Shown piece by piece: positions 1 to 64,000 of a stretch of 64,000 nucleotides of DNA (position 1 is the first letter of the stretch; every line of letters starts with the position of its first letter). The stretch is from positions 15,982,316-16,046,315 of the forward strand of contig NC_091098.1 of the NCBI RefSeq assembly GCF_024713975.1. The letters run 5' to 3'. The stretch is from Paralichthys olivaceus. Taxonomy: Eukaryota > Chordata > Actinopteri > Pleuronectiformes > Paralichthyidae. The notes under the pieces are model-generated. The model had not been told where the DNA came from and made no database searches. It worked only from the letters and a program-made list of their open reading frames with translations. The position numbers and the translations under genes are program-made.

Positions 1-1052
1 TAAGCGACTTCCAAAACATTTGCCCCTGTGTTCAACAAATGTGAAGCCCGAAGCTCTTCATATTACCATCTCAGTAATCTGCTGGTGTCTGCTGAAGTCT
101 CATGTTATGTTGTGTTATTCCTTTTCATTTTATGGGGATCACCATCGGAGGAAATGAAGGGTAATAATGATAATAAATGTCTTTGTGACAGACCCTGCTC
201 TTTTTCGGACTGTTTGACTGGTTGTTGGTTGGAGAAGTCTGAGGCCTCGAGACCATCAGTGCTTCAACAGATTGTTTGTGCGGTTTCTGTTTGGTTTTGA
301 TTTTCATCCACTGTTTTTGTTTTTACATCTTCCACCACAAACCACACATGCACTTATTTATTCCACAAATGAATGCAAATGACTGACACTCTTCACCACT
401 TTCATGAACTGTGATAAAAAAAACTCTCCAGAAGCACAAACTCCTTTCTGTCATTTCTTTTTTTACACATACTCATGTGTTGCACAAGACAAGAAATCAA
501 GTTAAGTAACAATTGTATGAAACAGACTACTGAATACAACAAAAATTTTCAACATGACATTAAATCTCAATCAATAGTTTCAGATTGAAACATGATGTTT
601 ATATAGTTATTTCTATGTAGAGGTTCCCTTATTAACTCAGAGCATGATTTGAACTGTATCACAACACAGTATAGAAATTCAACGAAATAGAATTAAATAA
701 GACACATCTGATGGAATACAATGATGTAGATACACAAACAAGTAATTAATCAAAGTTAAAATAAATCACACAAGTCTTCTTAAAAGGGTTAAAAGTTTGA
801 ATCTTCACTTAGAGCAAACTGCCAAATTGTTGTTTGAAGATAAATTATTGAATTCACTGAAGACTATTTTTCAAGAATTGCAACTTTTGTATTTGTGGTA
901 AAAAAAAATAATGTATTGTAAATTTCTCTGACCACAAAGAAAATATTTTATTTAAAAAAGACAAAAACGATGGTGGTCATGTTTTGTATTTTTTGTACAT
1001 GGTGATGTAAAAAGACACTTTACAATTTGTGTCAATGGACAATGTAACAAAA

Positions 1053-1058
1053 AATAAA
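1053..1058 (+). terminator. Candidate poly(A) signal AATAAA
   Basis: A canonical AATAAA sits in AT-rich sequence on the Hox sense strand. It could end the 3' UTR of the neighbouring upstream Hox gene, but no coding exon of that gene is visible, so this is weak. Confidence 0.2.
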
Positions 1059-2665
1059 CCTCATACACCACGATGAAGACGGTTTGGTGAAAAAACTCTT
1101 GTGCACTGAAGCTTTGATGGACTGAAGCTCTGCTCTGGATTTTCCAAGAGTTACGGAAAAACTTGAAACCTGATGAAAGGCTCTGCTGTGTTATGTGCTA
1201 AACCTTAAATAAGAAATGTTATTTTAAGTGCTTCAGATATTTGGGGCGTTGATATCACCTGTTCATGTGGATGCAAAAAGCTTCTCTGAGAAAATAAATG
1301 GGACGAATGTAACAATAAAGATTAGGATCAACTTGAGGCTAATTTTCCTTCTGAAACATTAGGTTTGAGAATTGACTGGTTTGTGTAAGAGAAGTAAAAA
1401 CCTTCAGTGACTGTTACATGCAACACTCTGGTCCATTGTTGAGTAAAACCCTAAACTTTAATGCCCGGCCTTTAAGAGCTTTTGTTCTTTTTATGACCTA
1501 TTAACCTTCTCAGTCTTTTCCCTCCACAGTAGTAACTGCTGCCCACCACTCTCTCTGGGTGCTTGTTGCTCAAGATGATTGTTAAGTATCAATTTCCTGT
1601 GTCACCTTTATGGGTTTTATTTATTTGTCTGCTCCTTCACGTGGAACAGAGGCTGAGCATCACTCAGGTAGATGGATTATAACTCAACTGCTACGACTCA
1701 TCAATCTTGGAAATTTGACTTCCTGAATCTCATACAACTGTTACTGTCACATTACGGCACAGCATTATCAAGATCAATGACGTTTTAAATGCTTCCCAGT
1801 TAAGGATGATCGGTGACAATAAAAAGGTAAGTTGGTGATGAAAGTGTCTCGGCTGTGGTGAGCAGCTCCGTGCACGTTGAGGTGAAGTCCTCCTGCTGGA
1901 GCTCACTTCTCCCTGTGAAGAGCGAGCAAATGAACTTGTAATCACAGAAACAGAAACCCTGCTAAATGTCACATGTTGACCGTTATCGATCGCTCAAGAA
2001 TTATTAAACTACGAATGGCTTCATCACACTGAATCTGATCAATGCACACTTTCTTTTTTCTTTAAAAGATGTGTGGAATAAAGTTCAAGTGTGTGGTTAC
2101 CAATTTATTAGGTATGCAATATATCTGCAATATATCACTAATATTGCTGTCTGTTGGTTTGTCTCTTTCTATTGAAGAGGGTGGAGTAAGTTTACGAACA
2201 CAAACTTCAGCCTCCAAAAATAAACATAAAGTCCTAAAAAGCTTGATTCACACAAGCTTCATGAGGATTTATATGTTCTGTTCCTACATTTAAACATGCG
2301 TATTAGACTGATTTGGTTGTTGTGCCTAAAAAACTGGCAACTGAGTGTACATTTGTGCATTCACAGACTACAAAGCATAGTACATGCAGCATTTCATCTT
2401 TTGCCATAATGGTAATCTCCACATTTTGTCTCGGTGTTGTTACCTGTGCAAACCCAGTGTCATATTTCTGCTTGTATTCATCATTACAGAGTCACGTTGT
2501 ACAACACAACCTTCAGAGGCAGGCGACTCTGTAATAACGAGAAGATTTGAATAAACAATGTACAGAATATCAAGCATGTTTTTATTTGATTAAATGCAAC
2601 TGTAAAAATCATGGATTTGAATATTTCACTCAACCTATAAATAAATACAGGACAAGCTAACTCAG

Positions 2666-2667
<2 letters not shown>

Positions 2668-2719
<52 letters not shown>
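2668..2719. repeat. (TG)n microsatellite
   Basis: An uninterrupted TG dinucleotide run of 26 units, directly upstream of the retroposon tail at 2.8 kb. Confidence 0.95.
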
Positions 2720-2721
<2 letters not shown>

Positions 2722-2729
2722 TATTTTTG

Positions 2730-2858
2730 TTATTGAATGAATGTGTGTATGTGTCTAATTGATTCTTGTTGTTCTGGGTTTGTTCCCTCATGGTTGATGC
2801 ACTTATTGTAAGTTGTTTTGGATAAAAGCATCAGCTAAATGAAATGTAATATAATGTT
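2730..2858 (+). mobile_element. 3' tail of an L2-type LINE/SINE retroposon
   Basis: The stretch containing TTGTAAGTTGTTTTGG followed by ATAAAAGCATCAGCTAAATG and an ATGTAAT-like terminal repeat closely resembles the 3' tail shared by many teleost SINEs and L2-clade LINEs. The element is a diverged fragment with no coding capacity. Family assignment is from memory; a RepeatMasker search with fish libraries would settle it. Confidence 0.6.
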
Positions 2859-4060
2859 TATATATAATATAACATTTACTGCAGACGGTGAGAATTAAGA
2901 GCATTTTAACTATTTAATGGGGGAAAACAAAATAAACATGATAATCAAACTATGTATTGTAAATATCCAAAGATTTATTAAATTTTAACATCCAACAATT
3001 TCCATTGTTGAAAATTTGTTTTAATCTTCTGCAATATCCTTAAACCGCAAAGGAGAACTAGTGCCTTATTAATACAGATTCATTTTTCTATCCACATTTT
3101 TTCTACTAACCATGATTAGCATGCTCAGTAGATTACTGCTCTGCACTGTGAACAAGCAGGGGATGTTCAAGCAAAAAAAATTATAAAATACTAGAATAAA
3201 AACCCTCCCTCTTTTTCCCTGCAGCGAAAACAATGGTGTATGAGGGAGAATATTACAGAGTGTGCTGCAGTGATGAACATTTCCTCCTGTTTCATGTTTA
3301 ACCCTGCTCATTTCCCACAGTAAGAACTCCGGAAACACACAAGTGTGCACAGCAGCTCGGGGGGAAGATGACTGATGGCTTGTTGTCATGATGTTTGGGA
3401 TTCTGCCGACTCGAAGCCTCTTGGCTCACTGGAGCCGTGAAGCGCTGCAGTACATACTACAGGCTATTGTTGAAAAGTCCTCATATTAGCAAGGTATTGC
3501 TTCATTGTCACACTGCTGAGCCCATGCAGAAGGCAGCCGTCTGTAATGTCCCAGGCCATTTGCACGGTAGTTGCATTGGATTTATGATTATGGATCATGT
3601 ACTGTGACAGTTTTCATACCATTCAACAATAAAGCAAGGACAATTATTAGACTTTCACGCTGTGAGTGCATGGATTTTTTTTGTGTGGTATTCCCTGGAT
3701 TGTGTGTGGGCTTGGTATACACTAAGCTAGATCTTACTCCTGACATCACTATTCTTCAAAAATGTCAATATTTGAAAAACCTGGACATGCTCTATCAATC
3801 ATATAGATAGCCATCTTTCAACCGGTCAATGTGCCACACTTGAATATCTGTTTCTGCTTCTTCTTCAGCCCTGCACTGACCCCTTCTCTCTATTTCTCTC
3901 TCTTCCCCCTCCTGCTTTATATCTATTTGTCCCTCAGCCATATTGCAGCTATGATGATGCCTCATTGATGAGCCTGAGCTCCATGTACATGGCAGAGATG
4001 GCTGTCCTCTTCCCCCCTCTTTGCAACTGCATTAAAGGCAGTGACCTCTCAGGGTGGTGG

Positions 4061-4076
4061 TGACAGTCGTCTGTCA
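4061..4076. promoter_or_regulatory. Palindromic MEIS/PREP/TGIF-type site
   Basis: TGACAG, four bases, then CTGTCA: two perfect inverted copies of the TALE homeodomain (MEIS/PREP/TGIF) hexamer. Another TGACAG lies at 4131-4136. It is about 2.9 kb upstream of the hoxc1a start codon. TALE proteins are the known cofactors of Hox proteins in Hox enhancers. Function is inferred only. Confidence 0.35.
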
Positions 4077-4916
4077 GCGCTGGTTAATTCCCAGTCTTGT
4101 GAGGGTCAAGAGCTGACATATAATGAGGCTTGACAGTGTTGGAGGGGCTCGGCAAAGGTCTGGTGTCAACAGTGGCCTCAGTAGCATCGTGTCAGCAGCA
4201 GCAGCAGCAGGGCGAGGGTAGTGGAGGTAATCTGAGTGCGGCCGAGCTGATCCCAGGGCCTCGGCTTCCTATTGACACACATCAGAGCATGGGCGCAAAA
4301 ACAAATTAGCATCAGTCAATATCATCTCCCTCCTCCTGCCTCCTGACACATGCAGCCACCCAAGTGCTGCCATGTTTACCTCACCTCCAGTCAAAACAAT
4401 AGACACAATAGTGATTGTGGTGGGAAATGCTTTTAAAGGGGGAAACTCTTTGGGTTTTGGGGGAAAATTTGGTCTGTGGTTTGAGGGAAGTAAAATTTCC
4501 GAATTATATTTATAGGATCCATTTCAACTAAATTGTGAGATTTATGCTCGTTCTTGTTTCTAAAACCATCTCAGGCTAAATTTGTGGTTTCGGGGAAACA
4601 AGCTGTCCAGAGGAGAGGAGCCTCAGCTAAATATCATTTGCTTTTGTTGTCCTCATGCTAAATGTGATCATATAACTTCTGTTGCACAAAGGTGCTGGGC
4701 AGTGATGTGGAACAACACCTCTGATATGCTAATCAAACATATGGCACTTCCAGGAACAAACAGAGATAATACTGTTCATGTCCTACAAGATAAAAAGGTT
4801 ACTTGGTTTTAAATGAGATTTGAATGCGTCCGAGAGCTATAACAGTCTCAGGCTGCTTCATCTTTTATTTTTTTTAATTCGTTTGCATAGAAGAAAGCAG
4901 GGATTGCTCACACCTG

Positions 4917-4989
4917 TTTTTTTCCCCTCCTCTTCTTCTTCCTCCTCTTCCTCTTCTCCCCCTCCCCCCTTCCCCCCCTCCCCTCCCTC
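4917..4989 (+). repeat. 73-nt pure pyrimidine tract
   Basis: Every base from 4917 to 4989 is C or T on the + strand, so the minus strand is pure purine. Such tracts can adopt triplex (H-DNA) structure and are often nucleosome-poor. It lies 2 kb upstream of hoxc1a. Confidence 0.9.
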
Positions 4990-5180
4990 ATGCTGAAAGC
5001 CATTACAGAAATACAATTTCTAATACCTCCGCACAGGTCTTCGATCGACTGCAAACAAATTTATATTCAGGCGGTAAACAGAAAGCTGCAGAGATTTATT
5101 TATTTAGTGTGGAGGAGAGAAACAAGCTAGCGCGTGAACCCTGAGTAACCTCCGAGCTGACATGAAGATGGATCAGTGCG

Positions 5181-5196
5181 CCATGCAAATGCATGG
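5181..5196. promoter_or_regulatory. Octamer (POU) site inside a palindrome
   Basis: CCATGCAAATGCATGG contains the consensus octamer ATGCAAAT (5183-5190) and has perfect 7-bp inverted arms around a central AA. This resembles dimeric POU (MORE-type) sites. It lies 1.8 kb upstream of hoxc1a in otherwise non-repetitive sequence. Binding is inferred. Confidence 0.35.
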
Positions 5197-5608
5197 AGAG
5201 AGGGGATATATTGCACTCAGTCATTCAGCACATCGCTGCCTGTAGAATCCCATTAACTCCCACAGCTGGGACCATATTTCTGCGTTGTAAGAATGCAGTT
5301 AGAAGTTGTTCATTACGCTGAATTATATTGTAATTACTGCAGACTTAAAAGACGAAGGAAACGTTGGTTAAAAAATAAAACGATGAGAATAGAAACGCGT
5401 GGAAAGCTTTTGTTTTTAATGGAATGCTGGGAGTGGATGAGCTTTTATCTGAGACATCATAATGCAAATAATAATAATAATTATTGTTGTTATTGTTATT
5501 ATATGATGATTATTATTAATGATAAAAATACAGAGACAGTTGGTGTAAGAATATTGTTACAAGTAATTTCTAATGATTAAACTAAGCATACGACAGGGAA
5601 TAGATTCA

Positions 5609-5655
<47 letters not shown>

Positions 5656-5698
5656 ATACTAATAATAATAACAATAATAATAATAATAATAATAATAG
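5609..5698. repeat. (CTA)n followed by (AAT)n microsatellite
   Basis: About 46 bases of CTA triplets run directly into AAT triplets with a few interruptions. A related ATT/ATG-rich stretch precedes it at about 5460-5520. Confidence 0.95.
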
Positions 5699-6340
5699 TA
5701 ATGTCAAAATTATAAAATAGAAAATTCCAATTTAAAATTTTCTTTCTTCAGTGATAATCTTATCTAAACAAATCACATGAACAAATGATTTTAAACTGGA
5801 AAGAATGTTTCATTAACATTTCAAAACTTTTGTTTTTCTGTCTATATAAACACCAGACACCATCTCTTAGAAATAAAAGTAAATAAAAAGTACTAAAGCT
5901 GTAAATATAAAGTAGGAGACATTGTCAGCTCTGTTCCCATTATTTAAAATACAACAAAGCACTGGTTATACCATAACCAAATTGACTTGTTTGCATTTAT
6001 TTTCTCAGAAAGGTCCAACAATCCATTGGCTTGCATAAGAATTCATTTTAACTCATATCTGCCTGAAGAGATTTTATTTATTTTTATCACTCCACTTAAA
6101 TAACAGCATTTGGGTCATATTTACACATGTATAAAAAATAGGCCATGAGCAGTTGACTCATTCCTGATTGAACACACAGATGAGTTGAAATAAGCAAAAT
6201 CCCAAAAACTGTTTTCTGTTCGCTCCTGTTTGTTGAACATAAATGAACTGGATCTGTGCAGCGCGGGACATACACATCTTTTCTGTCACTTACAACTTCT
6301 TGATCTTTGCTCAGATCCATTTTTTTGTATTTGTTCGAGG

Positions 6341-6968
6341 CTAATTACAAATCTGCTGCCACTGAACTTCTAAATACCAGCTGTCACGACCTCTGAACCC
6401 ATTAAGTGTGCCTTTCACATGACCTAAGCCCTTTGCTTAAGAGGGCCTCAGCCTTTTTCTTCTCAAGAAGCCTTCATGTATTTGCATAATCCATTAGCTC
6501 CATCAATGTAGGGCCTATATCATGTTAATGTGGCAGAGGAACAGACGTTTCTTTGTTGTCTTGAAAAATAATCATAGAAGAATTTGACTTTTTCTTCTGG
6601 ACTGTCGCCTTTGGTAAGAATATGTCTGACGTCATAATCTACCTTTCTTCTTTTTAATGGATGCCTATGTGTGGCCTACATGATGTTGTGAACTCTTCAC
6701 GCCACTGAAACTGACCTGAAGTCAGTTCCACAACTTGCTTGCTCGGCTCAATCCTGCCTGATGACACAGATGTCCAGCTATTGGCCGACACCGGGAGGGC
6801 ACGTCATCACCATCAATCCGCCGTTTCTCTCTCTTCGAGGAATGTCCCCCCGTGTACGGTCATCCAGCCGGCCGGCCATGCGTTACTGGATGCATGAGAG
6901 GCCGGGCATGAAGTGCAACCCCGTCCAATGAGTATGCAGGGGTGGGTGGGGGGGAGAGAGAGGTGATA
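6341..6968 (+). promoter_or_regulatory. Proximal upstream / 5' UTR region of hoxc1a
   Basis: GC content rises toward the coding exon. The region holds an inverted CCAAT box (ATTGG at about 6780), a CCAAT at about 6925, and the Pbx/Hox-like ATCAATC at about 6813. No TATA box is obvious. The transcription start cannot be fixed from sequence alone. Confidence 0.4.
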
Positions 6969-9900
6969 ATGACTTCCTATGAAGAGTTAACGGCCGAAGG
7001 GGAGAGTAGCCTTCTGTTCACGGGCTGCTGCCGAGCAAAAGAGGTCACACAGGGCTGCGGGACTCGTCCTGACCCTGCGGAGGGAGAACCGGAGGTGGAA
7101 GAAGTTGCGTCAAGATTCAATCCGCTGCATCCCCACTACTTGACACTCTCCAACACTTTGACTCTGTGCACCTCTTCTTCGGACAGCCCACCTCCTCCTC
7201 CTCCCCCTCCTCCTCCTCTGTTTGACACTCTCGGGGGCTTCTCGACACCGACCTGCCCCCACTCGTCCCGTGTCCCCTGGCGGTGCAGGTCGCAGGGGCA
7301 GGGCTCTCCAGGACTCGGATACCGTGCGTCAGCAGCCAGCAGCGGGACAGGAGGACGCACCGACTGTGGGTCACTCACGGAGCAAATTCAAATCTGCTCT
7401 CACCGCGGCCCCGAGACTGAGGGGCGAAGTTCGGCCAACGCGGACTGTACCGTGGCTGTTACGCATGGAAGGAGTAAAACTTTTGAGTGGATGAGGGTGA
7501 AGAGGAGTCAGCACCGGGCGGGTAAGTTTGTCTTTTTGGTCAGGGGACATTGAGCATGAGAGGGGGGGATAAAGTAACCTTCAGACTAAATGAGTTCATG
7601 CTTGATTTTGTTTTGCTTTGGATAACTTTCATTCATAGTTGGCAAAGTTTGCTCGAAGTTTTCTCCACCAGCTTTAAAAAAAACAGAAAAGAAAAGCTGA
7701 CGTGTACTGTGCGTCACCATGCACAATGTGCTCCACCAACAAAAGCTGAATGGAAAAAATCAAAGCCCCTCACTTTTTTAAAAGCAGAACAGAAATGCAC
7801 CACTAGCAGTTTGGGCATGGCCAGATTTGAATATGCACACAAGACCACTATTTCTTTAATGGTTCCATGTTAATTTAAATCTGTTGTTTTACATTTGTGC
7901 TCCACCTACTGTTACAAGCTGGAGTCAGATAGTGAGGTACAGTAAAAGGCCTGCTCAGCCTCAGTGTGTGTGCAACCCTGAAAATGATCAATTATTTACC
8001 CTTGCCCTTACTTACCAGTGGCTTTTGAATAATGCATCAGACCAGTGCCTGTCGAGACTCACAGGAAGTTGAGTAAAACTTACTCTTGTAAGCTGGAGTG
8101 CTCCCTGCGTATTGATTAGTTGTCTGTTGGTAATGAAAGCCCTTGCCTATTGATTTCAGTTTGCAGCACCTTTACATGTGTCCACCTTTTTAACATAATT
8201 GCTGTCACAGATCATCATTTCCCTGACTGATGAGTCCTGGGCACAGAGCCCACTGAAGAATACATATCCCAGGCTTTATAAAAAAAACACACCAATAGCC
8301 AACTAATGTGAGAAATGCCTATCAATCCTCAATTTGATCTCATATAGATCCTCAGTTTGATCAATAATGTCAGTTGACTGACTGGCCACTGTACCTGGGT
8401 TGAGTTTCATAAATTTTGCATGGAGGAAGATTTACAACAGCGAAGGTGTGGTCTGTCTTTTCATTATGTTTTCTCCACAGAACGGTCTCAGTTTGCTGTG
8501 AGGGCGCTGCTGACCCAAATGTTCATTGACCAAAGATGCGGGTCGATCATTATCACAGACAGTTTAAGGCCTGAGATCCTCCACACAGGATTCAACAAAC
8601 ACAAAACTGCTGAAAAATTCACATTAGTGGGGAATTAAACATTATTTCTGGTTGTGTTGCATTGAGTAGTGCACAAAAAGCCACGACAACACTTTTAATT
8701 TCAAAGCAATGTGTGATACAACAAACACAAAACTATTTGATTATCCACTTGCTTGATGCAGTTTATACCATTTGCATGCTCAAAATTCAGATTAGTGTGG
8801 AAGACTAACATTCTAATCACATTCTGGATTTTACACATTCTAATGATGTTGCATTGAATAGTGCACAAAAGGTCACATCAGCACCAGGCTGCATAGAGTT
8901 GTGTATCATGCAGCAAACACAAAACTACAGTTTACACCTCGTACATGCTCAAAATTCAAGGTTTTATAGAATAACACATTATTAAGGATTTCGCATTGAA
9001 TAAAGCACAGAAGGTCACAACATTACCAGGACTTGTGTGTCATAAACACAAAACTACAATTTATACCTATCTCAAACTTCAGGTTAGTAGGGAAGATAAT
9101 TTGAATATAGCACAGTAGGTTATTTCTGATTGTGTTGCACTGAGTAGTGCACAGACGGTCACATCAGCACCTTTAGTTTTAAAGCAGTGTTGTGTGTGAG
9201 GCAAAAAAAACCCACTTTATACTGTTTGCATGTTCAAAATCCAGATGAGTCTGGAAGATAATATAGATTTAACACATTATAACTAATGGTGTTGCATTTA
9301 GTGGTGCACAAAAGGTCACATCAACACTTGGCTGCAGAGTAGTGTGTCCTGCAACAAACATAAATCTACAGTTTATACAGCTGCATGCCAGTCCAGATTA
9401 CTAAAGATATTTACATTGAGAACATTATAACTTTTTATTTGAAAGCAGTGTTGTGTGTGATGCTACAAACACAAAACTACACTTAATACAATTTCCATGC
9501 CGAGAATTAAGATAGGCTTCTAAGATATAAAATGGATTCAACACAGTATTTCTGATTGTGTTGCACATAGTAGCTCACAAAAGCTCACATCAGCACCTGA
9601 ACGCAGTGTTGTGCGTGGTACAGAAACCATTAAACACAGTATTTCTGATGATGTTGCATTAGTAGCACAAAGACACACCAACACCAATTTGAAAGCCATG
9701 TTGCATGTGTGTGTGATGCAACAAACACAAAACTGCTTGATTATCTGCTTGCACGCTCAAAATAATACAGATTAGTGGGCAAAACAATATGCACTGGACA
9801 GACAGAGGAACATAAAGAACAAAACGCCTTGAAAAATCATGTTGTGTGTAGTGATAATGTGTGTTCACAAACCTTTTCCTGATGATGCCACTGTGAGAAA

Positions 9901-12457
9901 AGCAAGAACAGACACCAGAACCTTTGATTGAGTCATAAATATTTCAATGTTGTAGACACAAGAAAAGAAAATAGCCATTTGCAGCTTTTGATCACTATGT
10001 AGATTAGTTGGTGTTTCTCTGATGATGCCCCTCTGAGGGAGGTGAAAGGTCACAACAACAACAACCTGTAACTAGTGCAGGAGTCGTTTTATTCATAGAA
10101 CACATTATGGCCACTCATCTGATTCAACCCATGCACTTGAGAAAGCCATTTGCTCGCACACTCCCACACACACTGAGACGTCTCCTCGTGTATCTGTGTA
10201 ACCTCTCCCTGTATCTCTCTGAAGGGGATCATCTGTAGGAGTAACTCATTAGCACCGCAGTGTAACTTGGAAAAGAGTCATTAGCAAAAGTATATACGTT
10301 CTTCTCTGGAGGGTGTATTGGTTCTGGCACAAAACGAAAAGTCTCACGTATTCTTCCAGAGTTGAACGGCCTCCACAGACCTGCTGTAACCTGATCTCCA
10401 GGCTCGCTGTGTATATTCCCAGTGCGTCATTCTTCAATTATGCTTTGACAGCACCTGAATTACTGTGGGCTGGATGCCCAGATGACTGAGGCAATGTGTA
10501 TCGATCCATCCCTTTTCTTCTTCCCTCTCCTTGGCTTGGAAGGCCCCTCTGTTCCCTTTGCTGGCCGGCTATTTTTAAACGTGCAAGTCATTCCTCAAAT
10601 ATTTAGTTTGATTCTTTTATGCCTTCTGGCTGGCATCAATTCTATTATCTTTGGAGCCATTAATCAGAATGTGCATGTGATTTGCACTCCTGAAAGCTCA
10701 AGTTCTTAATTACGTACAGTTCCTCTATTGGTTCTTCATTCTCTCTGCCCTCTAATTCTCAGCCTTGGTTACCTTGACATTCATTTTCTTAAAACACAGA
10801 TGTCGACATTTATCCTATAACTGACCTTTCCATCTGCTGTGCTTTTCCAAGTGGCTAGAGGCCCGTTAACCTTCCTCTCTATGAGTTGTGGTGGGACACG
10901 TTGGACTACACCTGGCACACCGACTCCATTATGCAGACGCAGCAGCACATTTTCTCAGAGGCAAAGACACACTGGCGACTACTCACAGCGTCAGCCATGA
11001 AAAATCAGGATATAGCTGCGGCTCCTGTCATTCATTGCACATAAGTAGCACAGATGATACTTTAATGTGTAACCCAGGAACCTCAGAGGAGGAAAAGGCA
11101 GGCATTTGTCATTAATACAGTGTTTGAACGGATTTGCAAACTGTTAAACTGTCATTGGCACAGAAAGGCCTTAAGACAAATTATTAATGATTCTGATGAA
11201 TACAGTTAATGGAGTGTGAATGCAACAAAGTTGTTTTGAATCACTAAAATATTTCTCTCACACACGTCCGCAGTGTACAGCTGCATCTTTTTTCCTTCCA
11301 TGATTTGGTGAACCCGTCCAAACCTTAACACAACTGTCGCAGTCGAGTACAACAGCAAGTGTTAAACGTTCAAATGTCTCCAAGTCTGAGGCGATGATTC
11401 AAATCTGTTTTTTATTTGTAGTTTTGTGATGTTGTTGCATGATGTCGCACAACTGTTTCTGTTCCTGTGTCCAACGCCTTGAGACATTTCCTATCCACCT
11501 GTTTTACAGCACCAGAAGAATTTGAACTGTGCCTATGGGCTATTGCGAAAGTTGATTCTTCGTGAAGTACATCTTTGTAACAGAGACAGAAAAATGGCTG
11601 CAGGGGTGAACAGTCTAATCAAAAAAACTGGCTCACGGCCAAATTCCCACAAATGTTTTTTTTCAAAGATAAAGAATAATTACAGCTATTTTGAATACTT
11701 GAATATTTGTTTGAGTCATTTCTCTATTGTACAAAATAAAGTATTTTTTTCATTAAATGTTTATTTCTGATACTGATAGATGTTTTATAGGCTAATAAAT
11801 ATTCTATTTAATTTCTGATAATTTAGCCAATACACCAAAATCAAAACTACATATAATTGAGAAAGAGAAAAAGAGTTTAATGTAGGGTTCTAATAGTTTT
11901 TTCCCGTTTTAACTATGATTTTTAATCTTATTTCCTCCATATGAGCGTGGATAATTTCATTCAGAAGGCCTTTATGTGCTTCTTTTGTGATTAACCTCAT
12001 TGATCTTTGCTGACGACTGATCTCATGTCCTCTGTTCTCAGCCGGGACGCACATGACCTGTGGGTTCAGTGTTGTTGGCTCGGGACTCGGTGCTGTGGAG
12101 GCTGGAAGCAGCAGCAGCAGCAGCATGTGCGCGGATGTCCATCCCACGGTGCCCGGGGCCCCGAGGACCTGCTTCAGCACCAAGCAGCTGACCGAGCTGG
12201 AGAAGGAGTTCCACTTCAACAAGTACCTGACGCGGGCCAGGCGGGTGGAGGTCGCCGGCGCCCTGCAGCTCAGCGAGACGCAGGTGAAAGTTTGGTTTCA
12301 GAACAGACGCATGAAGCAGAAGAAATTACAGAGAGGCGGCGGACTGCTCTGCGACCCGGGCCCCGCGGCTCTGCGCTCACGCGCCGGCTCTTTGGACACC
12401 TGCCCCGCTGTGGAGCCGCGCACGACCTCGCCAGAGCACCTGCCCCTGATGCCCTGA
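6969..12457 (+). CDS. hoxc1a: Homeobox protein Hox-C1a (Hox paralogue group 1)
   Basis: Anterior Hox transcription factor; group 1 proteins pattern the hindbrain as Pbx partners. Coding exons are 6969-7521 (donor GGTAAGT, phase 1) and 12042-12457 (acceptor TTCTCAG), joining in frame to 322 aa, normal for Hox1. ATG 6969 is chosen because it has A at -3 and the frame upstream offers only a GTG. Exon 1 carries a ten-proline run and, just before the splice, the Pbx-binding hexapeptide TFEWM (171-175) followed by RVKR, a Hox1 hallmark. Exon 2 encodes a short serine run (AGC x6) and the homeodomain (about 222-281), with the Hox1-type stretch [20 protein letters not shown] and the recognition helix with W48, F49, Q50 and N51. 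Compared with Hoxa1/Hoxb1, position 7 is Cys rather than Asn, position 47 Val rather than Ile, and the tail after KQKK is diverged. Assignment to cluster C rests on the cbx5-hnrnpa1-nfe2 synteny. Confidence 0.88.
7522..12041 (+). other. hoxc1a intron 1 (4.5 kb)
   Basis: The single intron separates the hexapeptide exon from the homeobox exon, the universal Hox intron position. At 4520 bp it is far longer than the sub-kilobase introns typical of Hox1 genes. Its left-middle part is occupied by a degenerate tandem array (8587-9872). The rest shows no additional exon that I can support. Confidence 0.8.
8587..9872. repeat. Degenerate tandem (satellite-like) array in the hoxc1a intron
   Basis: Recurrent blocks such as GTTGCATTGAGTAGTGCAC, AAAGGTCACATCAGCACC, CAACAAACACAAAACTAC and CATGCTCAAAATTCAGATTA recur in the same order. 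The AAACACAAAACT core is found at about 8597, 8723, 8915, 9043, 9357, 9467 and 9723. The mean period is roughly 140-150 bp, with spacings of 110-190 bp or twice that. Units are clearly diverged, so the array is old. Many units contain an AGGTCA half-site. Confidence 0.85.
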
Positions 12458-12640
12458 TCCCCTGATGTTTTGATTTTGCGTTTTGCATCGGTTTCACTCA
12501 GGCTTCACCTTTATTTGCTTACACCACGATGGATGCTCGCTGCAAGAAGCAAGTTTCTTCATGCAAGAACGGGTCAAAACAATCAGTCACCCTCCCCGGC
12601 TTCAGACTGGCGCTCTGATTTGAATATTAAAATTCAAGTC
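12458..12640 (+). other. hoxc1a 3' UTR (candidate)
   Basis: Sequence after the TGA stop. No AATAAA occurs nearby; the common variant ATTAAA at 12626-12631 is a possible poly(A) signal. The true end is uncertain and may lie further downstream in the AT-rich sequence up to about 12.9 kb. Confidence 0.35.
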
Positions 12641-15600
12641 TCCATCTACACAATGTAAACGAAGATACAAACTTATATTGATTGTGCAGAGAGACGGTGG
12701 CACGAGGTTTTATTTATTTTGTACAATTTATACATGAATACATTTATCCAACAGGACACGTGTTTCCTTGTTTTCTTTCAAATAACACACACAGCATTTT
12801 TTTGAATTTAGGCTATTTATAATAGGTTATACATTTGATCAAATTTATTTGACCGATACAGACAGACAATACATTTGAGCAACTTTTATAAATTATTCCA
12901 CCAAATCAAACTGCTGTGTTTTCACCCACCTTCACTACAACATTAAGTACATTTCCTCTCCTGGTTTTTTAAAGTTGTTTAAGAAAAAGTCACATTCACC
13001 TGCTATAGATAAAGATTTCCAGGGTACTTTGACTTTAATGCAGGTTTAACTTATCCTAATTTCAGTTTTTTAATGATCCTTAGCCCTAAGTTTAAAAATA
13101 CCATAATTGGCTGATAGATTTATTGACCGCTCGTATAAGACTATTGATCCGCAGTGATCCATCTATTCCAGGCGCAAATCTGGGAGCATTTGCAGCGCAT
13201 CTGTAACTGCATGTTAATGGGATGTAAGAAATATCACGCACGGGAATTCTTTTGTCTTTTTGTTTTTTATCATTATTATTATTACCCCCACACTCGCATC
13301 AGAAAATCATAATTTAGCCTGAACACTCATGCGGGAGCGCACACAATAACGCGCTGCCTGTGTCATGTTTGGCGCATCAGCCAATCAAGTGCGTGGCCCC
13401 TGCAGTTGAGAGCAGATAAATATTCCTTCTAGATTCACACCTCATCTCATAGAAAGTATAAACGGTTATAAAGTCGGCCCTTAAACACTGTTATGTTCCC
13501 GGCAGCACCAGGCGTGTTCTATCATGTTAATGTCTATTTTAATATCGAGATATGCTCCATCAGCCGCGTTAATTTTATGTTGGGGACTGTTTTTATTTAG
13601 CTTTCAATTAGTGGCGTTTGCACTGGATATGAAGGCAACCGGAGGTAAAACGGATATTAATGAGAACCACTTCAATCAGCTGGGTTGTTAAAGCTTAGAA
13701 TTAAAAAAGAGAAAGAAAAAAACGACCAATTCTAACATTTAACAGGCGTCTTAATTTGAATCTGACGCGTATGAATAGATAAAAATAATAATAATGATGA
13801 TTATGAGAGAGTCGCAGCTCTGCAGGAGTGGACATGGAGGCTGCAAGGCCAAGCTAATATATGCGCTCGCACCAGAGTTCACCTCTCACCTCTTGACCCT
13901 TGTCTTTCCTCGGGACAACGATGACCCGGTCAGAGGCTCCCACAGAAAAAGACCAACCATTAATTTGGGTGACCTCGAAGTCTGCAGCTTTTTCTCTTTT
14001 CTTTCTTTCTCTCGCTTTTTTTAAATTCCAACAAGCAACTCTTTTGTTCTGGTGGTGGGTCTCTGCGTCCTCACAATAATAATTCATGCTGCTGAATGGA
14101 AGGGCGACCAGGCCATATGATAATTGTTCATATTATAATTCCATATACCAGGGCCAGATAATAATGCATTTTTTTCCTACAACTAGAGCAAACCCATTTT
14201 CTTTGCCCTATCTTTTATTTTAATATGCCAAAAATTATGCCCCTGTTTCACTTTATAAACTGGATGAAAGAGTCTTTTTACCAAATAGCTTTTTGGATAT
14301 AAACTACAGACCTATTTTTAATTGCAAAGTTGAAAAATTAAAGTTACGTGAGCATAGTTAACACTAAATATGATTCAATACAAGAGTTGGTACAAACAGA
14401 ATTTTGAACAACTATTAATTGCACCCACCATGCTTATTATATATTATATAAATAAATTATATATTTCATGCATATCTGCTTTAATATATATATATATTTA
14501 AAATTCAGAGATGAATTCCTCTGAAACCACATCTCTTACAATTTTCACCTCATCAATATTAACTGACTTAACTAAGAGTTCAGACTTCTGACAAGACAAA
14601 CATTTCAAAGTTTTATTTGTAATTGATAAGAATGATTTCACAGGCAAGCTCGGTTGAAAATGTGTTGGACCCCAATTTTTTCCAAATTTGCATTTAAACA
14701 AAACACACCCCATTATGGCTGTGTTCTCTAAGCAAAATAGCACAAAGTGGAATATTTAACAAAATCATCAAATGTGACCATGTTTTTAAATGCAAATACT
14801 GGTGGAGTTTATGAGGCTGATGATCATGATGAAACTGTGTAAACAAACAAACAATGTGGAACCTGTGAATGCGGAGATAGTCCCTCATGTACAGGGTTCC
14901 TGCTGAGAAGTGTGTTGGGTTGACCTTGTTAGAAACTCTTTTATCATCTCGTGCAAATATGCTCCCTTGCCACAGGGCTTCAAGTTACAGGTTGGAGAGG
15001 AAGCTTGCAGCAGGTGTGCACTCTTCTTTTTTTTACTCTCCATAATCCAAAATCAGAGTTTCCACTGAATAATGGATTCACTAATAAACACACAGCAATT
15101 TGTAAAATAACTAAATGTGTGGATAGAAAATCTTAATGTGAGTTATAAGGATGAGGTGAAGGTGAAAAGAAGTTGTTGATTTATTCTTTTTTTGGGGGGT
15201 GAACTATCGCTTTAATTTCATTCTGTGGCAGCTTCTGCATCTGCCTCTCAATTGATGGAAGGCGAACCACATTGTTTGTTCAGACCTGACATTTAGTGCG
15301 TAAGCGTTTGAGTGTGACTGGGCTCTGATGAATTTTGTGCTCTTCTGTAATTCCTTTCCTGAAGATGTACGGCTGGTTCACGAGACTGACAGCTGTGCAG
15401 CGCTCACACACCGTCAAAAACACACAGGGCAGATGTGGGGGAAACAAAATCAAAGTATAACTCAGCTCTAAATGTGCTCGGCTGCCACAGGTAGCAGCAA
15501 TGTTGACATTGAACAAGTTGGAATGTTCTTCACCTTTATCCTTTAAGCAATAATTTCTTGTGGTGAAATTGATTCCAGCTCTAGTTTATTTAACTCAATT

Positions 15601-16366
15601 CATTTAAATCAATAGAAACATGTTTATAATATATAACAGTATTTGTAAAAAATAAAGTTACTTGCTATATTTTTTTGTCTTTATTGCAATATTGAAGTGA
15701 AACCAGTGATGTATGAGTTTGCAAAGCATACGGCTATTGACAGTCTCGAGCGTATTGTCTTATATCGCAAGTTATCTGATGCAGATGTGAGCAGCTGTAA
15801 CCCTCCTCCTGAGCACTGTGCAATGAGATAACACATGCAGCCCACAGAATACCTCACTTTACATTTTAAATTAACAGATGTAAGTGGGTTCCTTCTGCAC
15901 TCGTTGTAATTAATGCTAAGTTGACCTGAAATTAACTTAATGCATAATATGCATGTAATATCCTCACTGGTGCTCTGGGGAATGAAATCAATTGATCAAG
16001 CTGATGTGCAGCACTTACACATAACTCAGTTGTTGTTGTAATTACTGATCATTTGAATTTTCTCCTCCCTTTGTAGTTTTTCTGCTCCTCTGATTTTACT
16101 GTTTTTCTTTATTTGCAAGCACTTTCATGCACAATTAGTGTTTGCGATCAGTCTCGTTCACATATTTGACGACCAAACTGATGCACATCAAGAAAGTTCA
16201 ATTGAAGTGCACCTGTTTGAATGTGAGCGTGTGTGTGTATGTGTGGATGCCCTGTGTACGATTACACAAATATGTGCTTTGTTTCCTATGTGCCATTAAT
16301 AAAGCGCTCAGAAAGATACAAAGCACCTATTTGAATAATTGTTCACTCATGTGCTCACAACACTAC

Positions 16367-16367
16367 A

Positions 16368-16399
<32 letters not shown>
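16367..16399. repeat. (AC)n microsatellite
   Basis: A run of about 16 AC dinucleotides. Confidence 0.95.
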
Positions 16400-16401
<2 letters not shown>

Positions 16402-17493
16402 TCCATGCATAACACATTCTGTCAGAGCTACACTGAGCAACATGCGAACCAATCCAGTCCTTGCCTTCCCTCTCCATGCTCCACTCCAGGGAGCAGATGT
16501 TTGGGGACAGCTTACAGCCTCAGCGAATTTGTGTGTACAAAGCAAACAGCAGCACTCAGCACTTCTGGCTGCAAAGGGAAATTTGCTCTTGAAAGGGGGG
16601 AGGGGGAGGGGGAGGCCTTTTAGTCAATGCAAGGTATCATGAGGATGGGGAAGAGAGGGGACGAGTGAGAGAAGGGGTGCATGCAGAGGTGAAACTGTGT
16701 CAAGGTTGCAGGTCTTGTTGCATGTAGGAAAATCCTCCTATTTCCTGAGACATCTGGTGCAGTGGGTTGGCGCAGTGTGCGGGACCGCCTCACGTGCACA
16801 TATCACCCCATGGCATTGTGCACCAACCACTAGGCCCTCCAGCCCCTGTCTGATTGTCTCTGACCTCCCCTCTGCAGCTCCGTCTACTCACTAGTTTGGA
16901 TTGCCCTTTCAAAAGCTGCAGACAAGCACAAAGTGAAGGGAAAAGAGGGAAAACAATGCAATGAGCCTTCAGAGGATTTGCTGATACTGCATCTGAGACA
17001 TCAGCTATAACCTACAACTAGCTATGCTAATGATGTCATCGATATCATTTACTGATTTAATGATGCTGGTCCTGTGGAGGTATGCTGCCAGTGCTCTCAG
17101 TTTATGACCTAAAGAAAAAATTTAATATGACTAAAAAATAATAATCAGTGGGAATATATTGTTGTAGCAGATAAGAGCTATCCTGAAATTAATATTTGAT
17201 CATATAAATATATATATTATGATCTAAGGACATAAATGAAAACATGTATTTAGTCCCTTTTCCCTTCCAAAGTATTTACAGTGCAGCTTCAGCACATATG
17301 GTCGACAAGATGCCGCACGCACTCTTATGTAAATAGAAACATACACTCTTCTGTCCAAACACGTGTGCGAGAACACACATTTTGACCTCTCATCAGTGTA
17401 TTATGATCCCTAAACAAACCATCATAAATGAGCCCTCTGATGCTTATTTGTCTGAACGCAGGCAGCCCCCTCCTCTTCAGCCCCTGGGGTGAG

Positions 17494-17507
17494 GTTGCCA
17501 TAGCGAC
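17494..17507. promoter_or_regulatory. RFX X-box-like palindrome
   Basis: GTTGCCATAGCGAC matches the RFX consensus GTTGCCATGGCAAC at 12 of 14 positions. Function is unproven. Confidence 0.25.
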
Positions 17508-18378
17508 AGATTCACAGACATATGGAGGGAGAGGAGACGGGGAGCTGGGTTGAAAGGGCGGGGCTGCAGGGGTGAGGTGGAGGGTGGTGGTGGTGTGGGG
17601 GGTCGGGAGAGGAGAAGGGGATGGGTATCGGTTCTGGGACGTGGCATTCTGTCTTTCAGACTCGTCTTCGTGTTTCATCTGTCAGTCGGCCATCCGTGTC
17701 AGTCTTCACTCAGCGAGGGAACAGTTCATGAACTTTTCTCAATCAAGGCTCTGTCAGGCGCCATCTTGGCTGTATTTCATGAAGGAAAGGATTGATTCTC
17801 GTGCTTCTCTCAGCCTCTGAAAAAGCACAACATGTGCAGAAGCGGCCACTGGTGAATAACTCCGTGAAGATGTGAAATGTTGAATTAATTTGGAAGGCCA
17901 TATTCACATTTTGCAATCTGTACAAGAACAATGACTAACCAACACTGGGAAAACAAGTATACAGATGTTTTTGCTTCTTGCTAATTAGATTCATATGATG
18001 TAAGCAGCGTTTCAGCCAATTTGAGGACGGCTTGACAATGGACAGGGAGAGCGAAAGTGAGGAAAAGGGTGAGGGAGTGAGAGACAGAAGGGGGTGAGGG
18101 TGGGGATGAGTGGCCATCAGGACTGGCCTTGCTGCTATAAAAACACCTTTTTTTATCAGCCATTTTATGCAAAAGGCTGAGACCAGGTGCTCAATCAAAC
18201 CTCACGCATACTGTTTGATATTTCATCTTCACCCCTCCCGGTGCTTTCTCCGCACAAACCTTCTGCGTGCCTCCCCTCTACCCTCGCGCCATTCTTCTCC
18301 TCCTCCTTTCCCTCTCTCAATGTCATTCGTCTTCCCCGCTGCCTCTCCACTGCCTGCTCTCCAACTGATATGAGGGAG

Positions 18379-18450
18379 TGACCCGGTGGGCCCTCAGGGG
18401 TCAAGTGATACAAGGTCATTGGCAGGTCATCTCTGCTCACTGGCTGACCT
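18379..18450. promoter_or_regulatory. Nuclear-receptor half-site cluster with a DR5 retinoic acid response element
   Basis: The core is AGGTCA-TTGGC-AGGTCA at 18413-18429, a perfect DR5 element, the preferred site of RAR/RXR heterodimers. Around it in 72 bp are TGACCC (18379-18384), GGGTCA (18398-18403) and TGACCT (18445-18450), making five half-sites. A bipartite Pbx/Hox consensus TGATTAAT follows at 18578-18585. The position, about 6 kb beyond the hoxc1a stop, parallels the 3' RAREs known for Hoxa1 and Hoxb1. Activity is inferred from sequence and position. Confidence 0.6.
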
Positions 18451-18975
18451 CTAAAAGGACTTCTTGAAGGAACCAATCAGGTCTTGCGTCTTCCCTGCCT
18501 AAGGCGGATCCCCCCCTCCCTCCCCAGCTCATCAGCAGCCTGTGTCACATGACCAGGGTGAGGCGTCAGAGGGAGGATGATTAATGATGCTTTTAGTACC
18601 TGTTTAGAATGAAGCTGTCCACACTGCACTGTAATTACCCACTCCCAGGCGGCAGCTGCCCAACATAATTGCTTTTTGTTTGTTGACCTGGTTTATTGAG
18701 GAGAACGATGGCTTTGGCTGGGTAAGATGGTGCTGTACACTACACAGAGGTGAGGACGTATGTACGTTTAAATGTGGGTGACGCTTTGGGTTTCAAATCA
18801 GCCTAATCTTCAAAATGATGGCTGAGAAGACGCGTGTCTGTTTTAGCAGATAGTAGCTACACGTAAGGTTCCTCAGATCACATATTGCGTGTCCACATGC
18901 TAAAACTAAATCAAAGTAAATATGTGGCTGTGGTATGTAGCCACACAGTGTCAGTCAGGAAACATTAAGATGTAT

Positions 18976-18979
18976 CCCC

Positions 18980-19053
<74 letters not shown>
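18976..19053. repeat. (C)21(AC)n compound simple repeat
   Basis: A run of 21 cytosines continues directly into about 28 AC dinucleotides. The minus-strand G-run could form quadruplex structure. Confidence 0.95.
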
Positions 19054-19054
<1 letters not shown>

Positions 19055-20708
19055 CTATAAGGTCAGAGAAAGCCACAGACCTCTTAAAGTTAATGCACGC
19101 CACTGAAATATAGCATAGTATTTAACTGCACAGTTAAGGAGGGCTCTGCTCTGTCATGGATAATTTATGTCAACATCTCCACAGCCACATGTACTGTGTA
19201 GCTCTGAAAATTCAAAACTAAGTTCAGAAGGTCACTGGAGGAAATCCCCCCCTCCCTCTCCTTCTTTGGCTACACGCCTGAGGAAAATATGAACATTTCA
19301 GTACCTGCAGCGCTGTGCCACGAGGACAGTGACAATGAAACCCAGATAAACAGCCCCTCGTTTGACCTATGGAGAGCATAAATTTACCACCCATAAATCC
19401 TTGAGTGTTTCAGCTCCGTTTGGCGCATTTGCCGTGTGCCTCTCTACCCAGACAGAGAGAGGCAAGTGTCGGGTATCAGTGCTACTGTATGAGCAGCTTT
19501 CATCCTGCTCCTGGTTCTCACATAACTCAGTCCTGCAGCCTTTATCACCGGCTCATAAATAACTAGGCTATCGCCTGATAATGTCCGCTTAATGCTTAGT
19601 CAATAAAGCCCACAGTAAGAGGGGCCTTTTTTAGCCTCTCTCCTGTACATAAATATAAACAGTGCTGTAGATTGATGTGATGGGCAGGCGCTCTCCACAC
19701 TGGGACAAAAAAGAGGCAGCGTGTGGGCCCAGAAGCTGAAGGTGGGCTGTGGGGCTGCAGGTGTTTAGAGGAGATAGTGGGCTGTAATGAGGGGGCTGCA
19801 AGAGAGGGGCTGAGCGGATAGCCTTGACTGATCACCTGTGAAAGGCACATACACACATTTACACACAAATGATAGCACACAGACTCCAGCGCACAAAGGT
19901 ATGTATGCACGTACACACTCATTCACACACACACTAATGCCATCATTAGTTAACCCATTGGTGCTGATGCCTGGTGAACAAAAGCTCATCCTCTCTATCT
20001 GAAGGGCATTAGAGCATTATGATAAAGAGACTCCCCAATGAACGGCTTCTACATCTTGTTCTTGTTAAGCATCTTTTTTTAATCTATTGACACATTTGCA
20101 ACAACGGCCATACGCTGCTGCCATAGAATTATATCCCGGGATGTGTGTTTCATTGTTTTGCGCACATTGCAGGGACAGTTATCGACCATCGGCACTAGTC
20201 ATCAGACCATCCAATTCCAGCGCGGCGCCAGGGGCAGCTGTAGTCGGTGTGATGGCTGGAATGGGATCATACTGAGCCCTGGGGAGACAGAGGAGACTGA
20301 CAGGGATGTTGCCGGGCTGAACGAGGGGGCTGATTGTGATCCATGAGTCAGTCGGGGCAGCAGCACCTGGGCTTGGAGCAGCAGCTGGGAGAGATGGGCA
20401 GGGTGTCACTGAGTGGGTTCAAAATGAGAGGGATGATCCAATCAGCTCTTATTGACATACTTGGTGGGGTGCAGTCGGTGGTTTGGTTGTTATATGAGTG
20501 TTTACTCTCCACACACGTTTTGTCAGACGAGGCTCAGCCCCGAGATTAGATAATTCAACAATGAGGGAAGAAAACCCTGCTAATTCTTTTCTTTTTTTTC
20601 TGATTGTGTAATCCACTGATTTGACAGATTTGTTTTGGGATCAACAGGGGAACTCTTTTTTCTTTTCTTTGACTTCATTATCACTAAATAAACATAATGG
20701 AACTAGTG

Positions 20709-20730
20709 AAAGTGACATTTATGTCACTTT
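20709..20730. repeat. Short perfect inverted repeat
   Basis: AAAGTGACAT and ATGTCACTTT form perfect 10-bp arms around a 2-base centre. Confidence 0.8.
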
Positions 20731-20934
20731 ATTGTGGCTACGTTTGCCAAGACCACATTGACTGATGATCACTACGACTCTGAGGAACTCAAAGATGTCA
20801 TGCAAGGAATGTGTCAGCTACAAAGAAGTCTTGAAGAAAATGAAATAGAATTAATTAAAAGACACTTTCCTGAAACTTTAAACTTTCACTCTTAACTCAC
20901 TTAAACATTGTCATGTTATGTTTCTTGAGGGTTA

Positions 20935-21035
20935 AGTTTAGAGGACGTCCCACCTTGTGAAGCCCTCTGAGACAAATTGTGATTTGTGAAAATGGGCTGT
21001 ACAAATACAATTCGATTGATTGATATTTGTAATGC
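20935..21035 (+). mobile_element. Teleost retroposon 3'-end fragment
   Basis: The order GACGTCCCACC..GAAGCCCTCTGAGACAAA, then TTGTGATTTGTGAAAATGGG, CTGTACAAATACAATTCGAT and a TTGATTGA tail resembles a 3' end repeated very widely in teleost genomes. There is no open frame. Identification is by pattern from memory. Confidence 0.5.
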
Positions 21036-22766
21036 AACAAAAAATAAAAATGTTCTCAAGAAGTGTAGGATGATCATTCTTTATGCAAAGATTTGACAGA
21101 TGATTCAGCTCAATATGCATCTTACACATAAAAATAGCGGGAATTCACCAATGAATACATAAACTCTGTACATTTTCTTACAAGTACCAAATGAAAATAT
21201 CAAATATCATATTTTATTTCATTAATTAACATAAGCTGGAATCATCTTGCCATAATATCTCTTTAATTCATCAAAAAACCCTCTCTTTAATAATCAAATC
21301 AAACAACAAAGCCAACAACAAGGATGTGTTACACTCTAGGAATCACTCTCCAGGAAAAATTAATTAATTCATAATTTATGCATAACATGTAAGGCCATGT
21401 AATGCAGATTAATGACTGACCAACCAACCTTGGAGTTGCAGGAAGAGCTGTTTGTTCACTACAGAGATGCTAGTTGCTATTAGCATATAGCGCCCCCTCT
21501 TAATATGCTTGAGCGTTAGCAGCAGTGCAACAGCTATTTTTCACCAGAATGCAAAGAGATGGGATTGTTACAGATGAGTTTGTCTGACTCTGGGTAAGTA
21601 ATACAATAAACTTATTCTATAAAAATGTTGGCTGTACTTACACGCATTATACCCAGCTTGTTTACAAAAGCATCACTGTCATCTGCTGCTCATACTGGAC
21701 TCCATTTATCAATATTTGCCTCAGTGCAAAACACTAAATGTGTTTGTGCAGTGTTGTGCAAGACTGCTTAAGTCTCTTGTTATTTGTGGACTCTACAATT
21801 TGTGCAGCGTCTTGTTAAATTGAAGTCGTGATTTGAGTGATTGAACGAGTGGTGATTTCATTTCGATCTCCCCAAGGACACGTTTGGACACATGCACTCT
21901 GAGAGCCACAGAAACCTTTCAGGTGCTCGAGGCTAGAAAACACACATTCATAATATCTATGCACATCTATTTTGCCTCAAATCTAAAACTGTGGGTTTAA
22001 ATGATTGGGTTTATAAAACACTGCAGAGTAAGCAGCCATTTAATGACTTCCTGCATTTACGATCACCTCAACCTCAGGCCACAGATTTCGTCCCTGGCAG
22101 GTGCTACACCACCAGGGGAGGTGGATCTGAGGCTGAGGAGGGGGCAGGGGCCAGATTTAGGAGGAAGGTGAGCAAGGGGGTTCCCACAAACAAGCAGGGG
22201 CCCGAGCTCCGAACACTGCGGCAAATGAATCTCCCTGGGTAATGGAGACAAAACTATTGCAAAATTAGGAGAGACATTAACTGGGGTATCAATAAATAAA
22301 CCTCTAATTAGGAAAAAAGAAGCGGAGCAGAGCAGGGGCAGCAGCACAGGGGGAGAATATCAATGGCAGGCTCACATCTGTATGCAGGCACAGCTCTCTG
22401 GTGAGGGGGCTGGGCCTCACGGGGGCTTCACCAATGGCATCGGCTCACCCATCCATTCCCAACATGCCCTGGTGGAGAGCGTGCCCATTCTTTGACTGTG
22501 CAACCCAGCAAAGCCCCCTCCTCCATCCCTTCTTCCAAGTGTAGCCCCCGAGTTTCTCCACCTCCACGCCGTTTCTCTTTCTCTTTCTCTTTCTCTTCCC
22601 TTCTCTTCTCTCAAACCAGCTTATCTGCACAGTGCCCTGAGTGTGCCGCTGTGCTCTGTGACTTCACCATGATTGATTGTGGTGTGGGTCCTCCACTCCC
22701 TCGGTGAGAGAGAAAATGGAGGAGGGAAAACAGGAGAGAGGGGAATGGGCAAAGCAGAGAAGCCAA

Positions 22767-22805
22767 GAGAGAGAGAGAGAGTGAGAGAGAGAGAGAGAGA
22801 GAGAG
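22767..22805. repeat. (GA)n microsatellite
   Basis: A nearly pure GA run with one interruption. It follows a CTTTCT-rich pyrimidine tract at about 22573-22611. Confidence 0.9.
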
Positions 22806-23316
22806 CCTATGATGGGCAAAATGAAATAGAGGGAGTAATTGTGTCTGTATACACACGTGCATGTGTCTCCATCTGTTGGTATGCATACAACAGAGTATGC
22901 TCATGTTGGTAAGAATGATGATCAACTACAGTGAGTGCATGCTGTGAGTCTGCATGCAGGTATGTATCCAGTTCTAATGTGTCAGGATTAGCTGGACGTG
23001 TGGCCAGCAGGTGGATGTGGAGGTGCAACCTAGGTGCTGGTGGAAGCTGAGGATGGAGGGGTGCATGGCGCTGACCGCTCCCTGTCTCTCCCCCTCTGTT
23101 CCCTGGAGGGTAATAAAGACTGATGACACTGATGCTGTGCCATCCGGCTCCACAGTCTCCACTGCACAACCATTTGCGCCATCATTTATCCCGCTCTCCC
23201 CCCTCCCCGCTCTAATTCTGCTTTAATAACCGCCAGCTCCATTCATCAGTGTATTGACGGGCATGACAGGCGGTGCGGCACACACTAACTCCCTGCCCTT
23301 TACTCGCTCACAGCTG

Positions 23317-23333
23317 GGGTCAGCGAGAGGTCA
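23317..23333 (+). promoter_or_regulatory. Second DR5 retinoic acid response element
   Basis: GGGTCA-GCGAG-AGGTCA matches the RGKTCA-N5-RGKTCA consensus without mismatch. A MEIS/PREP hexamer TGACAG lies 50 bp upstream (23264-23269). The surrounding 23.2-23.5 kb is free of simple repeats. It is 10.9 kb past the hoxc1a stop. RAR/RXR binding is inferred. Confidence 0.5.
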
Positions 23334-26085
23334 CGCAGTCAATAATCACAACACACCTCACTGTCACCTTGGAGCGACTGCATGTCCTGCATATCTATCC
23401 TCACGCATGCCCAAACTCCTCAGTGACTTCACTGCTTGGAAAGGAAGCGTCGATGTTGCTCCTCCGGTGATCCCAATATGTGAATGTGGACTCAGAGGAC
23501 TCGGGTCCATTAAAGCGAGTTGGATTATTCCAGTGCTGCAATGTCAAAAAAAGACCACACGACCCCCAGTGTATTCATTCTTTCAACTCAATAACAGCAA
23601 GTCTGTCATCATAGTTACACTTTGCTCTCACCGCTTGTGTGTTGAAGGAGAAAGTATTGAGGTAGGGGGGGTTACAGTCATTTGTTACAGGTGCAGCCTC
23701 TCTCTCTATCCTTGGGCATTCACCTCTTCATATGCAAAACATGTCCTGCTGTCCTCTGACTCCAGCACAGTTTGCTGCCGTGACACGTTTTTTCTTCATT
23801 TCAGCTTGACAGTGACATTTATGTTCATTTGCTCTGTGCAATTGAGAGGCATCTGGAGAGGCTGTTTCCCCTTTTTTTTCCTACTCCCTCACCTCTTTCT
23901 TTTTTCCTCTCTCTCTCTCCTGACAAAAATATTAATGCAGATTTGCATGCCACACTGAGTAAGCCCTTGATGAACAGTTGGATTTTGGGGAACACACAGA
24001 GGAAAAAACACCTCTGCAATTATACATGGCAGGAAGACTGAGGAGTAAAATGGAAGTCCACTGTTTTTAGATAGATTAGAGCTTGCGTGGTCCCCAGGAC
24101 AAAACCGATCTCGGTGACACTGGGAACCGGCACCGGTCCATGAATCTTGCAATGCTGCTGAGTGTGGTATTGCTGGGAGTTGTGGTTGCTGTGGGGAACT
24201 GAACATGCTGCACACTGTGCTGGGCCGAGTGACACCCACCCTTCCTCCACGGTCACATGATTGATCCCCTCTGGTACAATCTACAGTCCCTTTCCTGACC
24301 CCTTCTGCTTACAAGTACACACACGCAAACACACAGAGGCACGAAGGAGAGGCCACACACATAAAAAAGATGAAAAGGAAATGTGCTAAAACCTTTCATA
24401 TTACTTGTAAAATACTCGTTTTACCTTCCAATGTGTACACACACTCCCCCACCCCTATATCAGCCTTGTGTCACCTATCCTGGCCAGGCAGCAGCCAGGG
24501 GTGTGGGTGCTGAGGGCTCTAATCCGTGGTGCAGGTCCCATCGGCAAGGATCATTGAACTAATTAATAACATGGCACAGAGAGGGATGGCAGTCATTAAG
24601 GAGCCACGGCTGTGTGTGCGGAGATGCTGTGGGCTTCTGCATGGGTGTTTGCAATATGTGAGTGTGTGTGTGTGGGGGGGGGACACTGCAGACACAGCGA
24701 TTCACTTTGCCATGCAACCCTTTGATTCATAATTCACGGAGGCCACGCAAACATGAGAGCACACCATTATACAGCCAGGCACACATGCATATATGCAAAC
24801 ACACACATAGGGCAAATGAATACGCATGACACACACATGCAGATTTCACATGATTAACTGTGTGTGACACTTTAAAGTACCCTCAGCTGAAATTATTTAA
24901 GGGTCAGCCAGAGTGCAGCTTAGGTATCGGTGAAGACAACTCTGTGTGTTACTCCAGCTAGGTTGAGCTGTAACTCAGACACAAGCAGAGCGGCACAGTG
25001 CTCCATGGGGCTCTGTATAAAACACTCTACTGCACCAGCAGAGCCCATCATTTCTAGTCTGCAACCATATGTTAGGAGGTGCCGTATACATCGCCAATAT
25101 TTACTATAGGCTAGGGGACCAGAAGGCTAAGAGCACTTAGTTGTGTGAGGCAACCCAATAGCTCAGCCTGGGCTAATGAAAGGAAACAACAGGAGCAATT
25201 AGCAGTGTAAACAAACAGCTCGCGGAGGCCCCAGTCTCCAGCCTCCCCCCTGACAGCAAAGGGACTGGCAGCCTGGAGTAGGAGGTAATTGGGGGAGCTA
25301 GGAGCCGAGACAAAATCAATGGCAACGCATGCACAGACACAGCACGATTACTCACCACCCTGCATTGCCGCCCCCAGGACTCAAACACGACAAAGGTGTA
25401 GTCGCAGATTTGACCCTGCCGAGCTAACTCTCACCTCAGGAAATTCTAGTTGACTGTACCTTAGTGGCTCTCAAGTGTGTGCACACTTACACAGCAAGGA
25501 AACATTAGTTTTAACACACGTACAGAAAGACAGACACACATACACAAGCCCTGAAACTGACAGCTGACACCGCACAGTGTACAGCATCGCACTTTGACCA
25601 CTGGCTAAGCAGGGGCCTAACGACCTTCCTCTCAGCCTAATTGATCTCATCTTGGTACCATTTATGTGTCTGCCCGTACACTAATGTCTCCTGCTCACTC
25701 ACTCATTGGGAAGCATCAGCGTCTACAGTGCGACCATGTGGCTGCAGCCTGCAGACAGCCCGCAGAAGCTACGGCCATGTACGTCTCCTCCTTCTCCCTG
25801 AGTGCAGCCGCGGGGCAGAGGGGCATCACTAATGCAGGAGGCTGGCGAGGACTTCCACTCTACAGGGCAAATTCTGCTGCAGGCATGGGGCTTCTGCTGT
25901 CTGAGTGCTGGCCAAGACAATAATCACCAAGAGAGACTTTCCTGCAGAGTTTTACAAAAGTCTCCCCCTTCATCAATTATGGGATGTTTTTTCAGGCCCA
26001 GGTTTTGTCTGAATCATGGCTTGTTGGCTCATGTCTTGGGCAGCGAGATGATTTCATAAGTAACAAGTTCACTGATAGACGAGTC

Positions 26086-26520
26086 CAGATCCTTTAAATA
26101 CAGTATGTACAACATACACACTCAAATATAAAATATCTCTGATAGAAGTAAATGTTCTGCACTTTAAACTCCAGAAGTGAATGTAAAATGTTCTGAGGTA
26201 GCAAAAGTTCTAATCGTGCAGAATTTACTCATAGTGCTACATGTCAATTTATTTATTTATTGACTTTTCTTTCATGATGGATGAACATGTAAGCAATAGA
26301 CGTTGTAGCTTAAGGGCGATCTAAAATAAAGGGAGATCTAATATTTATGATTTTATTTTGGAGATTATTCTATAATATGGGGTCTATATTTAACAAGATT
26401 ATCATTTGTTTTCATGCAAAGTCAAAATTTTCAGTCACAAGTATGCTGGCCGGTCAAATATATGTAGTGCAATAAAAATTAAGTATCAGTACAATTATAA
26501 TCAAAATAGTATGAAAAGAC
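26086..26520. mobile_element. Degenerate MITE-like DNA transposon copy
   Basis: Motifs such as AGATCCTTTAAATACAGTA, GTAAATGTTCTGCACTTTAA, GGTAGCAAAAGTTCTAATCG and CAAATATATGTAGTGCAATA recall, in order, a non-autonomous element abundant in teleosts whose ends read CAGTGGTGGAAGAAGTACTC. The copy is heavily diverged, and its borders are approximate. Confidence 0.35.
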
Positions 26521-26890
26521 TTTAAATGATTTCAGTTGAAAGAAAAATAATTACTTATAATCAATTTATTTCTTCAAGCAAAAATTCAAAGGATCTTCTT
26601 TTTCTCTGTGGTGAGCATTTCTTTAATCTGGTTTATAAACCAGTAATTGAAAATGAAATATCTTTGTTTTAGACTGTTGGTTTGACAAATCCAGCCATTT
26701 CCAATGTGCCTTTTCTTACCTTTTTCCAATGTTTTATAGACAGAACAATTATTTCCTACACCAAAGAAGCAGAAAGAGAGCAAAGAACTTAAGAAGTGTC
26801 ATATTTTAGTCTCATGCCTTGTTTAATGTCAGCGACAATAGCAATCAGGGTTTCGGCTTCTTCTGCTTTAAGTGTTGTAAAATTACATTA

Positions 26891-27264
26891 CAGTGGTGAG
26901 AGGAAAAAAATTCAATTTACATCATTACTGTACATTATTATTATTATTATTATTAATATTATTATTATTTGTATATTTAGGCTCCAGTAGATTTATTTTC
27001 AGGTAACATTAGACCCCGCCTCCTGCATCACTCACTGGTGATCTAAGATGGATTCAGCAGAGGCCGGATCATAATGAGGTAGTAGATGCATTAGGGAATA
27101 TTATTCACTCAGCAAGTACTTTTAATACTTTCATTATATGTAACTGCAAGTACTTACTTTTACTTATGTAAAAAAGAAAATGTTAACTTTTACTTGAGTA
27201 AATTTTTGTCTATTCATTTGTACTTGAACTAAAGTAAAATGTCTGAGTACTGCCTCCAACACTG
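26891..27264. mobile_element. MITE-like DNA transposon remnant with terminal inverted repeats
   Basis: It begins CAGTGGTGAGAGGAA and ends GAGTACTGCCTCCAACACTG, so the two ends are near-inverted copies of the CAGTGNTGGA-type terminus of a common teleost element. The right half has the characteristic repeated ACTTTTACTTGAGTAA-like text. An (ATT)n run is embedded at about 26935-26970. No flanking 8-bp target duplication could be seen. Confidence 0.5.
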
Positions 27265-29440
27265 TGAGAAAACTATTAGCACAAGGCACTGAATGATTCA
27301 AGACTTTAATTCTAAAGAGGTTTAACATGGACGTGCATTTAATCGATTTAGTGGAAACTTATTCCACCAGTTATGAGTCAAAAAACATCACCTGCTTCAG
27401 CGAGATTTCTGATTTAGTGGTCAAATGGATGGATATTGTTTCTATTAGTCCTCATTATTACTGTAGATTGTGTGAGACCACCTGCTCGGCTCAGTGGGGA
27501 TTATATGGACCATTAATGAGCAGAGTGGAGACAGAGACGGAGACACCTTCTCTCTCACATGCAGAGCAGGCAGCAAGTGGAGAGAGGAGAGCCACCAGGC
27601 TCCATGTAATGTTAATACAGGAGACAGAGCTCTGACCAGGGTGCAGCACAGTCCCATTCACTTAACAGCTTTCTCCATAATATCATCCCCATGCGTCAGG
27701 GAGCCAAGCGTCTGGATGCTGGACGTTGTGCACACACACCCACACTCAGCGCCTGTCCTCCAAATACCAGTGCATTACTGCCCTGGCGCTCATTGACAGG
27801 GCTGCCACTCACCACGAAGATGGATGCTCCTCCTGGGACAATTCCAAATCTCCTTCATTGACTCATTTGTTTTGCTGATCTAACTACCTTTGAGCACAAC
27901 GTTGAGTGTGTGCGCTCAGGACATCAGTGTGTTTGTGTGTGTGTGTGTGTTTCCATGTTGAGCAGTGACCTCAGTTCCCAATTCCTTTGGCACTGGTAAA
28001 ACAGCCCCATGGGGGGGGGGGGTTAACAGCAGCTACAGAATTAGAAAGCATGCAACCAGGTACAAGTGCAAGCGATGCTCTCCCTGCTGCACAAATAAGT
28101 CCTGTTGCTCATTTATGCACGTTTCCCTCCAAGTTTCTTGATTAAAAGCATGTAAATGACTAATTTAAGATTCCAGCTTCCCTGAGCATTATAATAACCC
28201 AAACAAGCCTTTGACATTTGCATTTTCATTTGAGGAGGCTCAAGAATGATCCGCTCACCAGGCTTTATTCCACTCCACTCGTCCAAAACCAATCCTCATC
28301 TCTTATCAGCCACGATAGTGTGTCATGACCATGGACCAGACTCACACACGTCAGTAGACAGGCCTGCATTCATCACACCCTCGCAGCCATGTCGATAGTC
28401 ACCAGGCTGAGCAGGCTCATAATGAATTTGAGGAGTTGCACACCTATAGCAAAGTCATTTACTTTATCAGGCCGATAAAAGGAAGTGATAAGATAGTGGC
28501 TCCACACTGTAAGAGTATCAGCCTCTCGCCGCTATTCATCTCACACCGAGATCTACAAATGGCAAAGCTCATCACTCAAGGCCGCCGCACTGGGCCTTTA
28601 TCTGTGGAATTTGAAAAAGGGCTAATATCTCATAAGAATGTGTGGTTATGAAAACCGTCATTTCCATATCATTATCAACAGGAATATCAGACTTCCAAAG
28701 TAAAAGGCTCCCGTGGCCTCTCTGTGTCTGTTCTGCTTCTGGTTCAGGGACTGCTGGGAGAATGCAGGTGCAAATATGATTTGGGCCTGTTCCTCTTATG
28801 AAGTTGACCCCCTGTAATTGACACAGACACACTGGCAATTTGATTAGCTCTTCCTGCTGCTTGAGGGCACTTGACCATAGCAGCCTCGTCGCCTGTTTCA
28901 TGTACATAGCTCCACCTATTGGTGAAGTTGGGGAACAGCAGGGCGAGCAGAAGAAACAAGCTCCCTGACTCACAGTGTGTTTGGAATTAAACCACTGGGC
29001 CAAATCCAAGAATATTTAACAAGCAAGGAACAACACAGCTAAACTAAGTAATGCTCTGTGATCATCTCTACAGGGGCCAACCTACATATTAGACATGTTT
29101 TCAATGCATGTAGTTTTTGCCATGTGTTGCTTATCAATAAATATCCATATTTCTAATATCTCATGCTCCTCATGCTCAACTAAATATGTGTTTGACAGAA
29201 AGCACGTATGCACAATGATTTGTATGCAGATATGGGTGTGTGTGTGTGTGTGTGTGCGTGTGCCACTGAAAGTAGTTCATCTTTACTACAAAGAGAACTG
29301 ATGAGAAGAGCCTCTTGAAACACTTGAGATAAGCTGGCTTGCTCAAGTGCATTGACATTGTCACCAAACACGAAAGGCGCAGGAATGCAAGTCAAGAGAA
29401 ATGGAAAAAAAAAACACACAACAAACGCACACACACCGAA

Positions 29441-29441
<1 letters not shown>

Positions 29442-29475
<34 letters not shown>

Positions 29476-29492
29476 ACACACACCCACACACG
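29442..29492. repeat. (AC)n microsatellite
   Basis: AC run with scattered CCC interruptions. A shorter TG run lies at about 29235-29258. Confidence 0.9.
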
Positions 29493-30563
29493 CTCTACAA
29501 CAGCAGTTTCATTCACAGCCCTGAACAAGAATGTGCTCAATAGAAAAACAGTGTGTCACATGAAGTGAAAATGACTGTACATCGATTCATCAAGATACAT
29601 CATTAAAGCTGTCAAACATCAAAAGCTCTGCGATCACAGCTCACTCTTGAGAGAGACACCAATAGCCCCATTCATCATATTTGTTTGAGCAATGAAAGGC
29701 AGAGTGAGGCAAGACAAGAAAGAGGGAGGAAGAGACCAAAGAAAGTGCTTAGAGTAAAAGTCAGGCCAAGTAAAGGAAATTCAAGTTTATAAGAAGGAAA
29801 ACAGGAAAACAAATGAAGTGGAATATGTGATACAACCGGAAAAGGCAGCCAAAGCAGACGAGAGAGTTATGGGGAGGGTGAGAATGAATGCAGGTATAGT
29901 GCCAAATGAGAGATAATTAATAGCAAGTGACAACAGAGTTTTTTAACCCTCTTGTTTGTAGTGGGACGCCACCTGGACTGAGGCCTAACCCCTGAGGCTC
30001 TGTGAGCTGAGCATGCTGGTTCACAGCTTCACACACCTGCACGTACCAAGAATGTGCACCAAACGCCATCGCTCCTTCCATTCTGACAATGATTTTTTTA
30101 TTATCTGCATCGCTCGCCCTCACCTTTATTTGACCTCACGAGACTTCCAGCACATCACTCACTTCAGTCCATATTTATTATCATTTATCATTTTATTAAC
30201 ATGGGAAACATTTTGGGGGGAGCGGAAGGGGAGGGGGGACTGTGTTGCTAATTTCTACGATGCTTGTAAGAGGACATCTTTAAAGTTTACGCGGCTCATG
30301 ATCAAATGGTTTTTATATATCCCCCGGCTCTTGTATTCTCCAAATTGCTTCAATAAATAACTTGTAAGTCTAATTATGCAGCAATTAATTGCAGCCAACA
30401 TGGGTTGCCCATCAATCTTGTAACTTGAAAAAGTCTTTTCCAGGCTGGCAGTGCAAATAAGAAATTTGATTAGATTTTGCAAGCACGTATGGCATTGTGT
30501 CTCTGCGTGTGTGTGTATGTTTGTGTGTGCTAGTTTGTCATTATGTGTGCATACGAGTATGAC

Positions 30564-30580
30564 TGTGTGTGTGTGTGTGT

Positions 30581-30634
<54 letters not shown>
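30564..30634. repeat. (TG)n microsatellite
   Basis: About 35 TG dinucleotides with a single TC interruption. Confidence 0.95.
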
Positions 30635-30636
<2 letters not shown>

Positions 30637-30736
30637 ATGGAGGTTACAGCCAGATCACAGAAGAGAGAGCTCCATCCCAGCAGCTCTCTCGGTCGGTCGC
30701 TCTCTCTCTGCAGTCTGCTCTCTGCCGTCTCGTCCA

Positions 30737-30750
30737 GTTGCTATGGCAGC
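30737..30750. promoter_or_regulatory. RFX X-box-like palindrome
   Basis: GTTGCTATGGCAGC matches GTTGCCATGGCAAC at 12 of 14 positions. It lies 112 bp before the DR5 element at 30862. Confidence 0.25.
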
Positions 30751-30861
30751 AGTGGTGAAGGCTGTATCCATGGCCAAAGGAGGAAGCTGGCATCCCCCAA
30801 TAACAGACCTCCCGTCCCCCCTCCTCTCCTCTCTCCCCGTTCCCCCCCCCCGACAGGCTCC

Positions 30862-30878
30862 TGACCCGCTGGTGAACC
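30862..30878 (-). promoter_or_regulatory. Third DR5 retinoic acid response element
   Basis: On the minus strand the sequence reads GGTTCA-CCAGC-GGGTCA, a perfect RGKTCA-N5-RGKTCA. Its first eight bases, GGTTCACC, are identical to the start of the classic RAR-beta/Hoxa1 type element. AGGTCA at 30893-30898 forms an imperfect DR1 with the preceding GGGTCG. It is 18.4 kb past the hoxc1a stop. Function is inferred. Confidence 0.5.
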
Positions 30879-31424
30879 TGCCTGGGGGTCGGAGGTCAAT
30901 GGCTCAGAGCTGCCGAGTGACAGTGAGGGATGATGAGGGAGAGAATGAGAAAGAGAGGAGTTACACCACACAGATGGGGAGGAGAGATGAGAAAATGAAA
31001 AGATGAGACCAAATTTGATTACTATCAAGAGGTGGGGGTGCGGGTGGCAGTACTGCATTTTTAGAAAATGGCTGCTGTTTTGCCCGGAGACTTTAAAATG
31101 GAGGTGGAATGCAGATTGGGTTGACTTTTGTGTTATTATTTTCAAAGTGTTTACTGTTGCTGAGCTGAGGGCTGAGGAACAAGCCAAAGAGATGGGGGGG
31201 GGTCATTTGAGACAGGGGTGGGACTATTGTCAATCACTTCCACTCCTTTGTTTATTGATTTTGTGCGTGTCTGCGTTGTGCGAGGGCACAAGAGAAAGTG
31301 TCTCTCCCCTTGGTCTTGTACAATCCGTCTGGGGAGAGTAGAGGCATGTGTGAGGGGAGCTGTGTGTTTAGTATGTATAGACAAAGAGGCTGATATGGTC
31401 AAAGGTGTGTGTTGGGGGGGGGGG

Positions 31425-31437
31425 TGACCTTTGACCT
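31425..31437 (-). promoter_or_regulatory. Perfect DR1 nuclear-receptor element
   Basis: TGACCT-T-TGACCT is, on the minus strand, AGGTCA-A-AGGTCA, the ideal DR1 bound by RXR, PPAR, HNF4 or COUP-TF dimers. Another AGGTCA is at 31451-31456. It is 547 bp from the DR5 at 30862. Confidence 0.45.
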
Positions 31438-32263
31438 CTCTGCCTCCGAGAGGTCAGACGGTGTTGGGTTAGCTCCAAACACAACTTCCTCACCTTGAAG
31501 ACTTGTGTGCGCGCTCTCACCTCGGGGCCTGTGAAAATAAAAATTCATCAGCGTGTGTCAGTCGCAATTTCCCAAAGCAAAGATTTGCTGACATCCAGCC
31601 ATGAAATGTAGCTTTAATTTTAATTGAGTTTAACTGAATGTGAAAGAGGAAGAATCATTTTCTAATATCATCCCATCACACGCAAATAGTTTGGTAAAAT
31701 CTAACAAGAGTTTATCGGGAAAGGATCCACTGGGGAGTGTTGACCAAGGAAGAATCCCCCCTGCCCCTCTACCCCCCCTACAGACACACACCAACAACAC
31801 TTGCAATTTTACAACCTTTGATGATACAATACATTGACATCAACCCTGCTGCCAGTGTGAGCCAGGAAATGACCCACTCCTCCAAGTTTCTGTAGAGCAC
31901 AGCGGCTCCTTTCAATACTGTGAGGATAACATTACCCCCTAGTGGTTAATATCTGCAACTGCCGGCTGATACTCATGTAGCCCATGAGTGAATGTCAACA
32001 GCCAACCATACAATCAATCTCCATCCATAACACTCTGTGGTCTGTACAGTAGCTATGGTGGACAGGCTCTAACTCTCTGCCTCTTCCATCTGATCCATGC
32101 ACTATTCCAGCTCTATCACATTTAGATACAATTTAAATCATCAACAATAAATTATGAATTATAATGGTATGCATTGCAGGAGCTTATAAATTGAAAGACT
32201 CAAGAAGAAAGCCACATAGTAGAGCAGAGGGGTCAGAGCAGAAGGTATGTGTTTGGTTTCCTC

Positions 32264-32265
32264 AT

Positions 32266-32297
<32 letters not shown>

Positions 32298-32309
32298 ACA
32301 CACACACAC
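32264..32309. repeat. (AC)n microsatellite
   Basis: About 23 AC units with one TAC interruption. Confidence 0.95.
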
Positions 32310-33204
32310 TCTGGGTGCTATGCAGACATTGTACGCAGTCGCTCTCTCTGCTGCATTCTTCTTCTTCTTCCTCGTGTTCTCCAGATGTCATGTCCTCTTC
32401 GTCACCCCTTTCCTTGCCCCGCTTCGCTCGGTCCCCCCCTCCACCCGCCCGGAGACTTGTCACAGCCCCTAACCGCATCAGGAGCACTGCTAGATTGGAT
32501 ATACATGATCTGTCCATCCATCAATGGGGTGAGGGAGGGCGAGAGACAGAGAGAGAAATGGCAGTCTATCTGTAAGGAGTGAGATAGAGACACGAGAAAA
32601 ATTGGAATGGAGTGTCGTTTGTGAGCATAAACCTTACACGCCGAAGAAAAATTATCAAAAGACAGACATGAACATATTAAAAATGCCTTTTCACGCAATA
32701 TGTGTTTGTACACTTCCAAAGCTGATGATCAAGTTCATAGAGGAATAAAAAGCTCTCTGTGCAGTGCTAATGATGTTTGGATGCATGTTCCTCATCACTG
32801 TCATTGGTCAATAATGTGATTGGTGATAATGGGCTCAGATGAAGATGTGGACTGGCTGGCTGACCTGGTAGATCTGTACAGACACCGTCTTCCCTGCAAA
32901 GTGAGAGACAGTTTTTTCCGGCTTCATCCTCGTGTCTCTGCCTCTCGTCATTTGTCTCTTCTCTGAAGCTGCTGATGCTGAATCACCTCGCCACTTTCCC
33001 CCCTTCCTTTCTGTGGACTGAATGAGCTGGAACACGTGTGTTATGGCCCCTGTGAAAATATGTTACAACGTGGGCACACACTGTCAAAACCTCTGGGAGC
33101 TGAGCTAACACTCGGCTCTATATGCACTTTATCTACAGGTGCAGCCACGGCAAGATTATCCTCCTGTTGCAGACCATGCTGGTTCAGCAAAGTCAGATTG
33201 TGAG

Positions 33205-33640
33205 ATCATTCAATCAATCAGTCAAAATGTATAAAGTACCTTTCAAACAAATCAAATGCAATTCAGAGCGCTTCACGGGTGACTGACAAAACATAGGATG
33301 TTAGAAATGAGTGAGGAAATGGTTAAACTTATTCAGCTTTACAGACTATTATACAAGATATATAATAAACACCAACATTTTAGCAAAACAAAACAAAATG
33401 ATATAAATAATAATCGTGAATAAATAACTATAAATAATAAAACATAAAATTATAAAATGCCACATTTTTTTAATTGACATTAGAAAATATTAACATTTTA
33501 AGCTCCTCTTTCTCAAGGTGTTTGTTTATTGTTGGAACTGTTGAGTTTATCTATGATATTGTAAAGTCTCAACCTCATATGCAAAGTACCTTGACATGAT
33601 ATATATTGTGATTTACAAATAAAACACAATTCAAATGAAG
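33205..33640. mobile_element. Degenerate teleost retroposon pieces
   Basis: The text around 33213-33280 (AATCAATCAGTCAAAATGTA, then AAAGTACCTTTCAAACAAAT, then GCGCTTCACGG) and around 33575-33625 (AAGTACCTTGACATGATATA, then TTGTGATTTACAAATAAAAC) resembles the two ends of a repeat very common in teleost DNA. The middle is AT-rich and unrecognised. Both ends are old and diverged. Confidence 0.4.
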
Positions 33641-34224
33641 GGAATGAGAGTCTTAGAGTTTGCCTTTTGGCTCCAGCTGTAATTTGTTTGCTATTTATGA
33701 GGTTGTATTAAAAGTTAATTTTAAGAGTTTTTTAATGTTAAATATTACACACGAGTATTTACTATTAGGGTAATATCATGAGAACAATTATTCTGTAAAG
33801 CCCCTGTGTCATCTTTCAAATGTTTCTCTGTGACTGTAAATGCAAAACACCGCATTCGACTGCAATAAAAGCAGAATTGCTCCATTTCTACTTGTGCTGT
33901 TGTTTCTCGTAGCTTCAGACACTGAGCTGTCATACATAAGTTTGATGTTGACTATACTGTATAAGCAGGGTTCAATCTGAGGTTGCCCCGACACTCCATC
34001 GTTTTATCATGTGATATTCATCTATGTCTGTGCCATTATCTTTCCCACACATTTCCAGGTGATGCGTTATCACCAGCACATCTGCACATCTCCTCCTTCT
34101 CCCCTCTGTCTCCATCTTGTTCTCCTTACTCTCTCTCTCATTCTCATACTCTCCTCTCCCACTGTTTTTCCTCCCACCTTTACCTCTGCCTTCTCCTATC
34201 TTTCCTTCCATTTTCACACTGACG

Positions 34225-34301
34225 CCCCCCCCCCCCCCCCCCCCCCACACACGCCTCTTCCTCCATCTCTCTCCCTTTCTCTCTGTCCCCTCTCCTCTCG
34301 C

Positions 34302-34333
<32 letters not shown>
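34225..34333. repeat. (C)22 tract and adjacent (CT)n pyrimidine-rich repeat
   Basis: Twenty-two consecutive cytosines (34225-34246) are followed, after a short AC patch, by a CT-rich tract ending in a (CT)n run at about 34312-34333. Strand asymmetry is extreme. Confidence 0.95.
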
Positions 34334-34884
34334 CGCTGTGCTCTGATGAATTGCCTTCCCCTCCCGGTGAACTCGACCGATAATCCTGGGGAAGCAGTAA
34401 AAGACCATCGATCAGCCCTGCAGACAGGCCCACAAGCCACAGCACAGGAACAACACGCTAACAACAAGCCTCTGCACTTGGCTTTCACTGCATATATGTA
34501 TGTGTATGTATGCATGAGCATGCATGTATGTAAGCATATATGTAAAACTGTTCATACTGTATGTATATAAACCTAATGCATGTATGTAGAGAGAGGAGCT
34601 GGGATGCATGACTGTCCCAGGCATAATGGTCTTGTATTAGTATGTTGGTTAGTATGTTCCTGCACATGTTCGCCACATACAATAATGAGTTTAAGAGTCC
34701 TCTAAAACAATCTATCACTGTGTTTAGCTTCACTCATGTTTATGTGTCACCATGATGCAAGGACACACTGAAGAGTTCCCCCTGTGCTCATCCTGCTTCC
34801 TCACGTGATCCGTCCCCTGCTGTGTGTCATCCACATGGAATGTGTGCATATATGTGCTAACATGCGTGTCCATGTACATATACA

Positions 34885-34908
34885 GTGTGTGTGTGTGTGT
34901 GTGTGTAT
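34885..34908. repeat. (TG)n microsatellite
   Basis: Twelve TG units, continuing into interrupted TG-rich sequence. Confidence 0.9.
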
Positions 34909-37798
34909 GTGTGTTTGTGTGTGGCTCTGTGAGTGTTTGTGCCTATTAAGTGCGTTTGCTTGTCAGCATGTGTGCATAGTATTTGTATATGTATGCAGCA
35001 CACACACAGGCCATAAATCATCCGGCTTCTCCAAGCCCATCTTGAAGGAGAAGGCGAGAGAATGCACATGATCTTGTGCATAGCTTGATGGCTATGAAAT
35101 TGACCTATTGATTGATTGAAACAATTAATTTGGCGCCAAGCTTTTATGGCAGAGAAGCAGGGCGAATCATTATTTTGCAACAAGCAAGTGGAGACAGCTG
35201 GATAATTTTATAATTCCCTCTGAAAGGACTACCTACTGCTCCAGGCTTAGGATAATGATATGCTACCAAATATTGGTTGAAGTTGTATGACGTGATTTGA
35301 TAGCTCGAACTGTGGAAAGTCATGTATGAAGTCCATTCGTCTTCATTCTTCATTTTGCACACAAAAATAAGCCAACTTGAGCGATTCAAGCACAAGACAT
35401 CCAATGGTCATTATTCTATCCCCCTAAATATGACAAATGGACGACTGCTTCTATTGAATCTCATTCTTTACATGCCATATTACAAAGCACCGCTGTTCGC
35501 CAGTGTGAAGGAGCTTGACCATAAAAAGCCAGTTGCTTGGAAAATAAATCTCCACTTTGACAACCGGTGAACTGCTTTTCATTGAGGAGGCTCACCATTC
35601 ATAGTTTATATTTCCCTCTTTTTTCAGTTTTGGAACTGTTTGTGAGTTGTCCTTCACTGCCTTTCTCTTTGCTGCCTTTGTTCCTAATGTACTGGCAAGG
35701 CTGACTTCATTAAGCCCTGTATGCAGCAAACACATTCATGCCCTATTTTCATTTTTCCTATTTCATTTTGCAGTGATACACCACAGCACTGCCACCAAAG
35801 CGGAAAATAAAGCCCCCATCAGGCTTGAAGCCATGTGCTCTTTGAGAGAGAGGCGACCCCTTGTGGTGAAAGCAGAGAACCGCGCCGCCAGCTGAAATCC
35901 CACGTGCACAAATGGAGGACCAGCTGACACTCAGAACTGCACAATGCAGAGAACCATCCTGCAATTATTAGCAACTGAGAGAATAAGCCTAATGCATAAC
36001 AAGAGCAAGGCACACACACCACCCTGCAGACCTCACAAGACACCTGCAACAGGTATTTGAGTTATTTCTCGAGTGTAAGAGGGTGTAGCAGGCCCTGATT
36101 CTTCTAATACCTGCAGAATGACTTAATGTGGGGGTGTCTGTAAAGGTGCGTGTGTCCCTGTGTGCTTTCCTGAGACTGAAACGCCACCACGGACATTGAC
36201 AGATCGCAGGGGAATGTTCAATTGCAGGTTGTCGCGTCCTGCTGTCATTGGGATCATCTGTCACAGGGCAAGGCTAGCTGGGAGGCAGGAGCAGGCAGGA
36301 GTGAGGGGCGTCACTCCTTCCAGAGATGATGATCGCACCAGGGCTCCTGCCAAGCCGGCTGCTGGCCCTGTCTTGCTCCTGTGGTCCCTTGGAATTCTTC
36401 TCTTTCACAGTCTGTTCCAGAGCAATAATATTACAGCTTGATAAAATGCACTGTAGACAGAAGCATGAAGCAGAGAGGGATTTTCCCACTTGGAGAAACA
36501 GCAGCTCTGTGTCTCTATCGCTCCATCTTTTGGCCACGGTACTTTGTTGACTGCCCCAAATCTCTGTTGAGATTAATTTGGCAGCTCCAGGGATTATTTC
36601 TGGTTGGATAATGAGATGTTTCTTGCAACAAATGCCACACACAGATGTTCTGTCTCGGAGATGAGTCAATACAGAGCCCTGCAGAAACATAACTGATCTG
36701 ACCTGCTTTCTCTCTCTGACTCTCTCCCTGTCTCTGCTATTTTGCCTTACACACCATGCACTCCAATAACCCTTCTTATGTCTTTCCTACCTAATCATTT
36801 ACTTCCTTCCTTTCTCCTTTGTTTCTTCTTCCTGCAGAGAATCTGCTGTTGTCATAACTGCACAAGGCTGCACTTTCGCGTGTGCACCCTCTACAGTCAA
36901 GGCCGGGAAGTGCCTTTGTTGTTACTTGAGAGAGGATACAAACAGGAAGGCCAATTACAGCCCAGCAGTCATCTATCTGTCAACTATTTGACAGGAACAT
37001 AGCACAGCCAAATATATGACCCCCCCATAAATCACAGCATCTCACTCTAACTAGCCTGTCTTGTGTGAGTAATTAGTAGAAACATGCAGAAGCATTTCAG
37101 AATCCCCAAATACCATTAGATCATTTCACTTTTGATTTTCAGTCACTTTTCTCCAAAACCCACAAGCTCAAATAGCCAAATGTTCCTGAAAATTAGATGC
37201 ATAAAACTGATTTAGGGGACACTCAAGAAATCGATCATGCAACAGAATCATTTAATGTTTAAGGAAGGGCCCAGTGATTTGTGAGATGTTGAGACAGAGT
37301 TCATATTCCACATTTGAAGGTTTAAAAAGAGGACCTTGTATTTTCATAGTGAGCCTTAACCGCCTTGTACCCCTTGCAGCAGTCCAACCCCGTGAGCTGC
37401 ATTGCTATTGCAGATGCTTTATGACGGGCAATTTAGCTTCAGCTGCTATCTGAGCCATCTCAGGAATGGACGCGCTTAGAATCAAGTGCAATAAAGCAGA
37501 GAAGGAAGTGGAGAGAAGGGGGGGACGAGGGAAAATAAAGAGAGACAACAAGCTCGTCTGGACAGCCCCCTTTGGACAAAAGGTTTGGGGGTAGGGTCTC
37601 CTGTGGACACACACACACACACAAACACAAACATTGGTTTCCCAGGCACTCGGCTAGACAAGGAAGAGGCAAACCTGTTTGTTTTCACGGGAGCTTCCAA
37701 ACAAGGCCAAGCGTGTGTGAGTGAATGTATCAACACATGTTGGCTTTTTCCCTGGGTGTAATGTGCAGTATAAGTTTTTCTGTCTATACATTTATCTC

Positions 37799-37799
<1 letters not shown>

Positions 37800-37862
<63 letters not shown>
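37800..37862. repeat. (TG)n microsatellite
   Basis: About 31 uninterrupted TG units. Confidence 0.95.
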
Positions 37863-37864
<2 letters not shown>

Positions 37865-40800
37865 GCATTTGGTCCTCCACGCCAGCTAGGCTTTGTTGAG
37901 TCTGCTGAGCTCCAGGAAATCTCCAGAGACAGGGAGACAGATTTACACCCTTCCCCCTGAGAGGGCTTTACAGCCCGGGACCCAGCAGAGCAATGGAAGG
38001 GCCAAGAGCGCCAAGTGAAGAGCGGGGTGATGAGACAGAGAGGGGAAGACGAGAGGAAAGAAGGGAAGGATAAAGGGGAGAGAGGAAGCATGAAATATGG
38101 CAGCGATTGGGCGGTCGAGGTGGAAGGGGGGGGTTGTGATATCAGTGGAATGTAACATGGCTGCTATTTGCTCGCCGCCCTTCGCCTCTGCACACAAACA
38201 CTCATCCTCCTGTACCTTGTGTCTCTCTCAATTTATCCCTCCTTCTCCTACACACACATGCACAAAGAACGGCCATAAATCTGCCAGTGAGTGCTGCTGG
38301 GATAGAGACACCCAAGACAGGCCTATGCTGTGTTTGGAGAGAATGCAGATGTACCTGCCTCCAGCACATCATCCTCTGTCCCTCTTCCTCTCCCCTCATT
38401 CTCCTCCTCTCCGCCCCTTCATTTTATCCTCTTGATCTCTCTCCAGAGTTTTCTGTCTCATGTTCTTAACCCCTTTCAACCTTAACTCAGCTCATCTCCC
38501 CTCCACTCTGCACTCCCTTTTTCCCCTTTGGTCTCACTTTAAGGACTGATGCTCTCTCCCACTTAAGGGGAGGGGGGCAAAATTTGCCAGCCGTGTCCCA
38601 CGCTATTGTTGTGCCGGGATGCGAACGAGCCATAGGACGGACAATGGTGCAAACAGAAGGGGAGACATGGCTCACACTACAGGCGGCACCTTGTGGGGAA
38701 ATAATGGTAACAAATACAGGGTCTATGGAACCTGTTTGCTGCAGTTCCTATAGTCTGAGAGCCAGTATCCATCATCTGGTGACAGCTCTAACTACGTGCT
38801 GAGTGATACCTGATGTCCTCAGATGGGCTACATCCACAGCTAGTCACATCTACATGATATGTCTGGGATAAAGAAAGACAGGGGCCATCACAAAAGAAAC
38901 AGGAAATGTCTTGAGTAGGTTTCATGTTTGCTCATAATGGAGAACAGTGACGGCAGGTGTAGGTTTTGAGGGGATCTATAAAAAAAACATCTTTGTTAGT
39001 CAGACGGCACAATAACTTAAACTAGTGTTTCAACCCATCTGCACCAGTCGTGATGGCCTCCAGACAAAACAGACCTACAAGCACACAGACACACCCTCAC
39101 ATTCTCTGCTATACGCATCAACACCCGTGCCTTGACATTATCACAACCCAGCCCCACACCATCTCCCAGCAAAAACAAGGCCTCAAACACAGGCGCACAC
39201 ACGTAAACACACAATGTCCAAACAGACGTGGCCTGTGTGACCTGATTTACAGTGAAGTAAACGGTTTAAGCCGCACATCTCACTCCAACACCTTAACACC
39301 TGACAGACCTCTCATAAATAAGACTGGCCAGAGACTCCCACATAATTTACACCGTGGCTATCTCCTAAGCTAACATGTAACAGGTATCCAATCCATATTT
39401 CACCACGCGGAGCTCGGCAAGATAGCATGTCCGAAGTTAGTCCAGAAGATGGGGGCCGTGGGAGAGGGGGACTTCAAAAGATCACTAGAAAGGTCTGGAC
39501 TTTGAGATGTGGTGTGGGGATTCAAGCTCTCTCAGCCTGGAGTAATGTAAGTGCATGTGTGTATGTGTGCATGTGTGCATGTGGGAGTGTGCATGTGAAT
39601 GACCCTGGCCTGGGGCGTAGCCTAGCCTAGCCACAGCCCAGCTCAGATCAAGGCCCACAGCCAGGAGTTCCACTTCTACGTATGCCATAAATCGTCCCGC
39701 CTTTGTCTGTTCTCTCTTTCACTGGCTGAAACTTATCCTCTTCCATTAAGAGTGATGGATCAGCAGCTCTCAGGGCGTAAGAGACTCTGAGGTTACAGGT
39801 CCTCGCAAAAGATTGTACTTTACACTGCGAATGTTGAAGACACAAGGTACACCCACAAACGCCCCCCCCACCAAACAGACATAACAAGATGTAAAATACA
39901 TTTCAAGACAGGGAAGGAAAACACTGGAGCTTGTTTGATGTTTGAATCAATTCACAGCACCTGAAATGGTCTTTCTTTCAAGGGTGAGTTGTATTTTTTA
40001 AATCTGTACAGTTGCAGTCTAATGTTTTCCAATTGTCAAGTGCTGTTCATGGATTCGACAGCATCTGTGCTCCCTCTGGTGGCTGCTCCCTGCCATAATC
40101 ACTTTTACTCCCAGAGGTCGACCTATTATCATTATGTATGTTCATAGGGTCTTAAACAACAATAATTCAAACTTTACCAGGGGATCACTCTCTGTGGCAG
40201 GCACACATGTAATATCAAATAAACGATTAAAGCAACCAAAGGCTGCAATGATTTGTGTTTACCATAATTAACATGGATATTAAATTATAGGCTAGCCTTA
40301 AAATAGCATGTATTATATCAAGGTACAGACAGGTACACAGAATGCAAAAAAAAAAGGAATTGTTTGTTCAGCTGAAGCAGTTGGCTGTGGGGCTGATTTC
40401 CCACAGCGAGAGAAAGATAATGATTTGGCAGAAGATGTTACAAAACTACTCCACATGTTGCAACAACGACCTGAGACCTGCAGCTGTGTGTGGCATGTGT
40501 GTGTGTGTGTGAGCGGTTGGGTGTGTTGACTGTAAGGCTGTATGACAGTAACACTTTGCTATGTTTGGAAGTGTTCAAATTAGGGCTGTTGAGAAGATAA
40601 GTATCTTTAATATCAAAACAGGGTGTTTAGCTTGTCAAAGATCCTTCAAATTGCAATATTCTTCCATGAAAACAAAACAGAACTTGACCACAACTGGGGC
40701 CTCTGCAAAAACGCTTCACAAAAGATTTAGGGCAAAGTATAGGAAAATCCAGTAAACCCTTATATAGGCTGTGTGAATACAAATGCATGGAGAATACACA

Positions 40801-42663
40801 GTTTCTAGTTTAATTCTCGAGCACAGGACACATTAAGATGGTAGAAGCATATAAATATTCCTGGTATAAATTGTATGTGAAGAAGGGGTGCTGCTGCATC
40901 AGGCTGCAGCCGCAGGCCAGGCTGAGTGATGTTGCCCTCAGGTGGTGAGAGTGTAAAACAGCAGCGGTGGATGTGAAGTCCATCAACCGGCTGAAAGATT
41001 CACTAGTGATGCTTTCATCTGCTCGCTTGTATAGTGGCCCATTTGTGTTTGAATGAATTGTGTTTTTGATTTAGACCGTGGTGTGTGTGTGTGCGTGCGT
41101 GCGTGCGCGCGTGCGTGTGTGGTTGCACATGCGCACTGGTCGGGTGAGCGGTGGCCTTTGTCTTGGAATGTTTGGCCTCGTGCGCCTGCGCATTTCTCCG
41201 CCGGACAGCAGAGGCACATAAAGCCTGGTAAATTGCACCAGGGCAATAAAATGGCAATAAAATGACAACAACAGTGCATTAATCCATCACCAGGGAGCGC
41301 TGGAGGTACTGTAAAGAGCTCTGACTGGAGCCGGGAATGATTTCTTGGGTTTATCAGCTCAGCGGCTGCAGAGCACATTCAGCTTGGCAGGGGGCAGTAA
41401 GGAGCTGAGACCCCCCCCCCCCCGTCAGTGGACTACAGGCCCATATTAATATCATGCAGGTAGGACACAGTAATAAAAAGATGCAGCAAGTTTATATTGA
41501 ATGGCCTGGCTTCTTTTAATTAGAAGACAGCAATAATAAAATGAAGGAATGGAGCTTTGAAGTAGCAGGGGGGTGGCTGATGGAAATCCCCATCTATCTG
41601 CCTCTTTTACCTTCGCTTTATTCTCAGCAGCAATTTCCAAGACATGTTCTCACAAGGAGGCAGCGCTCCTCTGTTGCAGCGGTGCGGCCCCTCTGGCGTG
41701 CAGCCCACCCCCCACTCCTGACGTCCTGTGGCTCCTGGAGAAAGAGGGCTTTATTCAGGAGCACCTGGATTTATGTGGGGGAACCAGAAGCAGCAGGTGA
41801 TGGAAACTGCCGGCCCAGTAGGCTGGCTGTGGCCAGGGGGTTCTGGCAAAGTAGTAAGTGGGCCCAGTGGGTCACACTGTCATTTCCTGTTTCTCTAGCC
41901 TTTTACTCTAGTTTTACTGTTCTCCGATCCCGGCCTGCCTTCCTGCCAGAATCACTTCCTCCAATAGGAAACAGATGAGTAGCCCAGAGTCTGAGGTGGC
42001 CGGGCTTTGCCCTTCCCATCATCAAGGCAAGACATCTGACATACATTTTCACATAGTTTGGACTAAAGTGTGGCTTTTAAAGAAGCAGTAATGCAGCCGC
42101 GCAAACAAAAACAATCAAAGGTTGTATTCTGGGCCTGTTACACAAAACTTTCCTTTCTGATGTCGCCTAAAGGTGAAGGCATTCTCTTCAGGTTTCAACT
42201 TGGATACTTAAGCACTGGTTACCTGGCTCACTACTGACAACGAGTCTTTGATTTTTTTGTGCCTGCAACTCAGTGTTTTCCGCTGCTGACATGACAGTAA
42301 ATTTAAGAACACACACAGAATAACCTTTGAGCATGAGGCTGTGGTGTAAACATGTAGACCTCTCCCCAGATGAAAACCACTAGCCAGTTTGCCGTCAGCT
42401 ATTCCACAGAAACGGCATTCTAAACTGAACCAGGTGTGTACATGCCACAGAGAAGAGGTCAAAAGTGGAAACACATGATCCACTCTTTCTTCTTCTTCTT
42501 CTTTTACTCTTGTTCCTCTAATAACCACTGCCTGGTGCAAAAAAAAAAAGAAAAAGAAAGAAAGCTTAAAGTGGCCCATTAAACCATCCAGTAACGCTTA
42601 TGTAATGTAATGTAGCACAAGTCATGGTGAACTCATTTCAAAGCAGGTCAACCGGGGAGAATG

Positions 42664-42955
42664 TTAGTTAGTTAGTGAGTTAGTTATAGTTAGTTCATAC
42701 ACACAGATTTCCACCACTATCCTTATTAAGATTTAATGTAACTAACTAACTAACCAACTATAGTCGACTCCAATTTCACTGCATGTTGCATTGTTTAGTT
42801 AGGTAGTAGCAATGCAACACAAATGCAGTGGAATTGAAGTCGAATAGTTTAGTTCAGTGCAACTAGCTACCTAAATCATTAGTCCCCTCCAGTTTCCCTG
42901 CACTTATGTTGCCTTGGTTTGAGAATTGGTTAGTTAGTTAGTTAGTTAGTTAGTA
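42664..42955. repeat. Inverted-repeat complex with (GTTA)n arms
   Basis: (GTTA)n-type sequence at about 42664-42692 is answered by (TAAC)n at about 42738-42755 and again by (GTTA)n at about 42928-42955. Between them 42756-42849 folds into an imperfect hairpin whose arms begin AACTATAGTCGACTCCAATT and end with its near-complement. A further degenerate arm lies at about 42887-42913. This looks like a foldback or MITE-like element. Confidence 0.7.
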
Positions 42956-43108
42956 AACCCTAACCAATTCATACCTAATCCTGACCTCAACCTAACAACA
43001 ATTCACATCGTATTACTAACTCAAACCAGAACCTTAAAAAATAAGTTTTGTTTATTAGGCCCAGGCTTTGGTCCCCATTAGGCATAGTAGTCCTGCCAAG
43101 GTGTTTGT

Positions 43109-43109
<1 letters not shown>

Positions 43110-43150
<41 letters not shown>
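43110..43150. repeat. (AC)n microsatellite
   Basis: About 20 AC units. Confidence 0.95.
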
Positions 43151-43152
<2 letters not shown>

Positions 43153-43159
43153 ATGGCTC

Positions 43160-46100
43160 ATACATGATCACATACATTATTAGAAATATAAGCTGGGAAG
43201 GCTTTAATGTCTCTCAGAGGAATGTGTGTCTCTAACTTCAAGCTGTGTGGTGTACAGAAGCGGAAACCAGTCTTCAAACCAGTTCAGAGCTGGTATGTGT
43301 CCTGTGACCCGGTGTCAGGATTATTTTCTCTGAAGCCAACTAAGTATGTTAAATATGCTTGTAGCTTAGATAGTGTTGCTTTTTAAATGACAACACAGGT
43401 AAGCTGAGAGGATCAGGAGACGAATGGACGGTCAGGTAAAGTGTGGGACAGACAGCGGAGAGCAGGGGGTGGTAGGAGGCAGTAGGAGGTGTCTATATGT
43501 GGTGGAAAGAAATATTTTTTTGGACTGCTCCACTTCTCAGATTCTCTCACGTTCACTGGATCCCCGCCAGGCTGCTCAGCCCCGGGTTTATTTCTGGCTA
43601 ACAGTTGAGATGAGGGCCCACGGTGTTTTGACATGAGCTGTTTGGATGAATTGGCTCATGGTGTGTTACTGATCCTTTAAGCAAAGCTGTGTATCATGTA
43701 TGCACCCTCGGAAGCATGACGCCCGAGACATGTTATATTTCACCAAGATTCAGCCGTGTATCTGTGCAAAGACCATCCTCCTCCATTTCACCAGGTTTTA
43801 TTACAAATGTGTTTACTGCTAATCAGCGTAATGGACTGGACTGTGAGCACTTCAATGTGTTTAACATATATATCCTGTCGGCCTCAGGAGATGACGGGGC
43901 CCTCACAAGGATGGTGGTTTTTATATTGAATTATAAAGCCTATTCAAGAACCTGTCAAGCTCCCCTTTATCCTGCGTGGAGCACATCTATGGCTTCTTTT
44001 ATGTGTTGGATTTGTTACGCAACACAGCTTTATAAAGTATTTATCAAGTCTTTATAAGCCACTAAAATCATAATCAGTCCAGGAGCCACCTCCAGCAGCA
44101 GACTGGCCCAAGTTGTTGGGAGCTTTCTGTTCTGAGGCCTGGCCAAGCCCTGCAGCATGTAGAGTTGTGCCAGACTTCTTCCTTGTGGATCAGTTAATAT
44201 GAACTTCAACATCTCCCTCTGAAATAAATACCACGACAGAAAAACCCTGGGATTTTATTGCCTCTTCTGAACCCTAATCCTTGATGGAAATAGAATCGTA
44301 AGATTAAAATGTAAGATCTGTGGAGTTCTACAGTGGACAGATTTTTTTCCCTCCTTCTCTGCCAAAAGGAGTCTGTCACAGCTGGACTTTTCTCATTGGG
44401 TCATAAGCCTTGTGTATTGGACCTCAAGCGTATAAAACTTCACCATTCATATACAGTGTAACATTAGATAGTTTATGGCGCTGCATTATGCCGAGGCTGG
44501 CTCTGGCTGAGAGCAGAGGCAGGGGAATGTTGTGGTCAGCGCTGGGTCAAAGACTGTCAGGGCTCAGGGCAGGCAGAGAGCCAGCCTCAGTACGTGTCTG
44601 CCCTGAATGTTAATGGATTAGCGCTCGCTACACATACGGCCAGACTGGGAAACTCAAGATGACTTTTAACGTGAAAGGCCGCCAATAAGTCGCCATCATA
44701 AATTCCGGGACACATGCTGCCTGTATAGCAGCATGGCAGCCAGGCGCGTTTCCTCCGGGAGGCCGGGGGCCGAGGGACCATGTGATGGAGAATGGGGGAG
44801 CAGGTGGGGCCTGCGTTGGCTGACCTTGCTCCACAAGATATGATCAGAGTATACTGGCAGCTGCAGCCTTGCTTAACAGGACCCAAGGTATCACGTAGAG
44901 TAGGTACACAGATGCAGTTCTCACCTACTGACAACAGTGCTAGTCTTACTGTCACCCCACCCTCCTCACTCACTGCAGAGCATTCAGTGTGCACACGGTG
45001 TTTTAAACCCAAACCCTGCTGATTTTGCGTTTTTCCACCCCGAGAACAGCCAATTCTGTTACACAATTTTTCTCTTAATTGCTCTGAGCGAGTAACTTGG
45101 GCTTGTCTAATGTGAGTTTCCACATGGCAAAGAGAGCCACAGTTGTTGTGCTCAGACTCTGCAGCGACAGCCCTAATCACTATGTGTAATTTAGCAGCAG
45201 GGGACAATGAGCTAATCTTGCAGGAGAGCATATACTCCCAATTTAAAATCAATCAAGATGCATTTGGATTTTTAGTACCTCCACTTGAGCTGTGCTGTAA
45301 ATAAGAGGTAGGTTCAGAGCACACGATTGTTCTCTGCCTGCGTGGGGGGTCGTTTGAAACCCACTGATGGATTCACAGCACATTTCACTGCAGAGTTTCA
45401 CACACATTCTGACACTAATACGTCCCATTTTTCCTAATATTTTTTCCTGCTGCACTGCAAGTAATTAGATATAATTATGTCAGTGGGTGATTTCTAGCCA
45501 TTTACTGAAGAACTGACTTGTGAGCAATCATTAGCAGCAGCAATTATTTAAACACTTGCAAGAAACACAAGTGACACATGCTGGAAAAGAAAAGTTATGG
45601 TGTTGGAATTTGTAATCCAATTATCTTATTTGAGTGAATAAAACACTGTGCTGTGGTTTCCTATGATTTTCTGTCTCTAACCACCGAGGACTTACTTAAT
45701 TCCTTCAATCTTCCTTTTTGCTTTCTCTCCACAAATTAATTTATGGTCTAATTACAGGACAAGCCTCTAGATATGAAGGAACACAAATCACGAGTCCTTA
45801 CCAGATGGCAGAAAAACGGCACAGGATAATTGAAAATCTAGAAGTGGATCAATATTTAGAAGCCCAAGGTTACACGAAGTATGACACTACTATTAACATG
45901 GGAAAATGATGCATTGCATCCGCAGGCAAATTGGCCTCTGTTATTTGATGGTGACTAAGTGCTGTATGCAACACTTCCATGCAGTGCTGGATTCTCAATC
46001 ACAAAGACTAGCTTTAAACTATCATGGGTTAACTACATATACATCCAGCGCGAGCTCGTTGAAAAGGCACAGCTGCAGCCATACCACCGGCCATGTGTAC

Positions 46101-49100
46101 ACACGTGTGTAGCTTTGGCCGATGGTGTGGGGATCATTTCTGCAGGTTTCCGACAGAATGTACCATAAAGGCTCAGAGTCCCATCGTGCCACAGACTACC
46201 CCTGGCTCACCCCACCCTTCTCCTGCATTTACCTCTGGCCTGTTAAAAATGATATCAGCTCATGGAGGGCAAGCATTAGCATTTGCATTTTATTGGAAGC
46301 ACAGAGATTTAGAGCAGAGGATATATCAGCTCTGAGCAGACAGAATTAGTTAACAATGCATTACCTGCCTTTTATGGCAGCTATAACTCTTTCCCCTGGT
46401 GGGGAGAGGAGATGGAGGGAGGAGTGGTGGTGGTGGTGGTGGAGGGGTGAAGGGGAAACACAGCCAGCAGAGTGTTGGCGGTGAGAGCCATGGTGCAGTA
46501 TGAGAGGGGGGGGGGGGGGCATTTAGCAAGAAGAAGCTTTGTCTATGGCGCTTTACTGCACATTAAGTGTGATAGCCACCCAAATTAGAGCATCACATCG
46601 CAATCACCTTCACACAGATCAGTGCCCTGCGCTGAGAGATGATGCGCCAGTCATCACTGCAGACCTTTTCATCTGGTCCCAACAAGGAGATGGAGACACA
46701 GCTGTTTGGCAGCTGTGCCTACATGATCACAGCACGAGGAAGGCCACATCAAATTACACCGGCCTCTGTGATACTCATGATTTACAGCAGTCGAACAGAT
46801 TTTTCACAGTTTTTCTGAAACCAAAAACCAACCTCTATTTCCCCCCCCCTTACATATGAGGTAGTGGTGTGTATTGTACTCTGCGGTGTGTTGGTGTTAT
46901 CCGTATGAGTGCACACTTAGTTGTTTGTTGTTTTTAGTGGTATCCTTGAACAAGCTGTGTTACACTGATGAGGCCCGCTGTGGCAGTGCCTTCCCTTAGC
47001 ACAGCTGCACAGTAGCTCCCCTGACACTCATTTGGTGTAATGTGTTGCAAGACGACCCACCTCTGCTGTGGGCCAATACCCACTGGAACTCATTTGCACT
47101 AGAAGTTGCTGGTATAGAATGGAGTGTGTTTGAAGTGCAGGGAGGCTGCTTTGAATAAATAAATAAATAACTGTACACTAAAACTAGTGTACAGACTTTG
47201 CAAGACAGACCAAGGTAAAAAAAAAAACAGTGTTGGTTCCTCTGTTTGAAATCCTGCAGATTAAATCAAATAAATTGTTTAATTCAAAGGTAAGAGTGCA
47301 TCAAGAAAAGCTGAAACCTGAGTCACAGATTGTTCCCTATTGACCCTGACTCCACGACAGCCATTTCTAGAAAAATGCTCCAATCTGATTGTCCTCATTT
47401 TAGTTGTTTGGCATCAATGAAGATTCTGTTGACCAGGCAGCAGAACTGTCTCTACATCTGTATTTGCCACAAACACATCACAGCCAGCGCTCCCATGAGC
47501 ACCACTGTGGCTTTCCCAACCAAACCTTCTGGCCTGGGTTTGTCAGCAGACAGCTCCAGGCTCCATAAAACAGCCTGCTGCTCGCTCCCTTTGCCCAGCT
47601 TAATGGTCCCAGGGGCTGGAAATTTACTAGTGACCTTTGCATTCCATTTGGAGTGTAAAAGCCTTTTTGCTAGGAAAATTCCATCACTTTAGATGTAGCC
47701 GAGCAGCACTTTGTGCGTGTGTGTGTGTGTGTGCGTGTGTGCATTGGACAGAGCAAGAGAGTCACTATAAAAGGCAGCAAGAAAGAAAAAGAGGGTGGTG
47801 AGAGAAGAGCAAGGATTAGACTCAAGCTTCACTGGTAGTTTATTACTAATGTTGCAGTTGTTCCCCCGCAGTTGAGACACTACTCTTCCACGTCCACATA
47901 TATTTTCTTTATTATAGCAAACACCTCAAATCTTTCATTAATAACAAATGTCCCATATTTGTCATGTGGTGGACAAATTGTGACCAAATAGACACTCCTC
48001 ACACATCAAAGTTCAGCTTTGATGGATATTAGTTGGTGTGCTTGTCAATCCTTCTTCTCTTTTCTTGAGTCAGTTTAGAATAGAGGAGAAATTGCTTTTC
48101 CTCACATGCTGCAGCATTAAACAGTCTGTGTATTCTATTTGTCATTAAAGCTTTGTGATGCTTCCACTTATTTTTTTAAATGACTGAATAATTAGTTGTA
48201 GGTTGCCTTAGCATACCATACTGTGTGTGGTACCTCTATTTACTGCACTATACACTGCATTCGAATTAAAAATAAATCTATGCGAGTTTAAAAACTGAGT
48301 CACATGAGTTTGCAAGTGGCTTCAGCAGATGTGATGTCATTCAGTGGACATTACAAAAAAACATGCACATCTGAAAAGACTCATAATAGATGGATCAAAA
48401 AGATGAATTCATGTGATGTAGTTATAATGAGCAATGTTAGGTGTTTGAATTGTGAATGACTTGCATAAAACAGTTGACTTTTACACCGGTGTTATTTAAC
48501 AGTGCCATCTGCTGGGTGAGAGCAGCTGGTGCTCTTCTTCAACAAGGAAAACACTTTAAACTGGAAGAGTGCACTCAGGAGAGCAAATACCTCCACCAAG
48601 GCCCCACAGATCCCATGTGAAAACCCATTTAAATGCAATATATCAGTATTTTTATTTGGACCTGCACCCACGTTCACACATTCATTAATATCAGTCCCCT
48701 AAACATGGCTTTGTTTTCACCCAAAACCATGAATCATTCCTGTAGAATTTAAAGGACAATGTTGAAAAATCTCACAATGGTACAGAAAGTGAAAAAAAAA
48801 ATCTGGGATCCCACCATCATTTATTGGATTCTCCCCTAACCCATACTGCATCCTTCCACCAAATGTAATGGTAATCTGTCAAGTACTTTATGTGCAATGT
48901 GGCTTACAAACAAGCAAACACAGCCTCCTTGACAGAGTTTATAAAGTCTTATTTTGACAGAGACCACATCAAACAGCTTCAGTCTCATATTTGAGACTTG
49001 AGGTCTTTTTTATTATTTCCCCAGGACAGTTCTTTTCCCCACCTGTTATTAGGAAACATCATAATGTTAAGCTATGTTTTATTGTGGTTTATTTAATACT

Positions 49101-49190
49101 CTTGTTTCATCCAAAACAATATATCTCATCCCTGCGGTCTAGGTCTCAAGTTCCAGTCACATCATAAAATAAAATCCAACTGCCATTTAC
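43160..49190. other. Intergenic DNA, last part of the gene desert before cbx5
   Basis: No gene is recognised. A one-mismatch DR5 (TGGTCA-GCGCT-GGGTCA) is at 44533-44549. Single-copy-looking stretches at about 44400-44830, 45080-45540 and 46050-46370 have the AT-rich, repeat-free character of conserved noncoding DNA, but conservation cannot be tested here. Short (GGT)n and (G)n runs are at about 46420-46440 and 46506-46519. Confidence 0.45.
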
Positions 49191-49206
49191 TTTAACACTG
49201 AAAATG

Positions 49207-50757
49207 TTTATTTAAGAATACTACTGTACACATACTTTTAACATTTAATTCACACAAGTAATAGTCTACTTGAAAAAAATTGCCCCAGGAATAAAGTGAG
49301 AAAGCCAGAGGGGGGGTAAAAGGACAAAATCATTTTTAATAAAGGGAAATAACAATAGAAACATAAACTCAAGTGATTTAACTTCTGTATGTGAACGGGA
49401 GAAGGTCACAACCTCCAGTCACTGTCTAATATAGCTTTGAAAAAAAACAACAGCAAATGTCACCTGTAGAAACTAAATCTTGGTCCTCAGAGTTCAAGTT
49501 GGAAAACAGATCTACATTGGGAAAAAAAAAAATCAATATCCAGCTTGTGTATAAGTTCTAGCTCAATTTGCCAACATTGTCACAGAAAAATATGAAGCAT
49601 AACCAAGTTACTTGTCACAACTAAATCCAGGATATGAATAACCCAACCAGGGACTGGTTTTAATGCTTGAAATAATCATGACCAAATTATTTAAGGGCAC
49701 TCCAATTCATGTCATATTTTACACTGTTCAAAATGTACATCTATCAATGGGAGACTAACTACAGGGTTTTCAGCATAGATTGGTCTCACAGTCCAAAACA
49801 TCATCCTTTAGCCACAAGGTGGCAGAGCTCAATGGCTGGTGTTAACGCTGGTTTAGTTCAATTGAGAGAAAGTGAAGATTGTCTAACCTGTGTAAATGAG
49901 ACTGGTTCAAATATAACACTTCTGTTAAAAACAGGGGTTAAAAAATAAAATAAAATAAAATAGTACAAAACTCAGTAAAATCATTTTATTGTCCTTTCCT
50001 TTAAATGGTGGTAGCATAAAGAAATTAAAAAACAACACAACGTTCACATGTTAAAACTTGGAAATCACAAGAGATAAAAAAAAAAATTACATTTTAAAAA
50101 AGGTTTAACGAGGGTATCATCACTACATTATAAAGATATGAATTGGCCGGCGTCCTCAGTAAGTTTGCAAACCGTATTGTTATTTCCCAGCAGACAGGAC
50201 AAACTGAGAAATCTACAAGAGATAAAAAGTTCTAAAAAAGGAAGTGATTATGCAGTGAGGAAAATGCTGCTGTGGTGGCTTCCTGAATATCAAATTCTAG
50301 GTTCTCATTAACATTGGGTTCTTTAAAAGAAAACACTGCACTGCTTACATTAGGATGGGGTTTGTGTACCCACCTCAGGACAAGCTCATAGCTTACGCAG
50401 CTTGTCCTAACCCTGGTTCCAAAATGATATTCTGATTTTGAACAGATGACCACCTGCACACGTGGATGCAAAATATCTTTCTGACTTATCCTGTAAGCAC
50501 TAAAAATGTGATAAGACATTAAAAAAAGAGGGTTAAGAATACAAAGACAGAACAGCAAAAACCCTCCCCAGTAGCATATCATCCATCCTTTCAGCTTCTT
50601 CTCCTGTCTGATGGATTCTTCTCAGCAGTCTGGGCCCCTTGTGCTCTGTTGTTGGACATGGTAAAGAGGAAGGGTGGGAGGTTTGGTTGTGAAAAATGTC
50701 TGAATCAAGCTTGTCCCTGCCGTGGAGGAGGTCCCCTTTCCTCCTAAGGGGGTACCC
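49207..50757 (-). other. cbx5 3' UTR (candidate)
   Basis: Sequence downstream of the cbx5 stop on the minus strand. Minus-strand AATAAA signals occur at 49985-49990 and 49207-49212, giving a 3' UTR of about 0.8 or 1.55 kb. Which is used cannot be told from sequence. Confidence 0.4.
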
Positions 50758-52960
<2,203 letters not shown>

Positions 52961-53464
52961 CTAGGCTGGTGCAGGCCAAAGGTATTTACCCTGTGCGAGA
53001 AGAGATCACAGTGAAGCTAACGATAAAGAGCATGTAGGCTGATGGCCAGCGGATATATTCTGAACAAGCAACGTAAATAAGATAAATGAATAGTAGTTAC
53101 AGGTCGGTGAGTTTTAACGTAAGCCAGCACTGCTTTGCTAAACTAGAGACGATCCTATTCCCACCACAGGCATCGTTTCATTGTCGTTTATCCAAACTGC
53201 TACATGCACCGACTAAATGGAAACATGCTTTATTAGTTAACCAGAGAAACCCTTTTCTGTGACTAGCAACTCACTTAAACACTTAATATTACACAGAGTT
53301 ACCAGAAAACCTAGTAGTGACTACACACAAGCAAGAAGATACGATGTGTTGTTATAGCTAAGCAACTAGCTACCCGCTAGCTATGAAAAGCAACCTTGCT
53401 AGCACTAGCCGGCAAGCTAACGCTCCATCGAGCTAACTTTGGTATGAAACAAACGCACACTTAC

Positions 53465-53620
53465 ACAAACAGTCGCAGTATCGCGGCGCTGCTCTTGTGT
53501 GTGAAAGACCTCGCACCCTGTGGATGTGTGGACCGCCGGGTTAAGCCGAGAATCCGCAAACGATGGCGTGTGTCTTTCAGCGGACTGTAGTCTGTGAGGC
53601 CAACGCTGCAGCTAACTTAG
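53465..53620 (-). other. cbx5 5' noncoding exon (candidate)
   Basis: On the minus strand an ideal donor GTAAGTG starts at 53464. The coding exon 1 has an upstream acceptor (CTTCTCGCACAG) placing its 5' edge at 52990. This implies a noncoding first exon ending at 53465 and a 474-bp 5' UTR intron. The transcription start is approximate. Confidence 0.5.
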
Positions 53621-54265
53621 CATCTAGCCTGCTTCTCATAGAGGTGTAGTGCGCTTGTCTGTGCGTAAAAAGCGCGCGTTTAAGACGCACAATGAACGTA
53701 CCCGCCCCTCGGTCAGCTGATGACCTACATGTACACACACTTTATGCTTCCAGCGCGACCATAACTCAATTCTCCAAGAGTCAGATATCATAATAATAAC
53801 ATATCTGCAATTATGTCCACGTACACGAAGTGCAAATGTTATTGTGAGCGAGTTTGTGTACTGCACGTGAAATCCAACCATAAGTCAGAATCATCCAGGA
53901 TCGGAGATATATTCTTTCACACTTTATTTTTTTTAAATGCACGCGTTCACTGTGATAACACCGAGCAGTGTTGATCGACCTGGCGGCACCTGAGAGATGC
54001 TCTGTCACACGCGACACCCATCGTCGCTACGTGTCTGGCGGTGGCTCTGTTCATTGGACGCTGCTGTTGATTGATTGATCTCGGTCCAATCAGGCAGCAA
54101 TTGCGGCGGACGACAGACTGCAGCGGGAATCACGGGCCAATCAGAGCGCGACAGGGGTGTAAGCTTTCACTACTTATTGTACTGCTGAGCGGCCGCTGAT
54201 CTCGCCTGACGCAGATCTCCTCCATCGGGTCGTTCACAGGGAGCTTCACAGTATCAAGACGCAAC
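53620..54265. promoter_or_regulatory. Divergent cbx5 / hnrnpa1 promoter
   Basis: A CpG-containing, relatively GC-rich interval between two head-to-head housekeeping genes. It contains three CCAAT boxes near the hnrnpa1 side: ATTGG at 54053-54057, CCAAT at 54086-54090 and CCAAT at 54137-54141. No TATA box is evident. In human, HNRNPA1/CBX5 and the paralogous HNRNPA2B1/CBX3 pairs share the same divergent arrangement; the latter is the well-known ubiquitous chromatin-opening element. The extent is approximate. Confidence 0.7.
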
Positions 54266-56778
<2,513 letters not shown>

Positions 56779-57240
56779 AGTGAACTGGTAAGGACATAAA
56801 GGGCATTCCTGCTCAGTATAATTTGTATCATAAAACCAGAGTTTGTAGTCGCAGGGAATGGTTAAGTGCAGATAACTATTAAAAAATCACTCTGGATCTC
56901 AGGTCATACAAAGTCAGTACACGGTTAACAATGTTGTTCCATATTGTTCAACAGGACTGAGTACTTAGGAGAGGAGAGCAAGGAGAGGAGAGCAAGCGAA
57001 GTGACAGGGCAGCTGCAGGTTTACCTCCTAAATCTGCTCAGCCAAACATTTGTGGCAGGTTACACCTGCTGCAAGAGATGTACAGTAGATGTATCATGGA
57101 GGGTCTTCATTTAAAGATTTGTTTTTTCTTTTCATCAAGATGTGTCTGGAAAGCAAGCATTCCAATGAGGTTTTATGTAGATTTTTCTTTGCGTCTGGTT
57201 TTATTTGTAACTGCATCAAGTCAAGCTGAAATAAACCAAC
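56779..57240 (+). other. hnrnpa1 3' UTR with a spliced intron and poly(A) signal
   Basis: Nine bases after the stop a strong donor (CTG|GTAAGG, GT at 56788) pairs with an acceptor TTCAACAG ending at 56954, so the 3' UTR is probably spliced. The UTR proper (56955 on) includes GTGACAGGGCAGCTGCAGGT and AGCATTCCAATGAGGTTTTA, which resemble blocks of the human HNRNPA1 3' UTR as I remember it. AATAAA is at 57230-57235. Confidence 0.65.
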
Positions 57241-58110
57241 TTTCAGTTGTTTTTTACAAAACAGTCTTGTTAGCCTCTTCAGTGCATTGGGAAAGGGAGG
57301 GGTCATATTTGCATACTGTGAGTCATTTTTGTGAGATCTTCAAGAACTGCACAATTCACCATGAATCAATAGTCAATACATGACTACAAATGCGTCACGG
57401 GTTGAGGAATGAGAAGCCGCAATCTTCAGAAAGAGTCCATCACATGGTACAGACTGAGTTCTGCAAAGATCACCTGGAGGCTGCTAGCTTACATGCAAAG
57501 TCTTTGAGGCTAGCCATGGAAGCCAGCTGAGGGAGAGAAGTAGCAAAGCCATCGCCAGGATCATTGAAGCAGGGGAGAGTGAGAACAGCTAGCAGGCAGC
57601 AGCTACCAAAAGGCTTAAGTGCTCTCTGTAGGTAAGACCAGACTTCTCAACTACTGATAGTAATGTTTTTGTCATGTAGCTGGTAGTAAGTTGTGTAGCC
57701 CAGTAATTACGTAACAATTGTGCAAAATTTTATTATGACACCACTGAATGGTAAAATTGGCCTCTTAAACTTTGCATTGAGGTCCTGCAACAAATTGCAT
57801 GCTAATAATAAAATAAACATTTTTTTGAAAGACTGCATTTTACTTATTTGGTGTTTCTGCTTTCTAGGTGAACTCCACACATGGTCCCCAAGTCCTGATT
57901 TCTTTTTCAGTGACTTTCGCTCAATAAGGTACAAAAACAAACTGCACAACAAAGTTTCACCTTTTGCTACAATAAAACCTGATCATTTGTTTCTCCCCTC
58001 CACAGGTTTTCTTAAACAATCATGCTGGTGCTGAAGATTTTTTAAAAACTATTTTTAACTGCTGTGCAGTGTCTTTTTTAAACTTTTTTAAAAATAAATT
58101 ATTTGAAAAA
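57241..58110 (+). other. Possible alternative downstream 3' exons of hnrnpa1
   Basis: Beyond the first poly(A) signal, splice-like sites recur on the + strand: a donor after 57631 (TGTAG|GTAAGA), an exon 57868-57928 flanked by TTTCTAG and GTACAA, and an acceptor CCCCTCCACAG before 58006 followed by AATAAA at 58093-58098. These could form noncoding terminal exons of a longer hnrnpa1 transcript. Transcript data are needed. Confidence 0.3.
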
Positions 58111-58282
58111 AAAAGTCTGGTTTCAGTCCATTTTAATATGAAGTGTCCTGTTGTATCTATGGCAAGTTATACATTTAAAGGTTTATACAGAACTGTAACT
58201 GAATGAATTCATCTTCCAGTCAGATGAAGTGGTTTTAATTGGCACACTCGGGTATAAATAATGAAACTCAAGAACCGGTTCT

Positions 58283-60823
58283 TCAGCGCTGTCCTCCCTT
58301 AGTTGTGTGAGGTACCAGGTAAATTTTACCATCAGGTGTCTGTTGCAGGGAGTATTCATCTATCGAGTATGGTTGTCCGTCTTCGTCTCGCAAGTGAGTG
58401 AAAACTTCAGCATAGAGGTCTGTGAGGCGGCATTTAATGAAGGTCAGGCTGTGCTGGAACTCCAGTCTCTCCTGCGCCAGGTGCTCTCGCTGGGCCTGCA
58501 GCTCATTCAGCTCTTGTTCAAGGTGAATTATACTTTCAAGCTTCCTCTTCCTGCAATTCTGAGCCGCCACCTTGTTCTTCCCCCGCCTCCTGATGTCCCT
58601 GACCAGTGCCATTTGGGTGTCTGTCAAGGTGAAATGTGTCAGGAGCTCATTGAAGTCGTCTACAGGGAGATTGATGATCTTCTCCATGGGGAAAGGAATC
58701 TTCAGAGCCAATGCCCGCCGCTCGTCCCTGCTCAGCGGTGCAGTCGTGGAGCTGCTTCCTTGTGGCTTTGTGTATATGTTCAGTTGTGAGCTCCCTCTGC
58801 TGGATACTCCAGATTCAGAGTACATGTCATTCAGAACAGCAGCCTGGCTCTGATGCTTTATTTGTCGCAGGGTTGCTGTATCAGGTTGTGTATGAGATAA
58901 AATGTTCTGGGGTGAGAAATTGGACTGATGTGCACCTGAGTGTAAATATGACTGTCCCTGGTAGTTGACTGAGCAATGGAGTTGTGCTCTTCTGGCATTC
59001 TCAGGTGCACCATCACTGTATGTAATGCCTATGTCTACACTCCGGTAACCTGGAACAGCACTGACAGGATTATCAGGGGAGGCCAAAGGTGGACTGGAAC
59101 CCAGAGACAGACCTGAGTCTGACTCCAGATCATCAGTTGGAAGAATGTGTGAACTTTGTCCGTGTGTAGTCCACTGCATGTGCCGACTCGGACCCTGAGA
59201 CAAACAATTGTTTGCTCTCCTCTGTCCGTATCGATCACCTGACATGTTCATCTGTTCCCTAAGAGCCATGAGTGAGGGAAATACTTGAGAGGAGACAGGG
59301 TGCATTCTTTGATTGAGCTGATATTCAGAGTGTCCATACACTGCCCCTGTGTTGCTGCCTTGATGATGACACGTGGGCACGTCTTCGGAGTAACATCCAT
59401 TGTAAGTGTCAGCAGAGCTGAGCTCACAGGCGGGAGGACGCTCGGAGTGAGATGGGGCCATCCCGTACCCTGCCATAGGGTCCATGGTGTCCATGGTTGG
59501 GTACTGTGTTGTTTCATAGGGTCCTTCAGCAGGGACTTCAAACTCCTGCAACAGACACACAAGGAGCACAGCTAGCTATGATTGATGGACATACATAAAT
59601 GTCACTTCAACAGAAGAACAGCAAAATGATAGAAGATACTTAATATTTATTAGTGAAGCCAAGAATTTAACACAATCTAATTTGCCATAGAGTACAGTTT
59701 ACCCCACTTCAGCATGCCACCCCAGGCCCATGAGGGGCTTTCATAGATGTGATCAAGTTTCACCTGGAAACAAATGGCTATTGTGCGGTGCAGGGGGCCG
59801 CCAGAATCATGCAGCACTTGCTCCCCTCTCACAATCTCTCCATCCTGCCATTACTCAAATGGGCCATTGTTGCCCATATCCCCAGAGTGTGTAATAGTTT
59901 TCCAACACAAAGCATCACATGTGAATTGATAGAGATGTATGTATGTATGTATTCACTGTTTTTATTTATGATCCACAGCTGTTGTATTGTATTCAACATG
60001 ACACTTAATTGAACCCCTTTCACAATAAAGTTAAACTAATTAATCAAATTAACTGATAAAATATTTTCTATTATATTGACTTATTCACTATTACCCAAAA
60101 TGCACAATACATTTGATATATTATTCTTTCATGCATAGAAGTTCTTACATGCACAAATATGCCATATGTCCATGATAAGTGAGTGTAAACTTCCAACCAC
60201 ACTAATTTGTATGAATGTGCACAAGCAACATTTTTCTATATTTTTTGGCTTTTGCTTTTTTTGCATTGTCTCACAGTGACCTTTTGTACAGAATATTGTA
60301 ATCTGATGCACATATTTTAACAAACTGTCTATGTTATAGTCATTATATTTTGCATTTCTCTTTCTCATTGTTTTGGTCAGTATACATTTATATTTGTGGC
60401 TTAGGTGACTGTATTGAAACTCAATTTCCACCTAAGCCTCAAAGTGTTTCTGACTCTGACATCTCTCAATATTCTGCAATAAAAGAATCCTATTTTTTTA
60501 CACAGTGATACTTTATAGTGTCAGTTTTTCCCAGTTACCTGCAGCTCTGAGATGGCCATCAGTTCCTGCCAAGCTGCATCCATCTCTGTGTCCTGAGGTC
60601 CATGAGGCCTGGCTCCAGGGAAATTTGTCGGCGTGGGCACTCCTCCACACACCCTCCCTGGAGCAGCTTGAGTCTTGTTATAGACAAGAAAATAATTTCT
60701 ATCAAACATCTCACTCCGAAGTCTTGAGTGACGCGCGATTGTGTGTTGTGTTGTCCCACTTCTTGCCTCACCTACCTCACAGGTTCTCCTCAGTGGGAGA
60801 ACATAGTTGGCTGTTGAACACAT
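58283..60823 (-). CDS. nfe2: Nuclear factor erythroid 2 p45 subunit (CNC-bZIP)
   Basis: p45 NF-E2 pairs with small Maf proteins on MARE sites to drive globin and platelet genes. Coding exons on the minus strand: 60823-60776, 60673-60539 and 59545-58283, giving 481 aa. The start ATG at 60823 follows an in-frame TGA directly upstream; its exon begins at an excellent acceptor (GTGTTTTTGCAG) at 60839. The conserved [15 protein letters not shown] motif ends exon 2, matching the human WQEIMSITELQ. The last exon has a DSGLSL degron-like motif (about 204-209), the CNC domain with [20 protein letters not shown] (about 343-362), the basic region [17 protein letters not shown] (about 380-396) and a leucine zipper to about 438. 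It is longer than human (373 aa), mainly in the activation region. nfe2l3 is excluded by length and by the hnrnpa1/cbx5 neighbours. The 102-bp second intron is open in frame, so retention would start instead at an internal Met. Confidence 0.9.
59546..60538 (-). other. nfe2 large coding intron
   Basis: A 993-bp intron between the SELQ exon and the large last exon. A GC-richer patch at about 59700-59885 stands out from the AT-rich remainder but encodes nothing recognisable. A (ATGT)n run lies at about 59937-59949. Confidence 0.7.
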
Positions 60824-60839
60824 TCAGGACAGGCTCTTG

Positions 60840-62620
60840 CTGCAAAAACACAACCTGGTGGAGACACCAAACAGCCGGTTATTATGACCTCTATGCTGCC
60901 GTGCAAGAAAGAAGAAGTATAAATGGAAAAAAAAAACATTAAAACAAGCTAAGTGTGAACTGTTAAGTCACAGCCCTTCCAATGTCAAATATAACAGCAC
61001 ATTACATGTCTGCAAGGCTGGAGGATATGAATGACTGTTTGGGTGTTGTGTGAGTTCTTTTGGAGCACATGAAGGGTTCAGTTTAGTTGAGTTGACTCCT
61101 CCCATCAGCTGTCCCGGGGTGCAGCAATGCCAACCCCTGATAAGACAATCTGCGGGAAAACAGCGTGCTCTAAAAGATAGAATGGGGCCTGATGGCTATT
61201 GCAGAAAATTTGGTGTATGGCTAAGACATCTGCAGAGATCATCACATAAACTACTACTACTCCTAAACTATACAGTATTATAGTTTTTCTTACTTTTCCA
61301 TTTAGTGTTTAAGATGTTTTTAGACTTATGAAGATAATCAGAAGTTCATTAAAATAAGTAAATTTGCCTTGTCCAAGACATACTGTACATATACACTATA
61401 TCTCTTATATATATTACAAACACTTATATGGACAAAAGCATATACACATTTAAATAACCTCCTTTTTTCTATTATGTTGTTTGTAACTTGTATTTGTTGC
61501 ACTTTTTCAATAATTTTAGCCTGAATTTAACAGTTTCACAAATGTATGCACAAATACAAGGGAAAACCATCTATATATACATATACTTATACCCATATAC
61601 TCAAATATCTTTTACATTGCTTCCCATAGTGTAACAATGATGAGGAATCAATGTACACTTTAATTATCTGCATGTGTTATTCCTCATTCTGTGTTAATTC
61701 AATTAGTACTTGTTGAACACACTTCTAGACAACGGTTATTATTTAAATAAATAAATAAATAATTTCAATTTAAAAGGCTGTGTCCTACTGAGGTGTTGTA
61801 GATTACAGTTTAGCCTCTGATGAGACTTTAATGTTCAGCAACTCAATTGAACTGTCAAATGTTGAAAACAAACAAGAAAACATATTGTATCACACAATAA
61901 TATATACTATAATGCTATCCATTCCCTATCTATGGCTATCTCTTTTTTTAGACTAACTTTTCTTAAATGTTTCTCTTATAGCTAAATTAATTTACCATAA
62001 TCCTGGTGATTACTCACAGTGGCACATTATCTGCTCTCACCTGACACATGTGAATTAGTTTGCCCTATTTAAAGGCTCTGAAACATTCAGTTATAACTAT
62101 TACATCCTGCTGTAACCGGTGTCGTGTTGGTGGTAAGTTTTTTTTTTAAGGTTGTTTCCTTTACTGTAATGAATCATAATTCACTGTAGCTCTAAGATCA
62201 CTGGTTCACTTGGTTATATAAATACGTTGTTAAAAAATGTCTGCATAAATTAAAGTTATGTCTTTGAAACAATAATTTGTGAAAATGTGTTTCAATAGAA
62301 ATTTGATCTTAAACTAAAGGAAGTTTTTGCACCATTATCACACAAATATATGCTGTTTAATAGGTTCACTTTGTTACACGATGATGTGATGTCAGTGTCT
62401 GAGAAGTAAGTTTTACATGAACATCATGGAATAAAGATTTGATTGAAGTGGTAAAGTTATAGAGATTCGGTGCCTGTGGTCGTGCAACAGAAAGAGAAGA
62501 GGTAAGGTAACCGATGTGAGTGAACATACCTGAGCGGCATTCTCTGTGTCTTCAACAGGTGATGAGTGCAAAAAAAAAAAAAGGCACGGTATAAAGCACA
62601 ATCCTGGTGGAGTGAGAGCA
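60840..62620 (-). promoter_or_regulatory. nfe2 5' region: probable 5' UTR intron and regulatory DNA
   Basis: Because the first coding exon begins with a splice acceptor, at least one noncoding exon must lie further right. A minus-strand donor (CTCAG|GTATGT) ending an exon at 62530 is a candidate. Within the interval, TTATCT (62027-62032, a WGATAR site), CACCTG (62038-62043) and CACATGTG (62045-62052) form a GATA/E-box group of the kind used in erythroid control. The rest is AT-rich with nothing recognised. Confidence 0.4.
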
Positions 62621-64000
62621 TAAGGAGATAAGTTCTTTTTAACACGTGTTGTGCTGTTGATAACTTCTAAAAGATCACAAGAAATGAAAGCACACAAGTT
62701 CTCCAGCTCTATCTCTCATTCAACTGTCTGCCTCTGACTGTTCTGCCACTCTTACAGTCACCGGCATAAATGGGATGGCTCAGTGCAGACAAACACAGTC
62801 TTCCTGTAAAGCACCCACACCAGGGTTTTTTGCACTCATGTATCCTTAATAGCACACTTACACCCCAACCTCCAAATTTCCCTTTTCCCCACATGACAAA
62901 CCACAAACCAACAGTTTGGCAAACACCATGGCAGTCACTCTGTCAGTCTACAGTGAAGTAGATAGACGTTAACAATCCAGAAAAAATTACAAATACAAAA
63001 CAGTTAGATTAAAGACTTAAAAGTGAGTGTGCTGGAGGTTTGTTTCTGTCCGGGCCAAACCGTACAAGAACTGTGTCCTTTCAAATCCTCCCAAAAACAA
63101 AAAGGTATGTGGAGTGTGATGTGGAGCACCTGGAGTCAGAGCCAGCGTAGCAGTGAGGGCCCTGTTCAAGCAGGGGCGGGTTGGAGGCTGGATTGAGACT
63201 TGGTTTAGTCGAGATGGAATGTACACCCTCCGACAGGTAAGAAAGACCACATTGTTCCTCTATCTGGCAGAGCAACCACCAAGGGAGAGAGAGGAGCAGG
63301 GGGAGAATGGAGGGGAGCGTGTCTTACATAGCAAGTGACCATTAAAATCCCTCACAAAAAAAATCCCCTCATTGCCCTGATGTGAAACACTGTGCACAGT
63401 CAACTCACAAAAGCCCATGTGTTAGGTCTGTCTTATTGTGCAACAGCCTTCACACAGTTACAGTGGATAGTGTGAAGATATTGCAGTTATTGTTTCATTG
63501 AGCAATGTGTGAGATAACACTGACGAGTGGATGCTTAGAAATTTGTCTTTGTTTGGCTATGTGGAACAACTCATGTCACAACTGAATTCCTGCGATGGCT
63601 TTGTTTTGTCTCTATTTTCAGAAATGTAAAATAATGCGTATAAAACGGTTGCAAATGTATGCAGCAGATTCAAATAGCATAAAATGTCTTTTTCCTGCAA
63701 GTGCAAAACTTAGAGTAGATGTCACAATTACTTCCCTTGAATTACAGTGGGCAAATAAACCTTTCAGGCTTGTTCGGGCCTGCATTAATACTGTATTTGA
63801 CTTGCAAATCAAATGGAATGCATTGAGCAAATCAATATTGTCAACACTTATTCGGAAACCGAAACAAATTGCCAGCATGGGAGTTTACGCAACACAAATT
63901 TTAGAATAAATAAATGCAAAGTATAAATCCACACATTGAAATTTATTATGCAATGAATCCGAATGTAGGGGGTTGAATATTTTTAGACAGTGTATTCAAA
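62621..64000. other. Sequence upstream of nfe2, no gene recognised
   Basis: WGATAR sites occur at about 62627 and 62655 on the + strand and may mark the nfe2 promoter. COPZ1, the next gene in human, was looked for and no part of it is visible. Open frames here have no recognisable domains. Confidence 0.4.

Follow-up and report, generated by a model that had tools for sequence, protein, structure and literature searches.

Three perfect DR5 motifs 3' of hoxc1a in the flounder Paralichthys olivaceus are candidate RAR/RXR elements

Introduction

Putative RAREs are carried by anterior Hox genes, as reported for position-dependent elements by Mainguy 2003 (cited in PMC6767176). Those located 3' of mouse Hoxa1 and Hoxb1 are named as functional (PMC4510006). 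In HoxB, the ENE-, B4U- and DE-RAREs are found around Hoxb4 and Hoxb5, about 3 kb downstream and 4 and 8 kb upstream of Hoxb4 (PMC5414248), and further RAR sites lie 3' of the cluster in intron 4 of skap1, in zebrafish and mouse (PMC8608873). A DR2 RARE conserved with mouse has been described 1 kb 3' of zebrafish hoxb1a (PMC2148072). In amphioxus, predicted RAREs near Hox6 and Hox14 are reported as mostly not conserved (PMC3534614). RAR occupancy of mouse HoxC is given as very low (PMC4510006). According to PMC8608873, zebrafish hoxc1a is increased 6.86- and 5.0-fold by RA and decreased by BMS493; a RAR ChIP site is assigned to 13 genes with this behaviour, hoxc1a among them. In the same work, spacing 5 is the most frequent one, occurring under 39% of the zebrafish RAR peaks.

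Here we describe three perfect DR5s 3' of flounder hoxc1a, found in a 64-kb stretch of contig NC_091098.1 (hereafter the window). With the mouse Hoxa1 and Hoxb1 RAREs (PMC4510006) they share the position of an RAR-type element 3' of a Hox1 gene, but they belong to HoxC, are spread over 12.5 kb and begin 6 kb from the gene. They resemble the skap1 intron 4 sites (PMC8608873) in that several lie past the 3' end of a cluster; the latter, however, are conserved and occupied by RAR, and a reporter has proven one of them, while the flounder sites lie in a desert and, in both comparisons, are motifs only. The zebrafish hoxb1a element (PMC2148072) likewise lies 3' of a fish Hox1 gene, although it is a DR2 RARE and was not found in the 3.2-kb hoxb1a locus of the flounder. 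Like HoxB around Hoxb4 and Hoxb5, flounder HoxCa also has DR5s among its genes (Table 1), although at different distances (PMC5414248), and it shares with the genes of Mainguy 2003 the presence of putative RAREs at anterior Hox genes (PMC6767176).

Results

The order of genes is HoxCa cluster, hoxc1a, a 38-kb desert and cbx5, which agrees with the initial annotation of the locus as the Hox1 end of a fish HoxCa cluster facing cbx5. Exon 2 of hoxc1a encodes a Homeodomain (E 9.1e-23), and the next best homeodomains in the genome, at three other places, show 78-83% identity to it. No Pfam family was found among 10 of the longer ORFs scanned in the desert, and no Rfam or tRNA match was obtained in the window. 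Five CTCF-like sites, predicted from the consensus, lie towards cbx5 and may mark a boundary on that side.

Table 1. Features of the hoxc1a-cbx5 locus (window coordinates; negative values lie upstream of the window)
Feature	Position	Strand	Remarks
hoxc1a	6969..12457	+	exon 1 ~6969-7519, exon 2 ~12042-12457; exon limits and name predicted; exons open
Five perfect RGKTCA half-sites, clustered	18379..18450		starts 18379 (-), 18398 (+), 18413 (+), 18424 (+), 18445 (-)
Perfect DR5 no. 1, AGGTCATTGGCAGGTCA	18413..18429	+	5.96 kb past hoxc1a stop; best candidate RARE
PBX-HOX-type site, TGATTAATGA	18578..18587	+	near DR5 no. 1; predicted from consensus
Perfect DR2	19221..19234	+	
Perfect DR5 no. 2, GGGTCAGCGAGAGGTCA	23317..23333	+	10.9 kb past hoxc1a stop; no other perfect half-site within ~960 b
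Perfect DR5 no. 3, GGTTCACCAGCGGGTCA	30862..30878	-	18.4 kb past hoxc1a stop; extra half-site at 30893 (+)
Perfect DR1	31425..31437	-	extra half-site at 31451 (+)
CTCF-like sites (five)	31933..49824		31933 (-), 40070 (-), 40933 (-), 48503 (-), 49812 (+); predicted from consensus
One-mismatch DR5	44533..44549	+	weak; named in the initial annotation
cbx5	50758..52885	-	visible coding exons run from the chromo domain to the end of the chromoshadow domain; coding sequence ends at ~50758
Perfect DR5	-7049		between hoxc4a and hoxc3a
Perfect DR5s	-24709, -25742		beside hoxc5a

A scan of both strands of the window recovered the three perfect RGKTCA-N5-RGKTCA sites previously listed, at the same coordinates, and no fourth. 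All three have the two direct repeats separated by 5 bases that define an RAR/RXR DR5, and all lie, as Hox1 3' RAREs do, 3' of a Hox1 paralogue in the kilobase range. DR5 no. 1 is part of a group of 5 half-sites in 72 b, the sole place in the window where 5 span 100 b or less; for a span of 80 b, uniform placement would give 0.004 such groups. The perfect DR1 and the perfect DR2 are each the only one of their type in the 264 kb examined around HoxCa. Meis-like TGACAGNT motifs were not in excess (18 found versus 15.3 expected). A one-mismatch DR5 that had also been pointed out (44533) does exist, but it is one of 7 such sites in the window and was dropped as a fourth element.

The excess of DR5s around HoxCa is specific for this spacing and does not extend beyond the anterior half of the cluster and the 3' flank. 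When half-site spacings from 0 to 100 were compared in the window, a count of at least 3 was reached at spacing 5 only. None of 719 letter-permuted hexamers gave at least 3 DR5-spaced pairs in the window, although 8 of the 719 reached 3 at one or another spacing from 1 to 5. Similarly, no Markov sequence had three DR5s (300 sequences were made at each of orders 1, 3 and 5, 900 in all), although 3 of the 300 order-1 sequences reached three at one or another spacing from 1 to 5. Over 264 kb, there were 6 perfect DR5s, whereas 60 other spacings averaged 0.73 (maximum 3); with up to one mismatch there were 33 DR5s, the other spacings averaging 16.3 (maximum 28). All six lie between hoxc5a and position 31 kb of the window, with none in the posterior Hox segment and none past cbx5. 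Between -30 and 52 kb, limits set after the sites were known, the counts were 6 versus 0.38 for perfect sites and 17 versus 5.75 with up to one mismatch. Within the desert, spacing 52 equalled spacing 5 at up to one mismatch (8 each), and at up to two mismatches the DR5 count (38 versus 31.2) was equalled or exceeded at 10 of 60 spacings.

Genome-wide, 3443 perfect DR5s occur in 588,085,608 bp. The initial annotation expected 0.12 per 64 kb, which is correct for equal base frequencies, but in this genome the figure is 0.375, about 3 times less favourable. At this rate the Poisson probability of at least three sites is 0.0066 per 64 kb and 0.0017 per 39.5 kb; for 12.5 kb it is 6e-5, with limits set after the sites were known. 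Three DR5s per 64 kb correspond to about 0.7-0.9% of windows, and about 9 chance triplets within 12.5 kb are expected genome-wide. Among the first 100 DR5 sites listed, covering 19.2 Mb of C1, there was one triplet within 12.5 kb, and three sites fell together in each of 2 of the 300 tiles of 64 kb. Perfect DR6s, the sole spacing control for the whole genome, number 3120, so that DR5s are only about 10% more abundant; therefore, the majority of DR5s in the genome resemble background. The desert itself would be expected to hold 0.23 DR5s.

Sequences of 561, 571 and 841 b surrounding DR5s no. 1, 2 and 3, respectively, matched only themselves in the genome at E up to 0.001, in a copy search that skips very common words and that an old decayed repeat could escape. 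Thus, each flank has a single genome match, where a dispersed repeat would have more than one copy, and likeness between the three flanks was within chance (best E 0.09). The flank of the -7049 site, considered here alongside the HoxB RAREs, and the hoxb1b element also gave self matches only when paralogous enhancer sequence was sought. Window positions 20926-21022 show a match of 102 bases to the 3' flank of hoxa1a, which resembles a repeat tail.

Among other Hox1 loci of this genome, hoxb1b has a DR5 1.06 kb 3' of the gene, and a pattern made from it had three exact genome matches, two of them in HoxBb, one being the source itself. In the 3.2-kb loci of hoxb1a and hoxa1a, DR5s and DR2s were absent even when one mismatch was allowed. 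When related 3' elements of other Hox1 genes were sought, neither the DR5 flanks nor the hoxb1b element resembled other places in this genome beyond the length of a single site.

Discussion

On balance, we favour reading the three desert DR5s as candidate RAR/RXR elements, the strongest being the one at 18413; they are probably switches of the 3' type familiar from other Hox clusters. This explanation is backed by the motifs, the spacing-specific anterior excess, the half-site cluster at 18413, the single-copy flanks, the DR5 3' of hoxb1b with its HoxBb match, and the RA response of zebrafish hoxc1a (PMC8608873). Weighing against it are the genome-wide DR5 density, the small margin over DR6, the faint signal in the desert once mismatches are allowed, the negative results at hoxb1a and hoxa1a and in the search for similar enhancers, the poor conservation of predicted amphioxus RAREs (PMC3534614) and the low RAR occupancy of mouse HoxC (PMC4510006). 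A retinoid role is the most likely meaning because the excess is spacing-specific and limited to the anterior half and 3' flank, and because no repeat was detectable. To that extent the initial annotation, which proposed that the 3' end of the cluster is under the control of a retinoid enhancer array, is supported. Such an array goes beyond the evidence, since most genomic DR5s look like background and 44533 is not special, and three enhancers in this desert are unproven.

RAR/RXR heterodimers would occupy the direct repeats. Without ligand, corepressors at the DR5s would hold nearby promoters low, whereas with retinoic acid coactivators would be recruited and transcription of hoxc1a, perhaps also of hoxc3a-hoxc5a, would rise. 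The 18413 site, 6 kb past hoxc1a and within the five-half-site cluster, would be the likeliest working element, and 30862 and 23317 weaker candidates that may act as back-up (shadow) sites.

It is possible, though rather unlikely, that 18413 is the sole working RARE and that the other two are chance matches nearby. The half-site cluster at 18413 alone and the background-like character of most genomic DR5s speak for this; however, with 0.23 DR5s expected in the desert, the density by itself makes two extra chance matches unlikely. This possibility overlaps with the favoured explanation, for which one working site suffices.

Somewhat more doubtful is that none of the three is functional and that the triplet, one of a handful expected in a 588-Mb genome, was noticed for its Hox neighbourhood. 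The roughly nine triplets expected, the one observed among the listed sites together with the two three-site tiles, and the near-equal frequency of DR6 would all fit chance. Against it stand the spacing-specific excess over 264 kb, which includes three more DR5s within the cluster and outside the window first annotated, and the fact that zebrafish hoxc1a is an RA target (PMC8608873).

Nuclear receptors have the half-site in common. Use of the sites by other receptors (COUP-TF/NR2F, HNF4 or RXR with other partners) instead of RAR/RXR would be in line with the solitary DR1 and DR2 among the DR5s, the former of which could suit RXR, HNF4 or COUP-type receptors. We consider this improbable, as the spacing in excess, 5, is the commonest under zebrafish RAR peaks (PMC8608873). 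An origin of the DR5s in a dispersed repeat family, which had been named as a refutation, is very improbable and disfavoured by the single-copy flanks, with no support from the copy search, the flank comparison or the Rfam/tRNA scan.

More speculatively, and with considerable reservation, the favoured RAR/RXR reading could extend to the whole desert as a retinoid-and-Hox control region for anterior HoxCa, with redundant RAR/RXR and many PBX-HOX sites and a CTCF boundary against cbx5. It would be the HoxC counterpart of the HoxA and HoxB 3' regions, retained where fishes still have hoxc1a; tetrapods, in which the retinoic acid response of HoxC is only weak, would have lost it. To our knowledge, mouse HoxC has no Hoxc1. 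While the direct input of retinoids into HoxA and HoxB has been mapped well, RAR occupancy in mouse HoxC is low (PMC4510006). Since hoxc1a is retained in the flounder and driven by RA in zebrafish (PMC8608873), its activation could be explained through these sites in a concrete and testable way. If they prove non-functional, perfect DR5 matches can mislead even next to a Hox cluster; as candidates, they also bear on what tetrapods may have lost along with hoxc1a.

Gene content of the locus

The window corresponds to C6:15982316-16046315 in a genome of 588 Mb and 25 contigs. Ten more homeodomains in one shared orientation lie within 100 kb to its left, and their order and similarity suggest the HoxCa cluster, running from a posterior gene to Hox3 and followed by the Hox1 gene, hoxc1a, in the window. 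This hoxc1a gene (6969-12457) looks intact and has an open reading frame. Its intron is about 4.5 kb long and contains, at 8634-9752, adjacent diverged copies of one sequence that are 64-86% alike; the Hox3 gene, hoxc3a by order, lies 15 kb upstream of the hoxc1a homeodomain. Other homeodomain groups on C5, C13, C20, C21, C10 and C14 fit HoxAa, HoxAb, HoxBa, HoxBb, HoxDa and HoxDb, respectively, these names being assigned by us. Percomorph fishes usually have seven Hox clusters and lack HoxCb.

Features of the HoxCa locus and DR5s of other homeodomain loci (window coordinates, negative values lying to its left, unless a locus or contig is named)
Feature	Position	Strand	Remark
Perfect DR5	-25742		one side of the hoxc5a homeodomain
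Perfect DR5	-24709		other side of the hoxc5a homeodomain
Perfect DR5	-7049		between hoxc4a and hoxc3a
hoxc1a exon 1	~6969-7519		open reading frame; exon limits inferred
hoxc1a exon 2	~12042-12457		open reading frame; exon limits inferred
Perfect DR5	18413-18429	+	AGGTCATTGGCAGGTCA
Perfect DR5	23317-23333	+	GGGTCAGCGAGAGGTCA
Perfect DR5	30862-30878	-	GGTTCACCAGCGGGTCA
CTCF-like site	31933	-	between DR5s and cbx5
CTCF-like site	40070	-	between DR5s and cbx5
CTCF-like site	40933	-	between DR5s and cbx5
CTCF-like site	48503	-	between DR5s and cbx5
CTCF-like site	49812 (ends 49824)	+	fifth between DR5s and cbx5
cbx5	coding end near 50758	-	right of the desert
hnrnpa1-like C-terminus			right of cbx5; named by inspection, without Pfam match
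nfe2-like bZIP gene	right part of window		past cbx5
Perfect DR5	L023 (hoxb1b locus):2732-2748 = C21:1871649-1871665		1.06 kb 3' of the hoxb1b homeodomain
Perfect DR5	L049		homeodomain gene outside Hox clusters

Number and background of DR5 elements

The initial annotation had reported three perfect DR5s (RGKTCA-N5-RGKTCA) in the desert between hoxc1a and cbx5, and a two-strand scan of the window returned exactly these three. Further perfect direct repeats with spacings of 0-10 were limited to one each of DR1, DR2, DR9 and DR10. Allowing up to one mismatch to DR5 brought the count to ten, seven more than the perfect sites; the one-mismatch DR5 at 44533-44549 that had been singled out exists, but it is one of these seven.

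The expectation of 0.12 copies per 64 kb holds for equal base frequencies but not for this genome, where 3443 perfect DR5s (5.85 per Mb) correspond to 0.375 per 64 kb, and the odds first given are thus too favourable. Poisson probabilities of at least three DR5s are 0.0066 in the window, 0.0017 in 39.5 kb and 6e-5 in 12.5 kb, the last interval being set post hoc; about nine triplets as tight as 12.5 kb are expected genome-wide by chance. Among the matches listed (100 sites from the first 19.2 Mb of C1), there is one triplet no wider than 12.5 kb, and three DR5s occur in 2 of 300 64-kb tiles and in 0.87% of sliding windows. DR6, the only spacing control for the whole genome, occurs 3120 times, so that DR5 is about 10% more frequent, both counts including repeats. 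Given this density and the mere 10% excess, a perfect DR5 picked at random from the genome probably belongs to the background.

The local excess is tied to both motif and spacing, and looks more than chance. None of 719 letter-permuted hexamers gave three DR5-spaced pairs in the window (8 of 719 reached three pairs at some spacing of 1-5), and three DR5s appeared in none of 900 Markov sequences (order 1, 3 or 5). Over a 264-kb locus, DR5 was compared with the 60 other spacings among 0-60: six perfect DR5s stood against a mean of 0.73 and a maximum of 3, and with up to one mismatch 33 against a mean of 16.3 and a maximum of 28. From -30 to 52 kb, limits chosen after the sites were known, the figures were 6 versus 0.38 (perfect) and 17 versus 5.75 (up to one mismatch). 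Neither the posterior part of the cluster (-100 to -30 kb) nor the region past cbx5 (52 to 164 kb) contains a perfect DR5, the averages for the other spacings being 0.05 and 0.30, and one-mismatch DR5s were not clearly raised in either (4 versus 2.9 and 12 versus 7.6). In the desert, one-mismatch DR5s numbered 8 versus 2.4, spacing 52 reaching the same count; at two mismatches the signal fades (38 versus 31.2, with 10 of 60 spacings equally high).

An origin of the three DR5s in a dispersed repeat is disfavoured, as segments of 561, 571 and 841 bases enclosing 18413, 23317 and 30862 match only themselves (E up to 0.001) in a genome search that skips very common words and could miss an old decayed repeat. 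Their flanks are not alike beyond chance. Elsewhere in the desert, a 102-base stretch (20926-21022) is ~70% alike to the hoxa1a 3' flank (L024; E 4.4e-5); lying near a GATTGATTG tail, it is probably a repeat.

Surroundings of the desert sites

The best candidate among the DR5s is 18413, located 5.96 kb past the hoxc1a stop in a group of five perfect half-sites that covers 72 bases. Nowhere else in the window do five fall within 100 bases or less (0.004 expected within 80 bases under uniform placement). A PBX-HOX-type site follows 150 bases beyond. The 30862 DR5 is joined by a third half-site at 30893, and a perfect DR1 plus another half-site follow ~550 bases beyond this group. No further perfect half-site lies within ~960 bases of 23317.

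TGATNNATKR, which we take to be the PBX-HOX consensus, occurs 23 times in the desert (12458-51967) versus 7.0 (sd 2.8) in 40 order-2 sequences, an upper bound since some matches are TGATTGATTG words as in repeat tails; the reversed pattern gave 5 versus 7.9. The enrichment extends past the desert, as 12 kb on the cbx5-nfe2 side hold 7 versus 2.2. With a CTCF consensus likewise assumed, the window contains 6 sites versus 1.46 expected (0 of 100 shuffles reach 6), while in the 264 kb scanned there is none from -69.8 to 31.9 kb, a gap of ~100 kb. A domain boundary between the DR5s and cbx5 is possible from these positions; seven more sites further right are all on the minus strand, which weakens a reading based on orientation.

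Other Hox genes

Thirty homeodomain loci of ~3.2 kb contained four perfect DR5s, among them the pair beside hoxc5a (-25742, -24709), and at most one repeat of any other spacing of 0-10. The pattern GGTTCACSSAGAGTTCA, from the hoxb1b DR5, matches the genome exactly at three positions, two of them in HoxBb; allowing up to one mismatch gives 40 matches, versus 13 for its reverse. Two near-identical DR5s lie in HoxBb, at C21:1865398-1865414 and 1871649-1871665, the latter being the source of GGTTCACSSAGAGTTCA. However, the 3.2-kb loci of hoxb1a and hoxa1a hold no DR5 or DR2 at up to one mismatch, which counts against reading the desert sites as 3'-Hox RAREs; the DR2 located 1 kb 3' of zebrafish hoxb1a (PMC2148072) has no counterpart in this 3.2-kb hoxb1a locus. 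The DR5s at -25742, -24709 and -7049 resemble in order, but not in distances, the HoxB RAREs that lie ~3 kb downstream of Hoxb4 and ~4 and ~8 kb upstream of it (PMC5414248).

Discussion

In zebrafish endoderm, retinoic acid raises hoxc1a 6.86- and 5.0-fold at two stages, the inverse agonist BMS493 lowers it, and hoxc1a belongs to a set of 13 genes behaving in this way that were assigned a RAR ChIP site on a nearest-gene basis; RAR sites also occur past the HoxB 3' end, in a skap1 intron, one being a proven enhancer (PMC8608873). Mouse HoxC is described as responding weakly and as scarcely occupied by RAR during early differentiation (PMC4510006), and most RAREs predicted near amphioxus Hox6 and Hox14 lacked conservation and were dismissed as false (PMC3534614). 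Among the open-access papers listed, no title or abstract opening mentions DR5s 3' of hoxc1a, though this does not prove that no such account exists.

The evidence best supports the desert DR5s as candidate response elements for RAR/RXR, of the kind known 3' of Hox genes, with hoxc1a as their most likely target. As RAREs recruit corepressors and coactivators (PMC4510006), the desert DR5s might do the same. We lean towards at least the 18413 site working in this way, and are less confident that all three do. The 'array of enhancers' first proposed from sequence goes further than the evidence. As candidates, they add to an already known kind of 3'-Hox RARE.
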